43,193 nucleotides of DNA from an uncultured Actinomycetes bacterium (GTDB taxonomy: Bacteria > Actinomycetota > Thermoleophilia > RBG-16-64-13): positions 1-43,193 of the forward strand of contig CAIQPS010000075.1 in assembly GCA_903873715.1 (NCBI GenBank). The letters run 5' to 3'. The position numbers were made by a program, and so were the translations under genes. The notes beneath the pieces are model-generated. The model was given only the letters and a program-made list of their open reading frames with translations, was not told where the DNA came from and searched no databases. Positions 1 to 43,193 of this stretch are shown here, one piece after another. The first letter of the stretch is position 1. Every line of letters begins with the position of its first letter.

Positions 1-200
1 AGGCCTTGGAGAACGGCGAGAAGAAGGTCCTTGGGCCGTTCGACAGCATCGTCCTCGCCGGCGGCATGCGGCCGGTGAACGGTCTGATGACCGAACTGGA
101 AGGCTTGGTCGCCGACCTGCGCTCAGCCGGGGACGCGAACGGCATCAGGACGGTGCTCGACGCTCTCGAAGAGGGCTACGAAGCCGGGTTGATGGTGTAG
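1..200 (+). CDS. FAD/NAD-binding C-terminal end of an enoate reductase / NADH:flavin oxidoreductase (5'-truncated by window edge)
   Basis: Only the last 66 codons are present; the reading frame is open from base 3 and the start lies outside the window. The visible stretch has the closing signature of the pyridine-nucleotide-disulfide domain found at the C-terminus of 2,4-dienoyl-CoA reductase / enoate reductase (old yellow enzyme plus iron-sulfur) proteins: FDSIVLAGGMRPVN, then a GDAN motif that in the family contacts the FAD pyrophosphate, then an R..LDALEEGYEAG helix. Such enzymes reduce activated C=C bonds with NAD(P)H and are common in anaerobes. A plain NAD(P)/FAD oxidoreductase without the OYE barrel cannot be excluded because the N-terminal two thirds are missing. 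Confidence 0.7.
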   Translation, partial: ALENGEKKVLGPFDSIVLAGGMRPVNGLMTELEGLVADLRSAGDANGIRTVLDALEEGYEAGLMV

Positions 201-345
201 CGAGCAGATCTGCGCCGCGAAGCGCCGGCCGTCTCGTGCCTCACCGCCAGAAAGCCGGTCCCGGATCGGCCGGCTGCGCCCCAAAGCTGGCGTGCCCGCC
301 GAGGATGTAGCAACATAGTCCCATCAACGACGCCGAGGGGGGACC

Positions 346-792
346 ATGGCAGGCGGACGGTGGGACAAGTACGTCGTGACGGAGCCCAAGTTCATCACCG
401 AGATGGCGCATCACGATTTCCGGGATGTGTCGGGCTTCACCTTCCCCGACGAGGTCTACCTGGACAAGGACCTCCTGCCGGACGCGAACACCTGGCTGGA
501 CATCGTCTGGGTGTGGGACAAGACGGTCCCGCGGGAGTTGCCCGGGCTGCACAGCCACCCCTTCTCGGAGATCGTGCTGCTCATCGGCTCCGATCCCAAG
601 GACCTGCGCGATCTCGGTGGCGAGGTGGAGTGGGGGATGGGCGAGGGTGAAGACGCCCAGACCTTCACCCTGACTTCCACGACCGCCATCTACGTGCCGG
701 GTGGGCTGCCCCACGGCCCCCTGGTCTACAACCGGGTGGACCGGCCCATCCTCAACATCGCCATAGGCCTGCAGGCGGGGGACTACGAGTGA
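346..792 (+). CDS. cupin-domain protein, probable metal-binding beta-barrel
   Basis: A 148-residue single-domain protein. Cupin motif 1 is visible as GLHSHPFSE (His69, His71, Glu75 as likely metal ligands), and motif 2 as YVPGGLPHGPLVYN (His123 as the fourth ligand). The spacing fits a mononuclear metal cupin. The start is an ATG preceded by a GAGGGGGGA Shine-Dalgarno sequence. It ends in a 4-base overlap (GTGA) with the nitroreductase-fold gene downstream, so the two are translationally coupled. Together with the preceding flavin reductase this suggests a small redox or catabolic cluster, but neither substrate nor reaction can be read from the sequence. A purely sensory or isomerase cupin is equally possible. 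Confidence 0.85.
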   Translation: MAGGRWDKYVVTEPKFITEMAHHDFRDVSGFTFPDEVYLDKDLLPDANTWLDIVWVWDKTVPRELPGLHSHPFSEIVLLIGSDPKDLRDLGGEVEWGMGEGEDAQTFTLTSTTAIYVPGGLPHGPLVYNRVDRPILNIAIGLQAGDYE

Positions 793-1424
793 ACACGAGC
801 GCGGATGGGCGACCGGAGGACGGCGCCAACGAGACCCTCGGCTCCATAGCCCGCCGGCGGAGCGTGCGTCTCTACAGCGACCGGCCCGTCACCGACGACG
901 ACCTCATGACCCTCCTGGCGGCGGCCAACCAGGCCCCGTCGGCCCACAACCAGCAGTCCTGGCGGTTCATCGTGGTGCGCGAGGAGCAGAAGCGGGCCGA
1001 CTTGGCCGAACTGGTGAGCCAGAGCGCCGAGCGCTTCCCCCGCCCGTCGTCGACCCTGCTCCGCATGGCCGCGCGGAGCATCGTGGGCGCGTCGGTGGTG
1101 GTGGGCGTGGCGAACACCGGGGAGCTCATCCGCCACGGCGAGGACCTGTTCCAGGTGGACAAGAAAGCCGCCGCCGACTTCTTCCGGACCATGGAGATCC
1201 AGAGCTCGGCCGCTGCGGTCCAGAACCTGCTGCTGGCCGCCACGTCGCTCGACATCGGCTCGGTGTGGCTGGGGATCCTCTATCTCATCAAGCGCGAGGT
1301 CCGGGAGTTCCTGGGAGAGGCCGACGGCGAGTTCATGGCCGTCGTCGCGCTGGGATATCCGGCCAAGACCCCGCCCGGGCCACGCAAGCGGCCGCTCGAA
1401 TCGGTGGTGCGCTACCTGGAGTGA
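789..1424 (+). CDS. nitroreductase family FMN oxidoreductase
   Basis: A 211-residue protein of the nitroreductase fold, which works as an FMN-binding homodimer using NAD(P)H. Visible family marks are the N-terminal RRRSVRLYSDRPV phosphate-binding stretch (residues 22-34), the APSAHNQQSWRF segment (49-60) that contacts FMN, a central helix with AAAVQNLLLAA, DIGSVWLGIL, and the VVALGYPA strand near residue 190. The GTG start overlaps the cupin stop by four bases. Members reduce nitroaromatics, quinones or enones, dehalogenate iodotyrosine or make DMB; the sequence does not select among these. The 211-residue length is normal for the family. Confidence 0.88.
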   Translation: MNTSADGRPEDGANETLGSIARRRSVRLYSDRPVTDDDLMTLLAAANQAPSAHNQQSWRFIVVREEQKRADLAELVSQSAERFPRPSSTLLRMAARSIVGASVVVGVANTGELIRHGEDLFQVDKKAAADFFRTMEIQSSAAAVQNLLLAATSLDIGSVWLGILYLIKREVREFLGEADGEFMAVVALGYPAKTPPGPRKRPLESVVRYLE

Positions 1425-1447
1425 GCGGTGCCGCGCCGGCACCGCGC

Positions 1448-1453
1448 TATGAT
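1448..1453 (+). promoter_or_regulatory. candidate -10 element for the KOW-like gene
   Basis: TATGAT lies 33 bases upstream of the ATG at 1487, in the short gap after the nitroreductase gene. No convincing -35 hexamer is seen at 16-18 bases upstream. Confidence 0.35.
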
Positions 1454-1486
1454 GAGTGAGGCGTACCCACAGGCGGAGGCGGGCTC

Positions 1487-1906
1487 ATGATCCTTTCAGC
1501 GACACTCAAGTGCGACGGCGAAGACGGAGATGATGTCCTCTACGTCGATCCGCGCTTCGGAGGCCAGTCGTTCCTTTCTGGGCCCGTGCTCGTAAAGAAG
1601 TCGGCGCTGCCCGATCCGCCACCCGCCCTGCTGCGGGTGGAGGTGTGGTGGCATCAGCCCTCGGCTCAGCAGTCGGACATAGAGGCGGAGATCAACGAGG
1701 CGGCCGGTCAGGCGAGCTTTGCCTCCGGCGATCGGGTGCAGGTGGTGAAGAGCCGCACATCGGGTGTGCAGAACCCTCCAGAATGGCTGAAGCAGCACCT
1801 TGGCAAGACCGGGCACGTGCTGTGGCTCACGCCGGGCGGCGCTAACGTGGACCTCGACGGTGAGGTGGTCTGGTTCAGCTTCGAGGAGCTGGAGAAGACC
1901 GTCTAG
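1487..1906 (+). CDS. small protein with C-terminal KOW/SH3-like barrel, function unknown
   Basis: A 139-residue protein that I do not recognise. The ATG follows a GGAGG Shine-Dalgarno (GGAGGCGGGCTC-ATG). The N-terminal half (1-60) is a predicted beta-rich segment. The C-terminal half, from about residue 78, has the pattern GDRVQV ... LGKTGHVLW ... VDLDGEVVWFSFEELEKTV, which looks like an SH3-type barrel of the KOW/nitrile-hydratase-beta kind, where a loop is closed by a V.lDGe..WfS..eLe hairpin. No catalytic residues, cysteine pairs or membrane segment are visible. It ends about 100 bases before the convergent PPC-domain gene. Confidence 0.6.
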   Translation: MILSATLKCDGEDGDDVLYVDPRFGGQSFLSGPVLVKKSALPDPPPALLRVEVWWHQPSAQQSDIEAEINEAAGQASFASGDRVQVVKSRTSGVQNPPEWLKQHLGKTGHVLWLTPGGANVDLDGEVVWFSFEELEKTV

Positions 1907-1978
1907 GCGCCGCGGATGCGAGACCCGGGCGACGCGGGCCGGATCGCCTTCAAGACAGCATTGCGAGCCGATGGTGCG

Positions 1979-1999
1979 GCAGCGGCGCAGTTCCGCTGC
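1979..1999 (-). terminator. candidate hairpin after the PPC-domain gene
   Basis: GCAGCGG (1979-1985) and CCGCTGC (1993-1999) form a 7-bp stem with a 7-base loop just beyond the stop of the minus-strand PPC gene. There is no T tract, so it is a weak call; it could also serve the convergent plus-strand gene. Confidence 0.4.
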
Positions 2000-2008
2000 T
2001 GCGAGCCC

Positions 2009-2437
2009 TCAGTGCCAGACGGTCAGTCCGGTCTGAGCGTCCATCTTGCGTACCACCGGCTTGCTCGCCGACAGGGTGGTGAGCAGGATCTCCATGTTGA
2101 ACACCAGGGTGTTCGGCCCCAGATGCCCGCCCAGACAGAGCCCGTGCTCGTCCGCGAACGTGATGTGCGCGTGCACGATGGGCTCGCCGTTGAGCAACGA
2201 CACGTTGCCCACCATGCCGGCCACCTCGAGGCGCTGGTTCTTCTCGATGTCCACCCAGGACTGGGTGGGCTGGTCGTAGTAGCGGATGATCGCGCGCGAG
2301 ACGGCACCCAGCCCGGTGAACCACGCCAGGTTGATGCCCTGGTCGTGGACGAAGTCGTTCAACTCCTTGAGCAGGTCGCTCCCGAACGGAGGCTTGAGGA
2401 TATGGACCGGCCCGACTGTCGCTTGAACGTCATACAC
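2009..2437 (-). CDS. PPC domain (DUF296) DNA-binding-like protein
   Basis: A 142-residue stand-alone PPC (plants and prokaryotes conserved) domain. The core motif VHAHITFADEHGLCLGGHL carries three histidines (His89, His91, His105), the metal-binding triad typical of bacterial PPC proteins; plant AHL proteins share the fold. Bacterial members form trimers and their physiological role is not settled. The GTG start is supported by GAGGTGATC seven bases upstream, which pairs well with the 16S 3' end. It follows the zinc-ribbon protein gene on the same strand after a 74-base gap, so the two may be co-transcribed. Confidence 0.88.
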   Translation of the reverse strand: MYDVQATVGPVHILKPPFGSDLLKELNDFVHDQGINLAWFTGLGAVSRAIIRYYDQPTQSWVDIEKNQRLEVAGMVGNVSLLNGEPIVHAHITFADEHGLCLGGHLGPNTLVFNMEILLTTLSASKPVVRKMDAQTGLTVWH

Positions 2438-2511
2438 GGCTGATCACCTCGTTTCGGTTCGAGCGCCTGCGGCCTGACCGCGGCGGCGCGGCATCATCCT
2501 ACAGAAGTCCG

Positions 2512-4002
2512 TCAGTCATCCCACTTGAACTCGGGGGCGGTGCGCTGGTCCCAGATCTCCTCGGTGGCGTCCTCGAGAGCCCGTTCTTCTTCGATGGACA
2601 TCTCGGTGATGAGCGTCGACGGGTCGCTGAGCAGCTTGACCTCCAGCTCGGAGGCGTCAAGGCGGCCCTCGTCGTCCACGGAGGCGTTCTTGTCCTTGAA
2701 GACCGGTGCGAGTTCGTCCAGGTCCATGCCCTCGCGGTGGAGGATCACGCGCGCGTCCACAGGGATGTCCCGGCGCAGGTCGACCAGGTACTGGTACCAG
2801 ATGATGTCCCAGGCGATGGTGACGAGCGCCCGCGGCTCGGTGCCGATGAGTTTGGTCAGGTTGGCCTTCGGTTTGCCCAGGCTCTTGCGGACGTCGCGGA
2901 TGCGGGTGGTGAAGTTGCTCTCGTTGAAGTACCGCTGAGCGATCTGGACCTCGGGGAGCTGGAAGCCGGGCCGGCTGTGATGTTCGGCGGTGGGCGGTCC
3001 CGCGGGCGGCGCGACCGGTGGCGGCACCAGTTTGGGAGCCACCGGCGGCATGGTCTCCTCGAGGTCCTCGGGGCTGAACGGCTGGGTGGCCGTGTCGCTG
3101 ACCGCGGGCGGCGCCAGGGGGACGGCGGGCGGGGCGGCAGCAGCCGGGGCCGCAGCTGCCCGAGGAGCCTGGGTGATGCGCGGCGCCTGGAACTCATCCG
3201 TATCGATGGTGAAGGACGTCTCGGCGGTGGTCTCCACAGTCGCCTCGAAGTCCCACAGCGCAGGAGCCGTTTGCTCGGCGTCGGGCTTGACCGGCGGCAG
3301 GAGCGGCGACGCGGCCTGGGGGGCCGGGGCGGGCTCTGGGGCCGCTGCGGGCGCAACGGGTTCCGGTGCCACGACGGCCGGGACGACAGGCTCGAACGGA
3401 GCGGCCACAGGTGCCGGAGCGGCGGCGGCAGCAGCCGCGGCGGCGGTGCTGGCTTCGAGCAGCGCCTCCGTGTCGCGCAGGCGGGTGCGGGTGGCTTCCA
3501 GTTCCTTCTCGAGGGCCTCCAAACGGCTCTCCATGGTGGCGTCTTTGTCGGTCTTCTCGGTGATGACGCCGGTGGCGAAGGTCTGGAGAGAGGTCGCGAG
3601 ACGCTGGAGGGCGCCCTGCATGTCGGCCTGGAGGCTCATCAGGTCGACCACCGGGGTCATGAGTTCCCGGGTCTTCTCGAGGATGTCGGCCTCGGGGGAG
3701 ACCGGACGGGCGGCCGGCGCCGGGGCGGCGGCCGCGGCAGCGGGGGCTGCGTCCGAGCGGGTCTCGTCTATCGAGGAATCGTCCAGGCGCATGCCGGGAT
3801 CGCCGTCACGCGGGGGGACGTCCGGGAACTGGAACTCCGCCGTCTCGGACTGGAGCGCGGCGCCCGCGGCGCACTCGGAGCACAGGCGGGCGATGCTGCC
3901 GTCGGCGAACTCCTGGATGACTACCTCGTCGGTGAGTTCCGCGCCGCAGATCTCGCAGTGCTTATCGGGCAGAAAGATATCTTCGTCGGGAGAAAATGCC
4001 AT
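2512..4002 (-). CDS. zinc-ribbon, Ala/Pro-rich linker and coiled-coil protein with a conserved-looking C-terminal domain; unknown function
   Basis: A 496-residue protein. I place the start at the ATG at 4002 because GGAGG lies seven bases upstream and a CxxC motif follows at once; a longer open frame upstream has non-protein-like composition. Domains: zinc ribbon (Cys16, Cys19, Cys41, Cys44); acidic and Ala-rich linker; coiled coil around residues 120-190 with heptad-like SRLEALEKELEATRTRLRDT; a long Ala/Pro-rich disordered region; then a compact C-terminal domain (about 380-496) with RYFNESNFTTRIRDVRKSLG, IAWDIIWYQYLVDLRRDI and a very acidic tail ending FKWDD. No catalytic signature is visible. 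The arrangement suggests a scaffold or nucleic-acid/protein adaptor, but that is inference only. It diverges from the MBOAT gene. Confidence 0.75.
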   Translation of the reverse strand: MAFSPDEDIFLPDKHCEICGAELTDEVVIQEFADGSIARLCSECAAGAALQSETAEFQFPDVPPRDGDPGMRLDDSSIDETRSDAAPAAAAAAPAPAARPVSPEADILEKTRELMTPVVDLMSLQADMQGALQRLATSLQTFATGVITEKTDKDATMESRLEALEKELEATRTRLRDTEALLEASTAAAAAAAAAPAPVAAPFEPVVPAVVAPEPVAPAAAPEPAPAPQAASPLLPPVKPDAEQTAPALWDFEATVETTAETSFTIDTDEFQAPRITQAPRAAAAPAAAAPPAVPLAPPAVSDTATQPFSPEDLEETMPPVAPKLVPPPVAPPAGPPTAEHHSRPGFQLPEVQIAQRYFNESNFTTRIRDVRKSLGKPKANLTKLIGTEPRALVTIAWDIIWYQYLVDLRRDIPVDARVILHREGMDLDELAPVFKDKNASVDDEGRLDASELEVKLLSDPSTLITEMSIEEERALEDATEEIWDQRTAPEFKWDD

Positions 4003-4064
4003 GTCGACGCCTCCGTCTCGACGGCGCCCTTCCGCCGCGAGCATGGGGATGTGGGTCATCGGGT

Positions 4065-4070
4065 AGTATA
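4065..4070 (-). promoter_or_regulatory. candidate -10 for the zinc-ribbon gene
   Basis: On the minus strand this reads TATACT, about 62 bases upstream of the ATG at 4002. A possible -35, TTGCCG, lies at 4090-4095 with a long 19-base spacer. Confidence 0.4.
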
Positions 4071-4141
4071 GCAACGGCTTGGCGCTACACGGCAATTGGT
4101 GAGGTCCAAGCACAGCGGGCTCAAGGCCCGCGTGCCGAGGG

Positions 4142-5569
4142 GTGCGGGTGCTCTTTCCGACAGTTACGTTCGTCGTGTTCTTCATAGTCGTGTTCGCCGG
4201 CAGTTGGGCACTCGCCCGGCGCCCTCGCGCTTGGCGTTTGTTCATGCTCGTTGCGAACTACGTCTTCTACGCCGCCTGGGGATGGCGGTTCGCGCTGTTG
4301 CTTGCAGGCTTCTCGGTGGTCACCGACGTCTTCGTCCGCCTGCTCGCCTCCACCCCCGAGCGTCGCCGCTGGCTGCTCGGCCTGGCTCTCGCCATCCAGT
4401 TGCTCCCGCTGGCCTTCTACAAGTACTTCGGCTTCCTGGCCGTGAACGTGGGGGCGCTGTTCGGCGGAGGGACCGGATCCGCGCCCTCGTTCCTGCAACT
4501 CGCCATACCGGTGGGCATATCGTTCACCACCTTCCGGGGCATCTCCCTGGTGGTGGACGCATGGAAAGGGCGGTCTGGGCCGGCGTCCCTGCTGGACACC
4601 GGGGTCTACCTCTCGTTCTTCCCCTACCTGGCCGCTGGGCCGATCACCCGGGGGAGCGAGGTGCTCCCGCAGTTCCGCGCCATCCGCCAACAGCGCCGTA
4701 AGATCGACGCCACCCGGGCTTTGTTCCTCATCAGCATGGGGCTGGCCAAGAAGGTGGTCATCGGCGACTTCCTCGCCCGGACGATCGTGGACGGGGTGTT
4801 CTCAACGCCTTCGCAGTACTCGGCGCTGGACGTCATCGTGGTCATACACGCCTACGCGGTGCAGATCTACTGCGACTTCAGCGGCTACACCGACATGGCC
4901 ATAGGCATAGCGCTCCTGCTCGGCATCTCGCTGCCGGTCAACTTCGACCGTCCCTACACAGCCGCCTCGGTCCGGGAGTTCTGGCGACGCTGGCACATGA
5001 CCCTCTCCCGCTGGCTGCGCGACTACCTCTACATCCCGCTCGGCGGCAGCCGGCGCTCGCAGCCGCGCATCTACTTCAACATCATCGTCACCATGGTGCT
5101 CGCCGGGCTGTGGCACGGGGCGGGGTGGACCTTCCTTGTCTGGGGCGCCATGCACGGGGTGGTACAGGCTGTAGAGCACGGGCTGGCGGCGTGGCGCAAA
5201 CTGCGGGGCGCACCCGAGCCTGCTCCAGGGCGCTACGGGCTTCTCTGGCGCAGGGCGCTGACGTTCGAGTTCGTCTGTCTGGCGTGGGTGTTCTTCCGGG
5301 CCGATTCCCTCTCGCGAGCCGGTTCCGTCATAGCCAGGACGTTCACCGGCTGGACCGTGACGCCGTCAGTCGGGTGGGTGGCGCTTCTGGCCATAGCGGC
5401 CGGTCTGGGGTTCCAGTATGTGCCGCAGACATTCGCCGATCGGCTCCAGTCCGGCCTCTCCCGCAGGGCTCTGGTGCTTCAGGGAGTGGCCTCCGGACTG
5501 GTGCTGTTCGCGATAGCCGGTCTTCTGGGGAGCGAGGGTGTCACGCACTTCATCTACATGGGGTTCTGA
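4142..5569 (+). CDS. MBOAT family membrane O-acyltransferase (AlgI-like)
   Basis: A 475-residue polytopic membrane protein of the MBOAT family, which moves acyl (usually acetyl) groups across or onto extracytoplasmic polysaccharide or similar acceptors. Visible marks: about ten hydrophobic segments, SFFPYLAAGPITRG, YCDFSGYTDMAIG, NFDRPYTAASVREFWRRWHMTLS, and LAGLWHGAGWTFLVWGAMHG with His325 matching the essential histidine of AlgI and a second His338. The start is a GTG; a small stem-loop (GCGGGC 4115-4120 with GCCCGC 4126-4131) sits just upstream of it. The next gene, an SGNH hydrolase, begins seven bases after the stop, giving the common MBOAT plus SGNH pair seen in alginate and other acetylation systems. 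The acceptor is unknown because no polymer-synthesis genes are in view. Confidence 0.92.
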   Translation: MRVLFPTVTFVVFFIVVFAGSWALARRPRAWRLFMLVANYVFYAAWGWRFALLLAGFSVVTDVFVRLLASTPERRRWLLGLALAIQLLPLAFYKYFGFLAVNVGALFGGGTGSAPSFLQLAIPVGISFTTFRGISLVVDAWKGRSGPASLLDTGVYLSFFPYLAAGPITRGSEVLPQFRAIRQQRRKIDATRALFLISMGLAKKVVIGDFLARTIVDGVFSTPSQYSALDVIVVIHAYAVQIYCDFSGYTDMAIGIALLLGISLPVNFDRPYTAASVREFWRRWHMTLSRWLRDYLYIPLGGSRRSQPRIYFNIIVTMVLAGLWHGAGWTFLVWGAMHGVVQAVEHGLAAWRKLRGAPEPAPGRYGLLWRRALTFEFVCLAWVFFRADSLSRAGSVIARTFTGWTVTPSVGWVALLAIAAGLGFQYVPQTFADRLQSGLSRRALVLQGVASGLVLFAIAGLLGSEGVTHFIYMGF

Positions 5570-5576
5570 GGAGCCG

Positions 5577-6620
5577 ATGAACGACACGCAGCCTCGCGAG
5601 CGCCGCCGCATGAATGTCATGCACGTGGCGGCCATCCTCGCCGTCGCCATCGTCGTCGGCTTCGTGCTCGGGGGCGTGCCGCTGAAGGACAGCGCCGAGA
5701 ACGTAGAGTCGCGAGCGCTGCGGGCCGTGGCCCTGGGGATGGCCAAGCCCCTGGCGGCGGTCAGCGAAGGGCTGCTCTTGGAGACCGCACGGCGGTCGGT
5801 CATCGCCGCCTTCCGCGGTGGAGGCGAAACGGATGGCAGCCAGGACGTCGCCTCGGAGCAGACCGGTCCCACCGTCCCCACGACACTCGCCGGCTCTTCC
5901 ACCACGGGCGGCGCGAGCACGAGCCTGCCGGCCTCTGCCTCCACCTCGACGACCGCCAGGCCGGCGGTCCCGCCGGACAAGGTGTACAGCAAGGCCCGCC
6001 CGCTCCGAATCCTCGCGGCAGGCGACTCGCTCATGATCCAGGTGGGGCACGGTATCGCCCGCTTGGCCGGGCAACTGCCTATTGCGGTCACCCAGATGCC
6101 CAAGGTGAGTTCCGGGCTCACCCGGACCGACTTCTACAACTGGCCGGTGGAGCTCAAGAAGGCCGTAGCCGCCCATCGCCCGGACGTGACCGTGCTCATG
6201 TATGGCGACAACGACAAGCAGAACGTCTACATCGGCAACCGGCTCCTGGAGAAGTTCACGCCCGACTGGTGGGTCATGTACCGCGAACGGGTACAGGCCA
6301 TCATCGCCATCCCGGAGGCGGCTCACGGTAAGGTCATCTGGGTGGGGATGCCCATCATGCGGGGCGGCAACTACTCCGCGACCGCGCGCGCGTTCAACGA
6401 CGTGTACTCGAAGGAGTGCAAGGAGCGCGGAATCCCCTTCGTCGACAGCTACCGGCTGTTCTCCGACAAGCAGGGCGGCTACGCGCCGTATCTCCCGAAC
6501 GCGGACGGCAAGATGATCCTTATGAGGGGCAGCGACGGCATCCACCTGACCGAGGCCGGGGGAGACCTGGTGGCTGCTCAGGTCCGGCGGATACTCGAGA
6601 GCATGTACGACTTCGAGTAG
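5577..6620 (+). CDS. membrane-anchored SGNH/GDSL hydrolase (DUF459-like), partner of the MBOAT
   Basis: A 347-residue protein starting at an ATG with TGAGGAG directly upstream, seven bases after the MBOAT stop. An N-terminal membrane anchor (MHVAAILAVAIVVGFVLGG, residues 14-32) is followed by a Thr/Ser/Ala-rich low-complexity linker (about 90-130), then the catalytic domain. SGNH marks: AAGDSLM with nucleophile Ser151, GDND (Gly210-Asn212) and SDGIHL with Asp320 and His323. The domain therefore lies outside the membrane. In AlgJ/AlgX-type systems such a partner completes acetyl transfer from the MBOAT to the polymer, which is the likely role here; a free esterase is the alternative. Confidence 0.88.
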   Translation: MNDTQPRERRRMNVMHVAAILAVAIVVGFVLGGVPLKDSAENVESRALRAVALGMAKPLAAVSEGLLLETARRSVIAAFRGGGETDGSQDVASEQTGPTVPTTLAGSSTTGGASTSLPASASTSTTARPAVPPDKVYSKARPLRILAAGDSLMIQVGHGIARLAGQLPIAVTQMPKVSSGLTRTDFYNWPVELKKAVAAHRPDVTVLMYGDNDKQNVYIGNRLLEKFTPDWWVMYRERVQAIIAIPEAAHGKVIWVGMPIMRGGNYSATARAFNDVYSKECKERGIPFVDSYRLFSDKQGGYAPYLPNADGKMILMRGSDGIHLTEAGGDLVAAQVRRILESMYDFE

Positions 6621-6682
6621 CTTTCTCTCCGCCGGCGGAGCGGTGGGCCTCGCCACCCGGGGGCCGGCCGCAGACTGCTCCA

Positions 6683-6720
6683 TGCTAGACTTTTGCCCGG
6701 TCACCGGCTGTTCCCGGTGA
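6683..6720 (+). promoter_or_regulatory. extended -10 and leader stem-loop before the aminotransferase gene
   Basis: TGCTAGACT (6683-6691) is an extended -10 element. It is followed in the presumed leader by a 7-bp stem, TCACCGG (6701-6707) with CCGGTGA (6714-6720). No clear -35 is seen. The stem could be an operator or only a leader hairpin. Confidence 0.4.
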
Positions 6721-6766
6721 TGGGCCGGCGGCCTGCCGGCAGTCCTGCACACTACGGAGGCCCCCG

Positions 6767-7954
6767 ATGTCGATTGCCAAGAAGATCGCGGAATCGTCCT
6801 GCCGCTCGTCCTGGATCAGGGAGATGTTCGAGGAGGGCGCCAAGCTTTCCCAGATCCACGGCTGCGACAACGTCTTCGACTTCAGTATCGGCAACCCCAA
6901 CCTCGAGCCCCCGGAAGAGTTCCAGAGGATCCTCGAGGAGCTCGTCGCCGACCGGACTCCCGGACGGCACGGCTACATGTCCAACGCTGGCTATCCGGAG
7001 ACACGCGTGGCGGTGGCCGCCTACCTCTCCGAGGATCAGGGCGTCGACCTCACCGGGTCGCACGTGGTCATGACCGTAGGCGCGGGTGGGGCCCTCAACG
7101 TCATCCTCAAAGCCGTCCTCGATCCGGGGGACGAGGTCATCGTGCCGGTGCCGTACTTCGTGGAGTACGCGTCCTACATCGACAACCACGGCGGGTCGCT
7201 GCGTCCGGTCGGCTGCACCGCCGATTTCGACCTGGATCTCGAGGCAATCGAAGCCGCCATAGGCCCGCAGACCAAGGCCGTGCTCATCAATTCGCCGCAC
7301 AACCCCACGGGCCGCGTCTACACGGCCGAGATGCTCGGCGCCCTCGGCGACCTGCTCCGCCGCAAGTCGGAGGAGCAGGGTTGCATCATCTACCTGATCT
7401 CCGACGAGCCGTACCGGCGCATCGTCTACGACGGGCTCAAAGTGCCCGCGGTCATGGCCGCCTACGAGAACAGCCTCATCGCGTCGAGCTACTCCAAGGA
7501 ACTGTCGCTGTCCGGCGAACGCATCGGCTACGCCGCCGCCAACCCGGCCATCCCGCACATCAACGCCATGATGGATGCGCTCATCATGACGAACCGCATC
7601 CTGGGCTTCGTGAACGCCCCCGCGCTCATGCAGCGGGCCATCGCCCGGCTGCAGGGCGTCTCGGTGGACATCTCCCCGTACCAGCGCAACCGCGACGTGC
7701 TCTACCAGGCGCTGACCGAGGCGGGGTTCGAGGTCTACAAGCCGCAGGGCGCCTTCTACATGTTCCCCAAGGCTCCCATCGCCGACGACGTGGCCTTCTG
7801 CCGCGAGGCTCAGCAACACCTCGTCCTCGTGGTGCCGGGCAGCGGGTTCGGTGCGCCGGGCTACTTCCGCATGGCCTACTGTGTGGCGCCCCAGGTGGTG
7901 GACGGAGCCATCCCGGCGCTCAAGCAGATGGGGGCGAAGTACTTCAAGAAGTAG
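6767..7954 (+). CDS. PLP-dependent aminotransferase, class I/II fold
   Basis: A 395-residue fold-type I aminotransferase. Seen motifs: GNPNLEPPEEF near the N-terminus, GYMSNAGYPETR, VGAGGALN for the PLP phosphate, NSPHNPTGRVY containing the conserved NPTG, SDEPYRR with the Asp that contacts the pyridine nitrogen, and SSYSKELSLSGERIG with the PLP lysine at 244. The C-terminal GYFRMAYC carries the carboxylate-binding Arg. An ACGGAGG ribosome site precedes the ATG. The family covers aspartate, alanine and aromatic aminotransferases; PHGAFYMFPK-like sequence (QGAFYMFPKAP) is typical of the aspartate/alanine subgroup but does not settle the substrate. It is transcribed alone, convergent with the PPOx gene. 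Confidence 0.92.
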   Translation: MSIAKKIAESSCRSSWIREMFEEGAKLSQIHGCDNVFDFSIGNPNLEPPEEFQRILEELVADRTPGRHGYMSNAGYPETRVAVAAYLSEDQGVDLTGSHVVMTVGAGGALNVILKAVLDPGDEVIVPVPYFVEYASYIDNHGGSLRPVGCTADFDLDLEAIEAAIGPQTKAVLINSPHNPTGRVYTAEMLGALGDLLRRKSEEQGCIIYLISDEPYRRIVYDGLKVPAVMAAYENSLIASSYSKELSLSGERIGYAAANPAIPHINAMMDALIMTNRILGFVNAPALMQRAIARLQGVSVDISPYQRNRDVLYQALTEAGFEVYKPQGAFYMFPKAPIADDVAFCREAQQHLVLVVPGSGFGAPGYFRMAYCVAPQVVDGAIPALKQMGAKYFKK

Positions 7955-7964
7955 GGATGGGGCC

Positions 7965-7984
7965 GGGCGGCTCGCTCGGCCGCC
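7965..7984. terminator. GC stem between convergent aminotransferase and PPOx genes
   Basis: GGCGGC (7966-7971) pairs with GCCGCC (7979-7984) around a 7-base loop within the 34-base gap between two converging genes. There is no T tract on either side; position is the main argument. Confidence 0.45.
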
Positions 7985-7988
7985 GCTG

Positions 7989-8474
7989 TCACGGCTCCCG
8001 TTTGTAGCTCGCGGCCTCGATGTCCAGCGCGTAGATGAGCGTCTGGGCGAAGTCCTTCGCGCCGAACGGCATACCTGCTGCGGCCGGGTCGTACTTCTCG
8101 ACTATGGTCCGCAGCGCGGCTTCGCGGTCGCGGGTGTCTTCCACCGGCCGGATCGTCCCCCAGACGAGGAGGGACCGGTAGGCGAAGCCGTCGCGGCAGG
8201 GACTGTCGCCCTGGATGAAGCCCACATTGCCGGTCACCGCGACGCACACCCGTGCGTCGGCCGCCCAAGCTGCCGTCTTCCTGCCCTCGCCGGTGTGGAA
8301 GTAGATGGTGCCGGCCAGACGGGGCGCCCTGTCCTCTGCATAGGCGAAGTTCATCGGCAGCACGTAGGGACCCTGCTCCTCGACGCTCGCGACGTAGGCG
8401 TAAGGAGCCTCGCGGAGTAGGGAGCGGGCGTCCGTGAGGTCTTCTGCGGAGAGCGGTTCGTCGATCGTGGCCAT
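7989..8474 (-). CDS. pyridoxamine 5'-phosphate oxidase-fold (NimA-like) flavin-binding protein
   Basis: A 161-residue split-barrel protein. The pattern AYVASVEEQGPYVLPMNFAY, IYFHTGEGRKTAAWAADARVCVAVTG and RSLLVWGTIRPVED matches small PPOx/NimA-type proteins, which bind FMN or haem at a dimer interface. The C-terminal LIYALDIEAASYKREP strand, ending with the Lys-Arg pair, is usual for the group. Its ATG has no Shine-Dalgarno sequence, and a minus-strand TATCGT lies seven bases upstream, so the mRNA is probably leaderless. The promoter overlaps that of apgM, which diverges from a point 32 bases away. A reductase acting on a nitro compound, a flavin carrier, or a haem-binding role are all possible. 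Confidence 0.85.
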   Translation of the reverse strand: MATIDEPLSAEDLTDARSLLREAPYAYVASVEEQGPYVLPMNFAYAEDRAPRLAGTIYFHTGEGRKTAAWAADARVCVAVTGNVGFIQGDSPCRDGFAYRSLLVWGTIRPVEDTRDREAALRTIVEKYDPAAAGMPFGAKDFAQTLIYALDIEAASYKREP

Positions 8475-8481
8475 GTGGCCA

Positions 8482-8487
8482 ACGATA
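8482..8487 (-). promoter_or_regulatory. -10 element of a leaderless promoter for the PPOx gene
   Basis: On the minus strand this reads TATCGT and ends seven bases before the ATG at 8474, putting the expected transcription start at or next to the start codon. No clear -35 hexamer is visible. Confidence 0.5.
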
Positions 8488-8502
8488 CCGCACGAGCCCC
8501 CC

Positions 8503-8508
8503 TATAAT
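8503..8508 (+). promoter_or_regulatory. consensus -10 TATAAT at the start of apgM
   Basis: A perfect TATAAT lies eight bases upstream of GTG 8516, the more likely start of apgM. Transcription would begin at that codon, giving a leaderless mRNA. The -35 region is poor. If the GTG is used, the ATG at 8507 lies inside the promoter. Confidence 0.55.
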
Positions 8509-9742
8509 GGACGCCGTGAAATACGTGGTCTTGATCATCGACGGAGCATCGGGCTGGCCGGCCGCCGCCCTGGGCGGGCGGACTTCTCTGGAAGCCGCCT
8601 CGACTCCCAACCTCGATCGCCTCGCCCGCGAGGGCCTGGTGGGCATGACCGCCAACGTCCCCGATGGGATGGAAGCTTCGAGCGCCATCGCCTGCATGAG
8701 CGTGATGGGTTTCGACCCGGCCAGGTACTACGGGGGGCGCGGTCCCATCGAGGCCGCCGCCATGGGCATCCAGTTGAAGCCGGGGCAGGTGGCCATGCGC
8801 TGCAACCTCGTCACCATCGCCGATGGCGTCATGGCCAGTTACTCGGCCGGGAACATCCCGTCCGCAGAGGCGGCCGAGTTGATGGAGGCCGTCCAAGAGG
8901 GGCTGGGCGACGAGCGCTGCAGCTTCTATCCGGGGGTGAGTTTCCGCCACATCTGCACGGTGCGGGATGGGGGGGACCTCCTCGACACCACGTTCACGCC
9001 GCCTCACGACATCTCCGGCAAGCCCATCGCGGGCTCGCTACCCGAAGGCCCCGGGGCCGCGCTGGTACTCGACCTCATGGAGCGATCGAAGGCGATCCTG
9101 GCCGGTCATCCGGTCAACGAGCGCCGTGCCGCCCGCGGCAAACCGGTGGCGACCCAGATCTGGCTGTTCTGGCCGGGCGCCCGTCCCGCCGACATGCCCG
9201 CCTTCGTGGACCTCTACGCCGGATGCAAGGCCGCGCTCACCTCGCCGGTGGACCTTCTCAAAGGCCTGGCCGTGCAGACCGGCGTGGACTTCCTGCAGAT
9301 CCCCTGCGTGACCGACGGTCCCGACAACGACTACGAGGGGCAGATGCGGGAGGCTCTGGCCGCGCTCGCCCATCACGACCTGGTGTTCGTGCATGTGGAG
9401 TCGCCCGACGAGGCAGGCCATCAAGGCGATGCGCCGGCCAAGGTGGGCGCCATCGAGAACGTCGATGCCCTCATGGTGCCGCAGGTGCTGGAAGCGGCGG
9501 CGGGCGGCGGTGCCGCAGGCGTGGCCCTCTCCGAGGGGCTGCGGCTCCTGGTGCTCCCCGACCACCCGACCCCGCTCGAACTCAAGACCCACGTGGCCGA
9601 ACCGGTGCCGTTCCTCATGTGGGGCACGGGGTGCGCGGCCAACGGCGCGGCGGTCTACACAGAAAAAGAGGCCCGGGCCACGGGCTTCGCCGTGGCGCCG
9701 GGCCACCTTCTCATGTCACGCTTCCTGGGTCAGGGCGCTTAA
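8507..9742 (+). CDS. apgM: cofactor-independent phosphoglycerate mutase, archaeal type
   Basis: A 411-residue member of the alkaline-phosphatase superfamily, interconverting 3- and 2-phosphoglycerate in glycolysis/gluconeogenesis without 2,3-bisphosphoglycerate. Motifs: KYVVLIIDGASGWP (metal Asp), STPNLDRLAREG, the SSAIACMSVMGFDP region holding the phosphorylated residue, YYGGRGPIEA, FVHVESPDEAGHQGD (metal ligands) and LVLPDHPTPLELKTH ... VPFLMWGTG. Two starts are possible: ATG at 8507, within the TATAAT box, or GTG at 8516, giving the usual MKYVVL-like N-terminus. I favour 8516 functionally and report the longer frame. There is no Shine-Dalgarno sequence. The length fits the apgM branch rather than the 510-residue gpmI branch. 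Confidence 0.92.
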   Translation: MDAVKYVVLIIDGASGWPAAALGGRTSLEAASTPNLDRLAREGLVGMTANVPDGMEASSAIACMSVMGFDPARYYGGRGPIEAAAMGIQLKPGQVAMRCNLVTIADGVMASYSAGNIPSAEAAELMEAVQEGLGDERCSFYPGVSFRHICTVRDGGDLLDTTFTPPHDISGKPIAGSLPEGPGAALVLDLMERSKAILAGHPVNERRAARGKPVATQIWLFWPGARPADMPAFVDLYAGCKAALTSPVDLLKGLAVQTGVDFLQIPCVTDGPDNDYEGQMREALAALAHHDLVFVHVESPDEAGHQGDAPAKVGAIENVDALMVPQVLEAAAGGGAAGVALSEGLRLLVLPDHPTPLELKTHVAEPVPFLMWGTGCAANGAAVYTEKEARATGFAVAPGHLLMSRFLGQGA

Positions 9743-9774
9743 GCCCTTCCGGCCCGCCGCGAGCGCTTGGGCCG

Positions 9775-9792
9775 CCGCGCCCCAGGGCGCGG
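9775..9792. terminator. GC-rich hairpin between apgM and rubredoxin
   Basis: CCGCGCCC (9775-9782) and GGGCGCGG (9785-9792) form an 8-bp perfect dyad in the gap between converging apgM and rubredoxin genes. A second potential stem (CGGCCC/GGGCCG) lies just before it. There are no T tracts. Confidence 0.45.
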
Positions 9793-9805
9793 AAGAGAGA
9801 TGGTC

Positions 9806-9970
9806 CTACTCGGCCATCATCTCGAACTCTTCCTTGCTGGCGCCGCAGTCCGGGCACTCCCAGTCATCGGGTAGATCTTCGAACGAGGTGCCGGGGGCGA
9901 TGCCCTGGGTGGCGTCCCCGGCAGCCGGGTCGTAGATGTAGCCGCACAGCAGGCACTGCCACTTTTCCAT
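9806..9970 (-). CDS. rubredoxin
   Basis: A 54-residue protein whose translation is full-length rubredoxin: it begins [15 protein letters not shown] and has the two knuckles C6-L-L-C9-G and C39-P-D-C42-G that bind a single iron, the aromatic core residues W4, Y11, Y13 and W37, and DLPDDWECP in the second half. It is a small cytoplasmic electron carrier, typically feeding superoxide reductase, rubrerythrin, flavoprotein oxidases or oxygen reduction in anaerobes. An in-frame ATG nine bases upstream (9979) preceded by GGAGAAAGG is an alternative start adding MDR. It is transcribed from its own promoter, divergent from the pyrophosphatase gene. Confidence 0.95.
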
Positions 9971-10009
9971 CCGGTCCATCCTTTCTCCGGGCCCGCACTG
10001 CGACGGGTC

Positions 10010-10038
10010 CGTATATCTTTCGATTCGAGGCGGATCAA
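10010..10038 (-). promoter_or_regulatory. sigma-70-type promoter of the rubredoxin gene
   Basis: On the minus strand TTGATC (10033-10038) and TATACG (10010-10015) are separated by exactly 17 bases, about 40 bases upstream of the rubredoxin start. Confidence 0.65.
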
Positions 10039-10140
10039 ACTTAGCCTAGCAGAACCAGGAGAGGTGCGTCGTGCCGTGTGTCCCGGCTGCCGAGACGCCG
10101 GTCCGTCCGCCGGTCCTGGCGCCTGGAAAGCGCAGATTTC

Positions 10141-10170
10141 TTGACTAAGGAGTGGCCACTTCGGTAGAGT
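10141..10170 (+). promoter_or_regulatory. sigma-70-type promoter of the membrane pyrophosphatase gene
   Basis: TTGACT (10141-10146), an 18-base spacer and TAGAGT (10165-10170). The start codon is about 96 bases downstream, leaving a leader of roughly 90 bases that ends in AGGAGG. Confidence 0.6.
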
Positions 10171-10266
10171 GACCGATTGGGTCAGACCCGCAGGGGGGCC
10201 TGTGGCGGAGGGTACCAGGGGTGCCCGGCCCGTTCGGAGTTCTGGAACGAGAGGAGGCATTGCTGC

Positions 10267-12765
<2,499 letters not shown>

Positions 12766-12784
12766 GGCCCTGCCTTAGGTGACA

Positions 12785-12810
12785 CGCGCGGCCCCTCACG
12801 GGGGCGCGCG
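12785..12810 (+). terminator. upstream hairpin of the pyrophosphatase terminator region
   Basis: CGCGCG-G-CCCC (12785-12795), loop TCAC, then GGGG-G-CGCGCG (12800-12810): a long GC stem with one G-G mismatch, directly before the main terminator. Confidence 0.45.
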
Positions 12811-12825
12811 CTGAGCAGCGAGACG

Positions 12826-12865
12826 GCCGCCCGCCGCACATCAGTGCGGCGGGCGGCTTCTTTCT
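12826..12865 (+). terminator. strong intrinsic terminator of the pyrophosphatase gene
   Basis: A perfect 14-bp stem, GCCGCCCGCCGCAC (12826-12839) with GTGCGGCGGGCGGC (12844-12857), loop ATCA, followed by TTCTTTCT. It lies 60 bases after the hppA stop and just before the promoter of the permease pair. Confidence 0.88.
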
Positions 12866-12878
12866 ATGCGTCCGGCCC

Positions 12879-12907
12879 TTGACCCGAAGCGGGCTACGGA
12901 GAACAAT
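12879..12907 (+). promoter_or_regulatory. promoter of the tandem permease operon
   Basis: TTGACC (12879-12884), a 17-base spacer and AACAAT (12902-12907), 54 bases before the GTG start. The leader is too short to hold a ydaO-type c-di-AMP riboswitch. Confidence 0.6.
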
Positions 12908-12961
12908 TGGGCCTGTTGTTTTTTGGACGGGATACGAGACAGGGGTCTCAAAAGGAGGATC

Positions 12962-14833
12962 GTGAGCGCGGGCAACACTGTGAAGCGCATTCTGCTTGGG
13001 CGGCCCATCGCTACGGCCGAGGAGATGCAGGAGCGCCTCTCCAAGAAGTTCGCCCTCCCGGTATTCGCATCGGACGCCATCTCGTCCACCGCGTATGCGA
13101 CCGAGGAGATCCTTCTCGCACTCGTGTTGGCGGGCGCGGCCGCGGCGAGCTTCTCGTTCGGCATCTCTGTCGCCGTCGTTGTCCTTCTCGTCTTCGTCGC
13201 GCTGTCGTACCAGCAGACCGTGTACGCCTATCCCGGCGGCGGCGGTTCGTACGTCGTGAGCCGGGAGAACCTCGGGCTTCTGCCCGGCATGGTCGCGGCC
13301 GGTTCGCTCATGGTGGACTACGTGATGACCGTGGCCGTGAGCGTCGCGTCCGGCGTGGCGGCCATCATATCCGCCTTCCCTGAGATCGCCGGCTACCGCA
13401 TATGGGTGTGCGTAGGTCTGATCGTCTTCATCGCCATTCTGAACCTGCGGGGCATCAGTGAGTCCGCGAAGGTCTTCGCGTTCCCCACCTACGCCTTCAT
13501 CGTTTTGTGCGCCGGGCTCGTGGTGGTCGGCATCGTCCGCTGGGCGATGGGCGACCTGCACGCGGCCGCCGGCGCCGTGGGGGGTACCACGACCATCCAG
13601 GGGGCCGCGCTGCTCTGGATAGTACTACGAGCCTTCTCCGGCGGGTGTTCGGCGATGACCGGTACGGAAGCCATATCGAACGCAGTGCCGGCCTTCAAGA
13701 AGCCGGAGAGCCGCAACGCCTCCCTCACCCTCGGGGTGATGGCCGGCATCCTGGCCTTCCTTCTGCTCGGGGTCACCGGCCTCACGCAGGTGGCGCACAT
13801 CCTGCCCGAGGAGAACGAGACCGTCCTCGGCAGCCTCGGGCACGTCGTCTACGGAGGCGGTTTCTTCTACTACGCTCTGCAGATAGCCACCATGGCCATC
13901 CTGGTCCTGGCCGCCAACACCAGCTTCTCCGGGTTCCCCCGGCTGGCATCGGTCCTCGCCCGGGACGGTCTCATGCCTCGCCAGTTCATGAACAGGGGCG
14001 ACAAGCTCGTGTTCTCCAACGGCATCCTCGGGCTGACGGTGGCGGCCATCGTGGTCCTGGTGGCGTTCGGCGGACAGGTCCACCGCCTCATCCCGCTCTA
14101 CGCGGTCGGGGTGTTCACGAGCTTCACGCTCTCCCAGGCCGGCATGGTGGTCCGCTGGTTCCGGCTCAAGGACAAGGGGTGGCAGCACCGGGCCGCCATG
14201 AACGGCTTTGGGGCGGCGCTCACGGGGATCGTGACCGTCGTGGTCTTGGTCACCAAGTTCCTGGGCGGCGCCTATATCGTCATCATCGCGGTCGTCATCC
14301 TCATCCTCGCGTTCTACACGGTCCGCCGTCACTACGACCGAGTCGCCCGTTTCCTTTCGCCCCAGGGCGAGAAGGAGCTCGAGAGGCTCGGGCAATTGGC
14401 GATATCGCGGCCGCGCACCACGGTGGTGCTGTTCGTGTCCCAGGTGAACGAGCTGACTGCGCGCTCCTTGGCGCTGGGGCGGGGGCTCGCGCCCGACGAC
14501 TTCCACGCCACCACCATCGCCAGCGATCCCGCCCAGGTGCTCAACCTGCAGCGCACGTGGCAGGAGATGGACATCAACATCCCTCTGGTGGTCGTGGATT
14601 CTCCCTATCGAGAGTTCATCCGGCCCGCGCTCGAGTACATCAAATCGCTTCGTCCCGGCCCCAATCACACCGTCACGGTGATCATCCCCGAGTTCGTGGT
14701 GGAGCACTGGTGGGAGAACTTCCTCCACAACCAGAACGCCCTGAGGCTCAAGGGGGCGCTGCTGGGGGTGCCATGGGTGGTCGTGATCAGCATCCCGTTC
14801 CACATCGGCGCGCACGAGCCTGACGCAGGTTGA
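12962..14833 (+). CDS. APC-superfamily permease, KimA-like (probable potassium uptake), copy 1
   Basis: A 623-residue protein: about twelve membrane helices followed by a roughly 150-residue cytoplasmic domain. The N-terminus VKRILLGRPIATAEEM ... LPVFASDAISSTAYATEEILL and GGGSYVVSRENLG are characteristic of the KimA (YdaO) branch of the APC superfamily, whose Bacillus member imports K+ and is inhibited by c-di-AMP through the C-terminal domain. The tail here has RPRTTVVLFVSQVNELTARSL and VVVDSPYREFIRPALEYI, the usual cytosolic module. The GTG start has AAGGAGG four to five bases upstream. The next gene overlaps by four bases and is a paralogue. Annotation as amino-acid permease is the common alternative; substrate is inferred. 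Confidence 0.85.
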   Translation: MSAGNTVKRILLGRPIATAEEMQERLSKKFALPVFASDAISSTAYATEEILLALVLAGAAAASFSFGISVAVVVLLVFVALSYQQTVYAYPGGGGSYVVSRENLGLLPGMVAAGSLMVDYVMTVAVSVASGVAAIISAFPEIAGYRIWVCVGLIVFIAILNLRGISESAKVFAFPTYAFIVLCAGLVVVGIVRWAMGDLHAAAGAVGGTTTIQGAALLWIVLRAFSGGCSAMTGTEAISNAVPAFKKPESRNASLTLGVMAGILAFLLLGVTGLTQVAHILPEENETVLGSLGHVVYGGGFFYYALQIATMAILVLAANTSFSGFPRLASVLARDGLMPRQFMNRGDKLVFSNGILGLTVAAIVVLVAFGGQVHRLIPLYAVGVFTSFTLSQAGMVVRWFRLKDKGWQHRAAMNGFGAALTGIVTVVVLVTKFLGGAYIVIIAVVILILAFYTVRRHYDRVARFLSPQGEKELERLGQLAISRPRTTVVLFVSQVNELTARSLALGRGLAPDDFHATTIASDPAQVLNLQRTWQEMDINIPLVVVDSPYREFIRPALEYIKSLRPGPNHTVTVIIPEFVVEHWWENFLHNQNALRLKGALLGVPWVVVISIPFHIGAHEPDAG

Positions 14834-16719
14834 GCGCGGCCGGGGCGATAAAGCGCGCCCTGATCGGGCGGCCACTGGCCACCGAGGCGGAACTCGGGGA
14901 GCGCTTGCCCAAGAAGTACGCTCTACCGGTATTCTCGTCCGACGCGATCTCCTCCACTGCGTACGCCACCGAGGAGATCCTGCTCGCGCTCATCATGGCC
15001 GGGTCGGCTGCGCTCACTCTGTCGCTCCCGGTAGCCGCTGCCGTCGCAGCCCTCCTGGCGATCGTCGCGCTCTCGTACCAGCAGACCGTGCGGGCCTACC
15101 CCAACGGCGGCGGTTCGTACGTGGTCAGCCGCGAGAACCTCGGCGTCCTGCCCGGCCTGATCGCGGCCGCTTCGCTCATGTTCGGCTACGTGGCCACTGT
15201 GGCCGTGAGTGTGGCCTCGGGAGTGGCGGCCATCGTCTCCGCGTTCCCGGCCCTTCACGGAGTGTCCGGCATCCGGATCTACATGGCCGTGGGGCTCATC
15301 ATCGTGGTGATGATCGGCAACCTGCGCGGTGTACGCGAATCGGGGCGGGTCTTCGCGGTGCCCACCTACGCGTTCATACTGCTGTGCGGCGGTCTGATAG
15401 TGGTGGGTTTCGTCCGCTGGGCGATGGGTGATCTGCAGACCTACCAAGGCGACATGGCCGAAGCGTCGCGGGACCTGACGTTCTTCCTGATCCTGCGGGC
15501 GTTCGCCGGCGGGTGCGCGGCCATGACCGGGACGGAGGCCATCTCCAACGCGGTCCCGGCCTTCAAGCCGCCGGAGAGCAAGAACGCGTCCGTCACCCTG
15601 GGGCTGATGGCCGGCGTCCTCGGCTTCCTGCTCATCGGGGTGACGGCCCTGTCTCAGATAACCAAGGTGCACCCGCTCGAGGGCAAGGAGACGGTCCTCA
15701 GCCAGGTCGGCCACCTGGTATACGGCAACGGGTTCTTCTACTTCGCCCTGCAGATCGCAACCATGGCCATCCTCGTGCTCGGCGCCAACACCTGCTATGC
15801 AGGGTTCCCCAGGCTCTCCTCTGTGCTCGCCCGGGATGGGCTGATGCCCCGCCAGTTCATGAACCGCGGCAACCGGCTGGTCTACTCGAACGGCATCATC
15901 GTGCTGACGGTCGTGGCCATCGCCCTGATCCTGATCTTCCGCGCGGACACGCACGGCATGATCCCGTTCTACGCACTCGGGGTCTTCATCGGCTTCACTC
16001 TGTCCCAGTCGGGCATGGTGCTGCACTGGCGGCGGCTGCGCGGCCCCGGGTGGACGCGCAAGGCCGCGATGAACACTCTCGGCGCCGTTCTCACCGGAGT
16101 GGTGGCGGTGGTGATCCTGGCCACGAAGTTCGTTCAGGGCGCATGGATAGTGGTGGTCGCGGTTCCTCTGCTCGTCGCGCTGTTCTACGCTGTCAGCCGT
16201 CACTACAAGCGGGTCGCCGACGTCCTGCAGTTGCGGGATATCGCCGAGCTCCAGAGCCTGAGCGAGGAGGCCGACGTCGAGGCCCACACGACCGTCGTCA
16301 TATTCGTCGCCCAGGTGAATTCGCTCACAGCGCGGGCGCTCTCGCTGGCCCGGGCGATCTCTCCCAAGGACGTCAGAGCGGTCACCATCGGCAACGACCC
16401 GATCCACACCGAGCGTCTGCAGGAGACCTGGCGGAACCTGGGGATCAAGGTGCCGCTCGAGGTGGTCGACTCACCCTACCGGGAGTTCGTGAAGACGGCC
16501 ATCGCTTACGTCCGCAGTCTCCAGCCCAGCCGCGAGCACACCGTCACCGTGGTTGTCCCCGAGCTCGTGGTAGAGCATTGGTGGGAGGAGTTGCTGCACA
16601 ACCAGGACGCCCTGCGGCTCAAAGGCTCGCTGCTGCGCGAGCCGTGGGTGGTCGTGATGAACATCCCGTTGCACGTGGCTGCGGCGCGGCCGGAGTCGTC
16701 AGAGGCAGCTACGGGTTGA
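14830..16719 (+). CDS. APC-superfamily permease, KimA-like, copy 2
   Basis: A 629-residue paralogue of the preceding gene, aligned along its whole length: IKRALIGRPLATEAEL, LPVFSSDAISSTAYATEEILLAL, GGGSYVVSRENLG, FLILRAFAGGCAAMTGTEAISNAVPAFKPPE in the membrane part, and TTVVIFVAQVNSLTARALSLARAI, VVDSPYREFVKTAI and VVEHWWEELLHNQDALRLKGSLL in the cytoplasmic tail. The TTG start (14830) overlaps the previous stop as TTGA and has no good Shine-Dalgarno, so translation is probably coupled. Tandem duplication suggests either a heteromer or two affinity variants of one transporter. Confidence 0.85.
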   Translation: MSAAGAIKRALIGRPLATEAELGERLPKKYALPVFSSDAISSTAYATEEILLALIMAGSAALTLSLPVAAAVAALLAIVALSYQQTVRAYPNGGGSYVVSRENLGVLPGLIAAASLMFGYVATVAVSVASGVAAIVSAFPALHGVSGIRIYMAVGLIIVVMIGNLRGVRESGRVFAVPTYAFILLCGGLIVVGFVRWAMGDLQTYQGDMAEASRDLTFFLILRAFAGGCAAMTGTEAISNAVPAFKPPESKNASVTLGLMAGVLGFLLIGVTALSQITKVHPLEGKETVLSQVGHLVYGNGFFYFALQIATMAILVLGANTCYAGFPRLSSVLARDGLMPRQFMNRGNRLVYSNGIIVLTVVAIALILIFRADTHGMIPFYALGVFIGFTLSQSGMVLHWRRLRGPGWTRKAAMNTLGAVLTGVVAVVILATKFVQGAWIVVVAVPLLVALFYAVSRHYKRVADVLQLRDIAELQSLSEEADVEAHTTVVIFVAQVNSLTARALSLARAISPKDVRAVTIGNDPIHTERLQETWRNLGIKVPLEVVDSPYREFVKTAIAYVRSLQPSREHTVTVVVPELVVEHWWEELLHNQDALRLKGSLLREPWVVVMNIPLHVAAARPESSEAATG

Positions 16720-16750
16720 TGGTCGCTCGGACCCCGGCGGCAGGAGTATC

Positions 16751-16778
16751 CTTGTTCGCTTGTCGGGTCTAGTATGAG
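16751..16778 (+). promoter_or_regulatory. candidate hut operon promoter
   Basis: CTTGTT (16751-16756), a 16-base spacer and TATGAG (16773-16778), 24 bases before the hutH start. A moderate match only. Confidence 0.35.
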
Positions 16779-16802
16779 GTCTAAAGGAAGCATGGGCGGA
16801 GC

Positions 16803-18356
16803 ATGGGCTTGAACATGACCGAAGTGGTCATAGACGGAGAATCGCTGACCATCGAACAGGTGGTCGCTGTGGCGCAGGACGGTGCGCGCGTCGTCTTGGC
16901 CGGATCGGCCGTGCCCAAGGTGCAACGGGCCCGAGCCTATGTCGAGCGGCTGCTGGCCGAGCAGCGGGTCGTCTACGGGGTCACGACCGGATTCGGCAAG
17001 TTCGCCGAAGTGCCCGTCGCCCGTGAAGACTCCCTCACCCTTCAGCGCAACCTGGTGCTCAGTCACTCCTGCGGGGTGGGCGAGCCCCTGGGCATACCGG
17101 AAGCCCGGGGCATGATGCTCCTGCGCGCCAACGTGATGGCGAAAGGCTTCTCAGGCGTGCGCCTCGTCGTCCTCGAGACCCTGCTTCGGGCGCTCAACCA
17201 AGGCGTGATACCGGTGATCCCCCGCAAGGGGTCCGTGGGCGCGTGCGGGGACCTGGCGCCGCTGGCGCATCTGACCGCGGTGCTCATCGGGGAAGGTGAG
17301 GCCTTCTACCAGGGCGAGCGGCTGCCAGGCGGAGAAGCCATGCGCCGTGCCGGCATCGAGCCGGTGATCCTGGAGGCCAAAGAGGGTCTGGCCCTCATCA
17401 ACGGTACCCAGATGATGACGGCTCTCGGAGCTCTCACCCTCTGGGAAGCGGAGAACCTCAGCAAGTCCGCCGACATCGCGGCTGCACAGGCCGTAGAGGC
17501 GCTGCGCGGCACCAACACTCCCTACCTTGAGATCAGTCACCGGGTGCGCCCGCATGTGGGGCAGGCGGCCACGGCGCGCAACCTCATGCGACTGCTGGAG
17601 CACAGCGAGATCCTCGCGTCGCACGTGACCTGTAGCAAGGTCCAGGACGCATATTCCCTGCGCTGCGTGCCCCAGGTCCACGGCGCCGTCAAGGATGCCC
17701 TCGCCTTCGTGCGCGGCGTCCTCGAGGTGGAGATCAACGCCGCCACCGACAACCCGCTCGTGTTCCCGGAGGAGGAGATGGTCATCTCCGGGGGCAACTT
17801 CCACGGGCAACCGGTGTCGCAGGCCATGGACATCCTGGCGATCGCCCTCGCCGAGATGGGCAACATCTCCGAGCGGCGCATCGAATGTACGATGGACCCG
17901 AGCACATCGGACCACCTCCCGCCGTTCCTCACCAGCCACCCCGGGCTCAACTGCGGGCTCATGATGGCGCAGGTGACCGCCGCGGCGCTGGTGTCCGAGA
18001 ACAAGATCCTCGCGCATCCGGCCTGCGTGGACAGCATCCCCACGTCGGCCAACAAGGAGGACTTCGTGAGCATGGGCGCCCACGCCGCCGTCAAGGCGCG
18101 CGAGGTGGTCCAGAACGTCCGCAGGGTGCTGGCAATCGAGTTGCTGTGCGGCGCACAGGGGCTCGAGTTCAGGGAACTCCTGCGTCCCGGCCGGGGTGTG
18201 GCCGCGGCGCATGCGTTCATACGGGAGTCCATCCCGGCTTTGGAACATGACCGTCCGCAGACCCCCGACATCGAGAAGGTAGCGGGGATGGTGCTGGACG
18301 GTTCGTTGGTCTCGCGCGTCGAGGACGCGGTGGGACGGTTGGAACCAAACGACTGA
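16803..18356 (+). CDS. hutH: histidine ammonia-lyase with an Ala-Cys-Gly MIO triad
   Basis: A 517-residue histidase, converting L-histidine to urocanate and ammonia, first step of the hut pathway. Motifs: VYGVTTGFGKFAEV (catalytic Tyr), GSVGACGDLAPLAH, INGTQMMTALGAL (Asn), YSLRCVPQVHG, TDNPLVFPEEEMVISGGNFHGQP, and the SANKEDFVSMG loop. The electrophilic MIO cofactor normally forms from Ala-Ser-Gly; here residues 147-149 are Ala-Cys-Gly, with codon TGC at 17244. A Ser-to-Cys change at this position is known to leave bacterial histidase able to form the cofactor, so activity is expected. A second ATG at 16815 is a possible start; the ribosome site is weak for both. Confidence 0.96.
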   Translation: MGLNMTEVVIDGESLTIEQVVAVAQDGARVVLAGSAVPKVQRARAYVERLLAEQRVVYGVTTGFGKFAEVPVAREDSLTLQRNLVLSHSCGVGEPLGIPEARGMMLLRANVMAKGFSGVRLVVLETLLRALNQGVIPVIPRKGSVGACGDLAPLAHLTAVLIGEGEAFYQGERLPGGEAMRRAGIEPVILEAKEGLALINGTQMMTALGALTLWEAENLSKSADIAAAQAVEALRGTNTPYLEISHRVRPHVGQAATARNLMRLLEHSEILASHVTCSKVQDAYSLRCVPQVHGAVKDALAFVRGVLEVEINAATDNPLVFPEEEMVISGGNFHGQPVSQAMDILAIALAEMGNISERRIECTMDPSTSDHLPPFLTSHPGLNCGLMMAQVTAAALVSENKILAHPACVDSIPTSANKEDFVSMGAHAAVKAREVVQNVRRVLAIELLCGAQGLEFRELLRPGRGVAAAHAFIRESIPALEHDRPQTPDIEKVAGMVLDGSLVSRVEDAVGRLEPND

Positions 18357-18381
18357 CGGATCGAGAGCGAGGGGAGTCCAC

Positions 18382-19692
18382 GTGGAGACATCTGCCACAC
18401 CCTGGATCGAGGCCGACCTCATCATCAAGGGCGCCTCTGAGGTGCTCACCTGCAAGGCCGACGGCCGCGACAACGAAGGCCGCCTGTCTGTCGGCAGGAT
18501 AAACGACGGGGCCGTTGCGTCCCGCGAAGGGCGCATCGTGTGGGTCGGCACCGAGAGCGCCTTGATGGAAGAGGTGCGGCTCATGCGCGGCGGCGAGATG
18601 CTGGACGCCGACGGCAGGGTGGTCATGCCCGGCCTGGTAGAGTGCCACAGCCATCTGGCCTGGGCCGGAGACCGCGCGGACGAGTTCCAGATGCGCGTCG
18701 CCGGCGCGACGTACCAGCAGGTGCAGGAGGCGGGCGGCGGGATCGCCAGCACGGTCGAATCCACCCGCAAGGCTCCTGACGAGGTGCTGCGCGCCCACGC
18801 GCGCAGGCGCCTGGACCGCTTCATGCGCTACGGGGTCACGACGGTCGAGGCCAAGAGCGGCTACGGCCTGTCCTTGGACCAGGAGATCCGGCTGCTCGAG
18901 GTCTACCGGGACGTCGCGCTGGCGCACCCGGTGGACGTGGTGCCGACTCTTCTGGGTGCCCACGTGGTCCCGGTGGAGTACACGGAGCGCGCCGACGATT
19001 ACGTCAAGCTCGTCTGCAAGAAGATGATCCCGCAGGCCGCCAAGAAGAAGCTCGCACGGTTCAACGACGCGTTCTGCGAGCGCGGGGCCTTCACCGTGGA
19101 GCAGTGCCGGCGGGTGCTTGAGGCCGGGCTCGAGGAGGGCCTGCTTCCCAAACTGCACGCCGACCAGCTCAGCTACATGGGCGGCACCGAGATGGCTTCC
19201 GAGTTGGGTGCCGTGTCGGTCGACCACCTCGACCACGCCGCGGATGCCGGCATCGCCGCGCTGACCTCGGTCGCCGGCGGCAAGCGGGCCCCCATCGCGG
19301 TGCTCCTGCCCGGAGCCACGTTCTTCCTGGGCGAGGGGGGCTACGCTCCGGCCCGCAAGATGATCGACGCGGGGGTCCGGGTGGCCCTCAGCACCGACTT
19401 CAACCCCGGGTCCAGCCCCACCCAGAACCTCTGGCTCATGGCCACCATGGGCTGTTCTCAGCTGCGGATGACGGCCGAAGAGGTCATCAGAGCCATCACC
19501 ATCGAGGCGGCGGCCGCTCTGGCGCTGGACGACGAGGTCGGGAGCCTGGAGGTCGGCAAGAAGGCCGACATCCTCATCCTGGACTATTCGCGTGGCGCCC
19601 AGATCCCGTACCGCTACGGGATGAACCCCGTCTGGCGGGTGTACAAGGACGGCAAGCGCGTGGTGAAACGCGACAACCCGGGCGAGGGATGA
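18382..19692 (+). CDS. hutI: imidazolonepropionase
   Basis: A 436-residue amidohydrolase-fold enzyme opening imidazolone-5-propionate to N-formimino-L-glutamate, third step of histidine breakdown. Metal and catalytic marks: ECHSHLAWAGDR with His89 and His91, TTVEAKSGYGLSLDQE, LHADQLSYMGG, SVDHLDHA, and ALSTDFNPGSSPTQNLWLMA with the metal Asp. The GTG start is preceded by GGGGAG. Gap to hutH is 25 bases. The length and motifs are usual for the family. Confidence 0.95.
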   Translation: METSATPWIEADLIIKGASEVLTCKADGRDNEGRLSVGRINDGAVASREGRIVWVGTESALMEEVRLMRGGEMLDADGRVVMPGLVECHSHLAWAGDRADEFQMRVAGATYQQVQEAGGGIASTVESTRKAPDEVLRAHARRRLDRFMRYGVTTVEAKSGYGLSLDQEIRLLEVYRDVALAHPVDVVPTLLGAHVVPVEYTERADDYVKLVCKKMIPQAAKKKLARFNDAFCERGAFTVEQCRRVLEAGLEEGLLPKLHADQLSYMGGTEMASELGAVSVDHLDHAADAGIAALTSVAGGKRAPIAVLLPGATFFLGEGGYAPARKMIDAGVRVALSTDFNPGSSPTQNLWLMATMGCSQLRMTAEEVIRAITIEAAAALALDDEVGSLEVGKKADILILDYSRGAQIPYRYGMNPVWRVYKDGKRVVKRDNPGEG

Positions 19693-19726
19693 TCGGCGCC
19701 GGCGACCGGCGGGATGTGAGGCTGAT

Positions 19727-20620
19727 ATGAAGCTCGTCGAGTGTGTCCCGAACGTCAGCGAGGGGCGGGATGCGGCCAAGCTCGAGCGGATCGTGGCGGC
19801 GGTCAAGGAGACCTCCGGTGTGGAACTGCTCGATTGGAGCGCCGATGCCGACCACAACCGCGCCGTCCTGACCTACGTCGGCGAACCGGACGCCGTGCTC
19901 GAGGCCACCAAGGCCATGTGCCGGGTGTGCTTCGAGGTCATCGACATGCGGACGCACCAGGGGGCCCACCCGCGCATGGGCGCGGTGGACGTCATCCCGT
20001 TCGTGCCGCTGCGCGGAGTGAGCACCGAAGAGGCGGTCGACCTGGCGCGGAAGCTGGGTGCGTGGATAGGGGAGCAGGGCGTCCCCGTGTACTACTACCA
20101 GGACGCGGCCACCCGCCCGGAGCGGCAGATGCTGCCCGACGTGCGCAGGGGCGAGTACGAGGGGCTGGCCGCCAAACTGGCCACGCCCGAAGGCGCGCCC
20201 GATGCCGGCGCCGCCGTGTTCAACGAGCGCTCGGGCGCTTCCATCGTTGGGGTGCGCTTCCCGCTCATAGCGTTCAACGTCAACCTGGGCACCGCCGACC
20301 TGTCCATCGCCAAGCGGATCGCCGAGGCGGTGCGGAACTCGAGCGGAGGCTATCGCTACGTACGGGCTATGGGCGTGGCCCTGGAGGACAAGGGGCAGGT
20401 GCAGGTGTCCACCGACCTGCTGCAGTACGAGAAGACCCCCGTGCACCGGGTCTTGGAGACCGTGCGCTCCGAGGCGGCCCGGTACGGTGTGCCGGTGGTG
20501 GGGTGCGAGCTGATCGGCCTGGCGCCGATGGACGCTTTCGCCGAAGCCATCCGCTATTACATGCAGATCCACGACTTCTCCTCCAGCCAGATCGTCGAGA
20601 GCCGGCTGCTGGAGGTCTGA
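19727..20620 (+). CDS. ftcD: glutamate formimidoyltransferase
   Basis: A 297-residue enzyme moving the formimino group from formiminoglutamate to tetrahydrofolate, releasing glutamate. It matches the formiminotransferase half of bifunctional FTCD: MKLVECVPNVSEGRD at the N-terminus, SADADHNRAVLTYVG, THQGAHPRMGAVDVIPFVP with His81 equivalent to the catalytic His of the mammalian enzyme, and GVRFPLIAFNVNLGT. The cyclodeaminase half is absent and no fchA-like gene is seen in the window, so that step must be encoded elsewhere. The presence of this enzyme instead of HutG or HutF defines the folate-dependent branch of the pathway. Confidence 0.95.
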   Translation: MKLVECVPNVSEGRDAAKLERIVAAVKETSGVELLDWSADADHNRAVLTYVGEPDAVLEATKAMCRVCFEVIDMRTHQGAHPRMGAVDVIPFVPLRGVSTEEAVDLARKLGAWIGEQGVPVYYYQDAATRPERQMLPDVRRGEYEGLAAKLATPEGAPDAGAAVFNERSGASIVGVRFPLIAFNVNLGTADLSIAKRIAEAVRNSSGGYRYVRAMGVALEDKGQVQVSTDLLQYEKTPVHRVLETVRSEAARYGVPVVGCELIGLAPMDAFAEAIRYYMQIHDFSSSQIVESRLLEV

Positions 20621-22681
20621 GTGGCGCCCCAGACGTTCGGTCTTCCCGAGGAGTTGCCGGCGCCGCCGGTCTTCACCGCCGGCATCCGCCGGGCTCCCGA
20701 CCGCGGCTACACGCTGTCGCCGCGGCAGACTGCGGTGGCCCTGAAGAACGCCCTGCGCTACGTGCCGCCCGCGCTGCACGCCGAGGTGGCGCCGGAGTTC
20801 CTGGCGGAACTCAGGGAGCGGGGGCGCATCTACGGGTACCGGTTCCGTCCTCGGCCGGGTGAGCGGGACGCGAACGGGGCGCTGCTTGCCGACGCTGAGG
20901 GCAACATCAAGGCCCGCCCCATCGACGACTATCAGGGCATCCTCGAGGCCCGGGCGCTGCAGTTGAACATAGACAACAACCTGGACTTCGCTGTCGCCCT
21001 CTATCCGTACGAGCTGGTGACCTATGGCGAGACCGGCCAAGTGTTCCAGAACTGGATGCAGTACCGCCTGATCAAGCACTACCTGGAGCGGATGACCGAG
21101 ACCCAGACCCTGGTGGTGGCGTCCGGGCACCCGGTGGGGCTGTTCCCCAGCCACCGCGACGCTCCCCGGGTCATCAACACCAACGGCCTCATGGTGGGCG
21201 AGTTCGACAACCCCGCCGACTTCCACGAGGCCGCGCAGATGGGCGTGGCCAACTACGGACAGATGACCGCCGGCGGCTGGATGTACATAGGGCCGCAGGG
21301 GATCGTGCACGGCACCTATCTGACCTTGCTGAATGCGGGGCGGCTGTATCTGGGGCGGAGGTCCGACGAGGACCTGGCCGGCGTCCTGTATCTGAGTTCT
21401 GGGCTAGGGGGCATGAGCGGCGCCCAGCCGAAGGCGGCCGACATCGCGGGCGCGGTGAGTATCACGGCGGAGGTAGACCTTTCGCGCATCGAGACGCGGC
21501 ACAGCCAGGGCTGGGTGGAGCGGGTCACCTCCGATCTCGGAGAGGCCTTCTCCTGGGCGGCGGCTGCGCGCGCCGCCACCACGCCCCTGTCGATCGCCTA
21601 CCACGGCAACATAGTCGATGTCTGGCAGTACGTCGTGGACCACGATATCCAGGTCGAGCTGGCCTCCGACCAGACCTCCTGCCACGCCGCCTACGAAGGC
21701 GGCTACGTGCCCCAGGGCCTCGACTTCGAGGCGTCGCGGACGCTCATGGTGAGCGACCCCGCCGAGTTCCGCCGGCGCGTGGACGAGTCGCTCCGCAGGC
21801 AGATCGAGTTGATCGGGGTGATGGCCGGGCGAGGCACTCACTTCTGGGACTACGGCAACAGCTTCCTCAAGGCGGTCTTCGAGGCGGGCGTCCACGAGGT
21901 GGCGTCCAACGGCGCCGACACCAAGGAGGGCTTCGTCTACCCCTCGTACGTAGAGCACATCATGGGTCCGCTCTGCTTCGACAAGGGCTACGGCCCGTTC
22001 CGCTGGGTCTGCACCAGCCTCGACCCGGCGGACCTGGCCCGCACCGACGCCATGGCCATGACCTGCATCGACCCAGACCGCTGCTGGCAGGACCGCGACA
22101 ACCACAACTGGGTGCGGGACGCCGCAAAGAACAAGCTGGTGGTGGGCTCGCAGGCCCGCATCCTCTACTCGGACGCAGAGGGGCGCGTGCGCATCGCCCT
22201 GGCTTTCAACGAGATGGTGAGGCGTGGAGAGATCGGCCCCGTGATCATCGGGCGCGACCACCACGACGTGTCCGGCACCGACTCGCCGTATCGGGAGACG
22301 AGCAACATCTACGACGGCTCCAACGTCATGGCCGACATGGCCTTCCACTGTTGGGGCGGCAACGCCGCCCGGGGGATGACCCTGGTGGTGGCGTCGAACG
22401 GCGGGGGGGTCGGCATCGGCAGGTCCATCAACACCGGGTTCGGACTGGTGCTGGACGGCTCCGAGCGGGTGGACGGCATCATCCGGTCCGCGGTCGACTG
22501 GGACGTGATGGGCGGTGTGGCCAGGCGGGCCTGGGCGCGTAACGAGCCGGCCATCGAGACCGCGGCGGCCTGGAACGAGCGGCAGGCTGCGGGAGCGCTC
22601 GACCAGCCGGGCGGCGCCGCTCGCATCACGCTCCCGCACCTCGTGGACGACGGGTTGCTGGATGGCCTTCTCGGGGTATGA
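20621..22681 (+). CDS. hutU: urocanate hydratase (long form)
   Basis: A 686-residue urocanase, adding water to urocanate to give imidazolone propionate with tightly bound NAD+ as electrophile. Seen: FQNWMQYRLIKHYLE, LVVASGHPVGLFPSH, NYGQMTAGGWMYIGPQGIVHGT, the nucleotide loop SSGLGGMSGAQPKA, GPLCFDKGYGPFRW, and RDHHDVSGTDSPYRET ... VASNGGGVGIGRSINTG. It is longer than the roughly 555-residue Pseudomonas and Bacillus enzymes and closer in size to the vertebrate-type form. The order hutH-hutI-ftcD-hutU places it last of the four enzymes. The GTG start follows the ftcD stop directly, with GGAGG inside the end of ftcD. Confidence 0.95.
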   Translation: MAPQTFGLPEELPAPPVFTAGIRRAPDRGYTLSPRQTAVALKNALRYVPPALHAEVAPEFLAELRERGRIYGYRFRPRPGERDANGALLADAEGNIKARPIDDYQGILEARALQLNIDNNLDFAVALYPYELVTYGETGQVFQNWMQYRLIKHYLERMTETQTLVVASGHPVGLFPSHRDAPRVINTNGLMVGEFDNPADFHEAAQMGVANYGQMTAGGWMYIGPQGIVHGTYLTLLNAGRLYLGRRSDEDLAGVLYLSSGLGGMSGAQPKAADIAGAVSITAEVDLSRIETRHSQGWVERVTSDLGEAFSWAAAARAATTPLSIAYHGNIVDVWQYVVDHDIQVELASDQTSCHAAYEGGYVPQGLDFEASRTLMVSDPAEFRRRVDESLRRQIELIGVMAGRGTHFWDYGNSFLKAVFEAGVHEVASNGADTKEGFVYPSYVEHIMGPLCFDKGYGPFRWVCTSLDPADLARTDAMAMTCIDPDRCWQDRDNHNWVRDAAKNKLVVGSQARILYSDAEGRVRIALAFNEMVRRGEIGPVIIGRDHHDVSGTDSPYRETSNIYDGSNVMADMAFHCWGGNAARGMTLVVASNGGGVGIGRSINTGFGLVLDGSERVDGIIRSAVDWDVMGGVARRAWARNEPAIETAAAWNERQAAGALDQPGGAARITLPHLVDDGLLDGLLGV

Positions 22682-22738
22682 GGCGGACTTGAGGCAGCCG
22701 TGCTACGGGCGCCGGCGCACGGTCGAGGAGGGTCGTCG

Positions 22739-23197
22739 ATGAAGGTGGATTTCGAGCACGTTTCCACCGTCGGGCTGGAGTCTTCCCCGGTGGCGGAGTC
22801 CCTCGCCGGTCTCCGCGCCAACGAGGCCCGCTACTACATGAACAAGTACAAGCACGAGTTCACCGTCGTGCCGGCCGCGGAGAGCCAGGACACCCTGGAC
22901 TACGTGGATCGCATCCTCAAAGAGGAACGGGGCCTCGAGATCAGCGCCAAGCCCCTGGAGACATCCCGGTTCCAGGTTGAGAACATCAAGATGGCGTACG
23001 TCTTCTACCAGAGCGGGCTCTCGGTGAACGTGATGTACGCCGTGGATGACCCCAAGAAGCGGGCGGTGGGCTTCAAGCTCTCAGAGGGGATGGAAGTTCC
23101 GCTCGAGTTGGAGGGCAAGTTCAGGTTCGCCCGGCAGAAGTCGAAGCTTGCGGGAACCATCCGGGGCTCGTTCTTCGTGATCAAGGGCGAGTACTGA
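22739..23197 (+). CDS. conserved-looking small protein in the hut operon, function unknown
   Basis: A 152-residue soluble protein that I do not recognise. The ATG at 22739 has GAGGAGGG upstream and follows hutU by 57 bases in the same direction, so it is probably the fifth gene of the hut operon. Sequence features: LRANEARYYMNKYKHEFTVVPA near residue 30, a helical DTLDYVDRILKEERGLEI segment, then a beta-rich C-terminal half (MAYVFYQSGLSVNVMYAVDD, LEGKFRFARQKSKLAGTIRG). No cysteine, His cluster, signal peptide or membrane helix. A regulatory or accessory role in histidine breakdown is possible but not shown. Confidence 0.65.
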   Translation: MKVDFEHVSTVGLESSPVAESLAGLRANEARYYMNKYKHEFTVVPAAESQDTLDYVDRILKEERGLEISAKPLETSRFQVENIKMAYVFYQSGLSVNVMYAVDDPKKRAVGFKLSEGMEVPLELEGKFRFARQKSKLAGTIRGSFFVIKGEY

Positions 23198-23208
23198 GTC
23201 AGCGCCCG

Positions 23209-23227
23209 GACCGGCCTGCCGGCGGTC
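23209..23227. terminator. hairpin between hut operon and convergent SRPBCC gene
   Basis: An imperfect stem, GACCGGC (23209-23215) with GCCGG-C-GGTC (23218-23227), in the 28-base gap between converging genes. It has no T tract. Confidence 0.35.
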
Positions 23228-23795
23228 AGCCCATGTCGACCCGGTGACCACCGCGCGCCCCGTGGTCCTGTAGCCGCTCTCGCAGCCCCGCTGCGAGTCC
23301 AGCCACCGTCAACGCGTCCACCAGACCGCCGAAGGCGCCCACGAGGAACCTCCGCCTGATGGGGGCCATGCGCAACCTGAGATGGACCCGCGTGGCTTCC
23401 CTCCCTTGAACCCGCAGGACTATCGCCCAGCTGATCTCAACCCGCCCACGCGTGGACCGATGGACAAGCACGTTCGGCGGTTGGAAGATCGCGACCTCGA
23501 AATAGGCGTCGCGACCACCCCAGTCGTCTATCACGGCTCCGACGTGCAAGTCTTGAAGCTCGGGATCGAGCCGCCGCAGCCCTCGACCGCGAACGGGCAG
23601 CAGTCGTTCGATACCACGCGGCAGGTACCAGCCGGCTCGGTTCTTGCCTAGTTGCACGAACCAGGGCCAGACGGCCGCCGGGTGTCCCGGAACGGTGAAC
23701 GCCCTGTCCATCACGACATCTGCCCGGGCAACGATGTCGTCCCCGGGAAGGGATGAATGGCGCTCTTGACGATCCGCTCGTATGTTTCCGAACAT
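23226..23795 (-). CDS. SRPBCC (START-like) superfamily protein
   Basis: A 189-residue protein with the opening pattern of SRPBCC/polyketide-cyclase-like domains: ADVVMDRAFTVPGHPAAVWPWFVQLGKNRAGWYLPRGIERLL, then LQDLHVGAVIDDWGGRDAYFEVAIFQPPNVLVHRS and a strand-rich TRVHLRLRM segment. These folds enclose a hydrophobic ligand pocket; many actinobacterial members are of unknown function. The ATG lacks a Shine-Dalgarno sequence, and a TAGACT lies six bases upstream, so a leaderless mRNA is likely. It runs towards the hut operon and away from the transhydroxylase genes. Confidence 0.75.
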   Translation of the reverse strand: MFGNIRADRQERHSSLPGDDIVARADVVMDRAFTVPGHPAAVWPWFVQLGKNRAGWYLPRGIERLLPVRGRGLRRLDPELQDLHVGAVIDDWGGRDAYFEVAIFQPPNVLVHRSTRGRVEISWAIVLRVQGREATRVHLRLRMAPIRRRFLVGAFGGLVDALTVAGLAAGLRERLQDHGARGGHRVDMG

Positions 23796-23801
23796 GCCGG
23801 G

Positions 23802-23807
23802 AGTCTA
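23802..23807 (-). promoter_or_regulatory. candidate -10 of a leaderless promoter for the SRPBCC gene
   Basis: TAGACT on the minus strand, six bases before the ATG at 23795. There is no good -35. Confidence 0.4.
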
Positions 23808-24007
23808 CCCCGGCGCGCGTCCCTGGACACCGCTCGTTTTCTCCGACGTAGTCGGTGAAAGGTCTATTCCGAGCGCGCTGCAGAGTCGCCTGGGGCTCTG
23901 TACTTTCCCGGCCGACCCCATATGCCGGGGGTGTCGCCCGGCGGCTTCGCGACCACAGGTCTGACGCCTCGCAAGGCCGCGCTTTCGCCCCGGCCGCTGA
24001 CCCATTA

Positions 24008-24025
24008 AGTGAGCGACCGCTCACT
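24008..24025. promoter_or_regulatory. 18-bp palindromic operator, TetR-family-like
   Basis: AGTGAGCG (24008-24015), AC, then CGCTCACT (24018-24025): a perfect 8+8 dyad. Its 18-bp size and AGTGAGCG half-sites resemble operators of TetR-family repressors. It ends five bases upstream of the -35 box of the transhydroxylase promoter. No TetR gene lies in the window. Confidence 0.65.
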
Positions 24026-24030
24026 CCCTC

Positions 24031-24059
24031 TAGACATCGCCTCCGTTCTTCGCCATAGT
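24031..24059 (+). promoter_or_regulatory. promoter of the transhydroxylase operon
   Basis: TAGACA (24031-24036), a 17-base spacer and CATAGT (24054-24059), giving a leader of about 85 bases before the ATG at 24150. Confidence 0.6.
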
Positions 24060-24149
24060 GGGTGACGGTCGCCTCACGCTTGCCGGGGGCGGCCCTGCCG
24101 CGCGGGTCCGAACGCGCGGACCCAGCAAACACGCCGAAGGGGGCAGAGC

Positions 24150-26774
24150 ATGGAGCCACTCATCACCAGACCGCCGAACGCAGCGGGGGAGAAGACGCTG
24201 GTGCGGGATATCAGCTGGTGTGGGGTGCACAACGGCGCCAATGCCTGCATGGTGGATGTGAAGGACGGCAAGATCGTCCGTATACGGCCCGCCCGTTACT
24301 ACGACCAGTACACCAGGGAGGAAGTCAAGCCCTGGGTGATGCACGCGCGCGGCAAGTCCTTCGAGCCCAGCGACAAGAGCCTGGCGCCGCCGCTCAGCCT
24401 GGCCTACAAGAAGCGGGTGTTCTCGCCCGGCCGGGTGCGCTACCCCATGAAGCGCGTGGACTTCGATCCCAAGGGCGCTCCGGGATCCACCGGGCCCGGA
24501 GGGCGCAACGCGCAGAACCGGGGTGTGAGCAAGTACGAGCGCATCTCCTGGGATGCAGCCCTCGACATCGTCGCGGCCGAGATGCTGCGCATCAAGGAGA
24601 CCTACGGGCCTACCGCAATCCTCAACCAGTCCGACCAGCACGGTGAGAACAAGTGCGTGCACGGCCCGCACGGCTGCATGCGCAAGCTGCTCCGGCTGTT
24701 CGGCGGGTACACCCTGCAGGTCCGCGACGCCGACAGCTGGGAAGGCTGGTGGTGGGGCTCCAAACACGTGTGGGGCTGCGAGCCGGTGGGCCAGCAGATG
24801 CCGCAGAAGAACCTCATCTACGACATCTCCAAGAACGCCGAGCTCATCCTGCACTGGGGCTGCGACCTGGAGACCACCGTGTGGGGCTGGGAAGGCCAGT
24901 TGCCGAGCCGGCTGAGTTACTGGTGGACGGAACTGGGCATCAAGCAGATCTTCATCGCCCCGGACGTCAACTACGCCAACGCCGTCCACGCCGACAAGTG
25001 GATCCCCATCCTGCCGAACACCGACGCGGCGCTGTATCTGGCGATCGCGCACCACTGGATGGAGAACGGCACCTACGACAAGGACTACATCGCCACTCAC
25101 GCCTACGGGTTCGACAAGTTCGAGGACTACGTCATGGGACGGGAGGACGGCGAGGCCAAGACGGCAGACTGGGCGGCGCCCATCTGCGGTGTACCGGCCC
25201 GCATCATCCGGGCGCTGGCCAAGGAATGGGCGTCCAAGCGCACCACAATCGTGATCGGCAACGGCGGTCCGGGCATCCGCGGCCCCTATGCCACCGAGCC
25301 GGCCCGTCTGCAGGTGCTCTGCCTGGCCATGCAGGGCCTGGGCAAGCCGGGCTGCAACCAGGCCAAGATGATCGAATGGGGGCTCCTCGACGACTACGAG
25401 CAGGAATCCCCGCCGGCGCCGTCCATCATCCCCAACCTGCACGACGCCTACACGGGCGGTACGCCGATGGACACCAACCACCCGTCGTTCATCCCCAAGA
25501 GCCTGGTACCTAAGGCGCTCTTGGAGAAGGACATCGACTGGTACGGCAACGAGCACGAGATGGCGCGGCGTGAGGACCAGTTCATCCACTACGTGTACCC
25601 GGCCGAGGGTTGCTCCCGCATCCATATGATCTGGACCGATTCGCCGTCCTGGATCACGTGCTGGAACGCGGGTAACGACTACGCCAAGGCCGTCCGTCAG
25701 GACGACATCGAGTTCATGCTGGCCCAGCATCCGTGGCTGGAGAACGACTGCCTGTTCGCCGACGTCATCCTCCCGATCAACACCATGCTCGAAGAGGACG
25801 ACATCGGCAGCGACCTCTTCAGCGGGCAGATGAACCTGCTGTTCCCGGAGGAGCGCTGCGTGGAGCCCCTGGGCGAGTCGGTCAGCGACTACGAGGCCGT
25901 CTGCATGATCGCGGAGCGGCTGGGGCTGCTGGAGGAGTACACGGGCGGCCGGACCATCGAGGACCTCATCAAGATAGGCTATGAGAACTCTCGCGTGGCC
26001 GACAAGATCAGCTGGGAGGACCTGCGCCGCAAGGGCTACTGGGTCGTGCCGCCCATGGAGGGTTGGGAGGACATCCCCGCCGGCCTCATCGAGTTCTACG
26101 AGGACCCGGAAGGCCACCCGCTCTCCACACCCACCGGCAAGATCGAGTTCTTCGCCACCGGGCTGGCCGAGCACTTCCCCGACGACGAGGAGCGGCCGCC
26201 GGTGCCCAAGTGGATCCCCAAGGGCGTCACCCACGAGGAGACGCTGGGCACGGAGCGCAGCAAGAAGTATCCGCTGCTGGTGATGAGCAACCACCCGCGC
26301 TGGGGCGTCCACTCGCAGCACGACGACATCACTTGGTTCCGCGAGATCCCCACCTGCAAGGTCACAGCCCAGGACGGCTACCAGTACCAGCCGCTGTGGA
26401 TGAACGCCGCCGACGCCGCGGCCCGGGGCATCAAGAACGGCGACATCGTGAGCATCTACAACGACCGGGGCGTGGTGCTGGCGGGGGCGTACGTGACCGA
26501 GCGCATCATGCGCGGCACCATAGGTATCGACCACGGCGCCAAGTACGACCCCATCGAGGTGGGCGTCATCGACCGGGGCGGGGCCATCAACACCATCGTG
26601 CCTCGGGGGATCACGTCCAAGAATGCCTGCGGTCATGCGGTGAGCGGCTTCCTGGCCGAGGTCGAGAAGGCCGATATGGAAGCGCTCGAGGCGAAGTATC
26701 CCGACGCGTTCGCGAGAGAATGTCATATCACCGCCGGGCCGTGCCTGGCCGGATTCATGGAAGGTAGGGTCTGA
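24150..26774 (+). CDS. athL: molybdopterin oxidoreductase large subunit, pyrogallol-phloroglucinol transhydroxylase family
   Basis: An 874-residue molybdopterin (bis-guanine-dinucleotide) enzyme of the DMSO-reductase family, almost the same length as the 875-residue alpha subunit of Pelobacter acidigallici transhydroxylase. It has no N-terminal CxxC iron-sulfur motif and no Tat signal, as in that enzyme. DQHGENKCVHG carries His164 and RDADSWEGWWWG carries Asp195-Ser196; these match in spacing the active-site His144, Asp174 and molybdenum-ligand Ser175 of the Pelobacter protein. Also seen: LILHWGCDLETT, LFADVILPINTMLEED, SNHPRWGVHSQHDD, and an ALWMNAADAAARGI-like C-terminal cofactor-binding domain. 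Expected chemistry is hydroxyl transfer between polyhydroxybenzenes without external oxidant; the exact substrate is inferred. The small subunit follows two bases downstream. Confidence 0.88.
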   Translation: MEPLITRPPNAAGEKTLVRDISWCGVHNGANACMVDVKDGKIVRIRPARYYDQYTREEVKPWVMHARGKSFEPSDKSLAPPLSLAYKKRVFSPGRVRYPMKRVDFDPKGAPGSTGPGGRNAQNRGVSKYERISWDAALDIVAAEMLRIKETYGPTAILNQSDQHGENKCVHGPHGCMRKLLRLFGGYTLQVRDADSWEGWWWGSKHVWGCEPVGQQMPQKNLIYDISKNAELILHWGCDLETTVWGWEGQLPSRLSYWWTELGIKQIFIAPDVNYANAVHADKWIPILPNTDAALYLAIAHHWMENGTYDKDYIATHAYGFDKFEDYVMGREDGEAKTADWAAPICGVPARIIRALAKEWASKRTTIVIGNGGPGIRGPYATEPARLQVLCLAMQGLGKPGCNQAKMIEWGLLDDYEQESPPAPSIIPNLHDAYTGGTPMDTNHPSFIPKSLVPKALLEKDIDWYGNEHEMARREDQFIHYVYPAEGCSRIHMIWTDSPSWITCWNAGNDYAKAVRQDDIEFMLAQHPWLENDCLFADVILPINTMLEEDDIGSDLFSGQMNLLFPEERCVEPLGESVSDYEAVCMIAERLGLLEEYTGGRTIEDLIKIGYENSRVADKISWEDLRRKGYWVVPPMEGWEDIPAGLIEFYEDPEGHPLSTPTGKIEFFATGLAEHFPDDEERPPVPKWIPKGVTHEETLGTERSKKYPLLVMSNHPRWGVHSQHDDITWFREIPTCKVTAQDGYQYQPLWMNAADAAARGIKNGDIVSIYNDRGVVLAGAYVTERIMRGTIGIDHGAKYDPIEVGVIDRGGAINTIVPRGITSKNACGHAVSGFLAEVEKADMEALEAKYPDAFARECHITAGPCLAGFMEGRV

Positions 26775-26776
26775 GC

Positions 26777-27607
26777 ATGGGCAAAGTACTGATCATCGAT
26801 CTGGCCATCTGCAACGGCTGCCACAACTGCCAGATCGCCTGCAAGGACGAACACTGCGCCAACGATTGGTCGCCCATCGCCAAGCCCCAGCCCGACACCG
26901 GCCAGTTCTGGAACAAAGTGGTGGAGATGGAGCGCGGCTCCGTGCCCAAGGTGCAGGTGACCTACCACCACAGCATCTGCCAGCACTGTGAGGACGCGCC
27001 CTGCATGAAGGCCTGCAACGCCGGGGCCATCTACCGCCGCGCCGACGGCATCGTCATCATCGACCCGAACAAGTGCAAGGGCAACCAGCTCTGCCTGGAA
27101 GCCTGCCCCTACGAGAACGTCATCTACTTCAACGACGATCTCAACATCGCCCAGAAGTGCACCTTCTGCGCCCATCTCATCGACCGGGGCTGGACCGAGA
27201 CCCGCTGCTCCGACGCCTGCCCCACCGGGGCCTTCACCTTCGGGGACGACACCGACCCGGCCATCAAGGCCAAAGTCGCGGCCGCGTCGCTGCTCAAGCC
27301 CGGACTGGCCACCCGTCCCCGGGTCTACTACATGAACCTGCCCAAGAAGTGGGTCGCCGGCGCGGTCTACGACCCGCAGGCGGACGAGTGCCTGGAAGGG
27401 GCCACGGTCACCGCCACCAACACGGCCACCGGGGCGAAGGTGACCGTGAGCACCGACAACTACGGCGACTTCTGGCTCAAGGGCCTGGAGGACGGCTCGT
27501 ACACCCTGCTCATCGAGAAGGCGGGCTACCTGGCCAAGAAGCTCGGCCCGGTGGACGCCACCGCCGCCGACCAGAACGTCGGGGACGTGGAACTCTGGAA
27601 GGCCTAG
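26777..27607 (+). CDS. athS: iron-sulfur small subunit of the transhydroxylase, with C-terminal beta-sandwich domain
   Basis: A 276-residue electron-transfer subunit, close to the 274 or so residues of the Pelobacter beta subunit. Cys groups: C12-C15-C18-C22, C68-C71-C76-C80, C100...C106-C110 and C128-C131-C144-C148. The third group reads CKGNQLCLEACP, where the usual second Cys is Asn103, so one of four possible clusters should be lost; three [4Fe-4S] clusters are known for transhydroxylase. Residues about 195-276 form a carboxypeptidase-regulatory/transthyretin-like sandwich (GAVYDPQADECLEGATVTATN ... GDFWLKGLEDGSYTLLIEKAGY), the extra domain that sets this family apart from ordinary DMSO-reductase beta subunits. 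No membrane anchor or Tat signal, so the complex is cytoplasmic. Confidence 0.9.
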   Translation: MGKVLIIDLAICNGCHNCQIACKDEHCANDWSPIAKPQPDTGQFWNKVVEMERGSVPKVQVTYHHSICQHCEDAPCMKACNAGAIYRRADGIVIIDPNKCKGNQLCLEACPYENVIYFNDDLNIAQKCTFCAHLIDRGWTETRCSDACPTGAFTFGDDTDPAIKAKVAAASLLKPGLATRPRVYYMNLPKKWVAGAVYDPQADECLEGATVTATNTATGAKVTVSTDNYGDFWLKGLEDGSYTLLIEKAGYLAKKLGPVDATAADQNVGDVELWKA

Positions 27608-27618
27608 GCAGAACACCT

Positions 27619-27665
27619 GGGACAGGCGCTCACGCCGGGCGCTGCCCGGCGTGAGCGCCTGTCCC
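27619..27665. terminator. perfect 22-bp inverted repeat with 3-base loop
   Basis: The left arm (27619-27640, beginning GGGACAGGCGCTCACG) and right arm (27644-27665, ending GCGCCTGTCCC) are exact reverse complements around the loop GCT. It sits 11 bases after the small-subunit stop and ends eight bases before the MFS start codon. There is no T tract on either strand. Likely a terminator or RNA-stabilising hairpin for the transhydroxylase transcript; it would also mask the ribosome site of the next gene. Confidence 0.7.
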
Positions 27666-27673
27666 GACGCCGC

Positions 27674-29416
27674 ATGACCGGCCCGCGTCCCAGCGCCGCC
27701 GAGGCCGCTAGGAGTGACGGTGAGGCGCGCCAGAAGAGGCTGGGGCGCAAGGGGCTCATCGCCTTCCTGACCTTCCTCAGCGCGTTCGTCCCTCTGTCCA
27801 CGGACCTGTATCTGCCTGCTCTGCCCGGCATGACCCGGTATTTCGGCGTGCCCGAGTATCAGACCAACCTGACGCTCATCCTGTTCTTCGTCTTCTACGC
27901 AGTGGCCACGCTGCTGTGGGGGCCGCTCAGCGACCGGTACGGCCGCAGACCCATCCTGATCGTGGGCCTGGCCCTCTACACGGTGGCCGGTGGTCTCTGC
28001 GCCATCTCCACGGACATCGTCCAGCTCATCGTCTTCCGCGTGATCCAGGCCGTCGGGGCGGGAGCGGCCACGGCCGTCTCGACCGCCATCATCAAGGACG
28101 TCTACGTCGGCCGCCTGCGGGAGACGAGGCTGGCCCTCGTGCAGTCGATGACGGTGATATCGCCGGCTGTGGCTCCGGTGCTCGGGGCGTTGCTTCTGAA
28201 CGTCACGTCCTGGCGCGGTGTGTTCGTGGCCCAGGGGGTCCTCGGTCTGGGGGTGACCGTGGCGGCACTGGCCTACGTCGAGACTCTGGAGGCTCGTACC
28301 CAAGGCAACTTCCTGGCCGCCATCGCCCGGTTGGGGACGGTGTTGGCCAACGCGGCCTTCGCGCGCCTGCTTTTGGTGTCGGCCTTGCTCGGAATAGCAG
28401 GCATGGCCTTCATCACGTCCTCCTCCTACATCTACGAGGAGACGTTCGGGGTCGGCAGCCAGACCTACAGCCTGTTCTTCGCTCTGTGGGCGGTCGGCAT
28501 GTCTCTCGGCCCGCTCATCTACGTGTGGCTGTCCCGCTCCTGGAAGCGCACGTCCATCATCCCGGGCTGTTACGCGGCCTGTGCGGTGGCCGGGGTGCTC
28601 ATGGCCCTCGTGGGTGGCTATGGTCCCTGGCCGTTCATCCTCACGGCGATGATCTCCGGGATCGCGATGGCGGTACTGCGCCCGCCGATGACCTACCTGC
28701 TCCTCGACCAGCGGCGAGGGCGAGAAGCCCCTCGGGCTGCTCACGATGTCCAAGGAAGTGGTCCCGCTCAAGGTGATCATGGTCAACGTGCCGGCCACCC
28801 CCACCGACGACTTCATGGGCCGGGGCACCTCCTTCGAAGAGAAGACCATCCTGCGTTGGGTCACCGCCATCCGGTATCCGGACGGCGTCGACGTCGAGGA
28901 AGCCGACGATTGGTACGTAAACGTGCACGCCAAGGAAGTGATGCAGCAGCCGGGTCTCACCCGCTTCTTCAGCTACCGGGTCATCAAGCCGCCGGAGGTG
29001 ATGGCCAAGGTGGTGCCGGCCTTCATGCATCCGGAGTCGCGGGTCTCTTCGAACTGGCACCGCATCAGCGAGCAGTGGTACGAGAACGCGAACGGCTGGG
29101 TGGATTCGATCCTCACGAACCCGCCGGCCTACACCAGACCGTCCTGGGCGACCGCGGCGGGTTACCCGTTCCTGGCGCCGGAGACGAACTTCGCGAGCAC
29201 GTTCATCCTCGAGCGGCCCAGCGACGACTGGCTCAAAGAGGTGCCGCGCTTCTACGTGTAGAGCGGGGCGTGGCGCGGCGGGGCTCCAAGCCCGGCGCCA
29301 CAGGCCAGCAACGGCACCGCCACCCGCGGGTGCCGCGCAAACGCTGGGACCGATGCCGGACATGTACGGGTGCACCGGGTGCATCCATACAAACGGCACG
29401 GAGGTCCGGAGTATGA
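27674..29416 (+). CDS. Bcr/CflA-type MFS drug/metabolite transporter, disrupted after TM10 with an out-of-frame tail
   Basis: The first 346 codons (27674-28711) encode a Bcr/CflA-like major facilitator: KGLIAFLTFLSAFVPLSTDLYLPAL as TM1, the GPLSDRYGRRPIL loop after TM2, VFRVIQAVGAGAATAVSTAI as TM4, and helices continuing to AMAVLRPPMTYLLLDQ (TM10). TM11 and TM12 are missing. After Gln346 the frame stays open to 29416, but the tail (RRGREAPRAAHDVQGSG...) is Arg/Gly/His-rich and non-homologous, being an off-frame reading of the EthD-like gene at 28746. No frame contains the missing helices. A deletion fusing two genes, or an assembly join, is likely; the protein is probably not functional. The ATG has no Shine-Dalgarno sequence and follows the 22-bp hairpin. 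Confidence 0.6.
   Translation: MTGPRPSAAEAARSDGEARQKRLGRKGLIAFLTFLSAFVPLSTDLYLPALPGMTRYFGVPEYQTNLTLILFFVFYAVATLLWGPLSDRYGRRPILIVGLALYTVAGGLCAISTDIVQLIVFRVIQAVGAGAATAVSTAIIKDVYVGRLRETRLALVQSMTVISPAVAPVLGALLLNVTSWRGVFVAQGVLGLGVTVAALAYVETLEARTQGNFLAAIARLGTVLANAAFARLLLVSALLGIAGMAFITSSSYIYEETFGVGSQTYSLFFALWAVGMSLGPLIYVWLSRSWKRTSIIPGCYAACAVAGVLMALVGGYGPWPFILTAMISGIAMAVLRPPMTYLLLDQRRGREAPRAAHDVQGSGPAQGDHGQRAGHPHRRLHGPGHLLRREDHPALGHRHPVSGRRRRRGSRRLVRKRARQGSDAAAGSHPLLQLPGHQAAGGDGQGGAGLHASGVAGLFELAPHQRAVVRERERLGGFDPHEPAGLHQTVLGDRGGLPVPGAGDELREHVHPRAAQRRLAQRGAALLRVERGVARRGSKPGATGQQRHRHPRVPRKRWDRCRTCTGAPGASIQTARRSGV
28746..29261 (+). CDS. EthD-like (dimeric alpha-beta barrel) protein, function unknown
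   Basis: A 171-residue protein whose first half has the ferredoxin-like pattern of EthD-type domains: LKVIMVNVPATPTDDF, then EEADDWYVNVHAKEVMQQPGLTRFFSYRVI, in which the WYVNVH...PGL.R segment is the usual core. The second half has SNWHRISEQWYENANGWVDSI and ASTFILERPSDDWLKEVPRFYV. EthD-like proteins are small accessory or catalytic proteins in aromatic and ether degradation. There is no ribosome site at the ATG, and protein-like sequence continues upstream in frame (GEKPLGLLT) to the break in the MFS gene, so the true 5' end may be lost. Context suggests a role with the transhydroxylase, by inference only. Confidence 0.65.
   Translation: MSKEVVPLKVIMVNVPATPTDDFMGRGTSFEEKTILRWVTAIRYPDGVDVEEADDWYVNVHAKEVMQQPGLTRFFSYRVIKPPEVMAKVVPAFMHPESRVSSNWHRISEQWYENANGWVDSILTNPPAYTRPSWATAAGYPFLAPETNFASTFILERPSDDWLKEVPRFYV
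29271..29299 (+). terminator. stem-loop after the EthD-like gene
   Basis: GTGGCGC and GCGCCAC arms enclose an inner GGGCT-CCA-AGCCC stem, about ten bases past the stop. There is no T tract. Position is approximate. Confidence 0.4.
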
Positions 29417-30021
29417 CGGTTGCGGAGAAAGAAAGGGAGGAGCGTTTCGACGCTCTCTTCAGGCAGTACCTGCCGGACATGGTCGCGTATTGCGGCTGGC
29501 GGTCCGGCTCCCCGGCCGATGCCCAGGACGCTGTCTCGGAAGTGTTCCTGGCGGCTTGGCGTCGACTAGACGAGGTGCCGGCCGGCGGCGACGCGCGGTT
29601 GTGGCTCTACGGCACCGCCCGCAAGATACTGGCGAACCAGGCTCGGGCCGGACGGCGACGGGCGCGGCTCTCGGCCAGGGCGGCGGAGGCGTGGGATCCC
29701 GAGCAGGAGGTGGGCGCGGATACCGCGGCCGCCGGTGGTGGTGACGTCTCGCTGGTGGTCGGCGCGGTCCACAGGGCGTTGGCTCTTCTGGCCCCGGAGG
29801 ACCGGGAGGTCCTGCTGCTGGCCGAGTGGGAAGGCCTCACGCCCAGCCATATCGCCAGAGTGCTGGATTGCCCGGCCGTGACCGCCAGGGGGCGCCTGTT
29901 CAGAGCCCGCCGGCGGTTCCGCCAGGTCTACGCGTCCCTGCCCGAAGAGCCGGCCCCGTCCGATCCGGTGCCCGCTTCCTCGACATCTCGCTCTACACAA
30001 GGAGTGGTCCCATGTTCATGA
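29413..30021 (+). CDS. ECF-type RNA polymerase sigma factor
   Basis: A 202-residue sigma-70-family factor with only regions 2 and 4. Region 2: FDALFRQYLPDMVAYCGWR ... DAQDAVSEVFLAAWRRLDEVP and LWLYGTARKILANQARAGRRR. Region 4: ALALLAPEDREVLLLAEWEGLTPSHIARVLDCPAVTARGRLFRARRRFRQ, a helix-turn-helix for -35 recognition. The ATG at 29413 is chosen over an earlier in-frame ATG at 29353 because GGAGG lies eight bases before it. The stop overlaps the start of the membrane partner gene, so the two are coupled. It should direct a small regulon; no target promoter can be named. Confidence 0.9.
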   Translation: MTVAEKEREERFDALFRQYLPDMVAYCGWRSGSPADAQDAVSEVFLAAWRRLDEVPAGGDARLWLYGTARKILANQARAGRRRARLSARAAEAWDPEQEVGADTAAAGGGDVSLVVGAVHRALALLAPEDREVLLLAEWEGLTPSHIARVLDCPAVTARGRLFRARRRFRQVYASLPEEPAPSDPVPASSTSRSTQGVVPCS

Positions 30022-31049
30022 AACGTTCCGCGGCTCTGCGCGACCTTCGCGAAGCCGACCCACGGTCCCTGGCCGGCTTCGACCCTCTCGTCCGGCAGCA
30101 GCGCTCGGTGCGCGACCAGATCGTCGCGTCCGAGCCGCGGCCCTCGAGCCACACGGTCCGCACCCGGGCGGCGCGGCCGACCCCGAGGTTCATCGGTCTC
30201 TCGGCGGGCGCCGCGTGCGCCGTGGCAGCCATCGTGGTGGCCGGCGTCCTGCTGCTCGGCGGCGGCAACCCGGGCCTCACCGTCACGCCGGCCGTCGCTG
30301 CCGAGGCGGCCAAGAAGGCGGCGGTCGACACGAGTGCCGCCGCTGGGTCCGGGGTCATCTCGACGGTGCTCATGATCGACGGTGAGGCGCAGGTGATGAA
30401 CCGCATCAGCTGGAACGGTGACGACGTCTCCCTGCTCGTCCAGAACGATATCCAGCGTCAGATCCGCTACGTCGGAGGGCAGTATTTCGAGACCTACGGT
30501 TACTCGGTGCCGATCGAGCAGGGCGACACCAGTCACGACGGCCGGTGGTTCCACGTGACGTCCTATGACAAAAGCGTGACCACTTCCACGACGGCAGGCG
30601 CCATGGAGCAGCCCGATCCGGCTGCTTGGCTGGAGGCGGCCCGGACCGACCTTGCGGGCAAAGACCTGGTGGCACTCATCACCGGCGCTCGGGACTTCAC
30701 CCAGACTGCCGACGAGGACGGGTCGACCACCTACGCCGCGACGACCACCGTGGCCGCAATCCAGGCGGCGGATTGGAGCATCGCCGGTCTGCCGTCGGCC
30801 AACCAGCCCTCGTTCAAGGTCCAGGATACGGCCGCTCCGGTCTCCATAAGGCTGACGGTGGGATCGGACGGCCTCATCCGCGAACTGAAGCTCGACTGGA
30901 AGCTCGACCTGCCGGGCGAGGCATCGGCTTGGTCCTACACGACCACCTACAAGGACTTGGGAACCGCCCCGGCCATAGAAGCCCCGGACGCCGCCCACAC
31001 AACGGTCACCGACTCCCGTCTGCCGAAGGGCGAAGCCGGCCCGATGTGA
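30012..31049 (+). CDS. single-pass membrane protein coupled to the ECF sigma factor; putative anti-sigma or sensor
   Basis: A 345-residue protein with a cytoplasmic N-terminus (1-58), one membrane helix (FIGLSAGAACAVAAIVVAGVLLLGG, about 60-84), and a roughly 260-residue extracytoplasmic domain rich in beta strands. ATG 30012 has AAGGAG seven bases upstream and overlaps the sigma gene by ten bases. There is no HxxxCxxC zinc anti-sigma motif. The external part (TVLMIDGEAQVMNRISWNGDDV ... VSIRLTVGSDGLIRELKLDWKLD) resembles the LolA/LppX-like folds seen in actinobacterial sigma-linked membrane proteins. Sequestration of the sigma factor by the short N-terminal segment is an inference from gene order. 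Confidence 0.7.
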   Translation: MFMKRSAALRDLREADPRSLAGFDPLVRQQRSVRDQIVASEPRPSSHTVRTRAARPTPRFIGLSAGAACAVAAIVVAGVLLLGGGNPGLTVTPAVAAEAAKKAAVDTSAAAGSGVISTVLMIDGEAQVMNRISWNGDDVSLLVQNDIQRQIRYVGGQYFETYGYSVPIEQGDTSHDGRWFHVTSYDKSVTTSTTAGAMEQPDPAAWLEAARTDLAGKDLVALITGARDFTQTADEDGSTTYAATTTVAAIQAADWSIAGLPSANQPSFKVQDTAAPVSIRLTVGSDGLIRELKLDWKLDLPGEASAWSYTTTYKDLGTAPAIEAPDAAHTTVTDSRLPKGEAGPM

Positions 31050-31111
31050 TGAGGCTCCCGGCGGGGACGCGGCGGCGGTACTGCGCCGCGCCGCTCCCAG
31101 TCCGGACACTG

Positions 31112-31155
31112 AAAAGCGAGCGGCCCCCGTCTTGCCAGGCGGGGGCCGCTTCGTC
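31112..31155. terminator. bidirectional intrinsic terminator between sigma partner and MMPL genes
   Basis: AGCGGCCCCCG (31119-31129) pairs perfectly with CGGGGGCCGCT (31140-31150) around a 10-base loop. On the minus strand it is followed by CGCTTTT (31112-31118), making it a classical terminator for the MMPL gene; on the plus strand the downstream TCGTCT is weaker. Confidence 0.75.
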
Positions 31156-31195
31156 TGGCGAGGTGTGGTGGGCGCCCGCCGCCCGCGCCGCGGCT

Positions 31196-33811
31196 CTAAG
31201 CCTGCGGTGTCTCCGGCGGCCAGCCGCCGCCGGGGCCGCGCCGCGGCCACCAGGCCCAGCGGCCGAGCAGCACCGTGATGGCGGGGACCAGAGTGGTCCG
31301 CACCACGAAGGTGTCGAGCAGGACGCCGAAGGCGACGGCGAAGCCGATCTGCAGCAGGCCGAGGAGGCTCCCGCTGATCATGCTGGCGAACGTGCCGGCC
31401 ATGATGATGCCGGCCGAGGTGATGATGCCGCCGGTGCGGGCGAGGGCGTGGCGCGTGCCCGCTCTCGTGCCGTTGGCGGCCACCTCTTCCTTCACGCGGC
31501 CGATGAGGAAGATGTTGTAGTCCATGCCGAGAGCGACCAGCATGACGAACATGAACATGGGCACCCACCAGACGATGCCGGCGTTGCCCAGGATATCCAC
31601 GAAGAGCAGCCTGACGACCCCCATGGTGGCGCTGTACGAGAGCAGGATGGTGAGGATCAGGTAGATGGGGGAGACCAGGGCGCGGAGCAGGAGTATCAGC
31701 ACCACGAAGATCCCGCCGAGCACGTAGATCATCGCCCGGGTCATGTCGCGGTCGGAAGCCTCCTGCAGGTCGAGAAGGACGGCGGAGTCGCCTTCGACGA
31801 CGGCATGGAAGCCGTTGGACGACAGCGCCGACCGGAGGGCTTTGGTCGCGTCGATGGCCTCGGGGCTGTACGGCCCGGAGTCCAGCACCACCTGCAGGCG
31901 GGCCGCGGTGCCGTCCGTGGAGATGTAGGCGTCCCGCAGGGCCTTAAGGCCCTCGTTCTGGCTCAGGTAGAGCTCTGGGAGCATCTGAGCGTCCGGGCGC
32001 GCCGAGAAGGTCTTCTGGAGTGATTCGAGGCCGGCGGCAAGGGTCCCCAAGTCGGTGACGGCCTGCTGCGCGGCACTGCTCTTGGCGGCGTCGCCGGTGG
32101 AGGCGGTGCCGGTGGAGGCGGTGCCGGCACTGGACTGGAAGGTCTGCGCGAGCTTGGCAAGATCGGCCAACGCCGAGGTGGCGCTCTTGTATCCCGGATC
32201 GGCGGTGATGTCCGGGTAGCCCTGGGAGAGTTGCAGGAGATATCCGTACACCCCGGTCAACCCCTGCGCGGCCGCCTGCAGTTGGCTGAGGTCGGCGCCG
32301 CTGCCCATGCTCGTCTGGAGTTTGGCGACGCCGTCCCTTACCGCCTTGGCCTGGCCGCCCAATTGGTCCGCGACGCTCAGGGTCGACGGCCCGAGGGAAC
32401 CGGTGAAGCCGCGGACCTTGCTGACGTGCGTCACCGCCGCGACCACGGTCTGGAGCTTCTCCATGTTCTGGAGGCCCTGCGGCGTGTCGAAACGGTTCTG
32501 ATCAACGGCCACCACGTTGAGCGGCTGCATCTGGCCGGGGCCGAAGTGCTCGGCGAGCACGGTGAAGCCCTGCCTGGTCGCGTCTCCCTTGGGCAGGTCG
32601 CCCAGCAGGTCGAAATCCCGGGCGAGCCCGGAGCTGTAGACGGCCAGCGGCACCAGCACCACCAGCGGCAGGACGAGCGCCACCACGGGCCGCTTCACCA
32701 CTTTGCCTGCCCAGGCGTGCCACACGCCGGTCGTGCCGATGTGCTTGGGCTTCCTCGGCCAGAAGGCGTAGTGCCCCAGCACGGTGAGAAGTGCCGGCGT
32801 GAAGGTGAGCCCGGCCAGCAGGGCTATTGCCACTCCGATGGCGATGCTCGGCCCGGTGGTGTTGTAGAGCCCGAGTTCGGCCAGCGCCATGAGAGCCAGC
32901 CCGACGATGACCGTGCCGGCGCTCGACGCGATGGTCTCGCCGATGGTGCGCACCGTGGTGCGTATGGCCGGTGCGGATTCGTGGGTGTCTGCCATCTCCT
33001 CGCGGAAGCGGCTGATGAGGAACAGGCAATAGTCTGTGCCTGCCCCGAACAGCACCACTATGAGGAACACATTCGTGTACATCGACACGGTGAGCGGCCC
33101 CGATCCCAGGTAGGCGATGACCCCCCGGGAGATCACGTAGGCGAGGCCGATTGTCACCAGCGGGATGATGGGACTGACCGGCGACCGGTAGATGAGCAGC
33201 AGGATCGCGATCACCAGGACTATGGTGATCCAGGTGGTCGAGTCGATGCTCTTCTGCGTGTCGGTGTTGTATGCGGCGATGATGGGGCCGTCGCCGGTGA
33301 GGTACACCTTCACCCCGGCCGGAGGCTGCGCCAACTTCTCCTGCAACGCGGCCAGCGCCGCCTTGGTGTCTGGGTCTGTGCCGACCTTCTCGAAGCGGGC
33401 GAGCAGCAGTCCCACCTGTTTGTCGGAGCTGATGAGGCTTGTCTTGGTCTGTTCGTCCCCGTGGAAGGGGGACCAGAACTGCTCGACCCCCGCAGGCTTT
33501 TCGGAGCCGGCCAGCCAGTCGGTGAGGCTCTGCATGAAGTCGGCGGCGGGCCCCTGGTCGGCTCGGCCGCCCGTCCCGGCGTCCACCACGACCACGGCGC
33601 TCGACTTGGAGACCCTGTCGGGGAAGTACTTCTGGACCACCTGGCTGGCATCCAGGCTGGCCGACGAGGAGGGCAGGAAGGCCCGCTGGTCGGTCACGGC
33701 GACGTCGTTGATGTTCGGCGCGACGAGCGTGAGGACTATCGCCGCCAGGATCCAGGCGGCGATGATGAACCACCGGAAGCGGACCGCGAAGGAGCCGAGC
33801 CTGGAGAACAT
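31196..33811 (-). CDS. MMPL family RND-type transporter
   Basis: An 871-residue inner-membrane exporter of the MMPL branch of RND transporters, with two repeats of one helix, a large external domain and five to six helices. Seen: MFSRLGSFAVRFRWFIIAAWILAAIVL at the N-terminus, FLIVVLFGAGTDYCLFLISRFREE in the first half and MFVMLVALGMDYNIFLIGRVKEE in the second; these GxxxDY motifs carry the proton-relay Asp-Tyr pairs. FTPALLTVLGHYAFWPRKP ends the first half. Such proteins export lipids or hydrophobic compounds in Actinomycetota. The external loop holds a short ASTGT repeat. It begins 41 bases after the dehydratase-like gene on the same strand and may share its transcript; the ribosome site is weak. 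Confidence 0.9.
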   Translation of the reverse strand: MFSRLGSFAVRFRWFIIAAWILAAIVLTLVAPNINDVAVTDQRAFLPSSSASLDASQVVQKYFPDRVSKSSAVVVVDAGTGGRADQGPAADFMQSLTDWLAGSEKPAGVEQFWSPFHGDEQTKTSLISSDKQVGLLLARFEKVGTDPDTKAALAALQEKLAQPPAGVKVYLTGDGPIIAAYNTDTQKSIDSTTWITIVLVIAILLLIYRSPVSPIIPLVTIGLAYVISRGVIAYLGSGPLTVSMYTNVFLIVVLFGAGTDYCLFLISRFREEMADTHESAPAIRTTVRTIGETIASSAGTVIVGLALMALAELGLYNTTGPSIAIGVAIALLAGLTFTPALLTVLGHYAFWPRKPKHIGTTGVWHAWAGKVVKRPVVALVLPLVVLVPLAVYSSGLARDFDLLGDLPKGDATRQGFTVLAEHFGPGQMQPLNVVAVDQNRFDTPQGLQNMEKLQTVVAAVTHVSKVRGFTGSLGPSTLSVADQLGGQAKAVRDGVAKLQTSMGSGADLSQLQAAAQGLTGVYGYLLQLSQGYPDITADPGYKSATSALADLAKLAQTFQSSAGTASTGTASTGDAAKSSAAQQAVTDLGTLAAGLESLQKTFSARPDAQMLPELYLSQNEGLKALRDAYISTDGTAARLQVVLDSGPYSPEAIDATKALRSALSSNGFHAVVEGDSAVLLDLQEASDRDMTRAMIYVLGGIFVVLILLLRALVSPIYLILTILLSYSATMGVVRLLFVDILGNAGIVWWVPMFMFVMLVALGMDYNIFLIGRVKEEVAANGTRAGTRHALARTGGIITSAGIIMAGTFASMISGSLLGLLQIGFAVAFGVLLDTFVVRTTLVPAITVLLGRWAWWPRRGPGGGWPPETPQA
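32093..32127. repeat. 15-bp tandem repeat inside the MMPL gene
   Basis: Two full copies plus five bases of GCCGGTGGAGGCGGT, encoding on the minus strand the low-complexity Ala-Ser-Thr-Gly-Thr repeat of an extracytoplasmic loop. It is in frame and probably length-variable among strains. Confidence 0.65.
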
Positions 33812-33852
33812 GGGCTACCGCTCGCTCGGTGGGATGGTGCGAGGCATGCCGG

Positions 33853-35244
33853 CTAGCTGCGGGCGATCTTCTTGCGCCGTTTGTATGTCTTGGCCAGCTC
33901 GAGGAAGATGCCCACGTCCCGGTCGAGGTCGCTGGCGGTCCCGTCGAAGTAGAACACCCTTATCGGGATGTTGTCGTGTTCGCGGCTCACCCGCGGGTAG
34001 ATGGCCTCGGTGACGATGCCGTTCATGCAGGTGAACGGGCTGATGTCGACGATCCCGTCGGCGCCCTGGTGGTAGAGGTAGATGGCCCCGCCCGTGGACA
34101 GCACCATCTCCCCGAGCGAGCCCTCGCGCGGGAGATAGGGGCGGCTGTACTCGAGTACCTCGTGGACGTGCGCCTCGCGGTGGTGGGCGAAGACGTCGTG
34201 GAAGTCCTCGCCGAGGGCCTCCTCGTCCTTCTCCATCACGCGGGCGGTGAGGAAGTTCTTGAGCCAGTCCTTGCTCATCCGGCGCTTCTCTTCGCGGAGC
34301 CGGCGGAAGGCCTCGTCGTTGGTGTACCAAACCCACTCGGCCACGCCCGCCAGCCAACATTCGCCGCCCTGGGCCTCGATGTGCCGGATGATCTCGTTGT
34401 TGGCGAACGTGTTGAGGCGGCAGTAGATCTCGCCGACCACACCGATGAGCGGCCGGTCTTCCTTCTTGACCGGGATGGCCGCGAACTTGTCCTTGCAGCG
34501 CAGCAGGCCGGCCTTGGCATCGGCGAGCCGTTCCTTGTTGGTGACGCCCTGGCGCTCGATGACCGCCGCCATCACCTCGAGACATTCCATGTAGACCCGG
34601 TCGGTCTCGCCCGCGTTCACCTCGTAGGGCCGGGTCATGAGCAGCAGCTTCAGCAGGATGTCCTGGATGACCACCGCCCGCCACGCCGTGCGGATGAGCG
34701 ACCCCGCCTGTTCCCCGATGCCGGCATAGCCGTCGGCGGAGGTGATGGGCAGCACTATCGCATCCTTCAACCCCTGCTCGTCGAGGACCTGGCGCAGCAG
34801 TCCGAAGTACTGGCCGAAGCGGCAGGGGCCGTTGGCGGTGGGGAGGAGGAAGGCGGTCTTCTTGGGATCGAGGTTCTCGTCCTCGATGAGGCGCAGGTAG
34901 TCTCCTATCACGATGCGCTGCGGGTAGCACTCATCGCCGGACGTGTACTTGCCGCCCAACTCCAGGACGCGGGCGTCCTCGGAGGGGACCACGCGGGCAT
35001 CCAGGCCGATAGACCGGAACGCAGCGGCCAACATGAAGGAGCCACCGAAGGGCATGTGGGTGAGCCACAGGGTGCGGCCCTTGATGTCCACGTCCTCGCG
35101 GACCGGGCTCTTGTCGGCACCGTGAGCCGTCTGCGCCTTGGGCATGCCTTTGAGAGCCTCTCGAGCTGCCTGGGTGCTGCCCTTGCCGTTGCCGTTCTGG
35201 GTGGCGGTGCCGGTGCCGGTCTGTTCGAAGTCTTCCGCGCTCAT
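33853..35244 (-). CDS. 2-hydroxyacyl-CoA dehydratase / double-cubane-type iron-sulfur protein, partner of the double activase
   Basis: A 463-residue protein belonging to the HgdB/BcrC-like group that receives electrons from an ATP-driven activase. ATG 35244 shares its first base with the last base of the preceding stop (TGATG), so the pair is tightly coupled. After a Gly/Thr/Gln-rich N-terminal tail of about 50 residues it shows KYTSGDECYPQRIVIGDYL (Cys106), LPTANGPCRFGQYFGLLRQ (Cys141), VGEIYCRLNTFANNEII, and DISPFTCMNGIVTEAIYPR near the C-terminus; these cysteines are plausible iron-sulfur ligands. Related large two-part proteins are usually annotated as acyl-CoA dehydratase activase-related; double-cubane cluster proteins are another possible relative. 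The substrate is unknown. Confidence 0.78.
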   Translation of the reverse strand: MSAEDFEQTGTGTATQNGNGKGSTQAAREALKGMPKAQTAHGADKSPVREDVDIKGRTLWLTHMPFGGSFMLAAAFRSIGLDARVVPSEDARVLELGGKYTSGDECYPQRIVIGDYLRLIEDENLDPKKTAFLLPTANGPCRFGQYFGLLRQVLDEQGLKDAIVLPITSADGYAGIGEQAGSLIRTAWRAVVIQDILLKLLLMTRPYEVNAGETDRVYMECLEVMAAVIERQGVTNKERLADAKAGLLRCKDKFAAIPVKKEDRPLIGVVGEIYCRLNTFANNEIIRHIEAQGGECWLAGVAEWVWYTNDEAFRRLREEKRRMSKDWLKNFLTARVMEKDEEALGEDFHDVFAHHREAHVHEVLEYSRPYLPREGSLGEMVLSTGGAIYLYHQGADGIVDISPFTCMNGIVTEAIYPRVSREHDNIPIRVFYFDGTASDLDRDVGIFLELAKTYKRRKKIARS

Positions 35245-38200
35245 CAATGCTCCCTGACCGGTTGCCCGGACTTCGTCTTGTCCTCGCGCATCCACCAGCG
35301 CAGGAAGCCCTTGCTGTCGAGGTAGGCCTCGCAGCGGGTCATCGCGCCGGCGTCGTTGGTGTGCTCGTCGAACTGGAGCACCAGGAACGGCTCGGGCGAG
35401 GCGTCGCGGATGAAGTGCTTGACGTACGAGTCGGGCCCGCACTTGAAGTTGGTCATGTAGATGATGTGCAGGTTGGGGTGCTCGGACACGATGCGAGCCG
35501 CCTGCAGGATCTTGCGTCCGTAGTTCCAGAACATGTTGGGGGTGACGTCCCGGGTGTCCGTGCCCCAGAGGGGCAGGAAGTCGAGCGGGATGACGTTGAC
35601 CCCGTAGAACCGGCGCAGCTTGGCCGGGATGTCCATGTTCACGCCGGCGTCGTAGATGTTGTACGGCCGACCCACCAGGACGATGCCCAGTTCGTCTTGC
35701 TCGGCCAGGGCGGCGATGGCGTCGGCTCCAGCCTTGACGAGCCGGGCCCGGAACTCGCTCTGCGCGTCGTACGCTTCGCGGACCGCCTGGTCCACGACCT
35801 TACCGGACACGCCCAGAGGCTTGAGGGCCTCACGCAGCGTCTCGCGCACGTATTCCGGCCCGCGGCGGAAGTGGATGATGGGATGGAGGAACTTGTCCTC
35901 GAGGCCCTCGAACTCCGGCGCCATCTTGATGACGTGCGGCAGCGTCTGGCCCCACGGGCAGGCGTGCGACTCCAGCTCAGGATGGTCAGTCTCCTCGTTG
36001 AGCTGGTTGGGGATGAAGATCTTGTCCACCCCGGCTTCGAGCAGTTCGGTCACGTGGCCGTGGGCCACCCGGATGGGGAAGCAGGGCTCGGCCACGGCCG
36101 AGTCGATGCCCCATTCCCGGATCTTCTTGTCGGTCTGCCGGGAGACGGCCACGTCGAAGCCACACGCCTTGAAGAGCGTCGCCCAGAAGGGCAGGCGGTC
36201 GTAGGTGTACATCGCCCGCGGGATGCCGATGGTGCCCAGCGGAGCGCCCGTGCCGCTGCGCAGCAGCGTCTCGTAGTCCTCGCTCTGCGTCACGTACGAG
36301 AAGCACAGGGCGTTGCGGAACTCCACCAGGTCGCGGATGACGGGCTCTTTGTCCACCTTGGCGCGCTTGCGGTACCGGTCGGAGCACTTGTCGCCCCAGT
36401 AGGTCTTCTCGTCGCCGATGGTGAACTGGCGGATGTCGCACTCGTTGGTGCAGCCCTTGCAGACGAACTCGCGCACCGTGTAGTCCACCTGGTCGAGGTC
36501 CCAGCCGCGGAAGCGGGAGGGCGAGTCGGTGGCCGACATCTTCTCGCGGGCCAGCAGGGCCGCGCCGATGGCGCCGACCACACCGTTGTACGGGGGCACG
36601 ATGATGTCCTTGCCCAGGATCTGACTGAAGGCGGCGGCCACCGCGTCGTTGTAGGCGGTGCCGCCCTGGAAATAGATGGTGTCGCCCACATGGCGCTGCC
36701 CCACCAGACGGTTCAGGTAGTTGAACGCGATGGAGTAGGCCAGACCCGCCACCAGCGCCTTCTTGTCGGCGCCGCGCTGCAGGTAGGAGTTGACATCGCG
36801 CTCCATGAACACCGTGCAGCGCTCGCCCAGGCGCACCGGGTCGTCGGACGACAGCGCCAGTTCGGCGAACTCGCCGATGATGCTGATGCCCAACTTCTCC
36901 GCCTGCTCCTCCAGGAAGGAGCCGGTGCCCGCCGCGCAGGCCTCGTTCATGGCGAAGTCCACCACCACGCCGTCTTCCAGGCTGATGAACTTGGAGTCCT
37001 GTCCGCCGATCTCGAAGATGGTGTCCGGCACCCGGTCGATGTACTTCTTACCGATGAACGTGGCACCCGTCTTGTGGGCGGTGATCTCGTCGTTGACGGC
37101 GTCCGCGCCGATCAGCTCGCCGATGAGTTCTCGGCCGGAGCCGGTGGTGGCGACGCCGAGGATCTCGAGGCGGTCGCCCATCTCGTTGTAGATCTCGGCC
37201 AGGCCGCGGTTGACGACCTCCACCGGCCGTCCCTCGGTCTTGACGTAGATCTCCTTGACCATCTCGCCGTCCTCGTCGAGGAGGACCAGGTTGGTGGACA
37301 CCGAGCCGATGTCGATGCCCAAGTAGACGCCGACCTTGCCTTCGGCCGGCCAGGTGTACGGCTTGGCCCGGTCGCGCAGCAGGATGACGTGCTCCATGGA
37401 GAGCGCATCGCTCGTCTGGAAGTCGGAGGAGAGACCCTGGGCCAGCTTGGCCGGGTCGATGGTGACCATCTCCAGGCCGGAGGCTTCGTCGGCGGCGGTG
37501 AGGGCGCTTCCGATGGCGCCCATCCAGGCGTAGTAGCCCGGGATGATGAGGCGGTCGGCGGTGGTCTCGAAGGCTTCGCGCAAGGCCGCGACGGCGCCCG
37601 TGTTGGCCGCCACGCCACCGATGAAGGCCACGAGCGAGCCGATCTCCTTGCCCTTGGTGATGGTGCTGCGGTAGTTGCGGACCACGGCGTTGCAGAGGCC
37701 CTTCAGTACCTCGGGGGGCTGGTAGCCCTTCTGCTGGGCGTGGATCATGTCCGATTTGGCGAACACGGAGCAGCGGCCCGCGATGGAAGCGGCCTTGCCT
37801 GCGCACTGCACGATGCCGCCCACGTCTTCGATGTCGTAGAGGAGACGGTTGGCCTGCTGGTCCATGAAAGAGCCGGTGCCGGCCGCGCAGTCGCCGTTGG
37901 TGCCGTAATCGGCTATGCCGACCCGGCCGGAAGCCTGGTCGGTCTCCAGTTCGATGAACTTGGAGGTCTCGCCGCCCATCTCGAAGACGGTGGTGACGTC
38001 GGGATGCATCGCCCCGATGGCGCGGGCGATGGCCTTGAACTCGTTCTCGAACGGGATCTCGAGGACCTTGGCTACGAGCCTGCCGCCCGTGCCGGTGGCC
38101 CGGACGGCGGTGATGGACCCCTCCGGCAGGGCCGCCAGGACCTGAGCCAGGAGCTCGCTCGCGGCTTCGGTGGGGCTGCCCTTGATGCGCCGGTAGGCGG

Positions 38201-38372
38201 TCGCGAGGACCGGGGGCGCGTCCGGGGCGGGCGGGACCATGCCTTCGCCTCGAGGAGAGTAGAAGAGCTCCGATGACTCTCGGAGACTATCGAACGAATC
38301 GCGATCTTCGGGCTCGCCGACGACCGCGATCTTCACACTGATGCACCCGATATCGATGCCGAGCGTAGCCAT
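35244..38372 (-). CDS. double acyl-CoA dehydratase activase fused to a DUF2229-type domain
   Basis: A 1042-residue fusion. Two ASKHA ATPase activase units occur in tandem: unit 1 (1-300) with GIDIGCISVKIAVV, MGGETSKFI, Cys162 in DCAAGTGSF and Cys201 in GRCSVF; unit 2 (350-610) with GIDIGSVSTNLVLLD, IGGQDSKFI, Cys479 in EACAAGTGSF and Cys519 in GERCTVF. In HgdC-type activases the two Cys of each monomer hold one [4Fe-4S] cluster across the dimer, so one chain here can form the dimer by itself. A four-Cys segment follows (C638, C641, C645, C663), then a DUF2229-like domain (about 700-1042) with AEPCFPIRVAHGHV, SHACPWGQTLP and NFKCGPDSY. ATP-driven low-potential electron transfer to the adjacent 463-residue protein is the expected role. 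GGAGG lies 11 bases before the ATG. Confidence 0.85.
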   Translation of the reverse strand: MATLGIDIGCISVKIAVVGEPEDRDSFDSLRESSELFYSPRGEGMVPPAPDAPPVLATAYRRIKGSPTEAASELLAQVLAALPEGSITAVRATGTGGRLVAKVLEIPFENEFKAIARAIGAMHPDVTTVFEMGGETSKFIELETDQASGRVGIADYGTNGDCAAGTGSFMDQQANRLLYDIEDVGGIVQCAGKAASIAGRCSVFAKSDMIHAQQKGYQPPEVLKGLCNAVVRNYRSTITKGKEIGSLVAFIGGVAANTGAVAALREAFETTADRLIIPGYYAWMGAIGSALTAADEASGLEMVTIDPAKLAQGLSSDFQTSDALSMEHVILLRDRAKPYTWPAEGKVGVYLGIDIGSVSTNLVLLDEDGEMVKEIYVKTEGRPVEVVNRGLAEIYNEMGDRLEILGVATTGSGRELIGELIGADAVNDEITAHKTGATFIGKKYIDRVPDTIFEIGGQDSKFISLEDGVVVDFAMNEACAAGTGSFLEEQAEKLGISIIGEFAELALSSDDPVRLGERCTVFMERDVNSYLQRGADKKALVAGLAYSIAFNYLNRLVGQRHVGDTIYFQGGTAYNDAVAAAFSQILGKDIIVPPYNGVVGAIGAALLAREKMSATDSPSRFRGWDLDQVDYTVREFVCKGCTNECDIRQFTIGDEKTYWGDKCSDRYRKRAKVDKEPVIRDLVEFRNALCFSYVTQSEDYETLLRSGTGAPLGTIGIPRAMYTYDRLPFWATLFKACGFDVAVSRQTDKKIREWGIDSAVAEPCFPIRVAHGHVTELLEAGVDKIFIPNQLNEETDHPELESHACPWGQTLPHVIKMAPEFEGLEDKFLHPIIHFRRGPEYVRETLREALKPLGVSGKVVDQAVREAYDAQSEFRARLVKAGADAIAALAEQDELGIVLVGRPYNIYDAGVNMDIPAKLRRFYGVNVIPLDFLPLWGTDTRDVTPNMFWNYGRKILQAARIVSEHPNLHIIYMTNFKCGPDSYVKHFIRDASPEPFLVLQFDEHTNDAGAMTRCEAYLDSKGFLRWWMREDKTKSGQPVREH

Positions 38373-38763
38373 CGTGTACGCACATCCTCCGCATATGAAG
38401 CGGGGGAACCGCCCCGACTTGGTTTCGACTGCAGAAGCGCAGCCCCGGTGCGGTCTGACCGCTGATTCATCCAGGCTGTAGACCCATCCCTCGGCGGAAT
38501 CCCGCTGCCGGACGAGTCCTTTAGGGCCGGTGAAACTCGGTAGCCCATCAGCCCGGATAGATTACCATGACACGGCTCTTGAGGCTGCCGCTTCGCTCGC
38601 TCCGGGGTCAAGGACCGCGGCCCCCGGACCTGTGGTGTGGTGAAGGTCCGGGGGCCGCGCGCGCTATCTCCGCGGGGCCGGGGGCAGGCCCGGGAGACGG
38701 TTCTGGAGGAGGCCGCCATGTATCGGGCCCCGGGCCCGGCGGCTCCGTGTGCGGGAGGCTCTG
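38373..38763. other. 391-base intergenic region / long leader of the activase gene
   Basis: No gene recognised. Next to the activase start is a stretch of about 190 bases with several dyads on the transcribed (minus) strand: CGGGG/CCCCG (38401-38416), GCGGTC-T-GACCGC (38450-38462), and a CGAGT/ACTCG pair near 38540. It matches no riboswitch class that I know. Beyond it lies the 16-bp hairpin listed separately, then GC-rich repeats (CGGGCCCCGGGCCCG near 38724) just after the glnK stop. Confidence 0.5.
38616..38659. terminator. 16-bp perfect hairpin downstream of glnK
   Basis: CGCGGCCCCCGGACCT (38616-38631) pairs with AGGTCCGGGGGCCGCG (38644-38659) around the 12-base loop GTGGTGTGGTGA. It lies between the glnK stop and the activase promoter region, so terminates the amt-glnK transcript if active. 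There is no T tract. Confidence 0.6.
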
Positions 38764-39105
38764 CTACCCGATGGCCAGCCCTCCGGTCTCGCCGGTCCGG
38801 ATGCGGACGCACTGCTCGAGGTCGAGCACGAAGATCTTGCCGTCGCCGATGTTGCCGGTCCGCGCGCCCTTGACCACGGCTTCGATGGTGGGCTGCACGA
38901 ACTCGTCGTTGACTGCGATCTCCACCTTTACCTTGCGGAGCAGGCCGCCCGGCTCCACGTGGCTGCGGTAGATCTCCGCCACTCCCTTCTGCCGGCCGCG
39001 CCCCATGACGTCGGACACGGTCATCAGGTTGATCTCGGACTCGGTGAGGGCCTCGACCACTTCGTCGAGCCGGTCCGGCTGGATGATCGCGATGATGTAC
39101 TTCAC
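38764..39105 (-). CDS. glnK: PII-family nitrogen regulatory protein lacking Tyr51
   Basis: A 113-residue PII signal protein, a trimer binding 2-oxoglutarate and ATP/ADP. Family marks: MKYIIAIIQPDRLDEVVEAL, GRGRQKGVAEIYR at the base of the T-loop, and GARTGNIGDGKIFVLDLEQCVRIRTGE in the nucleotide site. Tyr46 is kept, but the T-loop tip reads SHVEPGGLLRKVKVEI instead of GAEYxVDFLPKVKIE, so the uridylylation/adenylylation Tyr51 is Glu. Control by covalent modification is therefore unlikely, and the loop that blocks AmtB is altered. The GTG start has GAGGAGG upstream. It follows amt by 60 bases on the same strand, the standard amt-glnK pairing. Confidence 0.93.
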   Translation of the reverse strand: MKYIIAIIQPDRLDEVVEALTESEINLMTVSDVMGRGRQKGVAEIYRSHVEPGGLLRKVKVEIAVNDEFVQPTIEAVVKGARTGNIGDGKIFVLDLEQCVRIRTGETGGLAIG

Positions 39106-39165
39106 GTTTTCCTCCTCAACTGAGAGTCGCTACTGTTTGCAATGTCATGGGTGGCACGTCTCGGT

Positions 39166-40707
39166 CTACAGGTGAGGGGATGCCGGGTAAGCCGGGACGC
39201 CCATCTCCGGGATGTCGAGACCGATCATCTCTTCTTCGCGGGTCACACGAATCCCTTGGACCCTCTTCTGGACTTTGAAGAAGATGTACATGAGACCGAA
39301 GGACCAGACGACCACGACCGCGCAGGCGATGGCCTGTGCGCCGAGCTGGCCCCAGCCGCCACCGTAGAAGAGACCGCGTACCGTGCCCTGCACGCCGTTG
39401 AAGCCGGCGCCGTAGCTGCCGTCCGCGAACAGACCCACGGCAAGCGTACCCCACAGACCGTTCAGCCCGTGCACGGAGACCGCGCCCACCGGGTCGTCCA
39501 CCTTCATGACGCGCTCCACGAAGATGATGCCACCGACCACGAGCACGCCGGCGACGATACCGATGATGGCCGATCCGATCGGCGACACGAAACCGCAGGG
39601 GGCGGTGATGGCCACCAGGCCGGCGAGCATGCCGTTGGCCGTCATGGACGGGTCCGGCTTGCCCCAGAGCTTCCACACGAGGAGCATGGCCGCGACCGCG
39701 CCGAAGGATGCGGCGATGAACGTGTTGACGATCGCGACCGGGAAGCGCAGGTCGGTGGCGGCGAGGGTGGACCCGCCGTTGAAGCCCACCCAGCCGAACA
39801 CCAGGACGATGCAACCGAGAACGGCCATCGGGATGTTGTGACCGAAGATGGCGCGCGGCTTGCCGTCCTTGCCGAACTTGCCGATGCGCGGCCCGAGCAC
39901 GATCGCGCCCGCCAGCGCCGCGAAGCCGCCGACCGCGTGGACCACGCTCGAACCCGCGAAGTCCACCACGCCGTGACCGAGTCCGGCCCAGGAACCGAGC
40001 TGTGCGAGCCAGCCGCCGCCCCAGACCCAGTTGCCGTAGATCGGGTAGGTGATCATCGAGATGAAGAGGCCGAAGATGGCGAACGCGGAGAACTTCCACC
40101 GCTCGGCCATGGCGCCGGTGGGGATGGTGGCCGTCGTGTCCATGAAGCACAGCTGGAAGAAGAACATGGCGATGATGGCCACGTCGTAGGTGCTGCCATG
40201 CAGGAAGAAGCCCTGCGTGCCAATGAGATGCCATGCCTCCCCGCTGAGGGCCTGGGTGCCGCCGAGGGTGGCGAACGTGCCGGCCCCGCCGAACTGGAAC
40301 GCGAAGCCCACAGCCCAATAGCCTATGGCGCCGACCGCGAAGATCACGAAGTTGGTCATGATCACGTGCACGGCGTTCTTGGATCGGGAGAAGCCGGTCT
40401 CGACCATGGCGAAGCCCAGCTGCATGAAGAAGACGAGCGCTCCGGCGAAGATGAGGTAGAAGATGTTCAGCGAGATCTTCACATGGCCGAGTTCCTGGGC
40501 CATCTCGGCGGCCGTCGGGCTGCCGGCCGTCGCGGCGCTGATGTCGTTGACGCTCCCTGTCGCCCCGCCGTTGGGGTCTCCCCCGAGTGCCAAGCCGGTG
40601 ATCATGACGACGAGGAAGCCCGCGAGCGCGGCCACGATGATCAGTCTCTTGGCCAGGGGCGACCACGCCCACGGTATGGGTCTCCACGAGGGGGGTGGGT
40701 TCCACAT
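39166..40707 (-). CDS. amt: ammonium transporter (Amt family)
   Basis: A 513-residue Amt/MEP/Rh channel with 11 core helices; ammonium uptake. Seen: FFMQLGFAMVETGFSRSKNAVHVIMTN, DTTATIPTGAMAERWKFSAF, VVDFAGSSVVHAVGGFAALAG with the first pore His, and VSVHGLNGLWGTLAVGLF with the second. The N-terminus is extended by about 60 residues compared with E. coli AmtB, including a helix (KRLIIVAALAGFLVVMITGLALGG) and a Gly/Thr/Ala linker, possibly a signal or extra TM segment. AAGGAG lies five bases before the ATG. The PII gene follows. The cytoplasmic C-terminus (VTREEEMIGLDIPEMG) is the usual GlnK-sensing region. Confidence 0.95.
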   Translation of the reverse strand: MWNPPPSWRPIPWAWSPLAKRLIIVAALAGFLVVMITGLALGGDPNGGATGSVNDISAATAGSPTAAEMAQELGHVKISLNIFYLIFAGALVFFMQLGFAMVETGFSRSKNAVHVIMTNFVIFAVGAIGYWAVGFAFQFGGAGTFATLGGTQALSGEAWHLIGTQGFFLHGSTYDVAIIAMFFFQLCFMDTTATIPTGAMAERWKFSAFAIFGLFISMITYPIYGNWVWGGGWLAQLGSWAGLGHGVVDFAGSSVVHAVGGFAALAGAIVLGPRIGKFGKDGKPRAIFGHNIPMAVLGCIVLVFGWVGFNGGSTLAATDLRFPVAIVNTFIAASFGAVAAMLLVWKLWGKPDPSMTANGMLAGLVAITAPCGFVSPIGSAIIGIVAGVLVVGGIIFVERVMKVDDPVGAVSVHGLNGLWGTLAVGLFADGSYGAGFNGVQGTVRGLFYGGGWGQLGAQAIACAVVVVWSFGLMYIFFKVQKRVQGIRVTREEEMIGLDIPEMGVPAYPASPHL

Positions 40708-40927
40708 GGCTTCTCCTTTCTGGAGTCCTTACGTTGCCTTCGATGCTACGGGTGGGGTGCCGCTGGGACATCCGCCGGACGGCACGGATCTCCCAGTGGC
40801 AAGTTGTACAAACGTCACAATGCCAGCGCGTCATGCCGTCGCGGGGCCGCACTCTTAGTGGATTTGGTGAAATGGCGGGCCGTGTGACTTGTACCAATGG
40901 CCAACACCGTGTATCGTGGCCTCCATC
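40708..40927. promoter_or_regulatory. divergent amt / pucR-like control region with inverted TGTGAC-TTGTAC motifs
   Basis: On the minus strand TGTGACGTTTGTAC (40806-40819) and on the plus strand TGTGACTTGTAC (40883-40894) face each other, about 63 bases apart. The plus copy includes the -35 of the regulator gene. A shared regulator-binding element is possible. Confidence 0.4.
40889..40917 (+). promoter_or_regulatory. promoter of the PucR-family gene, leaderless
   Basis: TTGTAC (40889-40894), a 17-base spacer and TATCGT (40912-40917). The ATG at 40928 is 11 bases from the -10 box, so the mRNA should have essentially no leader; no Shine-Dalgarno is present. Confidence 0.6.
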
Positions 40928-42580
40928 ATGCCGGTGACCGTCGAACAGATACTGCAGCTCCCGGTCCTCAAGGACGCCAGGCTACTGGCCGGCGACGACG
41001 GGTTGGACCGCCGCGTAAGTTCGGTGACGGTCGGCGAGGTCCCCGATATCGCGGACTGGCTCTCCGGCGGGGAGATGGTGCTGTCCACCATGTTCGCCGT
41101 CAAAGGCGACCTGGACAGGCAGCGGGAGTTCTGCCGCCGGGTGATGATGGCCGGGGCCGCCGCCCTGTTCGTCAAGACCACCCGGTTCGTCGAGAACATC
41201 CCGGCGGACATCATCGAACTGGCGGAGAAGCGCAAGTTCCCCATCGTCGAGGTACCGCAGGGGCTGCGCTGGACGCGGCTCATGCAGGATGCCACCGAGG
41301 TCATCATCAACCGGCAGGCGTCACAACTCGAGCAGTCGCAGGCGATCCACCGGAGCCTGCTCGGCATCGTCATCCGCGGTGGTGGGTGGCAGGACCTGGT
41401 GGAGGAAGCTTCCCGGCTCCTGGAGAAGCCCGTCTTCGTCGTGGACGTCTCGCTCGAGCTACTGGCCGCCTCGGCGGGCCTGCCCCTGGCCAAACAGGCT
41501 CTTACCGATCATCTGCGTCGCACGGAGATCCGCTCCGCGTTCGCAGCCCTCGGCATGGCAGAGAAACTGTTCCGCTTGGACGAGGAGGGCCTGCCGGCCA
41601 TGCTGGCCCTGCCGATAGTGGCGAGCCACAAGCGCCTCGGATACCTGTGCGCGGTCACCGACGAGACCGAGCCTTCTTCCATGGAGACCTTGGTGCTCGA
41701 GCACTCGGCCACCATCGCGGCGCTCGAGATGGCCCAGGACCGGGTGCGTTTCGAGACGGAGGTGCGCCTCAAAGGCGACTTCGTGGACGACGTCATCGCC
41801 GGGGGGGACCGTGCGGCCGATTCGCTCCTCCGCAGGGGCGCGTTCCTCGGCTGCGATCTCAGCCAGGGTTCCGCGGTGCTCCTCCTGGGCGTCGACGAGT
41901 TCGGCGGCACCCTGCCGCGCAAGAACCTGGGAGAGGCCGAGCTGGAGGCCGCCATCGAGCGCTTCTTCAGCCAGGTCACCCGGTATGTGTCGGCCAAGGA
42001 GCCGTCATCCCTGGCCAGCCTCAAGTCGGGCCAGGTCGTCGTCTTCGTGTGCGGCAGGACCGCCCGCGATCCCGAGGCGCTGCGCAAGCTGGGCATCGTC
42101 ATCCAGGACCTGGGACGCTCGGCCGGCCCGCTCAGCGTCTCGGTAGGGATCAGCGGCCACGTCGGCGATCCGGGCCAGATGGACCGCGGATACCAAGAAG
42201 CCCTTGTCGCCCTCAAGGTGGCGCGCAAGCTCCAAGGGGCGGGCGCCCTACTACACTTCCAGGACGTGGGCACCTACCGTCTGCTGCTCGACATCTGGGA
42301 GAGGGACCCCGCGCAGATACGCGCGCTCTACGAAGAGACCATCGGTCCCGTCGACCGGTACGACCAGGCGAACAACACCCAGCTGGTCCAGACTCTGGGC
42401 GTGTTCTTCAAGCACGACGAGAGCCTCACCCGGACGGCGGCCGAGCTCTATGCCCACCGGCACACCATCAGATACAGGCTGGAGAAGATCGCTGAGATCT
42501 CCGGACTGAGCGTCTTCCAGACCGAGCACAAGGAGCGGCTCGGCCTCGGCCTCAAGGCCCGCAGCCTCCTGACCTCCTGA
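40928..42580 (+). CDS. PucR/CdaR-family transcriptional regulator
   Basis: A 550-residue regulator. N-terminal PucR sensory domain (about 4-125): TVEQILQLPVLKDARLLAGDDGLDRRVSSVTVGEVPDIADWLSGGEMVLSTMF. A middle region, LEQSQAIHRSLLGIVIRGGGWQDLVEEASRLLEKPVFVVD, resembles a GAF-type module, followed by a GGDEF-like CdaR segment with GPLSVSVGISGHVGDP. The C-terminal HTH of the PucR class reads LVQTLGVFFKHDESLTRTAAELYAHRHTIRYRLEKIAEISGL. ATG 40928 is preferred to an earlier in-frame start because it matches the family N-terminus and the promoter lies just upstream. Family members control purine, amino-acid or sugar-acid use; its place between two ammonium transporter genes suggests a nitrogen-related target. 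Confidence 0.9.
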   Translation: MPVTVEQILQLPVLKDARLLAGDDGLDRRVSSVTVGEVPDIADWLSGGEMVLSTMFAVKGDLDRQREFCRRVMMAGAAALFVKTTRFVENIPADIIELAEKRKFPIVEVPQGLRWTRLMQDATEVIINRQASQLEQSQAIHRSLLGIVIRGGGWQDLVEEASRLLEKPVFVVDVSLELLAASAGLPLAKQALTDHLRRTEIRSAFAALGMAEKLFRLDEEGLPAMLALPIVASHKRLGYLCAVTDETEPSSMETLVLEHSATIAALEMAQDRVRFETEVRLKGDFVDDVIAGGDRAADSLLRRGAFLGCDLSQGSAVLLLGVDEFGGTLPRKNLGEAELEAAIERFFSQVTRYVSAKEPSSLASLKSGQVVVFVCGRTARDPEALRKLGIVIQDLGRSAGPLSVSVGISGHVGDPGQMDRGYQEALVALKVARKLQGAGALLHFQDVGTYRLLLDIWERDPAQIRALYEETIGPVDRYDQANNTQLVQTLGVFFKHDESLTRTAAELYAHRHTIRYRLEKIAEISGLSVFQTEHKERLGLGLKARSLLTS

Positions 42581-42637
42581 CCTCCGCCGGTAGTTTTCCG
42601 GCCCGCCCCGGGCCCCTTCGGAGCGATGCTCCAAATG

Positions 42638-42643
42638 TACAAT
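42638..42643 (+). promoter_or_regulatory. candidate -10 before the second amt gene
   Basis: TACAAT follows the small dyad GGAGC-GAT-GCTCC. A second AT-rich box, AATAAT, lies at 42697-42702. Neither has a clear -35, so an activator may be needed. Confidence 0.35.
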
Positions 42644-42736
42644 CAAAGGGCCCAAGCCTTGGACGTCCGGCGATACGCCACCGAGCGCCCCGCGGCAATA
42701 ATCACGCCAAGCAAACCGGTAATAGGGGGCCTTGGT

Positions 42737-43193
42737 GTGGACAAGATAAGTGCGGGCGACACTGCCTGGATGCTCATCAGCACCGCTTTGGTGATGCTGA
42801 TGACGCCTGGGCTCGCGTTCTTCTACGGCGGCCTGGTGCGGCGCAAGAACGTGCTCTCCATCATGATGCAGTGCCTGATACTCGTCGGGGTCATCAGCAT
42901 CCAATGGGTGCTGTTCGGCTACAGCCTGGCCTTCGGTCCCGACCACGGCGGGATCATCGGCGGCCTCAGTTGGGCCGGTCTGAACGGCGTGGGCGTGCTT
43001 CCCAACGCCGACTACGCCGCGACCATCCCGCACATCCTGTTCATGCTCTTCCAGATGATGGTCGCGGTCATCACGCCGGCCCTCATCATCGGCGCCTTCG
43101 CCGAGCGCATGAAGTTCAGCGCGTTCCTCGTGTTCTCCATCATCTGGGCGACCATCGTCTACGACCCCATGGCTCACTGGGTGTGGGGCGTGG
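42737..43193 (+). CDS. amt: second ammonium transporter (3'-truncated by window edge)
   Basis: The first 152 codons of an Amt family channel; the frame is open to the end of the window. GTG 42737 has AGGGGG seven bases upstream. Visible: DTAWMLISTALVMLMTPGLAFFYGGLVRRKNVLSIMMQ, the first helix with its family signature, IQWVLFGYSLAFGPD, and LFQMMVAVITPALIIGAFAERMKFSAF, ending at DPMAHWVWG, the segment before TM5. Unlike the amt at 39166 it has no N-terminal extension, so it is a separate subtype rather than a recent copy. It lies downstream of the PucR-family gene in the same direction after 156 bases. Confidence 0.93.
   Translation, partial: MDKISAGDTAWMLISTALVMLMTPGLAFFYGGLVRRKNVLSIMMQCLILVGVISIQWVLFGYSLAFGPDHGGIIGGLSWAGLNGVGVLPNADYAATIPHILFMLFQMMVAVITPALIIGAFAERMKFSAFLVFSIIWATIVYDPMAHWVWGV

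Follow-up and report, generated by a model that had tools for sequence, protein, structure and literature searches.

Anaerobic breakdown of polyphenols governs carbon loss from peat and sediments as well as polyphenol metabolism in the gut. The best solved relatives of the large (L) and small (S) subunits described here are chains A and B of 4v4c (E 1e-135 and 6e-54, respectively), the pyrogallol-phloroglucinol transhydroxylase (TH, AthLS/PgtL) of Pelobacter acidigallici. A second relevant enzyme, resorcinol hydroxylase, is the one characterised net-redox member of the RhL/PgtL family. Wells et al. 2023 (PMC10100899) placed that of Azoarcus anaerobius (RhLS) together with PgtL. By this grouping it belongs to the same Ser-coordinating RhL/PgtL family as our pair, and its hydroxylation of a phenol with net release of electrons is the kind of activity that we propose for the pair. 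A phloroglucinol cluster with SDR (PGR), cyclase (DPGCH), 3HCDH-type and BKACE-type genes has been described in Clostridium scatologenes (PMC10470551). In surveys all genes of this kind are labelled 'transhydroxylase', for instance pgthAB (PMC12203004) or two Chloroflexi TH operons (PMC3971608).

The gene pair and its family

The window, i.e. the whole stretch of 43,193 nucleotides that was analysed, stems from an actinobacterium of anaerobic sediment. Two ORFs of 874 and 276 residues had been recognized in a sequence-only reading, and their coordinates bear this out (Table 1); the genes are separated by 2 nt. The segment 27600-27680, which holds the inverted repeat after S, has a fold energy of -57.7 kcal/mol (z = -7.7). 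Histidine-degradation genes are located upstream of the pair and a truncated efflux MFS gene downstream, with no aromatic-pathway neighbours at the window locus itself.

Table 1. Features of the locus, in window coordinates
Feature	Coordinates	Strand	Remarks
Perfect gapped palindrome AGTGAGCGACCGCTCACT, 18 bp, TetR-type operator candidate	24008..24025	.	Only exact match in genome
Sigma-70-like promoter candidate TAGACA-17-CATAGT	24031..24059	+	Consensus scan, 9/12 matches; 0.0 expected in shuffles
Large (catalytic) subunit L, clade A1 of RhL/PgtL family	24150..26774	+	874 aa; bis-MGD; predicted Ser196 Mo ligand, His164 and Asp195 in active site
Small subunit S	26777..27607	+	276 aa; four-cluster Fe-S domain (FS4 site CCNC) and C-terminal CarboxypepD_reg beta-sandwich
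Perfect inverted repeat after S gene, 22 bp, 3-nt loop	27619..27665	+	Terminator or attenuator candidate, no T run

L contains PF21423 (AhtL-like domain, above cut-off) together with molybdopterin domains, and among enzymes of solved structure it is closest to TH both in sequence and in fold (TM 0.83 for its model against 4v4c), which makes it a member of the RhL/PgtL family in the broad sense. Placement with the transhydroxylases, and not with acetylene hydratase or the catechol dehydroxylases, had been anticipated from the sequence and is supported by the comparison with acetylene hydratase (2e7z), whose match is so much weaker (E 7.6e-13 vs 1e-135 for TH; TM 0.58) that this branch could be ruled out for L. 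The gut catechol dehydroxylases (Dadh, Hcdh, Cadh) and acetylene hydratase share with the window enzyme the bis-MGD fold, an expansion in anaerobic Actinomycetota and, likely, phenol chemistry, but they belong to another MopB branch and their similarity in sequence and fold is weak.

DMSO and TMAO reductases are the second-best matches of L, and one might suspect an oxide reductase of this type misassigned to the transhydroxylase family. We regard this as most improbable, considering the bit scores (457 for TH vs 264), the PF21423 match over its cut-off, the partner small subunit with its beta-sandwich, the lack of a twin-arginine signal in the sequence and the phenol-pathway context of the relatives. 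L also remains below the NCBIfam cut-offs for bisC_fam (332 bits vs 1018), TorA and DmsA.

The nearest relatives of the pair are found in Actinomycetota MAGs, the closest being RBG_16_64_13 (82-83%). In a tree that, like the Fe-S ligand counts below, was made without RhL/RhS of A. anaerobius, the RhL/PgtL family splits into two clades, each with 100% ultrafast bootstrap; the node of clade A had a local support of only 0.58 in a larger FastTree. The Pelobacter enzyme belongs to clade B, while the window L lies outside it in the sister clade A. Thus the phylogeny retains the TH family preferred in the sequence-only reading, but as a separate, 100%-supported sister clade of Pelobacter TH. Plasmid relatives from Salipiger and Burkholderia stagnalis, considered as possible RhL or clade A members, are in fact clade B proteins with even fewer Fe-S ligands. 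To our knowledge, clade A is an as yet uncharacterised sister of the true transhydroxylases of clade B.

Active site and iron-sulfur clusters

His164, Asp195 and Ser196 of L, already singled out as active-site residues from the sequence, align with Pelobacter His144, Asp174 and Ser175 and do not vary among 30 aligned sequences; according to the alignment the three residues are also retained across clade A. In the structure published in 2004, the substrate pocket of the Pelobacter enzyme reportedly comprises Tyr152, Arg153, Tyr404, Phe468 and Cys557. In the alignment these positions correspond to G, P, a gap, H and S in the window enzyme, and the pocket residues are not kept in clade A. In the L model, pLDDT falls below 50 at residues 195-202, while the overall fold matches that of TH. 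The two enzymes have in common the subunit sizes, the L/S architecture, the His144/Asp174/Ser175/Trp176 residues and the beta-sandwich of S; they differ in sequence (34% identity for L), clade and pocket, and by the presence of a fourth Fe-S site (FS4) in the window S.

S has 15 of the 16 cysteine ligands that make up a four-cluster pattern. Its fourth site (CCNC) reads CxGNxxC and aligns to the CxGWxxC and CxGHxxC sites of NarH and EbdB, respectively, a NarH/EbdB-like [3Fe-4S] signature. The architecture initially assigned to S consequently holds for its C-terminal beta-sandwich (PF13620, residues 193-272) but not for the 'three-cluster ferredoxin'. FS4 ligands are missing from all 26 clade-B small subunits sampled and present in 38 of 46 from clade A; the eight that lost them are mostly from Bacillota, plus one Actinomycetota genome. 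FS4 as a marker of the whole of clade A was dropped once the Bacillota members devoid of it turned up, and because of these losses net redox would not be a property of the entire clade. However, FS4 is kept by all sampled small subunits of A1, the window type, and of the adjacent clade-A subclade A2. Since S keeps FS4, an exchange of electrons with a separate partner would be possible.

Taken together, the pair is, as judged from its sequence, distinct from the Pelobacter-type transhydroxylase itself: it belongs to a sister clade, lacks the Pelobacter pocket residues and has retained the terminal Fe-S site. It could still be a transhydroxylase without net redox that acts on another substrate pair (e.g. 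hydroxyhydroquinone to tetrahydroxybenzene) in series with a clade-B enzyme, FS4 being merely inherited. We consider this possible but doubtful. Family and catalytic His/Asp/Ser are the same as in TH, A2 adjoins clade-B TH at many loci, eight clade-A small subunits have lost FS4, and sequential hydroxyhydroquinone transhydroxylation has been reported for Pelobacter massiliensis, to go by a title cited in PMC3971608. On the other hand, FS4 is retained throughout the sampled small subunits of A1 and A2, and the conserved N/H substitution there does not look like decay.

Genomic context and candidate operators

Of the 17 family members encoded in the genome, 6 fall in clade A and 11 in clade B. 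On another contig (C69), SDR, 3HCDH, PF04199 cyclase and BKACE genes adjoin TH S and L genes of clade B, whose product is 77% identical to the Pelobacter enzyme over 175 residues. This is a phloroglucinol-type ring-opening cluster with a Pelobacter-like TH. Its gene set is that of C. scatologenes, which is also found beside A2 in relatives, minus BKACE; unlike in C. scatologenes, the cluster is joined here to TH-B and, in the relatives, to clade A2, an IclR gene and an ABC importer. The previously noted absence of a phloroglucinol reductase is thus true of the window but misleading genome-wide, and the argument built on it fails because the C69 cluster comes with its own TH. That the window pair should be the plain pyrogallol-phloroglucinol transhydroxylase of the organism, as its best database relative and the conserved His/Asp/Ser might suggest, is very unlikely in view of the low identity, the separate clade, the missing pocket residues and a clade-B copy so much closer to Pelobacter next to the phloroglucinol cluster.

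In relatives ranging from Actinomycetota to Bacillota, A2 lies beside clade-B TH, often within a ring-opening cluster and behind an IclR-type palindrome; the genes accompanying it include a PGR-like SDR, 3HCDH, cyclase, TH-B, IclR and a branched-chain-type ABC transporter. Orthologues of the window gene (77-80% identical) occur in tandem with A2 at L043 and L044. The genes that come after the 82% orthologue in RBG_16_64_13 encode a benzoylformate-decarboxylase-like TPP enzyme, SDR, TetR, OYE and a VdcC-like UbiD. Parasporobacterium paucivorans, considered as a clade-A-only host in which A would perform the TH step, is not discriminating because it has three clade-B copies and ring-opening genes too.

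The 18-bp palindrome lies 6 bp upstream of a weak -35/-10-like pair, and AGTGAGCGNNCGCTCACT has a single exact match in the 3.33-Mb genome, at 24008-24025. Sites with two mismatches are located ~30-36 bp before a clade-A paralogue (contig C6) and ~77 bp before a xanthine-oxidase-family molybdoenzyme gene (contig C5; core GTGAGCGACCGCTCAC identical). A TetR gene on contig C77 likewise has a site with two mismatches, 31 bp ahead of it. The palindromic operator postulated in the sequence-only reading gains support as a candidate from these matching sites before other molybdoenzyme genes. At nine loci, A2 genes are preceded by GGAATAGCTATTCC-type palindromes, a conserved, putatively IclR-type element; the GTGAGC..GCTCAC sites have 0, 2 or 4 bases between their 6-bp arms, and we therefore do not claim one common regulator. 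On the best reading, the window copy would be a lineage-specific duplicate under a candidate TetR-type operator which also precedes the xanthine-oxidase-family molybdoenzyme.

This shared operator core bears on another reading, in which the pair would dehydroxylate phenols reductively, either as electron sinks or for detoxification, in the manner of the gut catechol dehydroxylases though belonging to another branch. Xanthine-oxidase-family members can dehydroxylate phenols (PMC12771579), the 17 copies recall the dehydroxylase expansions of gut Eggerthellaceae, and an efflux-type MFS gene lies downstream of the pair. We nevertheless think this unlikely, as acetylene hydratase and the catechol dehydroxylases are related at the superfamily level only and a membrane electron-transfer partner was not seen near the pair.

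A probable role in polyphenol breakdown

We favour, with a probability of roughly one half, an uncharacterised, probably electron-exchanging hydroxylase or dehydroxylase of polyhydroxybenzenes, a cytoplasmic Ser-ligated bis-MGD enzyme of clade A. We infer its substrate class, net redox chemistry and regulator from the genes, their clade, the residue and cysteine patterns and the genome context of the relatives. A polyhydroxybenzene bound by Mo, His164 and Asp195 would gain or lose a hydroxyl on its ring, as happens in the half-reaction of TH. Electrons would travel out or in along the Fe-S chain ending at FS4, to or from a separate partner, and would not pass to a second phenol at the same Mo. 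In net terms, a polyhydroxybenzene that is not pyrogallol would be hydroxylated or dehydroxylated, feeding or draining the phloroglucinol pathway encoded elsewhere in the genome. The earlier guess of another polyhydroxylated aromatic as substrate is supported. The window enzyme probably catalyses a second step in anaerobic plant-polyphenol breakdown, because related copies adjoin phenol-ring-opening genes in several bacterial phyla; A1 may have arisen by duplication of the cluster-linked A2 and then come under a TetR-type operator.

Among genes labelled 'transhydroxylase', two clades or more can thus be told apart by the surroundings of the active site and by Fe-S wiring. We tentatively suggest that clade A might be a net-redox Mo phenol hydroxylase that supplies 1,2,3,5-tetrahydroxybenzene, the TH co-substrate, or converts hydroxyhydroquinone-type phenols for the phloroglucinol pathway. 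With cluster-linked clade-A genes in culturable hosts such as P. paucivorans, the entry point of the TH co-substrate or of non-pyrogallol phenols becomes directly testable. If clade A does play the suggested role, it would fill a gap in the anaerobic breakdown of polyphenols with an enzyme common to Actinomycetota, Chloroflexota, Desulfobacterota and Bacillota.

Placement of the molybdoenzyme pair

The genes for the large catalytic subunit (L) and the small subunit (S) are separated by 2 nt. Among solved structures both have as their top relative a chain of the Pelobacter acidigallici transhydroxylase, a different one for each subunit (E 1e-135 for L, with DMSO reductases next, and 6e-54 for S). 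Pfam assigns to L molybdopterin domains with an AhtL-like first domain (PF21423), and to S dicluster ferredoxin domains with a C-terminal CarboxypepD_reg beta-sandwich. The fold that AlphaFold2 predicts for L (pLDDT 78, pTM 0.84) has its top match in the Pelobacter structure 4v4c (TM 0.83, E 1.7e-75), then in MtsZ and DMSO reductases, with acetylene hydratase ranking far lower; the surroundings of the Mo are as predicted by this model, in which cofactor loop 195-202 has a pLDDT <50. The transhydroxylase-type family placement proposed in the sequence-only reading is secure, the Pelobacter enzyme being the best relative in both sequence and fold.

In a maximum-likelihood tree (63 sequences, LG+F+R5) the window falls into clade A, while Pelobacter and proteobacterial plasmid sequences fall into the sister clade B, with 100% support for each. 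Clade A is composed of two sister subclades, likewise supported at 100% each: A1, which contains the window and carries the motif HGPHG, and the broader A2, mostly with QACHGA, whose members come from Actinomycetota, Chloroflexota, Desulfobacterota and Clostridia, the cultured Parasporobacterium paucivorans among them. A larger FastTree kept the A/B split, but with a local support of only 0.58 for the A node. When a strict threshold is applied, clade A turns up rarely: in one other genome among ~395 Actinomycetota, in four other Desulfobacterota genomes and in six others of the phylum of P. paucivorans.

The host genome (3.33 Mb, 97% complete) has Actinomycetota MAGs as nearest relatives, and the close relatives named in the search are metagenome assemblies; the closest L orthologue is that of RBG_16_64_13 (82-83%). 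A profile search for PF21423 gave 17 matches in the host, every one above cut-off, and none in 14 control genomes, and tblastn on the host genome recovered the identical set of L copies. Sorted by how they score against the window and against Pelobacter, six belong to clade A and 11 to clade B.

By alignment, Pelobacter His144, Asp174, Ser175 and Trp176 correspond to H164, D195, S196 and W197 of the window protein and are conserved in both clades. Tyr152 and Arg153 are mostly replaced in clade A by G/A and P/C/S, respectively, Tyr404 and Tyr560 are without counterpart there, and Phe468 and Cys557 are substituted. In the 2004 structure paper these replaced or missing residues are reported to line the Pelobacter substrate pocket. 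Pyrogallol-phloroglucinol transhydroxylase as the specific identity of the pair is unsupported.

Iron-sulfur ligands of the small subunit

The sequence-only reading described the small subunit as a three-cluster protein, which fits Pelobacter but not the window, where motifs I, II and IV each keep all four cysteines (C12/15/18/22, C68/71/76/80 and C128/131/144/148) and motif III reads C100-x-x-N103-x-x-C106-x3-C110. N103 aligns to a Trp in NarH and a His in the beta subunit of ethylbenzene dehydrogenase, in both of which a [3Fe-4S] cluster, the last of the chain, occupies this site. The ligands of the terminal cluster site (FS4) are missing in all 26 clade-B small subunits. This loss fits the chemistry of clade B, because a transhydroxylase needs no electron exit. 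Three or four of the ligands are present in 38 of 46 clade-A proteins; the eight that lost them come mostly from Bacillota, plus one Actinomycetota genome. The retention of FS4 in A1 and A2 suggests net electron exchange, an inference that hinges on how resorcinol hydroxylase compares.

The Actinomycetota exception (G799; L118, L119) is a single-contig 3.9-Mb genome with 110 first-look candidates, in which the clade-A genes whose small subunits lost FS4 adjoin other molybdopterin-enzyme genes.

Palindromes and neighbouring genes

The palindrome before L is the sole exact match to AGTGAGCGNNCGCTCACT in the host genome, where five sites with at most two mismatches were found versus one for the reversed control. 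Three of the four exact GTGAGC-N0-4-GCTCAC sites lie upstream of molybdoenzyme genes. A TetR-family regulon of molybdenum enzymes under a putative regulator is a reasonable inference, although the site spacings differ; the TGAGC-based palindromes on C5, C6 (two), C75 and C77 might mark a molybdoenzyme regulon. In nine A2 loci GGAATAG..CTATTCC palindromes stand immediately 5′ of L, and this conserved type is a candidate phloroglucinol-cluster operator.

Features of the gene pair, clade-A copies and palindromic sites (C, contigs of the host genome, C75 being the window; L with a number, loci of other genomes)
Feature	Position	Remark
L gene	24150-26774	874 aa
S gene	26777-27607	276 aa
Perfect 22-bp hairpin	27619-27665	3′ of S; z -7.7
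Clade-A copies, host genome	C75 (window), C6:26216, C20, C53, C110:40628, C79:12425	
Palindrome AGTGAGCGACCGCTCACT	C75:24008-24025	before window L gene
Site with <=2 mismatches, AGTGAGCTATCGCTCAGT	C6:28957	~30-36 bp ahead of nearest clade-A paralogue
Site with <=2 mismatches, identical core GTGAGCGACCGCTCAC	C5:12047	~77 bp ahead of xanthine-oxidase-family molybdoenzyme gene
Site with <=2 mismatches	C77:12749	31 bp ahead of TetR gene
Tighter palindrome AGTGAGCGCTCACT	C6:40437	ahead of clade-B copy on C6
GGAATAGCTATTCC-type palindrome	L011, L043, L044, L046, L048, L049, L054, L056, L058	before A2 genes; IclR gene adjoins in most

The hairpin stands between the pair and a Bcr/CflA-type MFS gene (27674-29416), whose similarity stops near residue 340 (~28690); the frame continues beyond this point without homology, overlapped by a 171-aa ORF (28746-29261) with no Pfam match, and the break might be due to a deletion, a frameshift or an assembly fault. 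Upstream of the pair (16803-22681), a gene cluster resembling those for histidine degradation encodes an aromatic amino acid lyase, an amidohydrolase, a formiminotransferase and a urocanase, and comes after two amino-acid permeases. The minus strand at 35244-38372 encodes a 1042-aa CoA-enzyme activase of the BadF/BadG/BcrA/BcrD type that includes DUF2229; antisense to it runs a 1009-aa ORF with no Pfam matches.

Clade A beside phenol-pathway genes

Host contig C69 carries, in order, BKACE, a 116-aa gene, SDR, 3HCDH, a PF04199 cyclase and transhydroxylase S and L, this L being of clade B (77% to Pelobacter across 175 residues, where the contig end cuts the gene). The same gene set has been described for phloroglucinol degradation in Clostridium scatologenes (PMC10470551). 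L049 and L058 both run from SDR through 3HCDH, cyclase and clade-B L and S to IclR and A2 L and S, with a branched-chain-type ABC importer further along; L046, L048 and L056 hold parts of this arrangement. The A2 copy of the host, on C20, has IclR and FMN-reductase neighbours and the same GGAATAG..CTATTCC-type site as other A2 loci.

Orthologues of the window gene (77-80%) stand in tandem with A2 at L043 and L044. Next after the RBG_16_64_13 orthologue come a benzoylformate-decarboxylase-like TPP enzyme, SDR, TetR, OYE and a VdcC-like UbiD, the last belonging to the non-oxidative hydroxyarylic acid decarboxylase family; the host too has VdcC-like UbiD matches, below cut-off. In Chloroflexi RBG_13_51_36 (L053), one A operon adjoins one B operon. 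This genome is probably the RBG-1351 in which two transhydroxylase operons were reported as equivalent (PMC3971608).

P. paucivorans has one A2 and three clade-B copies together with a ring-opening cluster. Since here and at other loci clade A occurs with clade B and ring-opening genes, it accompanies rather than replaces the transhydroxylase pathway. The best-supported reading of the window pair is a divergent, probably electron-exchanging, putative polyhydroxybenzene hydroxylase or dehydroxylase.
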